Shown: positions 1 through 64,000 of the stretch, one piece after another
Position numbering within the stretch: the first letter of the stretch is position 1
Layout of the letters: each line of letters begins with the position of its first letter
NCBI RefSeq assembly: GCF_029873635.1
Contig: NC_080426.1
Location: 50,916,093-50,980,092, forward strand
Source: Malania oleifera
Lineage: Eukaryota; Streptophyta; Magnoliopsida; Santalales; Ximeniaceae
DNA length: 64,000 bases
Reading direction: 5' to 3'
Notes under the pieces: generated by a model
Told to the model about the DNA's origin: nothing
Databases searched by the model: none
Seen by the model: only the letters and a program-made list of their open reading frames with translations
Position numbers and translations under genes: made by a program

Positions 1-153
1 CTAAAATAACTTGAGAGGAGATAGTGAGTAAGGATTTAATATTCTTGAATCTATCAAAAGAAATGGTCCATGATCTCATAAATTAGCGGAAAAGGATTCA
101 TATAGCTGACCCCACTTAGTGGGACTAAGGCTTGGTTTTGTTGTTGTTGTGTT
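1..153 (+). mobile_element. 3' part of an Au-like SINE
   Basis: The stretch ends in the block GACCCCACTTAGTGGGACTA followed by AAGGCTTGG and a (TTG)n-like tail at about 137-153. This is the widespread 3' end of plant Au-type SINEs, recognised from memory of the family. The tRNA-like 5' end with the pol III boxes would lie upstream of the window. It is in the same orientation as the downstream BTB gene and probably lies in one of its introns. Family assignment is likely but was not checked by a search. Confidence 0.6.
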
Positions 154-201
154 GTATCTTATTTATCATGAGAATTTGTCATCTTAGTTTCATTGCTCAT
201 G

Positions 202-244
202 AAAGGTTGCATCTTGTTTTACTAACTAAAGAAATGCAACCTTT
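202..244. repeat. short perfect inverted repeat in presumed intron
   Basis: AAAGGTTGCAT (202-212) is matched by its exact reverse complement at 234-244, leaving a 21-base loop. It lies between the SINE tail and the splice acceptor of the BTB gene. It could be a tiny transposon remnant or a chance hairpin. No function can be assigned. Confidence 0.5.
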
Positions 245-452
245 TAAGTAAATTAGCACCTATTCTTTCTTGGCTTGACAAGACTGGATTAAGCTTGATT
301 TTTTGACCTCTTGTAACATAGAAAGCCAGGCTACCTTCCATTCTGGTTTGTGCGGGTCAATTCAGGATAAGCTCTCTTTTTATCTGATATTAGAGATTAT
401 TGTCGTTATCATTTGCCATTTTCCTTTTTGAAAGCTTAGCTCTTTTGGTCAG

Positions 453-1266
453 GTTCCATGAAGAGGTGATGGGATTGCCTTTAGCTGGAATTGAAGCAGT
501 TTTGTCCAGTGATGATCTCCAGGTTGCATCAGAGGATGCAGTATATGACTTTGTATTGAAGTGGGCCAGGGGTCAGTACCCAAAACTTGAGGATCGGCGA
601 GAAGTCCTTGGTTCACGCCTCGCTCGGTTCATTCGTTTCCCTTACATGACCTGTCGTAAGCTTAAGAAGGTATTAACTTGTAATGACTTTGATCATGACC
701 TTGCATCCAAGGTTGTGCTTGAGGCCCTCTTTTTTAAGGCTGAAGCTCCACACCGGCAACGAATGCTGGCTGCAGAGGAGTCTGCTGTCACGAATCGCCG
801 CTTTGTGGAACGAGCCTACAAGTATCGACCAGTCAAGGTGGTCGAGTTTGAACTTCCCCGGCAGCAGTGTGTGGTGTACCTGGATTTGAAGCGGGAGGAG
901 TGCGCAAATTTGTTTCCATCAGGTCGGGTGTATTCACAGGCATTCCACTTGGGTGGACAAGGGTTCTTCCTCTCAGCGCACTGCAACATGGACCAGCAGA
1001 TGTCTTTCCATTGCTTTGGGCTGTTTTTGGGAATGCAAGAAAAGGGTTCAGTGACTTTTGCAGTAGACTACGAGTTTGCAGCAAGGTCAAAGCCAACGGA
1101 GGAGTACATTAGCAAATATAAAGGCAATTATGTGTTTACTGGGGGCAAGGCAGTTGGCTACCGAAACTTATTTGGCATACAGTGGACTTCCTTCATGGCC
1201 GAGGACAGTCTTTACTTCATAAATGGCAACCTCCATCTCAGGGCTGAGCTTACCATCAGGCACTAA
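453..1266 (+). CDS. POB1: POB1/LRB-type BTB-BACK protein, 3' coding exon (partial)
   Basis: The reading frame matches the C-terminal half of plant POB1 / LIGHT-RESPONSE BTB proteins, nuclear substrate adaptors of CUL3 ubiquitin ligases (family knowledge). Visible are the BACK-domain segment ([18 protein letters not shown], then [20 protein letters not shown]) and the highly conserved C-terminal half, including [49 protein letters not shown] and a terminal [11 protein letters not shown] before TAA. The exon is taken to start at 453, after a pyrimidine-rich tract ending TTTTGGTCAG. The open frame extends upstream to 400, but those residues look like translated intron. The first codon is split across the intron. 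The BTB domain and 5' exons lie left of the window. No stops or frameshifts are seen, so this looks like a functional gene. The exact paralogue (POB1 or another LRB) is less certain than the family. Confidence 0.9.
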
Positions 1267-2610
1267 CTCTTTCTCAGAGCTTCTAATCAACTTGTCGCTA
1301 ACCTTTTATTTTTTGGGCCCCTTTTTGGCACGAGCAAGACAAAAGCCTAATTATGGAATCATGTTATGCTATTGATGTTATTTGAAGTTAAAAATTATCC
1401 AAAATAGTCCTTTGTGCCAAATTGCAATCGCAATTAGAAAGGTAGCAAATGTAAATGGGGTTGACTTTATGGAGGTTTTAAGGGTTTCTTTTCTGTTCTA
1501 TTTTGTTGTTAACGCAGTCTTGTGATATTTTTGACCAAACTGTTTCAATGTGCTTGTTTGGAAACCTTAAAAGAGGAATAATTGAAAATGGCTGCCAAAT
1601 GTGCAAAATTTGAAATCAGAATGAAAACTACAATTGAATGTTGTCGTGCCATGTTCTTCTGATGAGTAATGCTGCGAAATTTGGATGAATTTTCAATTGA
1701 ATGCTGTTGTTCCCTCCTGTTGGGGTGGTTGTATTAGGACAGATGTTTTTATTGAATTGTCAGAAATAAAAAAAAAAAACATATATTTTGACTGGACTGC
1801 GGAAACAATTTATATGTTGGTTGTTGTGGTGGCCCAAAAAAAAAAAAAAAAAAAAAAAAAAAACAGAAAAAGGAAAAAAAACCAGTTATGATGCCAATGA
1901 AATGGGTGTTCTGCTCGTCACCATATACGGCTGCGAATTTGTCGAGCCGTCTGCAGTTATTCGGTGCTCATTTGATAATAGGTTCATTTGGGTTTACTAT
2001 AAATGAGTCCATGTGTTAAAATTTTGAACTTGAAAACTAAACGAGTTGAGCTTAAGCTAGATAATACTTACTAAGCACGGGAACTGATTCATTTAACCAA
2101 CTCATAACCTAAATTGTTTAAAAAACTCAATTCATAGGATTGTTTAAGACTTAATTAAGAATTAACTAAAGATGTAAATTCATTAATTTTGTAATATGTA
2201 AGATAAAAAATAAACTTATCTTTTTGCTTGGTAGGAGATTCATTAAATTATATATTTGATTTAGAGTTTATTTTAAACTAAGTATTTTCTCTTTAATCAT
2301 CACTACTCACATTGTTTTTTAGCTTATATAAATTTTCAACAATAGTAAAACACAAAATTAAATATTAATTTTCTATTTCAATAAGATATTTATATTTAAT
2401 TTTAAAGCTCATTAATATATAATTTATAATTTTAACAAGATTATTCTTGGCTCGTTTAGGCTCGCTTTAAGCCTAATTAATAAATGAGTCAAATATGAAC
2501 AAGATTGAACTCGACTCGTTTAGTTAATGAGCTTAACTTGAGCTTGGTTTAAGAGCTCATTTATTAAAGGAGTAAAGCCCGAGCATTTTAAAATTTATCT
2601 CGACTTGACC
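1267..2610. other. POB1 3' UTR and AT-rich intergenic DNA
   Basis: This holds the 3' UTR of the BTB gene (no polyadenylation site can be fixed) and then repetitive AT-rich DNA. It includes an A28 tract at 1836-1863. At about 2036-2590 there are copies of a motif like ACTAAACGAGT followed by GAGCTTAA, appearing on both strands (for example 2036-2056 and, inverted, near 2505-2525). This suggests a decayed foldback element. No coding region is supported. Confidence 0.5.
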
Positions 2611-3026
2611 TGTTAAAAGAGTTCTCAAGCACTGTGATGTTACTTTTCACAAATTCAAAGCATTGGAAATTAGAGAGCACAACAAATGCCTCGAGATTTT
2701 TTAATTGCTGCCAACAACTTGGAATATCTTTATTGCACACCAACATTTCTTTTATTGCTGATGGCTAAGGACTCCAACATGCAATATGGGCTCTTGTGAT
2801 GTATTATTGCTCATACAATATGGGCTCTTGTGATTTATTATTGTTGCCTTCACACCAACACAACAACATGGCAGCAGCTCAGGAGTGGTGGCTAAGGAAT
2901 GCAACAAATGTGTATATAAGTCTGTATTTTGGCATAATATTGTGTGGAAGAAAATTCTGAATCAATGGAAATTATTTGAGGCATTTTGTCAAACACTTGT
3001 TTTGCATTCTATTATTTACTTTAGCA
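2611..3026 (+). repeat. 5' LTR of Copia A with primer-binding site
   Basis: It starts TGTTAAAAGA and ends TTTAGCA, followed at once by a primer-binding site like initiator-Met tRNA (TGGTATCCAGAGCC, 3027-3040). It aligns along its length with 57619-58045, including the block GGAGTGGTGGCTAAGGAATG and the TATATAAG promoter-like segment near 2914. Length is 416 bp. Confidence 0.9.
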
Positions 3027-3105
3027 TGGTATCCAGAGCCAAGTAAAGGACTTACGTCCATCACCATTTTTTTTTTCTTTTTTTCTCCTCTGTTCTTTAA
3101 CCACT

Positions 3106-3878
3106 ATGGCCTCTTCATACTCCTCCGACAAATCCCAAACACCTCCTCCCATCGACACCACAATTCTAAACTTGGCTAGTCATTTTATTACCATTAAACT
3201 TAATATTGAAATTTTCTTGCTTTGGAAAGCCCAAATGGTTCCCTTCCTTAAAGGCAACCAATTGTATAGCCATGTTGATGGATCTTCCATCATCCCTCCA
3301 CCAACGATTGATAATATTCCCAACCTAGAACACACCCGATGGCTTTTTCTTGATTAACTCATCATTTTAGCCATCAATTCTTCCTTGTCTGATCATGTTC
3401 TCGTGCAGGTTCTGGAATGCACCACCTTGTATGAAGTCTAGACCACCTTACACAATCTATTCGCAGGTCAGTCTTCGGCTCATGTTATACAAACGTAGTA
3501 CTAGCATGCTACACTTAAGAAAGGGGCAGAGTCGATTACTGAATATTTTCACAAAGCTAAGACACTCGCTGCCTCACTTGGAGCAGCTAGTAAAACTCTC
3601 TCCCCATCTAAATTCTTTGTGTATTTACTGGGTTGTCTCAGCACCGACTACGATTCTTTGGTTACCTCTCTCACAACCAGACCCGATCCCTTATATCCCC
3701 ATCAAATCTACAGCTACCTACTAAACCATGAATCTCACCTAAATCATCAAGCCCAAACTCTTCTTACGGGCAATCCACTGACAACCAACCTTACTACCAC
3801 AAAAACACCCCCATCCTTTCAGTCATCACATAGGAGACGAGGGGGTCGAACCTTTCGTCGGGGACGGGGTCAGAGTAG
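3106..3878 (+). pseudogene. gag of Copia A, N-terminal part, broken
   Basis: The ATG at 3106 opens a gag typical of small Copia elements, with FLLWKAQMVPFLKGNQLY and then HVDGSS. The frame hits a stop at about 3356 and continues recognisably in shifted frames (SSLSDHVLVQVLE, then KTLAASLGAA, then TDYDSLVTSLTTRPDPL) to the basic stretch RRRGGRTFRRGRGQSRG just before 3879. There the coding is cut by the left LTR of element B, and the zinc knuckle that should follow is found at 48182. Several stops and at least one frameshift make it non-functional. Confidence 0.85.
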
Positions 3879-3883
3879 AGGTA

Positions 3884-4378
3884 TGTTGTGTTATGTGGCT
3901 CATATACTTGATGAGATGCATAAACAAGGAAGAAGAGATAGTGGAAAATCACAAGTGCTGAGGAGCAGTAGGGAAATTGTCGGCGGTTTAGCAGCAAATT
4001 TCAGACAATTTGCATACAGTCTTCAACCATCGACGGTTTGGCTTGGGAACCCAACACAGATTTTCAAAATTTGAATGTAAAAGTTAAGTTGGTTGGGTGT
4101 TTGGAGGTAAACCTACATAGTGTTTACATATACATCATTCTGGATGTATTATTAGAGAGAGAAGATCATTGTAAGAAGTATTGTATTGTGTCCTTTGACA
4201 CTTATATAGTGAAACTTTGCCGATTGCTGCCGTAGATGTAAGCATTGCCAAACCACGTAATTCTTTGCCTTGTTATTATTGCTTTCATATATATACTGCG
4301 TGCGTGTGTTCCATATTTGTTCTTCATTAGTTGCTGCATTTAATTTCCGCTATGCAAAATTCGAGTTTATTTACAACA
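3884..4378 (+). repeat. 5' LTR of Copia B
   Basis: It runs from TGTTGTGTTATGTGG to TTTACAACA, is 495 bp long, and pairs with 47618-48138. The degenerate primer-binding site ATTAGTATGAGAGC follows at 4379. A pair of ACCATCGACGGTTTGGC-like motifs at about 3977-4042 is a diverged copy of the CG-palindrome cluster seen more clearly in the 3' LTR. Confidence 0.88.
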
Positions 4379-4401
4379 ATTAGTATGAGAGCGTTGTTGT
4401 T

Positions 4402-4581
4402 ATGCCATCAAACACTTTATCTGAAAAATTTGATGTTGTCAAATTTGATGGAATCAGAAACTTCAGTTTGTGGCAGAGAAGAGTGAAAGATTTGCTTGTG
4501 CAATAAGGGATGGTGACGACCTTCTATAGTGTTCAACTAGAAGGTATGGATGAGGCTAATTGGAAGGAATTAGAGGCAAAG
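4402..4581 (+). pseudogene. gag start of Copia B, cut by solo LTR C
   Basis: The ATG at 4402 begins a gag reading MPSNTLSEKFDVVKFDG, then NFSLWQRRVKDLLVQ, a TAA stop, and DEANWKELEAK. This is the N-terminus of Tnt1/TORK-like gag. The frame ends at 4581 where solo LTR C is inserted and resumes at 6572. The in-frame stop after DLLVQ makes it inactive. Confidence 0.82.
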
Positions 4582-6566
4582 TGTGACGCCCCGAACCCGC
4601 AGATGGGTCTCAGGTATGAATATAGTAACCTAACCTGTCTTTGTATCAATTCAAACATACATGATACAATACAATAAGAGGGTCTGACCTCGTGGGGTAC
4701 ACAGATGCCCTATACACATACACATATACATCCATACCCATCAGTTACGCAACGAAAAATGCTTCATCTGTCTATATAACACACCATACCAGAGTCTGTA
4801 CAAAGCTAGGATACACGAACCTATACAATACTAAGGTATACAATCCCATAAATACCGTACATACTCCGGGTGTCTACAAAACCATCACGACAACTTGGTT
4901 ACAAAATCTCGTACCTTATCAGGTACTAACAGTAGCTAATGACACCCCCGCTTCCGATTGCTAGGATGCTAAAGATGGCTACCTGATGGATCTGAAAACA
5001 TTGTACGTACATTCGGGGTGAGACACTTCTCAGTAAGGAAGAAAGCAGGTTATATTAGTGTGTGACATACCAGTGTTATTTTACGCAAAACATAACACTA
5101 TACAATACGATACAGTTCGAAAACATTTCCATACAGTTCCAGTATTTTCACAAATTCATTCCAGTACATACGATACCCAAAACATACGATTGGTGTCATC
5201 ACACTAATACACAACTATACTATGAAACTGAAGTTTCACAGCAATTACATTGCTAATACGATGTAGCTCACACTAGTATGCAACTACTCAATGAATTCAA
5301 AGTCTCACAACGATTACATTGCCAACATGCAACTACTCCATGAAACCCGAGACTTCACAGTAATTACATTGCCAATACAGTGTAGCTCACACCCCTCAGT
5401 GACCAGTCGGGATATGTAGTGATCTTTCATACCCTCGGATATAAAGTTAGACACTCTCACCCACGGTTTTCACACCGGTACATGGCGCAGTGTACGGTAA
5501 TTACCCACCACTAGCCGATTTCACAAAACCTGGAATCATTTTGGAGCTCACACAACTATACATGTCAGCGTACGGTAATTAGCCGCCACATAGCTATTTT
5601 ACAAAATACCTGGAATAATTATATACAACCATACATACCACACTTATTTGGTTTACGACAAATCATATTGTTTTCCAATTAAAGTATACAGTTTATTCAA
5701 ATATGGATAACAATCATCTCAATAATACAGTTTAAACAAAACAAACGGTTTTCCAAACAAAGCAGAGATAATACTTGAAATCCCCAAATTTTCTTGAAAA
5801 TAGTAACACGAAAATCCCATATTTTACCTGATAGATTTCCCCAAATAAGTTACCAAAACATACATACGATCGTAGCCTACAAGCTTACCGATCTTGATTT
5901 TGAAAATAAACTGAACCCCTTACCTTAACCCGAATTCCAACTATGAACTCTACGGTTCCCAAAACTACGAACCGAGGCTTCAAAACCTACAAACCACAGT
6001 ACAATACATGCTTACAATTTGTATCACTACACATATTTTGAATCAGAAACGAAAACCGAACCTTACATTGATTTTAGCTCGAAATCGAAAAACACTCAAA
6101 ACGAGATTTTGATCCACTAGAAACGTAGAGTATCCTTCCCTGATCCTCGCAGTAATGTTGGATTTACGAATCAGATGATGAACAACGAAGAAATCAAGAG
6201 AGAGAGAGAGAGTTTCGAGTTCTAGAGAGAGAGGGAGAGAAAATCAAGCTAACTTAGCTTGGAAGCAACCCTTTTGGATATTTATAGCCATTTGACTTGG
6301 GTGAATTCGTCGACGAATTGGCGTCCTCGTCGATGAGTTCGCCATTGCCTTCATCGACTAGATGGTGGCCTCGTCGACGAGCTGAAGTTCCATATTTTTG
6401 CCAAAATCCCTCGAGATCTCCTTGTCGACAAGACACTAAATTTCATCACCGAGAACAGAAGGGACTTCGTCGACGAACTTTGGTTTCGTCGACGAAGCTT
6501 GCCCAAATTACCACTTTACCCTTCTTTCAAATATTAAATCCACATACTACGATTCGGGTTCTTACA
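4582..6566 (-). mobile_element. solo LTR C (Gypsy, Tekay-like), in B gag
   Basis: A 1985-bp LTR with no internal region, flanked by a perfect 5-bp TSD CAAAG (4577-4581 and 6567-6571). On the + strand it begins TGTGACGCCCCGAACCC and ends CGGGTTCTTACA. On the minus strand it therefore begins like the LTRs of elements E and F (TGTAAGAACCC). It contains the shared box at 5015-5039, GA-rich DNA at 6200-6240, a minus-strand TATAAATA (6279-6287) and a CG-palindrome cluster at 6305-6500. Solo LTRs form by recombination between the two LTRs of a full element. Confidence 0.9.
6305..6500 (-). promoter_or_regulatory. CG-palindrome cluster in U3 of solo LTR C
   Basis: It holds at least six copies of a near-palindromic decamer related to TCGTCGACGA (for example at about 6308, 6327, 6373, 6423, 6469 and 6488). 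The cluster lies on the upstream side of the minus-strand TATAAATA at 6279-6287. Its position suggests an LTR promoter element, but binding is inferred only. Confidence 0.5.
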
Positions 6567-6571
6567 CAAAG

Positions 6572-9190
6572 GTTGTTGCTACAATACGATTGTGTTTAGC
6601 CGATGAAGTGCTTTATCACGTCATGGAGGAAGATTCTCATGTGGCTATTTGGAAAAAAACTTGAAAGTCGGTACATGTCCAAATCCTTTACTAACAAACT
6701 TTTTCTTAAGTAGCGTCTTTATTGGCTTAATATGGTGGATGGCTCAAACTAGAACCAACACATCAACGCATTTAATCAAATCATAAATGATTTAATGCGG
6801 GTTGATGTGAATTTGAAGTGGATGATAAGACGTTGATGCTACTAAACTTCTTACCAGCAACTCACATGTATGAAAACCTGGCTACCACTCTTACATGGGG
6901 GAAAGAGACCCTAAATTTGGAAGAGGTGACAAGTGCGTTGTTGGGGTTTCATCAAAGGATGAAAGGCTGTGATGAATATTCACACAGAGAAGGACTTGTG
7001 GTGCAAGGTAGCCATGATTGTGGGAGAGGAAAAATAAAAAATGGATCTAGTCAAAAGTCCCAAACTCAATTCAAGAAGAAAAAGGATATCCAATGTTATA
7101 AGTGCGATAAAAAGGGACACATTAAACTAGAGTGTCCGAATTGGAAGACAGGAAACTCTAAAAAGCATGAAGGGACTTCAAAATTAGCAAATGTAGTTCA
7201 AGAAGAAAATTCAGTTTGTAGTGATGGTAATGTACATTCAGTTTTGTTGGAGTCAGATCACCTTACAAACTCATGGATCCTAGACTCGATATGTTCTTAT
7301 CATATGAATCCAAATAAGGAGTGGTTCAGCACTAATAGGTTGGTAAATTCAGGTTCAATTCTTATGGGCAATGATGTCTCTTGTAAAATCATTGGCATAG
7401 GAAGTGTTAGAATTAAAATGTTTGATGGTGCTGAAAGAACCTTGAGGAATGTAAGACAAACACTAGACCTATGGAAGAGTCTCATTTCACTTGACACTTT
7501 GGATTGTAATGGATTCAATTACAAGTCCGAAAGTTGGATTATGAAGGTGTGCAAAGGTAATCTGACGGTGATGAAAGGGCAAAAATTAGATGAAAATATT
7601 TATATACTGTAGGGAACTATTGTAGTAGGTGGAGCTGCAGTCGTAGATTTTGAATTTGATGAAACCGTTTTGTAGCATATGCGGCTTGGGCATATGGGTG
7701 AACATGGTATGAAAGAACTTCACAAGAGAAAACTTTTGAAAGGTATGAAAATACGTAAGCTGAATTTTTGCAAGTTTTGTGTTCTCAGGAAACAAAATAG
7801 GGCACAATTCAAATAAACTATTCAAAATACAGAAGGTATTCTTGATTATATACATTCTGATGTTTGGGGGCCTGTTAGAGTAGCATCACGAGGAGGACAT
7901 GTTTACTTTGCGAGTTTTGTTGATGACTACTCATGAAAAGTTTGGTTATACTTCATGCGACACAAGTTTGATATGTTTACCAAGTTTAAGTTGTGGAAAG
8001 TTGAAGTGGAAAACCAGACTGGGAGGAGAATCAAATGCCTCAAGTCAGAAAATGAGACTAAATATGTTGATTCTAGGTTCATAGAGTTTTGTGAGCAGCA
8101 AGGCATTAGGAGACATTTCATTGTTCGTAGAACACCTCAATAAAATGGCGTGGTTGAAAGGATGAATCGAACTCTAGCTGAAAGAGTTTGGTGTCTCTGG
8201 CTTAATGCAGGGCTACTGAAGAACTTCTGGGCTGAAGCGGTTAGTATGACTTGTTTCTCGGTAAACTGATCACCAAGGGTATCACTAGATGGGAAAGTGG
8301 CAGAGGAGGTTTGGACAAGAAATGTAGTAGAATATTTCGGATTGAAGGTATTTGGTTGTTTGGACTATGTTCACATGTCTAGTGAGAAGAGATCGAAACT
8401 TGACACAAAGTCTAGACGCTGCATCTTTTTGGGATATCAAAAGGGCGTGAAGGGGTTCAAGCTGTGGGATCCAATGACAAACAAGGTGGTGATCAATAAG
8501 GATGTATTTTTTGATGAGAAAACTATGGTGAAGCATATTCAAGAATTTGATGAAGAGAAATAGGAGCCACAAAACTAGAGCAGTGACGAACATGCTGTGT
8601 AGGCAGAGGTAGAAACTCAAGGAAATGATAATGATCTTGGTCCCTCGATTGCAAGGCATTCTAACTTGGGAAACCAACAAGTCAACAATATTCCTATATG
8701 GAGATCCAGACGCACTATCAAACCACCGCAAAGGTATGAGTTTGAAAAGTTAGTGTCTTACTACTTTTCAAGAGGCAGTGCACTGTCAGGAGAAAAGTAG
8801 GTGGATAGATGCTATGATTGAGGAAATGGAATCGCTGCATAAGAATCAAACTTAGGAGTTGGTGGAGCTTCCAAATGGGAAGAGGGCAATAGGTTGCAAA
8901 TGAGTACATAGGAAGAAGGAAGCAATTTCAAAAAATGAAGGAGAGAAATTCAAGGTACGATTAGTGGCAAAGGGGTACTCACAAAAAAAGGGAATAAATT
9001 ATGATGAAATCTTTTTATCCGTGGTCCGACACACTTTTGTCAGGGTAGTGTTGGGGTTAGTAGCTCATTATGATCTGTATTTGGAACAAATGGATGTGAA
9101 GATGACATTTCTCCATGGTGACTTTGAGGAACATATTTATATGGTATAGCCGGAGGGATTCAATGAACCCGCGTAAGAATAATTAGTTTG
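6572..9190 (+). pseudogene. gag-protease-integrase-RT start of Copia B, broken
   Basis: Gag resumes after solo LTR C. Features in order: an intact CCHC zinc knuckle (CYKCDKKGHIKLEC, about 7092-7133); a protease segment WILDSICSYHM in which the expected catalytic DSG reads DSI (about 7275); a pre-integrase block (HMRLGHMGEHG, about 7675); and integrase with HSDVWGP, FVDDYS, LKSENETKY (the usual second catalytic Asp of RSDNGGEY replaced by Glu) and NGVVERMNRTL. Beyond lies the integrase C-terminal region (CIFLGYQKGVKGFKLWDP). From about 8940 come RT blocks such as KGYSQKKGINYDEI and LEQMDVKMTFLHGDFEEHIY. Many in-frame stops. RT is cut at 9195 by element G and resumes at 46392. Confidence 0.87.
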
Positions 9191-10393
9191 CAAGTTAAAA
9201 AGTAAGGTGTACTCCCAAGAGTCCGGGGGGGGGGGGGGATGAATTGGGTTTTTAAAATTTTATTTGAAACCACTTTGATTTTACAAATTATTTTGGTTAA
9301 ATATTAACCCCTTTTTCAATTTGAGTTAATTTGCAATCACACTGTACAACACAACAATTTCACATGTACAATTGATTTGTAATAACCAATACTCAATCCA
9401 AGACTTAGTATTTATTTATGAATAATAATGATAACCAAAACTTAAATATTCAAATTCTAGCTTTTCAATATCAATCCAATCAATAGGGTGAGCTTGATAT
9501 CGCAATATGAAATAAAATAGAAAATTCAACCAAACTTTCAAAATTTAAATATTGATATCAAAGAAGTATCTTGAATTTAAGTACGTAACCAACCAATATA
9601 TTAATGAGCTTTTGTAGTGACCTGCTTATTTTACCATCCTATTTTTTTTTCATGATAATAAAACCGATATAATAAACCTTGCAGCTTATAATCAACCTGA
9701 ACTCGTGGGAATCAGGGATACATCAGAAATGCAACACGGAAGCCTAAGCAGCAGGAAATATAAAATCATATACATTTCAATGTACCATTCCACACAATAC
9801 CAGAATTTACTACATCCATCACATAACTACATACAATCCAAAAGAGTCTTGGTGTCACCTCCCACAAAATCCATCTAACCCTATCAAAATACTTACCCTT
9901 TAGAAAGGATAGATCAGTTGTAACTACCTCTGCGGAGCTTTATCCGCTCTCCTATTTGGGGCTCTTGAAATGTTCATATAATTTGGGGTGAGACACCTCT
10001 CAATAAGGGAAATTAACTAATACCAGTGTGTGACAACATGAATATTTCTGTGTTATACCTAAAAGCATACATAAGCATATTTAGTGAAACTGTCTGTATC
10101 ATATCTGGGAAAACATATATAATCATATCATGATAGAACATACTGGATTTCCATAAGCATAATTCATTTCTTATGATAATAATATAAAAAAAACCCTGGT
10201 AGGTTAGCTAGCTGGTGTCATGTCTTACCCCCACATGATTGGATTGTGTGGCCTGAAAGCGGGACCTGACAACGGCTAACTGACCACTGCCAAGTCAAAG
10301 TAAATGTTTGTAAGTACGATGGGTTTGCTAGACCTGGTCCGTACACCAGGGGTGCCAACACTTTAATAAACCACATCGACTATCCATCCTCAT

Positions 10394-11961
10394 TGTCATG
10401 CCCCGAACCCAATAATTGGACTTGAGGGTGAAAAAGTAACCTAACCTGTCCCTGTATCACCAAAATCAAGATACAATAAAATGAATGAGGGTCCGACCCC
10501 GTGGGATTCCCAGGCACCCTATACACATTCACATACACAATAGAAACACAGTGGAAGATAAGTCTTTCTGTACACAATTTGTACCATACCAGAGTCTATA
10601 CAAAGGAGTCAAACTTCACAAAAACACAACATAACCTGGGTGACAACCATAACCACAAAAGTCAACCCGATACAGCCCTAGTACTTACCCAAGTACCTCT
10701 TGCAGTACACTGACCACTATGCTCCCAACACTAGGATGCTAGTTCCGGTTACTAGAAGGAGCTGAAAAATATGTACGTACAATAGGGGTGAGACACCTCT
10801 CAATAAAGGCAAATACATGTTATATTGGTGTGTGGCATTCGAGTGTTATTATGACAGCAAAACATACACAATTAAATGCAATTTTCAGTACTTCCAAAAA
10901 AAGTTTCAAAACAGTGCATACACGCACACACACACGATCAAGTAACCCAGTGTTGTGACACCCTTTGGCCCGAAGCCAGCCCGCGATACTCGGCATCGAA
11001 TCGTAGTCGGCCCGTGATACACGGTGTCCCCGGCACATGGCGAACCCTAGGCTCCCATGGCATCATACTGATAAAAACTAGTGGATCCACACCCTTCGGT
11101 GATTAGCCAGTAAGGCTCACGCCCTTGGATATAGAGTCAGACACTCTTGCCAAACATGACAGGCGATAAACACACGCCCTCGGATATAGAGTCGGACACT
11201 CTTTTAGTACTTGGAACAACTGAAACCCAGTTCCTATTGCATTTCATCAAAACACAACCATGGATGCTCCTATAATCAAATAAACCACACCCATTTGGTA
11301 ATCTATAAATCATGATTTTCCAAGTGTATATAGTTTAATAAAGTCAAGGCATGACCATCCCTAACACAATACATAACACAGTATACCAAAGGTTTTCCAA
11401 CAAAACCAGGGATTGTAGCCTAATACTCCCTTTTTCCTAAAAACTATTACATGAAAAACCCACAGTTTTACCTGTTAGATTTCCCCAAATAAGTAACCAA
11501 AACACACATAGGACTGTAAACCATAGTTCTACCGAATCCGATTTCAAAAGTAACCGACATAAACTGAATCCCCTTACCTTTTCTTGAATGACAAATCCTG
11601 AACTCCAAGGCCCCTAAACCACGAACCGAGTTCCAAAACCTACAACCCACAGTACAAAACTCGCTCACAACTCTGTTACCTATAAGACTACTGAATCAGA
11701 ACTGAAAACCGAGCCTTACCTCTATTTTGGGCCAAAACCTGAGAATACCCGAAACGAAAATCCAATCCGTAGAACTTGTAGAGAATCCTTCCCTGATCCT
11801 CGTGGTAATGTCGTATCTACGATTCCCGCTACATACGACAAAGAAATCTAGAGAGATAGAAAGAGAATTTGAGTTTTCTTAGTTGAGAAGTAATGACAAT
11901 ATCTATTTATAACCCTTCACTTAATTAATTAATTCCCTATATCATGATTCGGGTTCTTACA
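10394..11961 (-). mobile_element. solo LTR I (Gypsy, Tekay-like), in J
   Basis: A 1568-bp LTR with a perfect TSD CTCAT (10389-10393 and 11962-11966). It starts TGTCATGCCCCGAACCC and ends CGGGTTCTTACA on the + strand, so it is related to C, E and F in minus orientation. The shared box is at 10785-10809 and the minus-strand TATA at about 11904-11912. Unlike its relatives, only about 49 bases separate the TATA from the LTR end, and the palindrome cluster is absent. Confidence 0.9.
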
Positions 11962-12164
11962 CTCATGTTGCCCGTACGACAGTGATAACACAATATCATG
12001 ATCATCATGAACACATAGCTATAGTACCGTGCACGTGTAAGCCTAAACCAAGCCAACCAGGTTTTGATAACATATAACATATTTCAAACAGTGATACAAG
12101 GCTATTTCATAATAATAATTGCCAAGTTAATATCATCATATCATTTTTTCATATATAGAAAATC

Positions 12165-12400
12165 ATCGGTCCGTAGACCGACATTTCATATTTTACCATT
12201 CGCGGCTCGTACGCCGTATTACATATCAGATTAAATTCTCGCCCGTACGCTGTCATATCATATTCAAAGCTCGGTCCGTACACTGACATATCACATAAAC
12301 CCTCGGCTTGTACACCAGAATATCATATCAAAACTCTCAGTCTGTACGCCGGTATATCATAATAAAACTCTAGGTCGGTGCGCCAATTTATCATAATAAA
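12165..12400. repeat. degenerate minisatellite in solo LTR J
   Basis: Six or so repeats of roughly 40 bases, each with a core like CGGTCCGTACGCCGACAT followed by an AT-rich spacer ending ATATCAT. The cores are imperfect palindromes around GTAC. A related array is in solo LTR K. Confidence 0.7.
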
Positions 12401-12530
12401 CTTTGTATCATTTATCGTATTCCTAGAAATCAGTAAATCATAATAAATTCTACTCATACCACACAAAAATGGGTATTACACATATTTAAAGCATATTCTC
12501 ATTTACAACAGTATTTTCCCAAACATAATG

Positions 12531-12561
<31 letters not shown>

Positions 12562-13017
12562 TTCCTGAAATTAGATGTTGTAAAAGTATACATACATTTT
12601 TATGAAAACAATTAGCTTAATTTATCCCCTTACCCGATTTCTGAAAAGCCCCTACAACAACTAGTCCTGCACCCGTAGGGTTCCCCGTTCAACACCCTGA
12701 AAAAAACATTTCCTAGAACAGAAATTCAGTATTTCTATGCATACTACGTTTTCTACAACAGTAGGGATGACCAAATACTAATTAAAATTCTTACCCTGAA
12801 TTTGGCATGGATTCCAACTTAGCCCACCAACAATCCACTCTAGCAAAGTTGAAGAGAACTTTCTCAGGAGTGTCGTGGTGGCCTCGGAACGTCGAACCGG
12901 TTAAAAATCAGCTCAAAATCCTAGAGAAAAGGAGGGAAAATCGAAAGGAGAGAGAGAAGGGTTTCTATGCGAAAAATCAGCTGAAAAATAGCGTTTAGGG
13001 CTATTTATACACTGGAC

Positions 13018-13208
13018 TTTGTTGACGAGCCACGTCACCTTGTCGACAAGGTCAAGAAGGTTGTTTGTTGATAAACATTTGTTCTCATCGACGAAATTCA
13101 GAGATGGGCAATTAGCCTCTCGGTATCTTCTCGTCGACGAGACACGCCCCCGTTGATGAGCCCCTCATATGTTCTCGTCGATGAATCCCCTGTATTTGTT
13201 GATGAGAT
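13018..13208 (-). promoter_or_regulatory. CG-palindrome cluster in U3 of solo LTR J
   Basis: Degenerate copies of TTGTCGACAAG, CTCATCGACGA and CTCGTCGACGAG spread over about 190 bases. They lie immediately on the upstream side of the minus-strand TATA at 13001-13010. Same arrangement as in C, E, F and K although J's LTR is otherwise different. Confidence 0.5.
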
Positions 13209-14375
13209 CCTGTTTAATTTTTCAATTTTAATTCTTTTCTCTCCTTCTCCCATTATTTAAATACCATAATTCTCTAGATCACTACAACTTTGGTATTAAT
13301 CAATCAACGTACTCCCTTGTGGTTTCCAAAATATAATATTGATCAATCAACATACTCTCTTACAGTTTCCACAATTCCCAAAGGCATATTAATTTTTAGC
13401 AAATTAAGTACACAACGACGCAGTTTATATATGCAGAAAATTAAAGAGAATAGGGAAGAGCAAGACACCAAGATTTTATGAGGTTCGACTATCATTGCCT
13501 ACGTCCTCACCTTAGGAAAACCACCCAAGGATTTTATTATACCGCTCCCTACTGGGCGGAGCAAACCTTTTACACACTCATTCAAATAGGATAGAGCCCT
13601 CCTCTCCAAGCGATACCCCACGCTTGGTACAAATATTCAATAACTTGAACCGTCAAAAATAACAAAACAAGAGCCTTGTGTACAAGAACAACTCTCTATA
13701 AGAGCATATTAGTACAATTGATTAGCACAATATACTTCAATCAAAATTCAATATAGAAATATGAAGCTCAAGAATTTATCATCGGGGTTCTTTATATTTG
13801 AAAAAAATCTCAGTTAGAGCACAAGAACCTCAAGCTTTAATTCAGAAAATACTTAACAAATAGCTTCTTAGAAAATATTCAGCAAAAACTCTTTGAATGT
13901 GAAAGAATTTGATCAATAGCTGATTTTTTTTTATCTTTGTTGGTGTATGTAATCCTTGAGTTTAGCATGTATTTATAGAGTTTAAAAATTATTTTTCGTG
14001 TTGCTCAAGTTGCTTGGAGTATTCTCTAAGTTTTCACAAAGTTTGGTGGTTAAGAAATTACTTTTGGAAAGTTTCCTAACTGTTAAAAGTTGAATTTTAC
14101 AAAAGGTCAGTCGCCTGTCAAAAAGTGTCAGGTGCTTGTCACTTAAAAATTCAGTGTATTTCAAAATTCAATGTTGTATTAGTCTCCTAATTGTGCTCAG
14201 TCAGTTGCCTGACTCCATCCAGTCGCCTGAGAATACTCATTCAGTCACCTGAGCTGTCAGCTTTGACCACCCTTCAGTATTTTGATCATAACTTTTTCTA
14301 TATAACTCCAAATTGCACGTTCTTGATATCAACAGAAAGCTACGAGAAAAACCCAAAACGTTAATGTTGAACACG

Positions 14376-17097
14376 TTTTAAGATAAGTAGTTTTTGATAG
14401 TGAAAAGTGCTCATTAATGAAGATGTAGAAAAAATAAGGGAATTTGGAGAATCTTATTTTGGTGTTTTCATTCCAAAAATAATTTTAACCTTTTTGAAAT
14501 AACTTTTGACCTTATAAAAATATTTTTCAAGTATTTTAAAAGGTATATAAGTCTAAGTAATTAACCTAAGAGTTTCATGTATCCATATTGAAATTGTTTG
14601 AAATACTTACATGAGACTTCTTAAAAGACTATAACTTTCTAAGCACTAAGTCTTCATGTATTGGCTTCCATTCTTTATATCTCTCTTGAGCTTCTTCCTT
14701 CAATTGACTTTTGCTTTATTATGAGCCATGTCTCTAAGCATATGTGATCTTCTTTAACCACTTGAGCTTGATCTTTTAAGAACTTGATCTTTTATAAGAA
14801 CTTTTGAGCTTGATCTCTTTATAAAAGCTTTTGAGGTCTGAAACTTATCTTAGCAAAACATGTTAAGTTCCTTTGGTTTGTTATCATTAAAATAATATTC
14901 TAAACCTTATAAGGCCAACAATCTCCCTCTTTTTTATGATGACAAATAGGGAGCAAAAAACGAGTAAACCTTAATAAGACTCCCCCTTACAATAAGCATT
15001 ATCTTAACAATATTTGCAATATCAAGATCAATTTTCATAAACATATCAGAATTCATGATCAATTTCAATATCAATTTCAATATCATGCTCATATATTTCA
15101 GTTCATAGTTGAGTCAATATACATGCTTAGGTATGTAGTGCCATGCTCAATTTTTGCCCAAAAATTCTCTCCCTTTTGACATCAATCAAAAAAAGCAAAA
15201 AAAATATAAATATCAAGGCAATGAGCAACCATAAGCAAAAGTATATATCAAGTAAAGGCACAAAACAAAAACTTTGCATTCATCATACATTAAAAAAATA
15301 AACAATAAGTCCCAAAAAGCACGAGAAAATACAAAAGATTGTATATAAGATTTTTCAATACTTTCTACTAAAGAACAAAGATCATGATATTATTACTTAA
15401 CAAGTATAACTCCCCCTGAATGAAATACATTTCATATTCAGTAAATTCATAATTTCATTCTTGAAGGACAAACTATGTATCCATGTATAGTCTTGAGTGT
15501 AAATATCATGTGAAGTTATTATCATTATCAGTCATTATTAGCAATCATCATTATCAATTATGATTTTAAATTTATTATGCCATGCTCATGCTTAGTTTGT
15601 TAAATTTTCTTCCCCTTTTTATATCAACTAAAGGATAAATTGAAAGAAATATTATGCAAAGGTGCTAAGGAGAAAAAAAATTCGCATTTAGATTACAATA
15701 ACAAAGTCCATAATCCAGCATATGCTTTTTAAGATAAGGAGTGTTTGATAGAGAAAAGTACTCATTAATGCAGATGTAGAAAAAAGAAGGGAATTTGGAG
15801 AATCCTATTTTGGTTCTTTTCATTCCAAAAATAATTTTAACCTTTTTGAAATAACTTTTGACCTTATAAAAATATTTTCCAAGTATTTTAAAAGGTATCT
15901 AGGTCCAAGTAATTAACCTAAGAGTTTCATGTATCCATATTACAATCGTTTGAAGTACTTACATGAGACTTCTTAAAAGACTATAACTTTCTAAGTGCTA
16001 AGTCTTCATGTATTGGCTTCCATTTGTTGTATCTCTCTTGAGCTTCTTCCTTCAATTGACTTTTTCTTTATCATGAGCGATGTCTCTAAGCATATGTGAT
16101 CTTCTTTAACCAATTGAGCTTGATCTTTTAAGAACTTGATCTTTTATAAGAACTTTTAAGCTTGATCTCTTTATAAAAGCTTTTGAGCCCTAAAACTTAT
16201 CTTAACAAAATATGTCAAGTTCCTTTGGTTTGTTATCATCAAAAATAAGATTTTAAGCCTTGTAAGGCCAATAATCTCCCCCTTTTTTGATGATGACAAA
16301 TAAGGAACAAAAAATGAGTAAGCCTTAATAAGGCTCTCCCTTATATTAAGCATTACCTTAACAATATTTGTAATATTAAGATCAATTTTCATAAGTATAA
16401 TGGAATTCATGATCAATTTCAATATCATGCTCAAATATTTCAGTTCATAGTTGAGCTAATATATAGGCTTAGGTATGTAGTGTCATGCTCAATTTTTGCC
16501 CAAAAATTCTCCCCCTTTTGATATCAATCAAAAAAAGCAAAAAAATAATAATATAAATATCAAGGCAATGAACAACAATAAGCAAAAGTATATATCCAGT
16601 AAAGGTGCAAAACAGAACCTTTGCTTTCATCTTGCATTAAAAAAAAAAAAAAACAATAAGTCCCAAAAAGCATGAGAAAATACAAAAGATTATATATCAG
16701 ATTTTTCAATACTTTCTAGTAATGAACAAAGATCATGATATTACTGCTTAACAAGTATAACTCCCCCCCTGAATGAAATACATTTCATATTCGTTAAATT
16801 CATAATTTTATTCTTGGAGGACAAATTATGTATCCATGTATAGTATTGAGTGTAAATATCATGTGAAGCTATCATCATTATCAGTCATCATTAGCAATCA
16901 TCATTATCAATCATGCTTTTAAATTTATTATGCCATGCTCATGCTCAGTTTGTTAAATTTTCTTCCCCTTTTTATATTAACAAAATGATAAACCGAAAGA
17001 AATATTATGTAAAGGTACTAAGGACAAAAAATAAAATAAAAAATAAAAAAAAATTTGCATTTAGATTGCAATAACAAAGTCCATGATCCAGCTTATA
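14376..17097. repeat. 1.35-kb tandem duplication across LTR/internal border of G
   Basis: Unit 1 (about 14376-15726) and unit 2 (about 15727-17097) match throughout, with a repeat offset of 1351 bp measured at AGATAAG. Each unit contains the last roughly 545 bases of the left LTR, the LTR end (GGCCAACA or GGCCAATA) and about 800 bases of internal non-coding DNA up to AACAAAGTCCATGATCCAGC. The partner LTR at 44391-46386 has only one copy, so the duplication arose after insertion. Confidence 0.85.
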
Positions 17098-17690
17098 TTT
17101 TAATCATAAAATGGTCATCCATCATTCAGCATGGCAATATATATATAATCCAACATCAGCATGTGAACTCAGATGGTCAAAAGAAAACAAATAAAAGAGC
17201 TAAGCAAAAAAAATAGTAGTGTCAAACATTTCAACCCATCTTAGTGTTTGGTTTTAAAAATTCTTTTGTATATGAATACCAAAAATCATATGACTTTCCA
17301 AATCTCAATACTTTCTAAGTTAAGCCTTGTACAATCCAAACTTTCTTGATTTGTAGCCAACAATACCATTTTTGTATTTATTTGTTTCAATATTATAGTC
17401 ATTAATAAGCTCATAAACTCTTCTTTAAGTTTATCATACCTTATATCAGTTTATGCATTATATTCTCAAGGCCTCTATTATAGTAGTTAATAATTTACGT
17501 TTTAAGCATTTATCTATTATTAAAGCACACTTATAGTCATCACTAAATCTCTTTTTGAATTGGCTACCTTAAATCCTGTAGACTATGGAGGCATCCCTTT
17601 TCATTTTAGTATAGACTTAGCTTTCTTAATTTGTAAAAAGGGAATGACTATTCCTAGGATCTATGGCGTTCTTGGTTTGTGAACTAGGTG
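14921..17690 (-). other. non-coding internal region of element G
   Basis: AT-rich sequence downstream of gag in G's own direction. It begins (minus direction) after the gag end KKVWVPR and runs to the polypurine tract beside the left LTR. No frame longer than about 90 codons shows any retroelement domain on either strand. Protease and pol, which should occupy this position in a SIRE element, are missing. Confidence 0.7.
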
Positions 17691-17807
17691 CTCATCTTGG
17701 TACCCATACTTTCTTGGGTCCGGATGGTTCAACAAGACATGTTTCTTTTACTTTCCAAACTTGTTTAGTTTTCACACATTTTCTCTTTAATGGACATTCA
17801 AACTTTA
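17690..17807 (-). pseudogene. end of SIRE-like gag of G after solo LTR H
   Basis: On the minus strand this reads FECPLKRKCVKTKQVW and ends with SGPKKVWVPR. It completes the zinc knuckle CFLCKKKGHIK...C whose first half lies at 20287-20310, across solo LTR H. The KKVWVPR-type end is typical of the SIRE gag-protease border. The protease that should follow is not found. Confidence 0.8.
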
Positions 17808-20281
17808 TGTAACAACTCGACCCTCTCAGTGGGCCCGAAGTGCTACTAATCCATTCATTACCTGATAATCCACATTCTAATATCATGTACGCAGCGGAAA
17901 ACATAAATATAATCTCCACAAATATAATACGAGAGTTACTATTTCTATCTATAATCCAAAATAACTATTCATCACCTGTATTCTCATATATACACATATC
18001 TCCAAAAACATCCAGTATTCACAAACACCAGTCTATTTCACAACCATCCATATCTCAGAAGACTTAAAACATAAAACATAACTTACATACAACCCAAAAT
18101 ATCAGCTAAGTATATACCATTTCTTTTCTATATCCCAAAAATGCTACAAACACCTTGAGCTCACAAAGCTCGATCTCATGGAGGTCCTGAAAAAGATAAG
18201 TTCATATTCGGGTGAGACACATCTCAGTAAGGGAAGAAATATATTAAAATAGCGTATGACTAACATGAGGTTTGTAAATAACATAAGTATACATTTTCAT
18301 CATTTGCAAATCATTAGCATAATTTCTAAAATCATTTCTTGTTCCTAATCAAACACATGCAAGATATTTTACCCACGAGATTACCCAAGGATAGGGGTGA
18401 TTACCCGCTCATACAAGTAGCACCCCTCTGCTCTGATACTTTAAGTAACCCAAAGGTCACAACTGAAGTATACCAGAGTACTCACCTTACTCAGTAAGCC
18501 CCTAGGTAGTGATGTAATCTTGTACTCACACAATTTCATACAATGGTTTACCAGCGAAGGCCCCAAGAATAAGGAAATCCACTCGCCTATACAAATAGTT
18601 TCCCTCTGCCTTAATACGTTATGCAGCCTAGTGCCACATCTGATACTTACCAGGGCACTCGCCTTTCTTAGCAAGCCCTCGGGCAAAGAGTTTGTCCCAC
18701 CCAAACGTAAAACACGTTCTACTAGCATACATACTGATAATACCATAATACATTATTCTGCCTGTCGTTATCTTGTAATTCTTAATTGTTCATGTTCTTA
18801 GCTTAACCTTTTCATAGCATTTCACTTTACGTGACTCATTCCATTTCACATTGTTCGCATTTCATATTTCCTTATCATTCTCATTGTCTTTTAATTACAA
18901 TAGCTCCTTTTTGGGTGTTATTTCTATAGCTCCCTTTTGGCTATCATGAGTATAATCCACCGCACCCTTTTCACTGTCATAAACGTGATCCACAACTCCC
19001 TTTTGGCTGTCGTAAACATGGTTGCATTAATAAACACATGCAGCATATTTCATATAACATTCCATTTTAGTGCATTTCCTTCGTAACATGCATCTCATAC
19101 ATATAACATAGTCCTATACAAAGTTCAATTTACTCATGCCACACTATTTAGCAGTAAAATTCATATATATATGTATTCCTCATAAAATAAGCCAACCTAC
19201 ATTTAACATTCATATACTCAAAATATAAATTTCTTATCTTACACAATTATCCTTAAAATGTCTTTCACTTTCATCTGTTCATTTTCGCATATACGTATTT
19301 AATAAACAACCCATAAGCTTAGAAAATACAATTTAAATGATTGACATTTTAAACCCATATCGAAAAATATACACGTATATATAACATAATTCATTTTTCA
19401 TTAAATTCGTAAAAATTCTGATTTAATATATATTTTTCCCCTTACCTGGTTTCTTGAACTATGCCAATAGGGACCCCAAAAAGTTACCTGTGGTGCTCAC
19501 CCGAGCCATGAATAAAAAATCATAGTTCCATTAAATCAACCCTAAATAAATTACTATTTTAATATTTCCTAAACTCATAAATTCCAAATAAATAATTATA
19601 CCTCCAAATATAACCAATTTACTTAATTCCCCAAATCCCACTCTCGCTTTGGAGTGGGGCCTAGAAAACCCAAATTGGAAATTTACTCTGACCAAAATGA
19701 CGACGATTGCGACTAGGACCCTGTGGTGGTGCCCGATCATCGATTTAACAGCATATTTAAGGAGAAAGTGAAGAAATAGGGAAATTTTTTCTTACCCCAA
19801 GAAGGATACCTACGACTCCCACAACAAATCCGCTCTGGTAGAAATGTCGGTAGAGGAGTTAAAAACCCAATAGTACCTTCCATTTTCCGATGAGCCGAAT
19901 ATCCGCCGAGAAAATGAGGAGAGAGAGAGAGAGACGGGAATGAAGGAGTGGCGTGAGATAGAGAGAGGAGGGGACGATTCTGTGAATCAAAATTGGATTT
20001 ACAATCCAATTTTGATTTTGATAGCTTAGTATGGAAGTATTCCTCCCCCCCACCCTACTAACTTATTTTAATATTATATATATATATATATATATATCTA
20101 CTTTATCCTATATTATATAATAACCTTACATATATATATATATATATATTTATATATCTTTATTTTAATTTTTTTGTTCCCACACTATTCCTTTTATTTT
20201 TTTATTTTATTAATTAATTTAATAATTAATTAATTAATTAATTGATAATTACTTTTAATTAATTTTTTTTGAATCACTACA
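17808..20281 (-). mobile_element. solo LTR H (Gypsy-type), in G gag
   Basis: A 2474-bp LTR flanked by a perfect TSD CTTTA (17803-17807 and 20282-20286). On the + strand it begins TGTAACAACTCGACC and ends CACTACA. The zinc-knuckle codons of gag resume exactly across it. The shared box is at 18210-18233 in the orientation of the other minus LTRs. About 50-bp repeats with the core CTCCCTTTTGGCTGTC occur at 18900-19025. (AT)n runs lie at 20069-20098 and 20130-20150. No coding domain is seen. Confidence 0.88.
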
Positions 20282-20286
20282 CTTTA

Positions 20287-21722
20287 TGTGTCCCTTCTTC
20301 TTACATAGGAAGCATGTGGTGTGAGTGTAAGCATTTGAGGAGGTGCTAAAATAATCTTTGGAGGCTTTTGCAAAGTACCCCATGTAGTGATTCTTTTTCC
20401 TTGTGTTCTCTACTCCATTGAATCCTATACCTTTTTTATCCAAAGACATTCTTTGTAATCCAATCATTTTATCAAAGTTCTCATTTCCTTTAGTGAAGTT
20501 GTAAATTATTTTATTTTGATCCTCAATTTTACTTTCAAGGCAAAGTAAATCTGAATCTTTTATTCCTTTGTAGTTTGCTTGCATCCTTACTAGCTTTTTA
20601 GTCATCTAATTTATTTTTCTTTCAAGTTCACCAACGACTAGGTCCTTTTCTTTTTCAATAGAAGTTTGAGATCTTAAATTTTCTAGTTCTTTCATTATTT
20701 TTTCATTCTTGTTTTCCAATCTCTTGATTTTTAAATCCATTTCTATTTTCAGCATGATTTTTTTATTCTAATTCTTTCATTACAGCTTCATTCTTATTTT
20801 TTAATAAAGTATATCGTTTAGTTACTTTAACTAGAATCTTATGAACTTTGAATAATTCTGTTTGTAGTTCTTCATAAGATGGTCTACTCTCATTACCGGA
20901 TTCATAAGATGAATCATCATAAGAATCATTAAATGATTTGGATGAGAAGCTTTGTACTTCATCATCGTCCCATGCCATAAGACAACCATTTGCAATATCT
21001 TGGTCACTTGATTCACATTCTGAGCTCCTAGAACTTATATTGTCCCATGTAATGGCTTTCATTGCTTTTTTTTTTTTTTTTCTTAAAATCATTCTTGAGC
21101 TGTGGACAATCTGGTTTTATATGTCCAACTTTCTTGCAGTTATAGCATGTGGAAGGTTCTTTTTTTGTTTTCTTTTCATTAGTTTCTTCTTCATCTGATT
21201 TTGAGTCTCGAAATTTTCTTTTATTCTTCTTTCTAAGGATTTTTGCAAGTCTCTTGGTTATGAGGGCTATATCATTATCATTCATTACCTCTTCGTTTTC
21301 ATAGCTAGAACTTTCACTTGAGGCTTTAAATAAAATGGATTCCTTGGCTTTAGATTTTCCTCTAGTTCTTTCATTTATTGCCATCTCATATGTGAGTAGG
21401 GATCCTATTAATTCATCTAGGAGGTGTTTTTCAAATTTCTTCCTTCAGTTATTGCAGTGGCCTTAGGTTCCCAAATCGGTGGAAGTTCTCCAAGGATTTT
21501 CCGAATCATCTCATAAGTTGAGTAATTTTTTCCTAAAGCATTGAGGGAGTTTATTATATGGGTAAACCTAGTGTACATACTAGTAATAGTTTCATCTAGG
21601 TTTATCCTAAAAGCCTCATACTCGCTTGTGAGCATGTCAATTCTACTATCTCTAACATCGACCATTCCTTCTTAGGTTCCCTCTAGTTTATCCCACATTT
21701 CTTTGGCTAATTTACATGTTGC
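20287..21722 (-). pseudogene. central and C-terminal gag of SIRE-like element G
   Basis: On the minus strand from 21722: TCKLAKEMWDKLEGT, then EYEAFRINLDETITSMYTRF and GKNYSTYEMIRKILGELPP, then a Lys/Asp/Glu-rich region, an intact zinc knuckle CYNCKKVGHIKPDC (about 21110-21150), an acidic segment (SSECESSDQDI), a Lys/Glu-rich coiled-coil-like region, and a second knuckle CFLCKKKGHIK that is split by solo LTR H. The block order is that of SIRE/Maximus gag. The frame is open in several long pieces with stops or shifts near 21665, 21400, 21092 and 20605. The N-terminal part lies at 44027-44390, beyond element M. Confidence 0.82.
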
Positions 21723-23386
21723 TGTGACGTTCCCGAATGCGAACTTGGATGACTCAAAAATGATAATGATGAAATGAAGTGTGTATTTTGAAAATGTGTT
21801 TTTTGTGAAAATTAATGTGTGATGGAGTTGCCACAAACCTTTTGAAGTGTGGTTAGAACACTTGATTACTATACTGTTAGGGGTAGAATTGGTCTGCGTT
21901 TCTAGAGTCGGGCTCGGGAGTTTAGTTACGCGAAAGGAAGGTATTAGCACCCCCTATGTGCCCGTTCTTACAAACGGTACTTGATTAACTGAAAATTATC
22001 CCAAAACAAATCTAATAAGCCTTTTAAAATTACTCCTTTCCAAAATTACAAAACAAATGTAAAAAGAAAAGTACCCTATAGGTATTCCCTCAGAACCGAG
22101 ACATATCGTGCTTCAAAGAGCTCAATGTCTCCCTTTGCAATCATCGGGATCGAAAAATCAAGAAAATAGAGAACAAAATACACTCACAACACTTGGAAAT
22201 TTTGTAAGGTTTTGCTAATTATGAAAAATAATATTCCAAAAGGTTTGGAATTTACTTGGGGATGAGAAATGAGTTTCCCTGAAAAAAAAAAAAAAATTTT
22301 TTTGTATTTTTGTGAGATTTTTTTTGAATTTTATAATAATTTTTCTTATATTTTTCCCAAAAATTTTGAAAAAAAAGGGTAATTAAGCAAAAACCGTGAC
22401 AATCAAGTTAAGATTATTTTTAGAATTTTTTCTGAATTTTCTATATTTTTTCTGATTTTATGAAATTTCTTATGAATTTTTATGAATTCAAAACTAATTA
22501 TTTGAATATATAAAAAAATAATAAAGAAGAAAATCGACAAAAACCGGTTCAAGGGGGTAAAACTGGTCAAACGTTGACCAATCTGGAGGGAGACTAGTTT
22601 AAGGTCGGTCAAAGCCAATGCCACACGTCAGCCTGCGAGTGGAGGAAGCGTGCGGGTGGGGATAGGTTATGTGGCAGCATATTGAGCGTTCGATGGTCCA
22701 CACAAATTCAATGGCTTCAAGGAGATCTCGTTCGATGGGAAGATGTGATGGCTAGGCGTGCCACATGTCAACTAATGGGTGGTGGAGCTAGCGCTCATGA
22801 TGACTTCTGACACAGATGATCCTGGCCGTTGATGCGGAGTGGAGATCCAATAGTAGAGGCGAGACATGTCAGGATCACTATCGTGGGTAGATCTTGGCCA
22901 TCCGTAGGGATCTAGATTGAACAGTGAGTAACGTATAGCACACGGATCGCTTAGGCGTCTTCGATTTGGGGTGTAGATAGGAAGCACGAATCCAACGACA
23001 ACGGAGAGTCTTAGTACGCATCTTGATCGAACGAACTAAAGCACGCCACGTGCTTGAATCCTGTGGTCCCAAGGCCTGAAGTACTTAATTCCAAAATTTC
23101 GTGTTTGTCTTATTTCTCACTCTCTCCTCCTCTCATCCTCCTTCTCTCCATTTGCAAACAAACGAAACCCTAGGGTTTATGTTCTCTGACCTGCAACCCT
23201 CTCGATTTCTCGTCTTCCTCCTTTGCGAGCAGGTGTTCCTTTAGAACCCTAACCCTTTTTCTTTTCTTTCAATCATTTCTTCTTAGTTCCAATGACACCC
23301 CACTGAAACCCTATATTTCAAATTTTGCAGCTCTCTACGAAATTGGAGCCCCTAACCCGAATGCTAGAAAGTGCTTTTAGAGGTAA
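21723..23386 (-). other. left part of element M, non-coding
   Basis: This contains a segment that recurs in many plant genomes (TATTAGCACCCCCTATGTGC, then CGTTCTTACAAACGGTAC; recognised from memory), then AT-rich DNA and a GC-richer stretch at 22600-23090 with no coding domain. It ends where element E is inserted (after GGTAA, 23382-23386). Confidence 0.55.
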
Positions 23387-25233
23387 TGTAAGAACCCGAA
23401 TCGTGATATATGGGTTTAAATAATTAAGAGAGGGGTAAAATTGGAATTTGAACAAGCTTTGTCGACGAAGCTAGAGTTCGTCGAAAAAGGCCTGTATTTC
23501 TCGTTGACGAAGTTCAGAGGCTCATCGACAAGGAGAAGCCGAGAGATTTTGGGAAACCGGGAATCTCAGGCTCGTTGACGAGGTCACTATTTTGTCGAGG
23601 AGCTGTCTATATGACCTCGTCGATGAGGACACCATTTCATCGACGAGGACGGGCGAGTCAAAGGGCTATAAATATCCTTTCTCTTTGCTTCCAAGCTAAG
23701 AAAACTAAATTCTCTCTCCCTCTCTCTCTAGAACTCATCCTACTCTCTCTCTCTCTAGATTTCTTCGTCGTTTGTCACTGGAATCGACGATCTGACATTA
23801 CCATGAGGATTAGGGAAGGATTCTCCACAAAACCTATGGATCGGAATCTCGTTTCGGAGATTTTTGGGTTTTGGCTTAAAATCGAGGTAAAGCTCGGTTT
23901 TCTTTTTTGATCCGATAGTTTGGTAGAGGATGAAGTCGTGAGTATATTTTGTACTGTGTTTTGTAGATTCTGAGAACTCGGTTCGCTGTTTAGGAGCCGT
24001 AGAGTTTGGGATTGATCTTTTGGGGGAAAGGTAAGGGAATACAGTTTATATTTGTTATTTTTAAAATTGGACTTAGTAGAACTGTGGTTCATGGTCCTAT
24101 GTGCGTTTGGTTACTCATTTGGGGGAATCTGACGGGTAAAATTATGGGTTTTTCATGTTACAGTTTTGGGAAAAAGGGGGTATTGAGTTGCATCCCTGGT
24201 TTTGTTGAAAAACTGTCGGTATATTGTGATTTATACTGTGTATTAGGGATGACCATGCCTTGACTTTGTTTTAAACTGTATATGATTGGAAAACATGATT
24301 TTTGAAATTACCAAATGAGTGCGGTATGTTTGGTTATATGAGCATGCATGAATGTGTTATGTTGAAATGCAATAGGAACTGGGTTTTAAATTGTTCCAGG
24401 TACTAAAAGAGTGTCCGACTCTATATCCAAGAGCGTGTGTTTATCGCTTGCCATGTTGGTAAGAGTGTCCAGCTCTATATTCGAGGGCCTGAGCCTATAC
24501 TGGTTGATCACCAAAGGGTGTGGATCCACCAGATAGCGCTGGTACGATGCCATAAGAGTCTGGGACTAGCCATGTGTCAGTGGTGCCGTGTGTTGCCGGT
24601 TGGCTGCGGGCCAACCCCAGATATTGCAGATCGGCTATGGGCCGAGGGGTGTGACAACACCATGTAGATCGTGGGCGTGCATATACGTGTGTGTGCGTGT
24701 ATGCACTGTACTGGAACTGTATTGTGAGAATACTGGAATTGCATTGGCTGTGTTTATTTGCTGTTATGATAATACTCGAATGCCATACACTAATATAACC
24801 TGTGTTTGCCTTACTGAGATATGTCTCACCAATACTGTATGTACATTTTTACAGGTCTTTCGAGTAACCAGAACTAGCGTCCTGGTGTAGGTAGCGTAGT
24901 GATCGGTGTACTGCAAGTAGTGCTTGGGTAAGTGCTAGGACTTGTGTTTTGTGGATTGTCGTTTTGAGACATTTTGGACACCCGGTTGTACGTTATATGA
25001 TAAAGCCTTGTTCCTGCTCTTGTATATACTCTGGTATGGTACCATGCTTATATAGAAAGACCTTTTTCTACTGTGTATATTTTGTTGTGTTTGGATGTGT
25101 GTAGGGTGCCTGGGAACCCCACGGGGGCGGGCTTCATCCTTTGTACTATATCGTTGGATGTTTTATTGGATATAGGGACATGTTAGGTTACATTCTCACC
25201 CTTGGGTCCCATTCCCGGGTTCGGAGCATGACA
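23387..25233 (+). repeat. 5' LTR of Gypsy E with primer-binding site
   Basis: It starts TGTAAGAACCCGAATCG and ends GTTCGGAGCATGACA (1847 bp). The primer-binding site TTGGTATTAGAGC follows at 25236. Inside are the palindrome cluster (23458-23650), TATA CTATAAATA (23666-23674), a CT-rich tract (23700-23757) and the shared box at 24809-24830. The first 905 bases or so are repeated at 38392-39296. Confidence 0.9.
23458..23674 (+). promoter_or_regulatory. CG-palindrome cluster and TATA box of E 5' LTR
   Basis: About eight degenerate copies of a decamer like CTCGTCGACGAG lie in 23458-23650. The consensus TATA box CTATAAATA follows within about 16 bases (23666-23674), and a CT-repeat leader after that. 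The order fits U3 enhancer, TATA and transcription start. This is inferred from position and not shown. Confidence 0.55.
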
Positions 25234-25558
25234 GCTTGGTATTAGAGCTAACCAAGTTGTTAGGTCTTGTAGAATTGGTTAGGCTTAGCGGTGAGTACAT
25301 ACAAGAGTATAGGATGTTGGATGTGGGTATTGTTGGTTGAGGGTTGTTCTGTTGCTAGACCGGGACTTGTCATCAGTATTCCGTGTTTAACTGGGATGAC
25401 AATTCTAGTAAAAGCAGGGCAAACCATTGATGACTTTCATGTCGGTGTGGCAGGACAGACCTGGACCTGGCAGGGAGTAGGTAACACGATTAGTTGTAGG
25501 TAATTGTGTTAACTGTATATGTTGTAGGGATACTGATAGATTCCTATTGTGTTTTAGA

Positions 25559-26790
25559 ATGGAGTCCAAGGATAATGACCTAGGAAGTGGCTCCGAGGAG
25601 ACTGCGAGTGATAAGTCTCCATATGTACCTCAAGGTTTGATGAGGCAGGTTTTGCGAGAGATCGAGCAGAGTGTAAGGAGACGCGAGCACTTTCCTACTA
25701 CTACGGGGAGCACCATTGAGAGGTTCACACGCATGCATCCTTCGACGTTCTCTGGGGGACCCGACCCAATTATAGCATAGGACTGGGTCGAGAAGACCGA
25801 GAGGATTCTGGAAGTTCTCCACTGTACAGATGAGCAGAGAGTCCTATACGCTACCTTCCAACTGTCTAGGGAAGCGAGGCATTGGTGGACTGCCGTGAAT
25901 CTGCTGGAGAAGTAGAGAGCCAGTGTTTTCAAGATGTCTTGGAGCCGGTTCAAGGAGGTATTCTTTGAGAGATACTTCCCGGACTCCACTCGCAATGCAA
26001 AGGCAGGTGAGTTTTCTGCTCTGTCGCAAGGAGATATGACGGTGCAGGGGTACGCTGCTCGGGGTATAGAGTTATCCTACTTTACGCCGTGTTTGATCTC
26101 GAGCGAGTACGAGAAGGCTCGGAGGTTTGAGAAGGGTTTGAGGAGGGATATTCGTAGGTTGGTGGGTATGCTTTAGATCTGCGAATTCTCAGTTTTGGTG
26201 GATAAGGCTACAATGATCGAGATTGGCATACGAGAGGATAAGGTGGTCAGTAATCAAAGAAGAGGACAATACCTTCTGGTTCTTAGTCGAGATCTCGTCA
26301 GGGATCGTGGAAGAAGAGGAACAATGGCTCAATTTACCATTAGAATACCGAGGGCCAGAGTACTCAAGCGAGTCTAATGCAAGATTCTAGTACTAGGTGC
26401 CTCAGGTGGCACGAGAGCGAGTGTCGATTATTTGGGGGTAACTGCTACAACTATGGCCAGTCAGGCCACATGGCTCACGATTTTCGTGTACCGAAGAGAG
26501 ATATGCCTGCATCTAGTGTGAACCGAGGGAGCAACAAGATACCTTGGGAAACCATTCAGGCGAATATAGCTCCAGCTAGAGTATACTCTCTTACTCCAGC
26601 GGATGTTAAACATGCAAGGAACGTAGTGACAGGTACCTTATTATTGCTTTCAAATAAGGCTTCTGTTTGTTTTTATTTGGGTGCGACCCATTCTTTTGTA
26701 TTTGTGAGCTTTGTTAAATTGTGTGGGGTTCAGACCCAAATCATGAATGAGGTGTTATTTTTTACTACACCATCTGGGAGTATATCATTC
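25559..26790 (+). pseudogene. gag and start of protease of Gypsy E, broken
   Basis: The ATG at 25559 starts MESKDNDLGSGSEE. It continues through TRMHPSTFSGGPDP, then after a stop [29 protein letters not shown], and FEKGLRRDIRRLVGML, all typical Tekay gag. The zinc knuckle is degraded: CYNYGQSGHMAHDF has lost its second and fourth cysteines. The protease start reads VTGTLLLLSNKASVCFYLGATHSF, where the usual FDSGATHSF has lost its DS pair. The frame ends at about 26790 at the truncated LTR of element F and resumes at 34922. Confidence 0.85.
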
Positions 26791-27663
26791 TGGTGGTATT
26801 TCACATCCTTCGGCCAACGCCGGCAGTCTGGTGATATTTCACACCCTTCGGCAAATGCCGGTGCCCCCGCTAACCTAGCATAGCATTAGCGTTGAACCAG
26901 TGCAGATCTGGTGTTCGCACACCCTTCGGCTCAAAAGTCGGCCAATCTAGTGGTATTGCGCACTCTTCGACAAAAGTCGAATTTACAAACCTGGAACAAT
27001 TCAGAATCCCGTTCCTATTTCACCAAGATACAACATATGCATGCTTATATAACCAAACAAACCACACCCATTTGGTAATCTAAATCATGGTTTTCTAAAC
27101 AAAACAGTTTAAACAAGTTAAGGCACGACCATCCCAATAACACAGTATAAATCACCATATACACCTGGTTTTCAACAAAACCAGGTATACAGCTCGTCGC
27201 TCCCCTTTTTTCAAAACTGTAATAATGAAAAACCTATAGTTTTCCCCATTAGATCCCCACAAATGAGAAGCCAAAACATACACAGGACTGTGAACCACAG
27301 TTCTACCGAGTCCGATTTAAAAAATAACTGATACAAACACAGTTCCCCTTACCTTTTCCCCAAATAGCAAATCTCGAACTCCGAGGCCCCTAAACAACGA
27401 ACCAAATTCCAAAACCTACAAATCACAATATAGAAAATACTCACAAGATTGTTTCCTACGAAACCACTGGATCAGAATTGAAAACCGAGTCTTACCTCAA
27501 TTTTACGCTGAAACTCGAAAATATCTGAAACGGGATTCCAATTAGTAGAACTTGTAGAGAATCCTTCCACGATCCTCATGGTAACTTCAAATTCCCGATT
27601 CCAGCAACGAACAACGAAGAAATCTAGAGAGATAGAGAATAGGGAGAGTTCTAGAGAGAGTTC

Positions 27664-27723
<60 letters not shown>

Positions 27724-28050
27724 TTTTAAGTTTCTTGGCTTAGAAGTAAAAAGATTCCTATTTATAGCCCCTTTCACTCGGCCCAACTCGTCGACGAAGT
27801 GGTGTACTCGCCAACGAAGCCCTATAGTTTTCTCATCGACAAGATGCAAGATTCGTTGACGAACCCTGATATCACTGGTTCTCGAAACTTCTTGGCTTCT
27901 CCTCGTCAACGAGCCCTTGAATTTCGTTGACGAGAAGGACTAAGACTTCGTCGACGAAATCTGGCTTCGTCGACGAGGCATGCTCTTTTACCAAAATTCC
28001 CCTCTCTTTAAATTATAAAAAAAAACATTATTAAGAGTCAGCTTCTTACA
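26791..28050 (-). repeat. left (3') LTR of Gypsy F, truncated
   Basis: It matches 33716-34921 with roughly one difference in ten by eye, mostly transitions. It ends CAGCTTCTTACA at 28050, followed by a polypurine tract on the minus strand (28051-28064). It contains a GA microsatellite (about 27659-27720), minus-strand TATA near 27760 and a palindrome cluster at 27786-27980. Confidence 0.87.
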
Positions 28051-28327
28051 ACCTCCCCTCCTTATAAAAATTTCATCCTCGAAATTTGTACTCTCTCATA
28101 TGCGAACTCATTCTTACAATCGAACACATATATACCAATCTAGAGAAAAACTAGAGACCACTACAGCGTAGCCCCATCATACACATACACATACATACCC
28201 TCACTTATGACGGATGAATACCGTGGTTACATATACAACTGTCTTAGGAGTTCACAATACACACACTCCCGACGACTAACCACCTATCCCAACCCATAGT
28301 AGGATCATATACAGGTGCTTAAAACAA

Positions 28328-31300
28328 CTATGGATACTTCTGGCGTATTTCCGTTTCTAGTTCCAAAGAAGCTTCCTCAACCTCTTGGTTTTGCCACAAT
28401 ACCTTCACTAACGGTATCTCTTTGGTACAAAGTTTCTGAACTTTACGGTCCAAAACCTGAATAGGTATCTCTTCATACGCTAAAGCATCCCCAATTTCCA
28501 ACTCATCATAAATAATAACATGTGAAGGATCCAACACGTGCCTCCTCAACATGGATACGTAAAACACATCATGGACCCTCAAAAGTGCTAGAGGTAATAC
28601 AATCCTGTAGGCTACCGGACCCACTCGCTCAAGTACCTCGAATGGTCCGATATACCTCGGGCTCAACTTGACATTTCTCCCAAATCTCATTACCCCTTTC
28701 ATCGGAGCGATACGTAGAAATACCTTACCTCCCACTTCGAACTCTAATTCACGTCGGCGAACATCCACATAACTCTTTTGTCGACTCTGAGCTGATCTAA
28801 TCCTCTCCCGGATCAAACCCACCTTCTTAAATGCCTGCTGCACGAGTTCAGGTCCTAACACCTGACGATCACCAACCTCATCCCAACACAAAGGAAATTG
28901 ACACCTCTGACCATACAAAGCCTCGAACGGTGCCATCCCTATACTAGACTGGAAGCTGTTATTATAAGTGAACTCTACAAGTGGCATGAACTGTATCCAG
29001 CTACCACCAAAATCTAACATATAAGCTCGCAACATATCTTCCAAAATCTATATCATCCCTTTGATTTTCCATCAGTCTGGGGGTGGAATGTTGTACTGAA
29101 AGTAAGTTTCGTCCCCAATGCCTCCTACAAGCTCATCCAGAATCGAGAAGTAAACCTCGGATCCCAATCCGATACTATGGACACCGGTACTTCGTGTATT
29201 CTCACAATCTCATGCATATACAAATATGCTAGCCTACTCAAAGGATAGCCAACTTTCATCGGTACGAAATGACCAAATTTCATCAATCTATCCACGATTA
29301 CCCAAATAGCATTCTGCCCGTGAAGTACTAGCGGCAATCCGGTCACAAAATCCATGGAAATATGCTCCCATTTCCACATTGGAATAGGCAAAGAATGCAA
29401 CGGCCCTGCTGGCCTCTAATGTTCAGCTTTCACCTGCTGACACGTCAGACACTGCTGCACAAACTGGGCAATCTGCCTCTTCATACCAGACTACTAGAAA
29501 GTCTTGTGCAAGTCCCAATACATCTTTGTACTACCAGGATGTATCGTATACAAAGAAAGATGCGCCTCCTCCAGAATCGTCCTTCCAATCTCATCATCAT
29601 TCGAAACACATAGCCTAGTCCCAAACCTCAACACACCTCTCTCAGAGATGTTAAACTCTGTAACTAGTCCCTTCTGGACTTTTTCCTTAACCTCTGCCAA
29701 CTCAGCATCACTAGCCTGCACGACTTTTATATGCTCAAATAAAGTCGGCTGGACCACCAAACCAGCAAGATAAGCCTGATGATCACCAATCACTAACTCT
29801 ATACCTGAGCTCTCCAATTCTCGTCTAATGTGACACTGAGTTACAATTGCGAATACAGCAGTAGGTCCCGGCTTCCGACTCAACACATCAGCTACCACAT
29901 TAGCCTTCCTCGAGTGATAACTGATCATGTAATCGTAGTCCTTAATCAACTCTAGCCACCGCCTCTGCCTCATTTTCAACTCCTTCTGCGTAAAGAAATA
30001 CTTGAGACTCTTATGGTCTGTGAAGATCTCACATTACACCCCGTACAGATAGTGTCACCAGATCTTCAGTGCATATACAACAGCAGCCAACTCCAAATCG
30101 TGCGTAGGGTAGTTTTTCTCATATTCCTTTAGTTGGCGAGAGGCATAAGCTACTATCTTACCCTACTGCATGAGCACACATCCCAAGCATTTCATATATG
30201 CATTGCTATAGATCACAAACCCACCATCCCCCGAAGGAATGGTCAATACTGGAGCAGTAACCAGTCGGTGCTTCAATTCCTGAAAGCACTGCTTGCAATC
30301 ACTGGTCACTCAAACTGCACTCCCTTCCTGGTCAATTGTGTCAGAGGTCCAGAAAATTTAGAGAAACCCTTTACGAACCGATGATAGTAACCTGCCAGTC
30401 CTAGAAAACTCCGAACCTCCTGCACATTCTTCGGCCTTACCCAGTCGACCACAACTTCAATCTTGCTAGGATCAACTAATATACCATCTCTAGTAACCAC
30501 ATGGCCTAAGATCGCAATCTGACTCGACCAGAATTCAAAATTCTTCAGTTTAGCATACAACTTCCTCTCCCGCAGAATCTGTAATACTAACTTCAAATGT
30601 TCCACGTGCTCTTCCATACTCCTCGAGTATACCAGAATGTCGTCAATGAATACCACTACGAATCGATCTAGGTACTCATGGAAAACCCTGCTCATCAGAT
30701 CCATGAACACTGCTGGAGCATTCGTCAACCCAAAAGGCATGACTAAGAACTCGTAGTGGCCATATCTGGTTCGGAAAGCTGTCTTCGCTACATCCTCTGA
30801 TCTAACCCTCACCTGATGATATCCTGACCGCAAGTCAATTTTTGAAAAGACCCGCGTTCCCTCTAATTGGTCAAAGAGATCATCTATACAAGGTAAAGGA
30901 TAGCGATTCTTCACAGAACCTTGTTAATCCCATAGTAATCAATGCACATCCGCATCGACCCATCCTTCTTCTTCACAAACAATACTGAAGTTCTCCAGGG
31001 CAAAACACTAGGTCGAATGAATCCCCTGTCCAATAATTCCTGTAACTACTCCTTCAACTCCCGAAGTTCTACTAGAGCCATCTGGTATGAAGCTTTAGAG
31101 ATCGGTGCCTTACTAGGCAGCAACTCTATCACAAACTCCACCTCACGATCCGGAGGTAAATCAGGTAAATCATCTGAAAACACATTCGGGAACTTGCTGA
31201 CTACCCGAATGTCCTCGAGTATCAACTCATCTCGCGGCGGTTCCTTCACGTAATCTAGGTACCCCCGACATCCGTCCAAGAGTAGCCTCCTCGCCTGTAG

Positions 31301-31890
31301 TGCCGACAGAATCTGTGGTGCTCGACGCACACCCGACCCCACGAATTCGTACTCCTGCTCCCCAGGAGGTCTGAAAACTACCACCTTCCTACGACAGTCG
31401 ATCGCAACATAACTGGAGAGCAACCAATCCATCCCCAGAATGACATCGAACCCTGACATATTGTATACCACAAGATTTACCGGTAGCAGCTTCCCCTGAA
31501 TTTCCACTGGGCAGTCTACTAACATCTTCCTAGAGAATGATACACTCCTAGATGGCGTAGTAACAGATAACACCTCAGTCATGTCTCGGGTCTCAACCCT
31601 ATATCATCCCACAAAATTTATAGATACAAAAGAATGGGTTGCACTTGAATCAAACAAAATAGAAGCCTTATTCGAAAGCAATAATAAGGTACCAGTCACC
31701 ACATTCGCTGCATGCTCAGCGTCCACTGGAGTAAGAGAATATACTCTGGCCAGAGCTGTACTCATTTGAACGGTTCTCCGAGGTAACTGATTACTCCCTC
31801 GGTTCACACTAGATACAGGCACGTCTCGCCTTGGTGCATGACAATCACGAAACATGTGACTTGGCTGACCACAGTTATAGCAGTTACCCC
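28328..31890 (-). pseudogene. zinc knuckle, protease, RT, RNase H, integrase and chromodomain of F
   Basis: Minus strand in order: intact zinc knuckle CYNCGQPSHMFRDC (about 31850-31890); protease LFDSSATHSF (DSG changed to DSS); retropepsin tail FDVILGMDWLLSS; RT 30306-30914 with [30 protein letters not shown] and the catalytic FIDD box; RNase H remnants (30000-30300); integrase zinc region and core with a broken frame (29125-29979); and a C-terminal piece 28328-29044. That piece carries the integrase C-terminal domain and chromodomain-like block ([15 protein letters not shown], then KVLWQNQEVEEASLEL). RT and the integrase end are open for over 200 codons. Stops near 29040, 29400, 29500 and 30000-30300 make it inactive. 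Confidence 0.87.
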
Positions 31891-31979
31891 TGAATGACTG
31901 GCACTCAACTTTGTGTCATTTGTGGCATCTGGCACAACGTCCACGAGTCTGGCACATATGAGAATCCTGATGCTCGGTA

Positions 31980-32767
31980 TTCTAACAGTAGTCCGAGCCC
32001 TTATTTATCTTCTTCCATGATTCCTGACGAGATTCTGTCTGAGAACCAGAAGGTACTGTCCTCTTTCTTGATTCCTGGTCCATATTTTCCTCTCGGATAC
32101 CGGTCTCAAACACTGTGGCCTTATCCACCAACACCGAGAACTCATGGATCTGAAGCATACCCACTAACCTGCGGATATCCTTCCTCAAACCCTTTTCGAA
32201 CCTTCGAGTCTTCTCATATTCGCTTAGGATCCAACATGGTGCAAAGCGAGACAGCTCTATATATCGAGCCGCATACTCCGGCACTATCAAACTCCCCTAA
32301 GTCAGAGCAGAAAACTCATTTGCCTTCGCATCACGTACAGAAGCCAAAAAATATCTGTCGAAGAATACCTCCTTGAAACGGCTCCACGTCATCTCCTCTG
32401 AATTGGCTCTCTGCTTGTCCAGCAGACTCACCGCAGTCCACCATCGACCCGCCTCCCCACACAGCTGGAAAGTAGCATAGAGGACTCGCTGCCTATTCGT
32501 GCAGTGCAGGACTTCCAGAATTTTCTCAGTCCTCTCCATCTAGTCCTCTGCTGTCGTTGAGTCAGGTCCTCCAGAGAACGTCGGAGGATGCATGCGTGTG
32601 AACCTCTCAATGGTGCACCCCGCAGCAGCACGAGAACGCTCGTGTCTCCTCACACTTCGCTCGATCTCTCGTAATACCTGCCTCGTCAAACCTCGAGGTA
32701 CAGAAGGAGACTCATCACTCGCAGTCTCCTCGGAGCCACTTCTTAGGTTATTATCCTTGGGCTCCAT
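31980..32767 (-). pseudogene. gag of Gypsy F
   Basis: The minus-strand ATG at 32767 is chosen because it aligns with the start of E's gag (MEPKDNNLRSGSEE here, MESKDNDLGSGSEE in E). The 89-residue frame upstream of it reads through leader. It continues with FTRMHPPTFSGGPDS, a TAG stop, [23 protein letters not shown], another stop, and FEKGLRKDIRRLVGMLQI, ending at about 31982. Two in-frame stops break a sequence that is otherwise close to E's. Confidence 0.85.
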
Positions 32768-33091
32768 GCTGTAACATAATAGGAATCTATCAGTATCCCT
32801 ATAACACATATAGTTAACACAATGATCTACACTAATAGTGTTAACTACTCCCTGCCAGGTCTAGGCCTGTCCTATCACACCAACACGAAAGTCATCAATG
32901 ATCTGCCCAGCTTTTACTGGAATCATCATCCCAGGAAAAACACGGAATACAGTCGACAAATCACGGTCTAGCAACCGAACAACCCCCAACCAACTTTACC
33001 TATATCCACATCCTATACTTTGGTATGTACTCACAACTAAGCCTAACCAAGTTTACAAGATCTAGTAACCTGGTTAGCTCTGATACCAAGC

Positions 33092-34921
33092 TGTCAAGCC
33101 CTGAACCTGGAAATGGGACTCGGGGGTGAAAATGGAATCTAAGCTACCCCTGTATCATACAAATAATCCACAGATATAGTACAAAGGATGAGGATCTAAT
33201 CCCGTGGGGTTCCAAGGCACCCTAAACACATCCAACACAATCATATACGCAGTGAAAAAAGGTCATTCTATATATCATATGCAGCACCATACTAGAGTCT
33301 ATACAAGAGCTGACACAAGGCTCTATCAAAATGTACAAACGGGTGCCCAAATACATTTCAAAATGGCAACCCACCAAAATACAGTCCTAGCACTTTCCCA
33401 AGCGCTAACCGTAGTACACTGGCCACTACGCTCCCTACACTAGCACACTAGTTTCGGTTACTTGAAGGACTTGTAAAAATGTATGTACAGCAGGGGAAAG
33501 ACACCTATCAGTAAGGAAGAACACAGGTTATATCGGTGTGTAACATTTGAGTGTTATCATGACATACTAACATGCATAGTTCAATAATCAAAACAATTAA
33601 AACCAGTTTCAGTATTTTCACAAAACAAGCAATACAATCTGGTGTCGTCACACCCTTCAGCTCGAAGCCAGACTGTCTGGTGGTATTTCACACCCTTTGG
33701 TAAAAATCAGTGATTTGGTGGTATTTCACACCCTTCGGCCAACGTCGGCAGTTTGGTGATATTTCACACCCTTCGGCAAACACCGGTGCCCCCGGTAACC
33801 TAGCATAACATCAATGTTGAATCGGTGCAGATCTGGTGTTCGCACAACCTTTGGCTCAAAAGCCGGCCAATCTAGTGGTATTGCACACTCTTCGGCAAAA
33901 GCTAAATTTATAGACTTGGAATAATTCAGAACCCCGTTCCTATTTCACCAAGATACAACATATGCATGCTCATATAACCAAAAAAATCACCCAATTTGGT
34001 AATCTAAATCATGGTTTTCCAAAAAAATACATTTTAAACAAGTCAGAGCATGGCCATCCCAATAACACAGTATAAATCACCATATACACTTGATTTTCAA
34101 CAAAACCAGGGATGCAGCCTGTTGCCTCCTTTTTCCAAAACTGTAATAATGAAAAACCCATAGTTTTCCCCGTTAGATTCCCCCAAATGAGTAGCCAAAA
34201 CACATACAGGACCGTGAACCACAGTTCCACCGAGTCCGATTTCAAAAATAACCGATATAAACACAGTTCCCTTTACCTTTTCCCTGAATAGCAAATCCTG
34301 AACTCCGAGGCCCCTAAACAACGAAACGAGTTCCAAAACCTACAAATCACAGTACAGAAAATAATCACAAGATTGTTTCCTACAAAACTACTGGATTAGA
34401 ATTGAAAACCAAGTCTTACCTTGATTTTACACCGAAATTCGAAAATCTCTGAAACGAGATTCCGATTCGTAGAACTTGTAGATAATCCTTCCACGATCCT
34501 CGTGGTAACTTCAGATTCCTGATTCCAGCAACGAACAACGAAGAAATCTAGAGAGATAGAGAGTAGGGAGAGTTCTAGAGAGAGAGAGAGAGATATTTGA
34601 AGTTTCTTAGCTTGGAAGTAAAGAGATTCCTATTTATAACCCCTTTGACCCTGCCCAACTCGTTGATGAAATGGTGTACTCGTCGATGAGGTCCTATAGT
34701 TTTCTCATCGATGAGACGCAGGATTCGTCGACGAACCCTGATATCACCGGTTCTCAAAACTTCTCGGCTTCTCCTCATCGACGAGCCCCTGAATTTTGTC
34801 GATGAGAAGGACAAAGACTTTGTCGATGAAATCTGGCTTCGTTGACGAGGTATGCGCTTTTACCAAAATGACCCTATCTTTAAATATTAAAAAAAACATT
34901 ATCAAGAGTTGGGTTCTTACA
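33092..34921 (-). repeat. right (5') LTR of Gypsy F with primer-binding site
   Basis: It is 1830 bp, beginning TGTCAAGCCCTGAACC and ending GGGTTCTTACA on the + strand. The minus-strand primer-binding site TTGGTATCAGAGC lies at 33078-33090. It has four to six degenerate repeats with the core CACACCCTTCGGC (33640-33905), minus-strand TATA (34630-34638) and a palindrome cluster (34657-34850). Confidence 0.9.
34657..34850 (-). promoter_or_regulatory. CG-palindrome cluster in U3 of F right LTR
   Basis: About eight copies related to CTCGTCGATGAG and TTCGTCGACGAA. They lie on the upstream side of the minus-strand TATAAATA at 34630-34638. The other LTR of F holds the same cluster at 27786-27980 with scattered transitions. 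Confidence 0.5.
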
Positions 34922-37900
34922 AGTTTGCCCAGTGGTAATTCAGGGGAAGCTGCTACAGGCGAACCTGGTAGTATACGACATGTCAGGGTTAGATGTTATT
35001 TTAGGGATGGATTGGTTGTTCTCCAATTATGATGTGATCGATTGTCGTAGGAAGGTAGTAGTATTCAGACCTCCTGAGGAAAAGGAGTACGAATTTGTGG
35101 GATCGTGTGTGCGTTCAACGCCACCGATTCTATCGGCACTGTAGGAGAGGAGGTTACTCTTGGACGGGTGTCAGGGGTACCTAGCTTGGGTGAAGGAACT
35201 GCCGTGGGATGAGTTAAGACTCAAGGACATTCGGGTAGTCAGCGAATTCCTGGATGTGTTTCCAGATGATTTACCCGGTCTACCTCCGGATCGTGAGGTA
35301 GAGTTTGTAATAGAATTGCTGCTTGGTAAGACACCGATCTCTAAAGCTCTGTATTGGATGACTCCAACAGAACTTTGAGAGTTGAAGGAGCAGTTGCAAG
35401 ACTTACTGGACAGGGGATTCATTCGACCTAGTGTTTCGCCCTGGGGAGCTCCAGTATTGTTTGTGAAGAGAAGGACGGGTCGATGCGGATATGCATTGAT
35501 TACTGTGAGATTAATAAGGTAACTTTGAAGAATTGCTATCCTTTACCTCGTATAGATGATCTCTTTTACCAGTTGCAAGGGGCGTGGATCTTTTCAAAGA
35601 TTGACTTGCGGTGAGGATATCATCAGGTGAGGGTCAGATCTAAGGATGTTGCGAAGACGACTTTTTGAACTAGATATGGCCACTATGAGTTCTTAGTCAT
35701 GCCTTTTGGGTTGATGAATGCTCCGACAACATTTATGGATCTTATGAACGGGGTTTTCCATGAGTATCTGGACCGGTTCATGGTGGTATTCATTGACGAT
35801 ATTCTGGTATACTCGAGGAGTTCAGAAGAGCACGATAATCATCTGAGGTTAGTATTACAAATTCTGCGGGAGAAGAAGTTATATGCTAAACTGAAGAGGA
35901 GTGAATTCTGGTTGGATTAGGAGGCGTTCTTAGGCCATGTGGTGACTGGTGACGGTATCTTAGTTGATCCTAGCAAGATCGAAGCTGTGGTTGACTGGAT
36001 GAGGCTAAAGAATGTGTAGGAGGTTCGGAGTTTTCTTGGATTCGAGGGTTACTATCGTTGGTTCATGGAAGGTTTCTCTAACTTGTCTAGGCCTCTGACT
36101 CAATTAACCAGGAAGGGAGTGCAGTTTGAATGGACCAGTGATTACGAGCAGTGCTTTCAGGAGTTGAAGCACCGATTGGTTACTGCTCCGGTTTTGACCA
36201 TTCCTTTGGGGGTTGGCGGGTTTCTGATTTATAGCTACGCGTCTCTGAAAGGTCAGGGATGTGAGCTTATACAATAGGGTAAGGTAGTAGCATATGCTTC
36301 TCAACAACTGAAAGAATACGAGAAGAATTACCCTACGCATTATCTGGAGCTGGCTGCTGTTGTATATGCACTGAAGATATGGCAATACTACTTGTATGGT
36401 GTGCAATGCGAGATCTTTACTAACCACAAAAGCCTCAAGTACTTTTTCATGCAAAAGGAGTTGAATATGAGGCAGAGGTGGTGGCTAGAGTTGATCAAGG
36501 ACTACGATTGCATGATTAGTTATCACCCGGAGAAAGCTAATGTGGTAGCTGATGCGTTGAGTTGGAAGTCAGAGCATGTGACAGTATTTGCAGTTGTAGC
36601 TCAACATTATATCAGATGGGATCTAGAAAGCATTGGTGTGGAGTTGGTGGTTGGTGATTATCAGGCTTTCATTACTAGCTTGGTGATCTATTCGACTTTG
36701 TTTGAGCGTATAAAGGCCGCACAGGCTAGTGATACGAAGTTGGCAGAGGTTAGAAAAAAGGTACAGTAGGGACTGGATACAGAGTTTAACATCTCTGAAG
36801 GAGGAGTATTGAGGTTTGGGACCAGGCTATGTGTTCCGAACAATGATGAGATCAGAAGGATGATTCTAGAAGAGGCGCATCGTTCTTTATATACGGTACA
36901 TCCTGGTAGCACAAAGATGTATCGGGACTTGCACGATACCTTATGGTGGTCTAGTATGAAGAGGCAGATTGCTCAGTTCGTGGAGCAGTGTCTAACGTGT
37001 CAGTAGGTGAAAGCTGAACATCAGAGGCCAGCAAGACTGTTGCAGCCTTTGCCTATTCCGGTGTGAAAATGGGAGCATATTTTCATGGATTTTGTTATCG
37101 GATTTCTACCAGCGCTTCACAGGTAGAATGCTATTTTGGTAATCGTGGACAGGTTGACGAAATCTGCTCATTTCATACAAATGAAGGTTGGCTACCCTTT
37201 AAGTAGGCTAGCAGACCTGTACATGTGAGAGATAGTTCGAATGCACGGAGTATTGGTGTCCATTGTGTCAGATCGAGACCCGAGGTTTGCTTCTCGATTT
37301 TGGACGAGCTTGTAGGAAGCATTGGGGATGAAGCTTACTTTTAGTACAACGTTCCACCCCCAGATTGATGGACAATCAGAGAGGACGATAAAAATTTTGG
37401 AAGATATGTTGCGAGCTTGTGTGTTAGACTTTGGTGGTAGCTGGATACAGTTTATGCCGCTAGTAGAGTTTGCTTATAATAACAGCTTCCAGGCTAGTAT
37501 CAAGATGACACCGTTCGAGGCTTTGTATGGTCGGAGGTATCAATCTCCTTTGTGTAGGGATGAGGTTGGTGAACGTCAAGTTTTAGGACCTGAACTGGCA
37601 GCAGGCATCTGAGAAGGTGGGTTTGATCCGAGAAAGGATTAAATCAGCTCAGAGTTCACATAAGAGTTATGCAGATGTTCGTTGTTGTGAGTTAGAGTTC
37701 GAGGTGGGGGAGGTAAGGTATTTCTTTGTATCGCTCTGATGAAAGGGGTGACGAGATTTGGGAGAAAGGGCAAGTTGAACCCAAGGTACATCAGACCATT
37801 CGAGGTGCTTGAGCGAGTGGGTCTGGTAGCCTACAAGATTACACTACCCCCAGCACTCTCGAGGGTCCACGATGTGTTTCACATATCCATGTTGAGGAGA

Positions 37901-38120
37901 TACGTACTAGATCCATCACATGTTATCAGTTATGATGATTTGAAAATTGGGTATACTTTAGCATATGAGGAGATACCTATTCAGGTTCTAGACCGTAAAG
38001 TTCAGAAGCTTCGTACTAAAGAGATACCATTAGTGAAGGTATTGTGGTGAAACCACAAGGTTGAGGAAACTTCTTGGGAGCTGGAAATGGAAATACGCCA
38101 AAAGTACCCGCAATTGTTTT
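34922..38120 (+). pseudogene. protease to chromodomain of Gypsy E, broken
   Basis: Coding resumes after F with CPVVIQGKLLQANLVVYDMSG (protease C-terminus). The RT holds [12 protein letters not shown] and the catalytic FIDD box (about 35795). RNase H follows ([22 protein letters not shown]). The integrase has the zinc-binding region ([12 protein letters not shown]...CLTCQ) and core blocks (DRDPRFASRFW, HPQIDGQSERT). The end has the integrase C-terminal domain and chromodomain-like block ([23 protein letters not shown], stop, ELEMEIRQKYPQLF). There are more than ten in-frame stops, many explainable as CAG>TAG, TGG>TAG/TGA or CGA>TGA. It is more decayed than F. Confidence 0.88.
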
Positions 38121-38391
38121 GAGTATGTGTACGACACCCTACTTTGGGCTAGGATAGGTGGTTAGTCGTCGGGGGTGTGGATTGTGATCTCCTAAGACAG
38201 TTTATGTTATAACCATGATATTCCTCCGCCATAAGTGAGGGTATGTAGGTATGTATGTGTTATGATGGGGCTGCATTGTAGTAGTCATCAGTTTCTTTCT
38301 AGAGTTGCGTGTATGTATTCAGTTGTATGAATGAGTTCATGAATGAGAGATGGAAAATTTCGAGGATGAAATTTTTGTAAGGATGAGAGAC

Positions 38392-38725
38392 TGTAAGAAC
38401 TCGAACCGTGAAGAGAGGGGTAAAATTGGAATTTGAACAAGCTTCATCGACGAAACCAGAGTTCGTTGACGAAGGCCTTGTATTTCTCGTCGACGAAGTT
38501 CAGAGGCTCGTCGACGAGGAGAAGCCGAGAGATTTCAGGAAACCGAGAATCTCAAGCTCGTTGACAAGGTCACCTTTTCGTTAACGAGCTATTTATATGA
38601 CCTCGTCGACGAGGAAACCATTTCGTCGATGAGGACGGCTGAGTCAAAGGGCTATAAATATCCTTTCTCTTTGCTTCCAAGCTAAGAAAACTAAATTCTC
38701 TCTCCCTCTCTCTCTATAACTCATC

Positions 38726-38764
<39 letters not shown>

Positions 38765-39296
38765 TTCTTCGTCATTTGTCACTGGAATTGATGATTTGAC
38801 ATTACCACGAGGATCAGGGAAGCATTCTTTACAAAACCTACGGATCGGAATCCCGTTTCGGAGATTTTTTGGTTTCGGCTTAAAATCGAGGTACGGCTCG
38901 GTTTTCTTTTCTGATCTGGTAGTTTGGTAGAGGACGGAGTCGTGAGTATATTTTGTATTGTGTTTTGTAGATTCTGAGAACTCAGTTCGCTGTTTAGGAG
39001 CTGTAGAGTTCGGGATTAATCTTTTGGGGGAAAGCTAAGGGAAAATAGTTTATATTGGTTATTTTTAAAATCGGACTCAGTAGAACTGTGGTTCAAGGTC
39101 CTGTGTGCGTTTGGTTACTCATTTGGGGGAATTTGATGGGTAAAATTATGGGTTTTTCATGTTACATTTTTGGGAAAAAAAGGGGTATTGGGTTGCATCC
39201 CTTTTTTTGTTGAAAAACCGTTGGTATATTGTAATTTATACTGTGTATTAGGGATGGTCATGCCTTGACTTTGTTTTAAACTGTATATGATTGGAA
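38392..39296 (+). repeat. 3' LTR of Gypsy E, truncated
   Basis: It starts TGTAAGAACTCGAACCG after a purine-rich tract (38378-38391). It copies the first half of the 5' LTR, including the palindrome cluster (38447-38640), TATA (38652-38660) and a CT microsatellite (about 38730-38760). Identity with the 5' LTR ends after GATTGGAA, and about 940 bases are missing. Confidence 0.88.
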
Positions 39297-39481
39297 GACC
39301 CGAGGGACGAGTTCGACCAATCGAGATGTTGATGCTAGTTCCAATAGCTAAGTCCCCTTTTTTATTTTCTTATTTTTATTTTTTGTTTGAAACTCAATCT
39401 TTATGGCATTTTTATGTGTGTTTTTGGATGCTGTTTGTGAAGTTGATCTGGATATTATCTGGGTATGATTGATGTTGGAGG
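39297..39481 (-). other. element M sequence between E and K
   Basis: AT-rich non-coding DNA that continues on the far side of solo LTR K at 41592. This continuity places it in element M. No recognisable domain. Confidence 0.5.
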
Positions 39482-40464
39482 TGTGACGACCTGCTTAATT
39501 TCCATTTTTTTTTGCAACACAATAAAATTCAGCAGATCATAATCCACCTAGACCCGTGGGTACCTGAGATACATCAAAACACATAAAGGAAGTCTAAGCA
39601 GCAGGAAACATACATTCACAATATCATAAATATGAAAAAAGATCCATCACAATACTAGAGTCACTATATCCACTGTATTTTAGTATACACATTCCAAAAA
39701 CAAGATCTAGGGACATTTTCCACAAAATCCAACCGCCCCTACTAAAACTTACCCTTCAAAAAGGGCAGATCAATAACACTAGATCAGCGGGGCTTTTCTC
39801 GCTTTCCTATCAGGGGCTCCTGAAATGTTTATAAAATTTAGGGTGAGACACTTCTCAGTAAAGGAAATAAACTAACACCAGTGTGTGGCAACATGAGTAT
39901 TCTGTATTATACATATATCATATAAAAACATATTTAGTAAATTGTCATGTCATATTTGGGAAAACGTATATATATCATCAAAGCATGGTAGAACATACCG
40001 CATTTTCATAATCATATTTCATCTCATATAATAATAATATAAAAAAATTGCTAGTAGGTTGGCTGGCTGTTGTCATGTATTACCCCCACATGACCGGGTT
40101 GTGTGGCCCGAAGGCAGGACTTGAAATTGGTTGGCCGACCACTGCCAAGTCAAAAGTATCGTCTGTAAGTTCGATGGGTCTGCCAGACCTGGTTCGTACC
40201 CCAGGAGCACTCGCACACTTCTTAAAAACCACATCGACCATCCAATCTCATACCACTTCGTACAGTAGTGTTAACACAAATATCATGATCAAGATGACCA
40301 TGGACACATAGCAACGGTACTGTGTAAGTGCTAGCCTAAACCAAGCCAACCAAGTTCTGATATCATATAAGATATACTGAAACTGTGATACATGGATATT
40401 TCATATCCTTAATTATCAAATCAATCATATCATTTTTTTTTATGTATATGTATATCATGAAAAT

Positions 40465-40690
40465 CATCGGCCCGTACGCCGGTATTTCACATTTTACCAT
40501 AGCTCGGCCCGTACGCCGGCAAATCACATCCATAGCTCGGCCCATACGCCGAAAAATCGCATCCATAGAACGACCCGTACGCCTACAAAATATATCCATA
40601 GCTCAGCCCGTATGCTGGCAAATCATACACATAGCACGACCCGTATGTCGGAAAAACATATAAAAATATCGGCCCATACGCCGATTTTCC
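40465..40690. repeat. minisatellite in solo LTR K
   Basis: Seven repeats of about 33-37 bases with the core CGGCCCGTACGCCGG and spacers like CAAATCACATCCATAGCT. The core is nearly palindromic around GTAC. Homologous to the array in J at 12165-12400. Confidence 0.75.
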
Positions 40691-41296
40691 ATTATAAAAA
40701 TCCATATCATTAACATATTCCCAGAAAATAGTTTTTCATTATAATTTATACTCATGCCACACGAATAGATTTTTTTCTTATATTTAACATACCATCATTC
40801 TCAGCAGTATTTCACAAATATAAATCATATATAAATATATTTATTTCCTTGAAATCAGATGCTGTAATAATAAATATATATTCAGAAAATACTAGCTTAG
40901 TTTATTCCCTTACTTGATTCCTAAAAAGCCCCTAAGAGAAATACCCCTTCATCCGCAGGGTTCCCTATTCAACACCCTGAAAACAACATTCCCCAGAACT
41001 AAAGTTCAGTATTTCTATGTGTACTACACTTTCTACAACTTCCAAACAACCAAATACTGAGTAGAAAGCCTTACCCTAGATTTGGGATGGTTTCCAACTC
41101 AGCCCCACTGATGATCCGCTCCAGCAGATTTGTAGAGAACTTTTCCAAGAGTGTCATGGTGGCTTCAAATCGTTGAACTGGGGGAAATCCAGCCCAAAAA
41201 CTTAGAGAGAAGGAGAAGGAACCGAAGGGTGAGAGAGAGAGAGGTTCTGCGAAGGAAAATGAATTGAAAATCATGTTTAACCCTATTTATACGTCA

Positions 41297-41463
41297 CCTC
41301 GTCGACGAGTCCTGTAGAAAGTTCGTCGACGAACCTCAACCCTCGTCGACAAATTTTAGGCTTCCAAAAATCCTCTCTGTATCTTTTCGTAGACGAAACG
41401 GAACTTTGTCGACGAGATCCTAAAGAACCCTTGTCGACGAAACCCTTGTGTTCATCAACGAGG
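41297..41463 (-). promoter_or_regulatory. CG-palindrome cluster in U3 of solo LTR K
   Basis: Copies include CCTCGTCGACGAG, GTTCGTCGACGAAC, CCTCGTCGACAAA, CTTTGTCGACGAG and CTTGTCGACGAA. They begin about 6 bases beyond the minus-strand TATA box (41284-41291). Confidence 0.5.
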
Positions 41464-41591
41464 CCTGGAAAATTTTTCGGGATTATTCCCATCCAAAATG
41501 CAACGTCGTCGACTGCCTCCTTCTGTCCCTGTTTCCAATTCCCTTTTTTTTATTATATAAATACCATTATTCCTCGAGTCGTTATAGGAGG

Positions 41592-44021
41592 GCTTCAGAT
41601 TAGGATTAGGGTTTTGGACTTGGTTCGAAAATGAGGACCAACCAACTTGTCTCGAATCTGAAGGGTGAGCAATAGGTTGACTTGTGCGAGTGAACTTAGT
41701 GAATGAGGGAACTCAAACAGACCTGGGTGTGTCATGTGCTTGTAGGCACATGTGGGAATGAGTCTGGTGTGGGCTTGGTGTAGTTTTTGAAAACGGGTCT
41801 GGTCAATTTTTAAAGGAGTGAGCCTAGAGGTTACCTTCAGAAATGGGCCTTAGGTGAAGTTTTAAAAGTGGGCCTAGTTTAAAAAAAAAAAAAAATTGAA
41901 GATGAGCCGGCCCACTTAAGTATTAAAACACAGCCTGAATTATTTTTGAAAAAGGGTAGGCCCACTTAAGTTTTAAATGAAGCCTGAGTTATTTTTGAAA
42001 ATGGGCCAGCCCACTTATGTTTTAAAAGAAGCTTGAGTTATTTTTTAAAACGGGTCGGCCCACTTAAGTTTTAAAACAAAGCCCATGTTAGGTTTTAAAA
42101 ATGGGCTATGGGTTTTATTCCAAATGGAGCTCCGGGTTGGGGTTTTAGATTAGATTGGGCTGGTTATTAACTAGTTTGGGTGGTTCAAAATTGAATTCGA
42201 ACACGGCTCTGGGGCTCGGGTCTGAACCATTAAATGGTCAAAGGAATTAAAAACCCGAGTTCAGGTTTGGGTTATGGCCCCGGGTTTCGGTTTGACAATC
42301 TGGTTCAGGGATTCTATTTAGGGTTCAAGGTATCTGAATTCAAGCTCAGGTTTAGCACACTGGGTCTGATCATTGCTGAGTTGAGGTTCAGGTTCACATA
42401 AGAACCAAGAACTAGAGATCATATACGCACCTGCACTTACCCCCCACAATTAATGCAAAAATTGAAAATGACCAGGGAGAGAGCTTTAGATTGTACCTGT
42501 CCTTTTTCTCCTACTGTCTTCCCTCCTTCTCTTTTTGATGTGTGGTTGTGTCTGCTTTGAGGTCTGGTCTGGTTCTCAAGATCTGGTTCTTAGGTTCTCT
42601 GCTCTCTGTAATTCAACACCTCTGCTCCCACGCCTCAGAACCTCAATGATTCAGAGCTTTCTCTCTGCTCTCCACACTGTATAGTGGGGAGTTTCTTTTT
42701 TCTCTCAAATTCGGCAAAACCTTTCTATGCTTTCTTCTCTTCAATTTTGGCTGGGTGTTTTTGTGCTTCTTCTCTGTGTCCTTTCAGCTATAGTGCATGC
42801 CTATTTATAGTGGATTCGGGGTGCTTTGGCACCAAAAACAATTCCCTCTAACTAAATTACTTGCGCTAGTAGGGAATATTTTATTCTCCCACGTGGTTCT
42901 ACTTTATTTCCCCTTTATTTTTAAATTTCTATTACTAACCGAATGATTTTTTGGATCTCTTGTGCGCAGGTGATTGGGGTAGTCTAGGTGGCAATTTGGG
43001 AATGGAGTGCTTTGGGACTTTTGACCAGGTGGCAAACCAGGAATGGAGGACAGGGCATCTGTTACTTTATTTTTGTTTTTGTAATTTTTTTTCTTTTTGG
43101 TTTGTTGTGATGTACCCCCGGGTTTTATTTTTTGCAACAATAGTTTGTACAACTTATTTTCCCTATATACTTTTCATTTTCTTGTATCTTTGTACTTTGC
43201 ACTATTATTTTTTTGTTTTCTGTATTTTGAATATAAGTTTGCCCTTTCACTTTTTTGCCCACCTGTTGTAATACTCTGGCGTGTACATCTACTGCACGTG
43301 CACCCCACCCCCTTAATAAAGTGGCTTTTCAATTTTGACCCAACCAAAAGTTTGACTAATTTTGACTTCCTTGCTTAAGAAGCAATAAATGTGACTTTAG
43401 AATTGACTAATTTTGACCAAACAAACCCATAACTAATAGAACTTGATTTTAATATCTGAACAAAATCCCAGTTTTAAAATTATTAGACCTAAAATCAAAG
43501 ACTTGACTTAAGGGCTGCAAAACTCAGTTTAAAGTTTAATGCTTTGATTTAAAGGACTCAATTTAAAAATCCTAGACTCAAGTTAGGAAAATTGGATCCT
43601 AAAAATTGGCTAAAAGTTTGGAAGACATTAATTACAAGGTCCTAACTCAAGAAGGCTCAATTTAAAATTTTCACCACCAATTTCAAGAAATTGAAAACTC
43701 TATGGTGACTTAAATTTGTTTCCAAACCAAGACGTAGAATTTTACATTTCAAGATTTCAAACCTCAATACTAGTCCTAATAAATGTAGCTGATTATGGGA
43801 TTCTAACTAAGATTTTTGCAACTAAGAAACATTATACTGAAAATAAAAAGACTCAACAACTAACTGAAATTTTAGTGAACTTATTCAAATGAAATAAAAC
43901 AACTTAACCATGGGGGTTCAGGGTCTTAATTTCAAAATAAAGGGTTTTGCCCAGGACTCAAAGTCAAATTTTATTTGGTCGTGTTTCTTGGGAAGGCCTA
44001 GTTAAAATTCGGGTGTCGACA
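41592..44021 (-). other. right part of element M, non-coding
   Basis: This contains a 49-50-bp minisatellite (41904-42110), a pyrimidine-rich tract (42480-42720), a minus-strand CTATAAATAG (about 42806-42815) and long AT-rich stretches ending AATTCGGGTGTCGACA at 44021. No coding domain is seen on either strand. Upstream of the TATA on its minus strand there is no CG-palindrome cluster, unlike the smaller LTRs. Confidence 0.5.
41904..42110. repeat. 50-bp minisatellite in element M
   Basis: About four copies of a unit with GGCCCACTTAAGTTTTAAAA and then AGCCTGAGTTATTTTTGAAA. CCCACTTAAG-like anchors are at 41911, 41961, 42010 and 42059, a period of 49-50 bases. Diverged flanking half-units continue on both sides. 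Confidence 0.75.
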
Positions 44022-44026
44022 CATGC

Positions 44027-44390
44027 CATGACCCTATTGAATTCATTTACATCAAGGGCACAATATAATGCATTCATAACCCTTGAATTTACTTGCAGTA
44101 TCTTCTAATCATTGTCGGTCATCTCTTTTTCTTCTTTAGGTATTTATTTATTATCTATGTTTTTGGTAGGGACAAAGTCACCATGTGTGGTAACTTTCCA
44201 AGCTTTCCAATTCATGGTTTGCAAGTATATCCTCATTCATTGTTTCCAAAAAGTATAGTTGACACCGCAAAAGAGGGGTAATCTATAAGAGGATTGACCC
44301 TCGGTAAAGGGAGATACGCATAGGTGTGCCATAGGGATCTTTGTGTAGCTTTTAGGTTAAGATTTACTAAAACCTTGTTCTAATACCAAT
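44027..44390 (-). pseudogene. N-terminal gag and primer-binding site of element G
   Basis: The minus strand begins with the primer-binding site TTGGTATTAGAACAAGG (44373-44389). It then reads a SIRE-type gag N-terminus: GVNYTFWKQ, a stop, NWKAWKV, a stop-interrupted middle, then VNSRVMNALYCALDVNEF and NRVMA. The next expected block, TCKLAKEMWDKL, is at 21722 and below, across element M. No clean start codon can be chosen. Several stops. Confidence 0.75.
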
Positions 44391-46386
44391 TGAAAAGTAA
44401 GGTGTACTCCCAAGAGGGGGGATGAATTGGGTTTTTAAAATTTTCTTTGAAATCTCTTTGATTTTACAAATTCTTTTGGTTAAGTATTAACCTTTTTTTC
44501 AATTTGAGTTAATTTGCAATCACACTCTACAACAAAAAAATTTCACAAGTACAATTGATTTGTAATAACCAACACTCAATCCAAGACTTAGTATTTATTT
44601 ATGAATGATGATGATTATCAAAACTTAAATATTCAAATTCCAACTTTTCAATATCAATCCAATCAATGAGGTGAGCTTGATATTGCAATATGAAATTAAA
44701 TAGAAAATTCAACCAAGCTTTAAAAATTTAAATATTGATATCAAATAAGTATCTTAAATTTAAGTATGTAATCAACCAATATATTAATGAGTTTTGGTAT
44801 TAATCAATCAATGTACTCCCTTGTGGTTTCTGCAATATAATATTGACCAATCAACGTACTCCCTTACGGTTTCCGCAAATCCCAAAGACAAATTAATTTT
44901 CAGCAAATTAAGTACACAACCACGCCATTTATATATGCAGAAAATTAAAGAGAATAGGGAAGAGCAAGACGCCAAGATTTTATGAGGTTCAACTATCCCT
45001 GCCTACGTCCTCGCCTTAAGCAAACCACCCAAGGATTTCACTATACCGCTCCCTTGATCGGGCAGAGCAAACCTTTTACACATTCCTTCAAATAGGATAG
45101 AGTCCTCCTCTCCAAGCGATACCCCATGCTTGATACAATGATTCTATAACCTGAACCGTAAAAAACAATAACAAAAACAAGAGCCTTGTATACAAGAACA
45201 ACTCTTGATAAGAGCAGATTAGTACAATTGATTAGCACAATATACTTCAATCAAAATTCAATGTAGAAATGTGAAGCTCAAGAATTTATCTTCGGGGTTC
45301 ATTAGATTTGAAAAAAAAAAACTCAGTTAGAGCACAAGAACCTCAAGCTTTAATTAAGCAAATAGCTTCTTAGAAAAATATTCAGCAAGAACTCTTTGAA
45401 TGTGAAAGAATTTGATCAATAGCTGATTTTTTTATTATTATCTTTGTTGGTGTATGTAATCCTTGAGTTTAGCATGTATTTATAGAGTTTAAAAATTATT
45501 TTTCGTGTTGCCCAAGTTGCTTGGAGTATTCTCCAAGTTTTCACAAAGTTTGGTGGTCAAGAAATCACTTTTGGAAAGTTTCCTAACTGTTAAAATTTGA
45601 ATTTTATGAAGGCCAGTCACCTATAAAAAAGTGTCAAGCACCTGTCACTTAAAAATCCTACATATTTCAAAATTCAATGCTGTGTCAGTCACCTGATTGT
45701 GTTCAGTCAATCGCTTGAGCTATCAGCTTTGACCACATTTTAGTATTGTAGTCATAACTTTTTCTATACAACTCCAAATTAGACGTTCTTGTATCAATAG
45801 AAAGTTAAGAGAAAAAATCACAACTTTCATGTTAAACAGTTTTTAAGATAAGGAGTTTTTCATAGAGAAAAGTGTTCATTAATGCAGATATAGAAAAAAG
45901 AAGGGAATTTGGAGAATCTTGTTTTGGTACTTTTCATTCCAAAAAAAATTTCAACCTTTTTGAAATAACTTTTGACCTTATAAAAATATTTTCCAAGTAT
46001 TTTAAAAGGTATCTAGGTCCAAGTAATTAACATAAGAGTTTCATGTATCCATATTGAAATCGTTTGAAGTACTTACCTGAGACTTCTTAAAAGACTATAA
46101 CTTTCTAAACGCTAAGTCTTCATGTATTGGCTTCCATTTTTTGTATCGCTCTTGAGATTCTTCTTTCCATTGACTTTTACTTTATTATGAGCCATGTCTC
46201 TAAGCATATGTGATCTTTTTTAACCACTTGAGTTTGATCTTTTAAGAACTTGATCTTTTATAAGAACTTTTGAGTTTGATCTCTTTATAAAAGCTTTTGA
46301 GACCTGAAACTTATCTTAGAAAAATATGTTAAGTTCCTTTGATTTGTTATCATCAAAATAATATTCTAAGCCTTTTAAGGCCAACA
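44391..46386 (-). repeat. right (5') LTR of element G
   Basis: It is 1996 bp, from TGAAAAGTAAGG to GGCCAACA, uninterrupted. It preserves the empty site of solo LTR J near 44785. It also holds a degenerate array of CAGTCACCTG-like motifs (about 45610-45725), on the upstream side of the minus-strand CTATAAATA near 45480. Confidence 0.88.
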
Positions 46387-46391
46387 CAAGT

Positions 46392-47617
46392 TGAATAAGT
46401 CTCTTTACGGGTTGAAACAGTCTCCAAGACAATGATACAAATTATTTGATTCCTATATGATCAGGATAGGTTATAGAAGACGTGAGTATGATTGCTGCAT
46501 ATATGTAAAGAAGCTTGATGGTGGTTCTCTTATTTTCTTATTGTTGTATGTCGATGGCATGTTAGTAGCGGCAAATAATTTAACTGAGGTAAATTAGTTA
46601 AAGGATCTGTTGCATAAAGAGTTTGACATGAAGGATCTCGATCTAGTTAAGAAGATACTTAGGATGAAGATTCGTTGGGACAGAACTGCAGGGAGGTTAT
46701 GGTTATCTCAAGGCGGTTATGTGGAGAAGTTATTGGAAAGGTTCAGCATGGCCAATGCTAAACCGGTATGTACACCTCTAACGAGTCACTTTAAATTGTC
46801 TACTGATGAATGCCCAAGTATGGATGATTATATCTAGGACATGTCAAAGGTCCCCTATGCTAGCATTATGGGGAGTTTAATGTATGCCATAGTATATACA
46901 AGACTAGACTTGGCACATGCAGTGAGTGTAGTGAGTAAGTTTCTCTCTAATCCAGGTAGACAACACTAGGAAGTCATCAAATGGATTTTCAGATAGTCAC
47001 AGGGTACTTCTAGTTATGACATCATGTTTGGTAAGCAACAAGATAGTCCATCAGTTATGGGGTTTGTTGATGCTGATTATACAGGAGATATGGATAATAG
47101 AATGTATACAACGAGTTATGTATACACCCATGTGCGAGGACCTATATGTTGAAGGTCCATGGTACAATCCTTGGTGGCATTGTCTACAACTAAATATGAA
47201 TATATGACAGTTGTCAAAGTTACAAAGGAAGCCTTATGACTTACTAGTTTCGTCAAGGAGCTGGGTATACAAGAAGGCGGAGTTGTGTTGCACTGTGATA
47301 GTCAGAGTGTCATCTACTTGGCAAAAAATCAAGTGTACCATGCTAGGACCAAGAATATTGATGTAAGGTTCCACAAGGTCTGAGAATTGATTACTTTAGG
47401 TGAACTTGTACTAGAGAAGGTTTACACGTATGAAAATGCAACGAAAATTTTGATAAAACTAGTTACTACTGAAAATTTCAAGCATTACTTGGACTTACTT
47501 CATGCCTCCAGTGTTAGAAGAGAGACGGACCCAACCTAACATTCCAAGGTCAAGGTGGAGCAACGAGCTATGTTTTTCAGGTTCTCCTAAGGGGCGTATA
47601 CTTGCCAAGGTGGAGAT
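46392..47617 (+). pseudogene. RT C-terminal half and RNase H of Copia B
   Basis: Coding resumes after G with KSLYGLKQSPRQ, which continues the CKLK motif left of G. The RT catalytic box reads YVDG in place of YVDD (about 46548). DMKDLDLVKKILRMKI, LWLSQGGYVEKLLERFSM and YASIMGSLMYA follow. RNase H has FVDADYTGDMD and remnants of the CDSQS block in another frame. A polypurine tract (CCAAGGTGGAGA, about 47605-47616) precedes the 3' LTR. Many stops. Confidence 0.85.
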
Positions 47618-48138
47618 TGTTGTGTTATGTGGCTCATATATTTGATGGGATGCATAAACAAGGAAGAAGACATAGTGGAAAATCACAAGTGCTGAGGAGC
47701 AACAGGGAAACCGTCGACGGTTTGGCAGCAGATTTAAGACAATTTCCATACTGTCTTAAACCATCGACAGTTCCCAATCTGTTGACGGTTTGGCTTAGGA
47801 ACCCAACACAGATTTTCAAAATTTGAATGTGAATGTTAAGTTGGTTGGGTGTTTGGAGGGAAACCTTCGTAGTGTTTATATATACATCATTCTAGGTGTA
47901 TTGTCAGAGAGAGAAGAACATTGTAAGAAGTACTGTTTTGTGTCCTTTAACACTTATATAGTGAAAATTTACCGATTGCTCTTGTGAATCTAGGCATTGT
48001 CAAACCAAGTAATTCTTTGCGTTTTTATTCTTGCTTTCATATATATATAATGTGTGTGTGTGTGTGTGTTCCATATTTGTTCTTCATTAGTTGATGCGTT
48101 TAATTTCTGCTGTGCAAAATCCGAGTTTATTCACAGCA
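47618..48138 (+). repeat. 3' LTR of Copia B
   Basis: It starts TGTTGTGTTATGTGG and ends TTCACAGCA (521 bp). It carries the clearer version of this family's palindromes (AAACCGTCGACGGTTT, then CCATCGACAG, then CTGTTGACGG) at 47707-47795. TATATATAC follows near 47877 and a (TG)n run at 48050-48069. Confidence 0.87.
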
Positions 48139-48143
48139 AGGTC

Positions 48144-49905
48144 CCTCAAGTTATTTCTCTAATAGACCAGACAACAGGCCATTGTGTCAAGTATGCCACA
48201 AACCTAAGCATACCGCCCTCTCCTACTACCATAGATTTAATCAGAGTTATCAAGCACCTGCTCCATCATCTCTTATAGCCAATTTTATATCTGTGCCCAC
48301 ACCACCAGCTCAGTACAATGCTTGGTTCCCAGATACAACTGCTACTAATCACTTCACAGCAAACTTCAACAAACTCAATTTGGACTCTTCTTCCTATCGA
48401 GTATCTGACCAAGTCAATATTGGAGATGGCTCATCACTGTCAATTCAACACATGAGCTCAACTCATCTTCACTCCTTAATTGGCAATTTTCTTCTTTTTC
48501 ATATTCTTCATTTTCCTTAAATTACTAAAAACTTACTTTCAGTTTGTCAATTTTTTCTTGATAATTTTGTTGACTTTGAATTTCACTGCAATTATTTCTT
48601 TGTGAAGGATTTACATAACCAGAAGGTCCTCCTTTAGGGCACCGTTGAAAATGGCTTGTATGTCTTGCCTCATGATGTCACGGTCTCAACCCTTGCTCCT
48701 CCTCAAGCCTTTCTTGGTAAAAGAAAAAGCCCACAAACAAGGCATATGCGCTTTGGTCATCCCTCAAATAGGATCTCCTCTCTTACAATTCGTCGGTTTG
48801 AACTTCCTGTGACTACTCCCAACACTAATCACTCATGTGCATCATGTTTGCAATCTAAAACATATGACTTACCTCACCCCTTATCAGCTTCTAGATCTAT
48901 GCAACCGTTTGATTAATTTTTCTTGATGTTTGGGGCCCTGCCTCCATATTATCCACAGCTAGATTTCGGTTCTACTTATCCATTATAGACAATTTTACCA
49001 TATATATATATGGTTATTTCCACTACAATCAAAATATGACGTGTCTAAATTTTTCTTAGCCTTTTTATGTTATGTTAGTAATTATTTTTCAACAAATGTC
49101 TTGGCCATGCAATCCGATTGGGGAGGGGAATTTTGCCCTCCTAAAAAATTACTTCAATCATGTGACATTGTTCATCATATTACATGTCCTTATTCTCATG
49201 CCCAAAATGGAAGTGTAGAATGCCATCATCGCCATATAGTCGATACCAGCCTTTCACTTTTAACTCAAGCATCAATGCCATCTCAATATTGGTCTGAGGC
49301 ATTTCAAACAGTTGTATTTCTCATAAATCGAATGTCCACTCCAATTCTCAGTCATAGCTCACCTTTTCAAACTCTCTTCCATCATCCACCTGATTACAAG
49401 TTCCTTCAACACTTTGCTCGACTTGCTAGCCTAACTTAAGGCCTTACAGCCATCCTAAAATGGATATGCAATCCAAACTCTATGTGTTTATGGGCTACAG
49501 CCCCAGACCACAAAGGCTATCATTGCCTCCATGTTCCATTGGGCCATGTCTATGTCTCCTGACATGTGCAATTCAATGAGGCCCATTTCCCCTTCTCTTC
49601 GGCACAACCAGCTACTCTTTCACAAACTACCTCTTTGGGTCTTCACCTTCCCTCCTGGCCCACATCCACATGGCCCATCTCCCCTCAATTACCCATACCA
49701 TGTGTCGTATCTTCTCCCAATCCCTCACATCTGGCCCACCTACACCTACCCACTTCTCCTCGACTCCTTTCACCTCGTCACATTCACCCACTCAAATTCC
49801 AAAGTCTTTGACTTCATCTCTTGGGTCTTCATCGCCTCACCATGATCTCTCACCTTTTGTTGTCCCAATGCAAAATAATCACCCCATGGTTACTTAGTCT
49901 AAGGT
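48144..49905 (+). pseudogene. gag end, protease and integrase of Copia A, broken
   Basis: The zinc knuckle is LCQVCHKPKHTALSYYHRF, in which the last cysteine has become tyrosine (about 48185-48235). Protease is WFPDTTATNHFT, with the catalytic D-T-G read as D-T-T (about 48325). The pre-integrase HHCC region is RHMRFGHPSN...CASC (about 48745-48850). The integrase core keeps its three acidic residues: FLDVWGP (48920s), QSDWGGEF (about 49110) and NGSVECHHRH (about 49205). After 49440 comes a Pro/Ser-rich linker ending NNHPMVT, a stop and SK. Several stops and shifts. Cut at 49910 by element N. Confidence 0.85.
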
Positions 49906-49910
49906 CAATA

Positions 49911-50410
49911 TGTAAGAACTTAAAGAGTATTTCTTTAATTGATGAGAATCATCATCATGCAAGAATCAATCATGTCAACTTATCAATAATATTAAACTGA
50001 ATGCAGAAGCGTACCTAAATCCATAGCGTTCCAAGATGTGTCGAGCCGTGCGGATGCCCTTCCAAACCAACACGTAATGTCTAGAGAATTCCTTTTGCGT
50101 TCTCTGTTTCTCTTTTGTGATGGGATGACAAAAGAGAAATTATAGAACCGTCCGTGTGATCCAGGGACCATAACCACTATATATATAATCGTTGGCCATA
50201 TATGTGTATTTCCATTTTTCGCCCATCATAATAAACGAAAATAACCATTGAAGTATCTACACATTAAAGGTCCACAACCGTTTCGGATACATTAAAACCT
50301 ATTATAATCCAAAATAACGGATCACTTTTAAATAGAGCATTTCCTTATTAGACAGTCCACAACACATAATTGTTTCACATATATGCCCATAATTGAATTT
50401 TGATCCAACA
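49911..50410 (-). repeat. left (3') LTR of Copia N
   Basis: It is 500 bp, from TGTAAGAACTTAAAGAG to GATCCAACA on the + strand. It is similar to 55525-55987 throughout the overlap, with few differences, so N is among the younger insertions. Confidence 0.87.
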
Positions 50411-50994
50411 ATCTCCCACTTGGGCTATATGTGTAACCTCATAATTGTGTATTGCAAAAAAAATAACCAAATGAGCTCAACTTCGCTGCCATACCGAAAT
50501 GTATCTATATCCAATCTGGTCCATCAATTATACTAGCATAGGATCAAAGCGGCTTTTGTTACAATATTCGTAACTCGACCCATCAATAGTCACATATGGC
50601 AATACAATTGAATGACATGGATTACGATGTGGGTGTGTAGCATGGAAATTTCATGCAATGTGATCTTAACATGCCTATTCCCAATTGGTCCATCTTAAAC
50701 CTTAGTGATATCAAACCATAACATAAATTAGAGTGTGAAAACCAAACTTTATTTCTGTAGAAAATAACCTCAAAATAATCCATAAACTGGAACAACTAAA
50801 AAACATGTCTATATCGAAAAAAAACATCCATAAATTACAAACTCCCACTAAAACTGAACATCATCTAGAAATATGACACCCATCTGAGTCGTGTGCTCAT
50901 GAAACTGTCTGGGTGGCAATCCCTTAGTAAGCGGATCCGCAACCATGGAGTTTGTACCAATGTGCTCTATAGACAACTGACCACTCTGAACTCT

Positions 50995-53805
50995 TTATTT
51001 AACAACTAGGAACTTGATGTCTATATGCTTCGACTTCGTTGAGCTCCTATTGTTGTTGGAATATGAAACTGCAGATTTATTGTCACAAAATAACTTAAGT
51101 TGTCCATCAATACTATCCACTATGCGCAACCCTATGACAAAACTTCGCAGCCATACTCTATGATTAGATGCCTCATAACATGCTATATACTCATCTGCCA
51201 TGGTGGAAGAGGCTATAAGAGACTGTTTAGCACTCTTCCAGGAGATGGCACCTCCAACAGGCAAAAAAATATAGCTCGATGTAGATTTCATATTATCCCA
51301 GCATCCCGAAAAATTAGAGTCAGTATACCCGATGATCTAAAGCCGATCTGACTTCCGATACGTGAGCATGCATTCTTTTGTTCTTTGTAAGTACCGCCAG
51401 TATACCCGATGATCTAAAGCCGATTTGACTTTCGATACGTGAGCACGCATTCTTTTGTTCTCTGTAAGTACCGTAAGACCCATTTAGCTGCTTTCCAATG
51501 GTTTACTCCTGGATTACTTAAATACCTGCCCAACGTCCTAGTAACGTACGCAATATTCGGACGTGTACAAGCCTAAGCATACGTTAAACTACCTATAGTC
51601 GAAGCATAGGGAATCTTTTGCATTTCCTTTACCTCAAAATCATTCTTAGGGCACTGATTGAGACTAAATTTGTCTCCCTTAGCCACATGGGTATCAACTG
51701 GTTTACAATCTTGCATGTCATATTTTTAAGAACCTTTTCTATATAGCTCTTTTGTGATAGTCCTAAAGTACCCCAAGAATGATCCCGGTGTATTTGTATC
51801 CCTAACACAAAAGAGGCTTCACCAAGATCTTTCATCCCAAAATTTTTAGCTAGAAATCTCTTGGTTTCGTGCAATAAGCCTATATCGTTGCTGGCAAGCA
51901 AGATGTCATCAACGTACAAAATCCAAAAAATCTACTCGCTCTCATTGAACTTATGATACGCATAGTCATCAACTAAATTCATCTCAAAACCAAACAAGAT
52001 AATTACTTGATGAAACTTAATATACCATTGTCGAGATGCTTGTTTGAGTCCATAGATGGATTTCTTTATTTTGCAAACCATATTCTTTGAGTCTCTTGAC
52101 ACAAAGTTTTCTAGCTGCACCATATAGATTGTCTCATCAATGTTACCATTGAGAAATGTTGTCTTTACATCCGTTTGATGTAACTCAAGATTGAAATGCT
52201 CCACTAATGTCATTATAATCCTAAAAGAGTCTTTCAAAGAAACCGGAGAGTTCGCAGCAAGACGAGTCTTGTACCTTTCCACATTGCCTTTTGAATCCCT
52301 TTTGATCTTAAATGTCCATTTACAACCAATGGGTTTTGTACCTTCTGGCAATGGGACAAGATCCCACACATCATTGTCCTTCATTGACTTAATCTCCTCA
52401 TTCATGGCATCAATCCACTTATGAGAATTAGAACTTTCCATGGCTTGACAGAAGTTAATAGGATCATCTACCATCACTCCAACGTCTGCCTCATGTTCTT
52501 GAAGAAATACAATGTAATCTTCTGGCACTACACTTCTTTTCTCTCTAGTGGATCTTCTTAATGGCATAATTTCTTGAGGGGTAAGAGTTTGTTCTTATGG
52601 AATAATTTCTTGGGTCGGAGGTTCTACAACAATGTCTTGAATTAATGTGTCTTGAACAGGGTAAGGAATAAAATCCTGATCAATGCTAACAACACTTTTA
52701 AACTGGGTTTTTTACCTGTCCAAAGTTCATAAGGGATTTTGGCAGTTGCTTTAGTTAGGACTCTGTTAAGTATATATGCTGCAGTCTTAAGCTCTTCTCC
52801 CCAGAGTGTTTCTGGCAAGGTGGAATGACTAATCATACTCCTCGCCATATCCTTAAGAGTCCTATTTCGTCCGTTAGCAACACCATTCATAGTGGGCGAA
52901 CCCGACATAGTTTATTGAGGGACAATACCGCATTCCTCTTGGAATTTGGCAAATGACCTTGGACTTTGTTCACCTGAACCATCATATCTGCCATAGTATT
53001 CACCACCACGGTCATATCTAATAATTTAATCCTTTTGTTGAGTTGATTTTTAACTTCGGCTTTAAAATTTTTGAACATTTCCAGTGACTGTGACTTTTCA
53101 TGAATGAGATATATATAGCCATATCTGGAAAAATCATCTATGAACGTTATAAAATATTGTTGACCATTCCAAGCAACCATAGGGAATGACCTACAAATAT
53201 CTGTATGTATAAGTTCTAAGACATCCAAGGTCCTATTGGCTTCAAATCTCTTTTTATTGTTTTTTTTTTTCCTTTAATACAATTTACACAAACATTAAAA
53301 TCTGTGAAATCTAAGGGGTCTAGAATTTCATTTGACACAAGTCTCTCTATTCTCCATTTGGAGATATGACCTAATCCCTTGTGCCATAACGTAGCTGAAT
53401 TCTCCCTAGTTAAAGATTATCATAACCTAATAAAGAACCAGAACCAACCAATTTTGAATTATGTAACAAACTAAATTTTCCATTCCCAAATAAGCAACAA
53501 TAACCAGACTTGTCCAAAGCAAAAATAGAAATCAAATTCTGTCTAAAAGACGGTACAATAAATTTTTCAACAAGATCCAAATAAAATCCAATTTTTAACA
53601 ATAATCTAAATAGCCCTATTGCCTCAACTTGAGCTATCTTGCCATTGCCCACATAGATGTATCTTTCAGCATCATTTGGCTTTTGGCAATTCAGGCAACC
53701 CTGCATAAACACACTGATGTGAGTGGTTGCACCAGAATCTATCCACCAAGTGTGTTCAGATATCGAAATTAAATTAACCTCAGAACAAACTAAATTAAGA
53801 AGCAT
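50995..53805 (-). pseudogene. protease, integrase, RT and RNase H of Copia N
   Basis: Minus strand in order: protease WWIDSGATTHIS with an intact catalytic DSG (about 53735); pre-integrase region; integrase 52642-53228 with ELIHTDICR, FITFIDDFSRYGYIYLI and, after a frameshift, [13 protein letters not shown] 51932-52567 with CKWTFKIKRDSKGNVERYKTRL, LHQTDVKTTFLNG and SIYGLKQASRQWY; an intact YVDD box at about 51919-51908; and RNase H 50995-51291 with SSTMADEYIA and LFCDNKSAV. A 77-bp tandem duplication near 51321-51474 disrupts the segment between RT and RNase H. Frameshifts near 52900 and 51930 block full translation. Confidence 0.87.
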
Positions 53806-53837
53806 ACATTTCTTAGCACGCCAGGTGTGATAGTTGG

Positions 53838-54618
53838 TGCATTACTTCTTCCTATGCCCTTCAGCTCCACAAACGAAACAACCTATACCTTCCTGTTTGG
53901 TAGGTTTCTTTTGCTGTTTCTTTTGAGGTGCTGTATCTACAGCAGTCTTATCCTTCTTCCTCTTCTTCCCTTTTTCCTTGAAGGTTGAGGCTAGGTGAGC
54001 ATACTCTGGCTTATCATGCTTAAGTCTTTCCTCTTCCTATACACATTGTTAGATGAGCTCATTCAGAGACTAGGTATCATTTTGACAGTTATAGCTCACC
54101 TTAAACTGGTTAAACTGTGTCAGAAGGGATAATAATACCAAATGCACTAACAAGTCCTCAGAGAGTTCAAGTTTAAGTGCTTTCAACTTAGAAGCAAGAT
54201 GAGACAACTTTAAAATGTACTCCCTAATGTTACCTTTACCCTTATACCTCATCAAAATTAGGCTTGTCAAGAGTGTACTAATTTTAGACTTTTCATTCTT
54301 GACAAACCTCTTTTCAATATCGATAAGAAAATCCTTAGCTGTAGTTATTTTATCTGACATAGTGCCCTTAAATGCTTTTGGAATGGCTCTCTTCATGATC
54401 ATCATACACATGCGATTTGATTTCTCCCACCTTTCAAAGTCCATTTTCTCCTCAGAGGTAGTTTTACCCATAATAGGTGGGGAAGAATCAACCCTTAATG
54501 CAAGGTCGAGATCCGTGACTTCGAGAACAATTAAAAGGTTCTCTTTCCATGAATTAAAGTTTGAGCCATTTAGCATAAGAAAAGAATTGATGTTGGATGT
54601 AATATTAGTAGGAGTCAT
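53838..54618 (-). pseudogene. gag of Copia N
   Basis: The minus-strand ATG at 54618 is chosen over the earlier one at 54642 because MTPTNITSNINSFLMLNGSN fits the start of Tnt1-like gag. It continues with FNSWKENLLIVLEVTDLDLAL, KAFKGTMSDKITTAKDFL and KLSHLASKLKALKLELSEDL, open to 54070. A degraded C-terminal part ends with a zinc knuckle CFVCGAEGHRKK, a TAA stop and C (53838-53883). Confidence 0.8.
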
Positions 54619-54642
54619 AGCTGAACAGAGAATAACAAACAA

Positions 54643-55055
54643 CCATAAAAATTAAAACAAGCTCACATAAATCTTGAACCAAAATTAAATTCAAAAATAG
54701 GTAATTCCCATCTCAAGATATCGTGTACTTCGTTAATATTTTATCTTTGGACAAATATATTAATTTGTAAGTAATATCTTGGTGTAGTAATCAAATGCTG
54801 ATAATAATATATGTCGAATAATAAATCTTCCTTTTGACAAAATTATTATTCACATGTTAAATAGACAAAAAATTATCATGCATTTATTACCACAGGTGCA
54901 CGTACAATTTTGTCAAAAAAATTATCTTCCTTTGGCTGATCAATTTTTACATATGTTACACACACACACAAGCCGTTTATATTTTAAAACAAAATTGATT
55001 GCCACAAGAGTGGTGACTTTGGCGACTTGCTTTTTAATCAACTTCGTTTCAAAAC

Positions 55056-55121
<66 letters not shown>

Positions 55122-55338
55122 CACACACACATATGTCCTTAAAAATACCCATATTTGATTTTATTTTATAATTTCCATCCTTTGACCATCCTCCCTTTAA
55201 AAACTGTTGGGCTATAATTTTAATTTGATTCGAATTTACTTCAAACCAAATATTTATCTCAAAAATATAATAAATAAATTTAAACTACAACTAAATATCT
55301 CACGATCCCCGCAAAGAACAAAATTTCCAAAATAGTTC

Positions 55339-55400
<62 letters not shown>

Positions 55401-55524
55401 TTTGGATTCGAATTTCCAGATTTAAAAAAAAAAAAAAAAACAGAAACCAAAGATTTATCCAAATCAACCCAAAATTAAGAAACTATTTCCCAATGATTCA
55501 ACATGAAGCCGCTCTAATACCACT
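54643..55524 (-). other. leader of Copia N with two microsatellites
   Basis: Non-coding leader between the primer-binding site (55505-55523, minus strand) and gag. It contains a (TA)n run at 55058-55113 flanked by (CA)n tracts, and a (TTA)n run at about 55338-55400. These are long uninterrupted repeats that translate to meaningless frames. Confidence 0.8.
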
Positions 55525-55987
55525 TGTAAGAACTTAAAGAGTATTTCTTTAATTGACTAGAACCATCATCATGCCAAAATCAGTCATGTCCAATCATCAA
55601 GAACATTAAACTGAATGCGAAAGCGTACCTGAATCCATAGCGTTCCAAGATGTCTCAAGCCGTGCAAATGGCCTTCCAGACCAACACGTAATGTCTAGGG
55701 AATTCCTTCTGCATTCTCTGTATTCTCTTTTAGCGATGGGATGCCAAAAGAGAAATTATAGAACCATTCGTGTAATCCAGGGACCATAACCATTATATAT
55801 ATAACTGTTGGCCATATATGTGTATTTCTGTTTTCGCCCTTCATAATAAACGGAAATGACCATTAAAGTATCTACACATTAAAGGTCCACAACCGTTTTG
55901 GATACATTAAAGCCTATTATAATCCAAAATAACCGATCACTTTTAAATAGGGCCTTTCTTTATTAGACAATCCACAACACATAATTG
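55525..55987 (-). repeat. right (5') LTR of Copia N, short by 38 bases
   Basis: It starts TGTAAGAACTTAAAGAG and stops at CACATAATTG, where the partner LTR runs on for 38 more bases to GATCCAACA. The junction goes directly into Copia A coding sequence. Confidence 0.85.
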
Positions 55988-57540
55988 ATACTCACTGTCC
56001 TCTCACTCGCACAGATGACACAATCCCTTGGTCCTCTAGTAAACCCTCCCTTGCACTCACCACCTCCCCATTTTCAGAAGAACCACAATCTTACACTGAA
56101 GCTTCTGAAATTCATGAATGGCGTGAAGCCATAAAAATTGAATTTCAAGCATTATTACAAAATCATACTTGAGATCTAGTTCCTCCATCTTCTTCCTTCA
56201 ATATTTTGGGACCCAAGTGGATCCTTATAAAAAAAAAAAAAAGGAAGGCTGATGGTTTCTTGGAACGGCACAAGGCTCATCTTGTCGCCAAAGGTTTCCA
56301 TCAGCAAGAAGGCCTAGACTACAATGAAACTTTTTCCCCTATTGTCAAACTAGTTACTATTCAGATTCTTCTCTCACTTGCTATTTCCTCAAATTGTCAT
56401 TACATCAAATGAACATACAAAATGCATTTTTACATGGTGATTTGGAGAAGGCCGTGATATGCGACAACCACAAGGTTTTGTAAATCCTAACTTCCCCACT
56501 TATGTATGCAAATTGAAAAAAGCAATTTATGGCCTTAAACAGAACCCTCGGGGCTTGGTTTTCAAAATTGAGCACCAAATTGTTTTCTTTAGGTTTTACT
56601 GAGTCTAGATCATATTCTTCATTGTTTATCTTTCAAAATTCATCACATATGGTCTTTGTGTTAATCTATGTTGATGATATTTTAATTACAAGTTCTAGTT
56701 CTTCTCTTATTTCTGATTTTATACTTGCTCTTGGTGCATCATTTTCGGTCAAAAATCTTGGTCAACTTCATTATTTTCTAGGTATTGAAGTTTTTAGAAA
56801 TTCTCATGGTTTGTTCATGTGTCAATCCAAATACACTACTGATCTATTTCATTGCACTAACATGTCCAATGAAAAACTAGTTTCCACCCCAATGATTACT
56901 TCTACTAAGCTTACAACTCTTGATGGATCCATGGTTGAGGATTTTCATCTTTGTCGTAGTGTAGTAGGCAGCCTACAATGCCTAGCATTCACTCGAACGG
57001 ATATTTCTCTCGTTGTCAACAAAGTCTGTCAATACATGCATTGTCCACGACTACCTCATTGGTAGGCAGTCAAAAGAATTGTACATTACCTTAAACTCAC
57101 TCACAACTTTGGTCTTTATTTTTCTACTTCATCCTCATGCAATCTTTCCGCTTTCTCCGAAGTTGATTGGGCTGGCTGCTCTGATACATTGATGGGTTTT
57201 ATGTCTACTTTGGATCGCATCTTGTGTCATGGGGTTCCAAAAAGCAACCAATGATTACTAGATCATCCACGGGGGCTGAATATAAAGTTATTGCCAATAC
57301 AACTTGTGAGCTTATATGGATTCAATCTCTCTTAAAAGAGCTTGGAATATTTTTGTCTAAACCTCCAACATTGTGGTGTGATAACTTGGGAGTTACCTAC
57401 CTGTCGTTTAATCCAATTCTACACTCTCGCAGTAAACATGTAGAATTAGATTATCACTTTCTGCGAGATCATGTAGCTGCCAAAACTATTCAAGTATCAT
57501 TTATTTTTAGCAAAGATTAAATAGCTAATATTTTCACCAA
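55988..57540 (+). pseudogene. RT and RNase H of Copia A, broken
   Basis: It starts in the linker (THCPLTRTDDTIPW), then EIHEWREAIKIEFQALLQN, a stop, LVPPSS, and a Lys run from a slipped A-tract at 56229-56241. KAHLVAKGFHQQEGLDYNETF follows. After a frameshift region the RT catalytic box YVDD is intact (about 56668, in VLIYVDDILITSSS), with VKNLGQLHYFLGIEV and VGSLQCLAFTRTDIS. RNase H follows with FSEVDWAGC, SSTGAEYKVIA and LWCDNLGVTYLS, and ends HFLRDHVAAKTIQV. A purine-rich CACGAGGGGC precedes the LTR. Stops and shifts at about 56172, 56410 and 57062. Confidence 0.85.
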
Positions 57541-57618
57541 ACCACTTTCCACTTCTCAATTTTTGCTATTATGATCAAGCCTCACCATCTGTCAGGTGCT
57601 GCTTGAATCACGAGGGGC

Positions 57619-58045
57619 TGTTAAAGAGAGTTCTCAAATACAGTGATGTTACTTTTCAATAATTCAAAACATTGGAAATTGGAGAACATAACACATGCCT
57701 CTTTGGGATTTATTAATTACTACCGACAGCTTGGGATTTCTTTATTGTTGCCAGCGCACCAACATTTCTTTTATTGCTAATGGCCAAGGACTCCAACATG
57801 TAATATGAGTTCTTGTGATGAATTATTGTTCATCCAGCATAAGCTCTTGTGATTTATTATTGTCGCCTGCACACCAACACAACAACATGGCAGCAACGTA
57901 GGAGTGGTGGCTAAGGAATGCAACAAATGTGTATATAAGTCTGTATTTTGGTACAATACTATGGGGAAGAAAATTCTGAATCAATGAAAATTATTTAAGA
58001 CATTTTCTCAAAAACTTATTTTGCATTCTATTATTTATTTTAGCA
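57619..58045 (+). repeat. 3' LTR of Copia A
   Basis: It is 427 bp, starts TGTTAAAGAGAG and ends TTTTAGCA. It pairs with 2611-3026, with scattered substitutions and small indels that mark A as an old insertion. Confidence 0.9.
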
Positions 58046-59128
58046 CGAACCAATTGTATTCTTCTAGAATTTTTTGTTAGCACATGACCAATTAAAAAAT
58101 TCATAGAAAAAGGTGTTCTTGGTTAATGCATTAATGCTTGTGTGAGATATGAATAAGTTCTTTGAAATTATAGTACACATGAATATGATGATGCTCTAAG
58201 TATGGGTTAATGAATATATACTTTCTACACATGAAAGGTATAACAGTGCCAATTGGATTTGATCCAAATTCAAAAGTTCATCGACACAACAGGAGGCTTC
58301 ATCAATGTTGTAGGTTTTATATCTATGTTTTGAGAAGAGTGAGGAGTATAGGATGGAAGGTGCAACTAATTTCCACAATTTAGCTTAGGCCTGATGTGAC
58401 TTTTTTTTTTTTTTTTTTTCAATTTAGAACTTTGATGCATACAATTCGAAACAATTTATAGATGGAGATAATGTTATCAAAATGTCCTAACAATTTGTAA
58501 TTTGACATTTGTTTGGATAGGATGAGAGGGAGTAGCACAAAAAGTGATTTGCGAAATAAAAATGAAGAAGAAAAGGAATTGAGGGAGGATTAAAATTAAG
58601 TACAAATGGAATTGCCTTTGGAATGCAATTACTGCGTTTGATTAACATGGGATAATTGCAGGAATTCTAGTTTTGATTTCTTTCTAATGTTTGCTATTTC
58701 ACAATGACTCTTATTACTTTGGTCTTATTTATTATTACTACATTGTTATTATTTTATTTTAATTATTATTAGTTATTATTTTTATTATAATAATAACTAA
58801 TGTTGTTACTATTTATTTATTTTTATACTTTTTTAATATAAATGAATTTGATTCCATAAAATGGAGAGGGATTATAGCTCATACGAACTGGAACCACAAT
58901 TTCACCATTACGGACTAGAATCATGATTCCATATATATTATTTTTTTTCTGTTTTAGTTTTTTAAAATTTACTCTTAATTTTTATTGAATAGTTTTTAAC
59001 TGCCTAAAATTAACCCAAAAATTACTCATACTAGCAATACTAATATTGCACTCTAATTCAAAGATGGGTTCTAACTATATTGAAAATCTATTCACACATT
59101 TTAAATTTTAATTCAAATTCAAGTGCTT
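58046..59128. other. AT-rich intergenic DNA
   Basis: Non-coding. It includes a T23 tract (about 58399-58421) and long AT-rich stretches. No domain, RNA gene or clear repeat pair is seen. Confidence 0.5.
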
Positions 59129-59689
59129 TATTGTTTATGGTGTGACTTTTATACTTCAGGAGTTTCTAAACAAAGGGAAAAACATATGGATGTGGTCTTG
59201 GTGCAGGGGCATCAGTAAAGACTCGTCGACGAGTGGACAGAATCATCGACAAGTGACCTTCTCTAGCTCGTAGACGAGTGCCCTGTTCTCGTCAACGAGT
59301 GGTCGCTAGGCTGCGAGAAAGAATTTAAATTTTGAATTTGAACATTGGAATAGTTGGGTATTCGGAGAAAAACTTCTGAGGGGTTGTTATATACATATTT
59401 CAAAATGTAAGAGAGTAAGAGAGGGGTGAGAGAAGGAGAGAAGATCATTGAGTGTACATCTTTGATTTTCATAGTGAAATCTCTTGCCAGTTGCTTTCGT
59501 GGATGTAGGCTTTACCGAACCACGTAATTCTTGGTGTCGTTGCTCTTATCTTTACTCTCTTTACATTGCTATGGTTTTAGAATGTTTTCTGTTTATCACT
59601 ATTTTGTTTGTTGCAAGTATGCATGTGTGATCCTTTATACAATGTTCATTCCACTGCGCATTGTTGAGAGAGGCTACCATTTTTTCACA
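59129..59689 (+). repeat. 5' LTR of Copia P
   Basis: It is 561 bp. The first two bases read TA where the 3' copy has TG, and it ends TTTTTTCACA. It contains CTCGTCGACGAG, CATCGACAAG, CTCGTAGACGAG and CTCGTCAACGAG at 59222-59300, upstream of GTTATATAC near 59387. Confidence 0.82.
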
Positions 59690-59712
59690 ATAATTGGTAT
59701 CAAAGCATGTTG

Positions 59713-61890
59713 TATGGCTTCCAAATTTAAGGATCTCGTGTTGTAACAAGGCATGGTGAAGGTTTATGCAAAATTCAACCGGATAGCATGGATACAACGA
59801 CTTGGAATGAATTGGGAGCAATCATTCATCTTGTTTGGTTAAGGACGTGTTGTATCATGTCATGGATGAGAATTCTCCGGCATTAGTTTGGTGAAAATAG
59901 GAATGTCGATATATGTCTAAGGGTTCGTAAAAATTTGCAATTGTAGTGAAGAAAGACTCAAAATGTAGTGTTGGAGATATGTTACGTGTTTCATCGAGTT
60001 TGGAGTGCCTCACGGGTGATTCTTGAATCTTAGTCATCTGATGCTTTTATCCTAGAAAATGGTTTGGCACTGACAGGTTAGTTTATACTGGTTTTATTTT
60101 GATGGAAAATGATATTTCATGCAAAATATTTTTTATTGGAAATGTCAAAATCAAAATGTATGAGTGTGTTGTAAAAGTCATATGTAATGTAAAGCATGAA
60201 TCGGGTCTAAGGAAGAATGGTATTTTCATTGGAAATTTTAGACCGTAATGAATATTGTTACGAGTATGAATGTGAAGAAATGAAAATGTGTGGTAACTTG
60301 ATAGTGATGAAAGGGGATAAAGTAGCGGGAAATATCTTTGCACTACGGGATGTTACAGTTGTAGGTGGAGTTGCAACTATTGAGTCTGAGTTGGGTTTCT
60401 TATGGCATATGCGGTTAGAGCATATGAATGACCACATATATTCAGATGTTTGAGAACCAATGATGATAACATCAGGGGATAGACATATGTTTTTCGTGGG
60501 ATTATCACAAAGGGTCTTGGTGTACTTCATGTAGTGGTTGAGGTGGAGAACTAGATCGGGAGAGAGATTTTTCAAGTCAAACATTGGGGCTAAGTACGCT
60601 GGTTTTGTTCAAGAAGTTTTGTGAGTAGGGCAGGTTATATGCAGGGCTTGCATGGTACTTCTTGGTGAAGTCAATGAGTATGATGCATTTCTCGTGTAAT
60701 CAATCCCCAAAGGTATCGCTAGATAGGAAAGTTACAGGTGAATGGTGGGCAGGTTTTGCGGTAGACTACTCGGTTGTGAGTGGATGTCCACTGGTGCACT
60801 ATTCTAGTGATGGAGGATCTAGGCTTGGTGTTGTGTTCGGATAATATATATTTTTGGGTTATAAGAAAGGTGGGTGCAAGCTAAGTGATCCTATGACAAA
60901 CAAAAGGGTGATTGAGGACATGACTTTTTGGTGATAAAGTCATGGGGTAGCATACTCAAGTAAAGGAAGAAAAACAAATGCCAGAAAATTGCAGTAGCAG
61001 TAATCATGTCATTTAGGTGGAGTTAGGAACTCAAGGAAAAAATGCGAGGAGTTCTATTTCGAGTCAACAGTATCATGGTTTGAATGGGCATGTGATGTAG
61101 GTAGAGCAACAGACTCAGGGCAAAGATGATATTGTTAATATTGCAGGGAGTTTTCAACTCAGGAGACCAGTAGTGTCACGGTGGACTCATGTTACTATCA
61201 GACCACTACTCAAGTGTGTGAGTTGGTGAGGCTTCTAGTGTGGAAGAGGGTGATAGGATGTCATGGAATGATATATCTGTTGTGTGTGAATGGCATGTTA
61301 TTGGCTGGAAAGACTTTGTCTGAGGCTAATCAGTTGGATACTCTATTGGAAGATTTTGACATGAATGTGTTGGGTAAGGCCAAGATGGGTTTTGGTTTGC
61401 TGATTTGTTTGAACAAAATTGCAAGGAGATTGGTGTTATCTCAGGGTGGCTTTGTGGATAGAGTTACAGGGAGATTGGTGTTATCTCAGGGTAGCTTTAT
61501 GGACAGAATTGCAAGAAGACTTTTGTTTGCTGTCTCAGAGGAGTTTTGTGGAGAATCTATATGGAATGTATACCGCTCGGTACCCAAGGACAGGCTGTGA
61601 TGTCCGGGATATGTCAAAAGTCCTCCATGATTGTACAATGGGGTGTTTCAGTTGGCAACAGAATGGATTGTTAGTTTTTAGTTTTGTTGAAAACTATACA
61701 AGGGGCTTTGGTAATATAAAGCTTGCAGTAGCTTATGTGTTTACTGTTGTGGGATGTTCTTATTGGAAGCCTAGGGTGAAGTCTTCGGGTGTTGTATCTA
61801 GAACTGTATTGAGTTTGATGGTAGAAGCTGAAGCTGCCATTGGCAAGTTCAAGCGACGTTGCTTAGACTTGGTGCATGTCTCCAAGTGCT
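59713..61890 (+). pseudogene. gag-pol fragments of Copia P
   Basis: A gag start MASKFKDLV (59710s) is followed by broken frames. A protease-flank block (DRLVYTGFILMENDISCKI, about 60075) comes next. A pre-integrase block follows (GNLIVMKGDKVAGNIFALRD, LWHMRLEHMNDH; 60280-60440). Short integrase relics come next. The RT piece at 61181-61600 contains YLLCVNGMLLAGKTLSEANQ, where the YVDD box is lost (CVNG), and a 15-residue segment repeated in tandem. No domain is complete. Confidence 0.72.
61421..61555 (+). repeat. 45-bp in-frame triplication in P
   Basis: Units at 61421-61465, 61466-61510 and a diverged third at 61511-61555. The first two share AGATTGGTGTTATCTCAGGG and encode ARRLVLSQGGFVDRV and TGRLVLSQGSFMDRI. 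Element B has one copy of the matching RT segment (GRLWLSQGGYVEKLL). Confidence 0.8.
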
Positions 61891-61992
61891 AGAAGGGAGA
61901 TGGCCCCAACCGAACATTCAGAGTTTAAGGTGGAGCAGTCAGATATGTTTTTTGGATTCTCTTAAGGGGTGTATAATCACCAAGGTGGAGAT

Positions 61993-62498
61993 TGTTGTTT
62001 ACGGTGTGGCTCTTATACTTCGGGAGTTTATAAGCAAAGGGAAAAACATGTGGATGTGGTCTTAGTGCAGGGCAACAGCAAAGACTCGTCAACGAGTGGC
62101 CTTCTCTAGCTCGTAGATGAGTGCCCTATTCTCGTCGACGAGTGGTCACTGGGTTGCGAGAAATAATTTAAATTTTGAATTTGAATGTTAGAGTGGTTGG
62201 GTATTCGGAGGGAAACCTCTGAGGGGTTGTTATATATGTCATTCTGGGCATATTTCAAAATGTAAGAGAGTACGAGATGGGTGAGAGAAGGAGAGAAGAT
62301 CATTGAGTGCATATATTTGATTTTTATAATGAAATCTCTTATCGATTGCTCCTGTGGATGTAGGCTTTATCGAATCACATAATTCCTAGTGTCGTTGCTC
62401 TTATCTTTACTCTCTTTTCATTGCTATGGTTGTGAAATGTTTTCTATTTATCATCATTTTGTTTGTTGCAAGTATGTATGTGTGATCATTTATACAAT
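61993..62498 (+). repeat. 3' LTR of Copia P, truncated
   Basis: It starts TGTTGTTTACGG after the polypurine tract and matches 59129-59640. Identity is lost after TTTATACAAT, so about the last 50 bases are missing. The palindrome cluster is at about 62083-62145. Confidence 0.82.
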
Positions 62499-63230
62499 TG
62501 TGAAAAATATTTTCCATTTACACTGTATTTTGGGAACAAATATTTTGAATCTTAAATTTGAATTTGTATAGATTTGAAAAATATTAAACACAATTTTGTG
62601 TTACATTTGTTCAAATCTACACAAACCCAAATTCAAGGCACTATATTTTTTTTTCCAAATAATACGACAATATAACCCCATTTTTAAAATTTTTAACACT
62701 TGTATAAAAAAAAAAAAATGAAACATTAAGGTGATATTTTTATAATTATATTTTTTTTCTTCGTATCCACAAATCCCCAGTGATCATATGTAAACAAAGA
62801 AAACAAAATTTAAAAAGCTTGCTACATAAGATAAACTTATCATTTTAGGTTGTGATAAGTTTAGATGGAATAGTCTCGTATTATGCAATGTTCCCTTATT
62901 GGGCTCGAGGTCCCATAAACAATATTTGGAATAATATTTTATTAAAATATTAAACATAAATTCTTTATATCAAAAGTGTGTGCTTCTAAGTTTTAAAAGT
63001 TTTTGACTGATTGTAAGTTGTGTCAAAAGTGCGTGCCCCTATTAATGTATTATTGTTGTATAAATTATTATTAGTTAATTAATAATTAATTTTATTTATT
63101 AATAATCACTCTATCATTTTAAGAATTTATAACTTAAGTAGCGATTAAGAGTATTTATTTAATTAAGATATTTTTTATGATTCTAAATTTATAAACGATA
63201 GTTATGGAACTCTCAACAAAAACGTCACAT
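62499..63230. other. AT-rich intergenic DNA with a hairpin repeat
   Basis: This holds the hairpin element at 62551-62637, several A or T tracts and a TTATT-rich stretch (63050-63130). No coding region is supported. Confidence 0.5.
62551..62637. repeat. foldback (MITE-like) hairpin
   Basis: The left arm 62551-62578 and right arm 62610-62637 are 28-base inverted repeats with four differences, all A/G transitions. The loop contains its own palindrome AACACAATTTTGTGTT (62588-62603). Weaker complementarity continues outward to about 62525 and 62665. It is possibly a miniature inverted-repeat transposon. The family is unknown. Confidence 0.6.
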
Positions 63231-63649
63231 TTAAAAACCACATTAACTCGTCCGACGGAGGAATGTTACTGCCAACAACGGTGACGGCAAGAAGCCGTTC
63301 TCAATACGCACTGAAATCTACACCGTTAAATGAGTATAAAAAACTCTCACGGTACTTCCCCGATGCTTCCACGTCACCAAAGTCAGAAAGCTAATTCACT
63401 TATTCAGCGGTACAATCTGCCACAATAAGATCTCTCCACGACCTGATTTGAGGCGCTGGGAGCCCGATACGTCTTGGTCTCTCCACAGGGGCAAAATCGT
63501 CCATAAAATCCCCTCAAATACCTCGTAGCTTCAACGCCACTTTCTAAAGAGACGGAGCGAGAGTGAACAGTAGAGAGAGAGTTTTCATCGCAGCTTCACC
63601 AGGAGATCTAGGGTTTTTAGAGAGAGAGAGAGAGAAGGAAGAGTTCGCC
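63231..63649 (+). promoter_or_regulatory. promoter and 5' UTR of the eIF1A gene
   Basis: A GC-richer region than its left flank. A TATAAA lies at 63335-63340, about 310 bases from the start codon. A telo-box-like motif (TAGGGTTT, 63609-63616), common near plant translation-factor and ribosomal genes, lies in the leader, followed by a GA repeat (63619-63634). A leader intron cannot be excluded (possible acceptor CATCGCAG near 63592). Confidence 0.55.
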
Positions 63650-64000
63650 ATGCCGAAGAACAAGGGCAAGGGAGGTAAGAATCGCAAGAGAGGGAAGAAC
63701 GAAGCCGACGACGAGAAGCGAGAGCTCGTCTTCAAGGAAGACGGTCAAGAGTACGCACAGGTGCTTCGGATGCTCGGCAACGGGCGGTGCGAGGCCATGT
63801 GCATCGACGGTACGAAGCGCCTCTGCCACATCCGCGGCAAGATGCACAAGAAGGTCTGGATCGCCGCCGGCGATATAATCCTCGTCGGCCTCCGTGACTA
63901 CCAGGACGACAAGGCCGACGTCATCCTCAAGTACATGCCCGACGAGGCTCGTCTCCTCAAGGCCTACGGCGAGTTGCCGGAGAACACCAGGCTCAACGAG
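63650..64000 (+). CDS. EIF1A: eukaryotic translation initiation factor 1A, 5' part
   Basis: The ATG at 63650 begins [17 protein letters not shown], the basic N-terminal tail of eIF1A. It is followed by the S1-like OB-fold ([79 protein letters not shown]). The frame is open for 117 codons to the window edge. The family is about 145 residues, so only the acidic C-terminal tail should be missing. eIF1A binds the 40S subunit and promotes scanning and start-codon selection in the cytosol (family knowledge). There are no stops or odd residues, and codons are GC-rich compared with the AT-rich surroundings. It looks like a functional gene and not part of a transposon. Confidence 0.95.

Follow-up and report, generated by a model that had tools for sequence, protein, structure and literature searches.

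Repeated factor sites in the U3 near the TATA box are known from plant LTR elements, with heat-shock-element arrays and further U3 boxes (ONSEN, Tnt1 BII) as examples; these systems use motifs other than the one treated here. A closer relative is the repeated motif (RM) of Sirevirus LTRs. In the passages of Bousios et al. 2010 (PMC2829016) that concern them, RM boxes are palindromic and CpG-rich, number at least eight per element, and gather in the upper half of the LTR, a short distance ahead of a conserved TATA box, where they stay conserved amid divergent flanks. The same passages give their function as unknown and report them as specific to Sireviruses and absent from classic Ty1/copia elements. 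For Del (Tekay) LTRs, the relevant part of Cruz et al. 2014 (PMC4029996) describes a 5′ CpG island that lies in the first half of the LTR and is variable, together with a eudicot Del group that lacks it; the string "palindrom" has no occurrence in PMC4029996. Among DNA transposons, the part of PMC5735166 on VANC targets in VANDAL elements describes a dense, lineage-specific short motif in non-coding TE DNA.

The window analyzed here, a 64-kb stretch of DNA, contains LTRs with a comparable arrangement. We consider it probable that these LTRs carry a promoter module consisting of two four-site blocks of YTCGTCGACGAR at fixed spacing upstream of the TATA box, a putative docking array for a dimeric protein that would have one ancestry among the Gypsy LTRs and would have arrived in Copia elements by exchange. 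The full site is the 12-bp dyad YTCGTCGACGAR and its core is the decamer TCGTCGACGA. An earlier note on this DNA had reported clusters of 4 to 8 such decamers in several LTR families. The clusters are real and larger than claimed: with up to one mismatch, TCGTCGACGA has 40 matches in the window compared to 0.36 expected (100 shuffles, maximum 2), and their positions hold for C, E1, E2, F1, F2, J, K, P1, and P2. The number per LTR needs correction, since the Gypsy LTRs hold eight (K seven) once decayed sites are counted. When each CG is free to read TG or CA, the window has 56 matches compared to 2.6 simulated (50 simulations, maximum 7), and GTCGAC is its most over-represented 6-bp palindrome (28 vs 4.6). 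All 38 matches in which two or three CGs are intact fall inside nine arrays (1,501 bp in total), and 5 of the 56 CG-relaxed matches, each with 0–1 CG, lie outside them; as it was the motif that set the array limits, this comparison is partly circular. When the core was defined without the outer bases, the 5′ base was a pyrimidine in 256 and the 3′ base a purine in 263 of 267 clustered sites (the window plus loci L033–L074). CpG observed/expected is 1.2–1.7 across the nine arrays and 0.61 for the window.

Table 1. Site arrays and related LTR features of the window.
Feature	Position	Strand	Steps between sites (bp) and remarks
LTR C, Gypsy, 8 sites	6306..6496	-	19, 24, 21, 51, 20, 24, 20; in register with E and F
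Solo LTR D, same group as C/E/F, without array	10394..11961	-	from alignment; 5-bp duplication CTCAT at both edges
Solo LTR J, 8 sites	13018..13206	-	21, 25, 19, 46, 20, 25, 21
LTR E1, 8 sites	23458..23647	+	19, 23, 21, 50, 20, 25, 20; TATAAATA at 23667
LTR F1, 8 sites	27787..27977	-	one low-scoring off-grid match in the 50-bp gap excluded
LTR F2, 8 sites	34659..34849	-	19, 24, 21, 50, 20, 25, 20
LTR E2, 8 sites	38443..38633	+	19, 24, 21, 50, 20, 25, 20
LTR K, 7 sites	41298..41462	-	21, 25, 19, 44, 20, 24
Copia B palindromes, ACCGTCGACGGT and two decayed relatives	47710..47789	+	from sequence; related to the arrays by position only
Copia P LTR 1 (P1), 4 sites	59222..59299	+	20, 25, 21
Copia P LTR 2 (P2), 3 sites	62085..62142	+	25, 21; aligned, one unit less than P1

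The sites are arranged on a grid. Eight slots at fixed positions precede TATAAATA in the Gypsy LTRs; C, E1, E2, F1, F2, and J have a site in every one and K in seven, so that 55 of 56 slots are filled. The layout consists of steps of 19–21, 23–25, and 19–21 bp, then 44–51 bp, then 20, 24–25, and 20–21 bp. In C, E2, and F1, 20–21 bp separate the last site from TATAAATA, compared to 7–9 bp in J and K. Off-grid low-scoring matches (score 8.5) were excluded: one in C, two in P1, two in F1, and one each in B1 and B2. The decamer had also been ascribed to Copia P and, in a variant form, to Copia B. This is right for P, where both LTRs have arrays, but B has another half-site, ACCGTCGACGGT, and no 12-mer match in the window site scan rises above the low-scoring 8.5 level there. 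Between the palindromes of Copia B, at 47733–47760, is an inverted repeat, TTTAAGACA / TGTCTTAAA, which forms a stem in the predicted fold.

The spacing extends beyond the window. In the random genome stretches described below together with the window, 100 of 105 steps measure 18–21, 23–25, or 43–51 bp, bands that were picked after inspection of the data; the five remaining steps are 38, 68, 70, 71, and 75 bp, and the latter four (68–75) may span a missing site. Of 97 decamer pairs listed for the first 3 Mb of contig C1, among 25,387 in the genome, 58 have steps of 19–21 bp, 25 of 24–26 bp, and 14 of 43–44 bp; steps of 14–18, 22–23, and 27–42 bp are absent from those 97. An exact 18-bp step occurs at 22 genome places, and the 22 loci picked for it were left out of the quoted step counts. 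The 20-, 24-, and 47-bp steps are not whole helical turns throughout, a point against the docking array. Five J/K-type arrays (L033, L036, L043, L047, and L066 (4788)) have an extra site 51–55 bp upstream of the first block, and the stretches that follow these extra sites resemble one another.

Across the 1.494-Gb host genome, in which the window occupies 50916093–50980092 of contig C10, two exact decamers lie 14–44 bp apart at the 25,387 places mentioned above, and the reversed control gave 0. Of 20 stretches of 10 kb, positioned at round coordinates as a random sample, 7 carry sites that retain two or three CGs; these sites number 41 and form 10 clusters. Extrapolation from 10 clusters per 200 kb suggests, very roughly, about 75,000 clusters genome-wide. 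Ten exact decamers fall in these stretches, or 26 together with those of the window; 29 permuted palindromes have 0 occurrences each in the same DNA. A chance origin was rejected on the window and genome counts alike. A scan of viral contigs returned 32 stretches with the decamer at spacings that are multiples of three, which were taken for phage coding sequence and set aside; 31 of them have 58–75% GC and one (L024) has 40%. In the literature, no plant-LTR title appeared among the matches listed for TCGTCGACGA, and a search for it together with retrotransposon wording found none, the Sirevirus and Del papers being the nearest.

The array shares several properties with the Sirevirus RM. Its sites are palindromic with near-constant pyrimidine and purine ends, and in C, E2, F1, J, and K their CpG-rich arrays stop 7–21 bp short of TATAAATA. 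The RM minimum of eight clustered copies compares with eight in six of the seven Gypsy LTRs, seven in K, four in Copia P1, and three in P2, and the Vitis RM version as given in PMC2829016, CGGTCGACCG, has the central GTCGAC in common with the present motif. However, 12 of the 13 RMs in Table 3 of PMC2829016 have a CGG-CCG core, in contrast to TCGTCGACGA here; the present hosts are a Ty3/gypsy lineage (element F) as well as a Copia lineage; and the passages of PMC2829016 that treat the RM describe no fixed grid such as the one found here. Because of this other core, other superfamily, and fixed grid, we do not regard the array as a member of the Sirevirus RM. The Del CpG island, as PMC4029996 presents it in part, is likewise a CpG-rich stretch in the 5′ half of the LTR, but it is variable where the grid is constant, and the eudicot Del group is without it.

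A link to the Del/Tekay lineage of Ty3 elements comes from element F, which has a Ty3-type reverse transcriptase and integrase. The RVT_1 match at 30306–30923 and the Tf2-1-type SH3 domain (SH3_Tf2-1) at 28328–29047 identify F as Ty3/gypsy. A Del or Tekay identity of C, E, and F, which the earlier note called Tekay-like, is plausible; as the one ORF of F that was scanned (28328–29047) has no Pfam chromodomain match up to E 5, we leave the Tekay name to that note. Copia P is probably Ty1/copia, since part of its interior (60060–60434) matches 7322–7704 at 65% and the latter stretch coincides in part with an ORF that encodes Pol_BBD and a zinc knuckle. From BLAST matches, element F (26791–34922, minus strand) is nested in element E (plus strand, LTRs E1 and E2) within region 23387–39300.

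Constraint on the sites was compared with that on the spacers. Across C, E2, F1, J, and K, the T/T/A/A columns are invariant in 25 of 28 cases and the spacer columns in 10 of 74 (Fisher p 9e-13); with E1 and F2 replacing E2 and F1, the counts are 26/28 and 12/77. Transversion-free CpG columns number 40 of 42, compared to 30 of 74 spacer columns, in the first set and 38 of 42, compared to 30 of 77, in the second. The choice of sites is little biased by the motif because nearly every slot carries a site. Taken together, the seven Gypsy arrays retain 217 of 220 T/A cells, and their 165 CpG cells consist of 105 CG, 54 TG/CA, and 6 other. Recent tandem duplication of units was considered and rejected: the spacers of one LTR resemble each other no more than shuffled ones do (0.39 vs 0.37), so the sites have been kept one by one and not via recent tandem copying.

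Recognition of the dyad by a protein would account for the invariant T/A positions, for ends at which C and T are both accepted, for the constant steps, and for the location next to the TATA box. Our current hypothesis is that a dimeric sequence-specific protein, either the host's or the elements' own, occupies the sites on double-stranded DNA and that the bound protein would drive or prime LTR transcription, an activating role suggested by the position of the array. The predicted binding is probably sensitive to CG methylation, because the three CpGs per site are kept by transposing lineages and lost in old copies. Some CBF/DREB proteins recognize a core that is presumably similar to the central GTCGAC.

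The behavior of the CpGs also bears on a contest over silencing, in which the row would be read by a VANC-like anti-silencing protein or would serve as a dense CpG target that recruits methylation. The CpG ratio in the nine arrays, 1.2–1.7 against 0.61 for the window, fits such a role, as does the account in PMC5735166, in the part on VANC, of a protein that reads short motifs clustered at high density in non-coding TE stretches. However, when the two LTRs of each of the elements E, F, and P are compared, 27 of 51 motif CpG dinucleotides and 54 of 89 other CpGs are found to differ. The motif CpGs thus decay about as fast as other LTR CpGs, and this comparison gives no sign of protection in inserted copies or of a special CG-methylation target, an option that the earlier note had offered for the clusters. 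As far as the sequences indicate, inserted copies would decay as methylated DNA does and the transposing lineage would keep the sites. The VANC motifs described in PMC5735166 moreover stand in one orientation in tandem repeats and are read by an element-encoded protein in DNA transposons, whereas the present sites are dyads on an LTR grid with spacers that are not copies of each other. We therefore regard a silencing contest as quite unlikely.

The palindromes could alternatively act as RNA, with sites 20 bp apart forming 12-bp stems and 8-nt loops in U3 transcripts that serve a step of the life cycle or supply siRNA. Six stretches fold with z values of −5.4, −5.7, −2.4, −1.9, −3.8, and −3.7 (four strong; Copia B −3.8), but any row of a single palindrome folds. 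According to passages in PMC10760457 and PMC5311732, the palindromes of maize Sireviruses are hot spots for small RNAs. Among the clustered sites, the outer bases are self-complementary slightly more often than in shuffles (142/267 vs 127.4, z 1.9); neighbors 19–21 bp apart reach 100/188 vs 90.0 (z 1.5), the self outer pair in the window sites is 32/55 vs 27.6 expected (p 0.18), and C-A mismatches in neighbor stems are 9/38 vs 10.0. No significant compensatory change, as RNA pairing would predict, was found in either the window sites or the 267 clustered sites, and the distance between stems is as fixed as the loops. An RNA role, for which the strong folds leave some room, is thus unlikely, and a protein-docking array on double-stranded DNA is the reading we retain.

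The origin of the array among the Gypsy LTRs is best read as inheritance. C, E, and F have BLAST identities of 67–89% over 656–1262 bp, their eight sites are in register with alignable spacers, and their U3s align with z values of 11, 28, and 29 when the sites are masked. By these alignments, homology through the whole U3 unites C, E, and F in a single LTR group. The earlier note had taken the flanks of these families to be unrelated and the arrays to be possibly convergent; for C, E, and F the first claim fails, and convergence was rejected on the masked-U3 homology, a finding that the note itself had set against it.

Convergence of the J/K arrays with the other Gypsy arrays is unlikely as well, and here the homology is likely but indirect. 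With sites masked, J or K compared with C, E2, and F1 gives z −0.1 to 4.5, with no directly detectable likeness, and in a BLAST comparison that contained J but not K, nothing linked J directly to the Tekay-like copies. J and K themselves are weakly alike when masked (z 2.7), and the same two LTRs are 71% alike downstream. Genome copies of the J/K type, however, match the C/E/F group across the pre-LTR stretch and the LTR start, with bridging alignments of 94 bp (L040 vs F1, 9e-12) and 105 bp (L051 vs L068, 1e-10); the strongest bridges of all, which pass through CT repeats, were disregarded. In addition, a purine-rich spacer box right after slot 4, the closing site of the first block, is common to J/K-type and Tekay-like arrays, and five Tekay-like boxes scored on a table from 18 J/K-type boxes give p 6e-5 to 6e-4. 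Because these intermediates and the spacer box join J/K to the homologous C/E/F group, a single ancestral Gypsy array, J/K included, is likely, and the array would have been inherited from it.

Solo LTR D belongs to the C/E/F group, but no site was found in it, and its LTR start runs almost directly to TATAAATA. As D is a solo LTR with a target duplication, the module appears to be dispensable for some copies. D (region 10389–11966) is nested in solo LTR J, and K bears CTCAT once at the matching place.

The earlier note had also raised exchange or convergence for the module as a whole. A promoter-proximal module resembling a factor-binding array is indeed present in both Gypsy and Copia LTRs, and between the two superfamilies exchange is tentatively favored over convergence on the strength of one Copia-type locus, L055. 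We take L055 (57–226) to be of the Copia P/B type because, with the sites masked, the flank at its LTR start aligns to 71 bp of P2 (79%) and 82 bp of B2 (78%); a further match to P2 covers 114 bp at 72%, the array itself included. In LTR orientation, L055 has six sites with steps of 21, 71, 21, 25, and 21 bp, which would fit the J/K-type grid given one missing site. Right after the second site is GAGATCCAGAGAGC, the same kind of box as in the Gypsy arrays, and GAGATACTGAGAGC lies nearby. On a scoring table built from 25 Gypsy boxes (7 of 32 gaps were left out, namely the five upstream ones of 51–55 bp, L055_3450, and one 45-bp gap of L068), 39 of 399,480 genome 14-mers score as high as GAGATCCAGAGAGC and 9 of 399,480 as high as GAGATACTGAGAGC, a p of about 1e-4 that is flattering because the likeness was spotted by eye before testing. 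This Gypsy-type box and the compatible spacing are the reason that exchange is favored.

It is also possible, if somewhat doubtful, that Gypsy and Copia elements acquired their arrays separately and that the same binding protein imposed motif and spacing on both, an alternative that concerns origin only. Copia B uses another half-site, and in LTR orientation the spacers of Copia P1 have no significant likeness to Gypsy spacers (64/300 and 73/300 shuffles as good; best of 26 comparisons p 0.064); the spacer likeness of L055 is not seen in Copia P of the window. Against independent origin stand the two boxes of L055 and its central block, which beats 300 of 300 shuffles when compared with the 32 Gypsy gaps (17.0; largest shuffle 16.7); its slot spacers are weakly like Gypsy spacers, with 13 and 14 of 300 shuffles as good. 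Exchange, the likelier route by which the module may have reached the Copia lineage, leads to a wider picture that we put forward tentatively: a putative docking grid could by now stand in tens of thousands of this genome's LTR promoters, brought there by descent in Ty3/gypsy and by transfer to Ty1/copia, and two superfamilies would then be under one regulator.

These findings indicate that a Ty3/gypsy lineage has its own version of the palindromic CpG boxes before the TATA box that were earlier reported as a Sirevirus feature. The constraint slot by slot and the fixed spacing can be measured against changed spacers in very many natural copies, which makes a DNA-binding array, an RNA hairpin, and a silencing target directly testable. 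The module shared by Gypsy and Copia LTRs, if true, would be evidence that regulatory blocks of LTRs move between superfamilies. Elsewhere in the window, an ORF at 394–1266 has a BACK domain and probably represents an exon from a host gene of the BTB type, and 14376–17096 consists of two adjoining 1.35-kb direct copies that are 89% alike.
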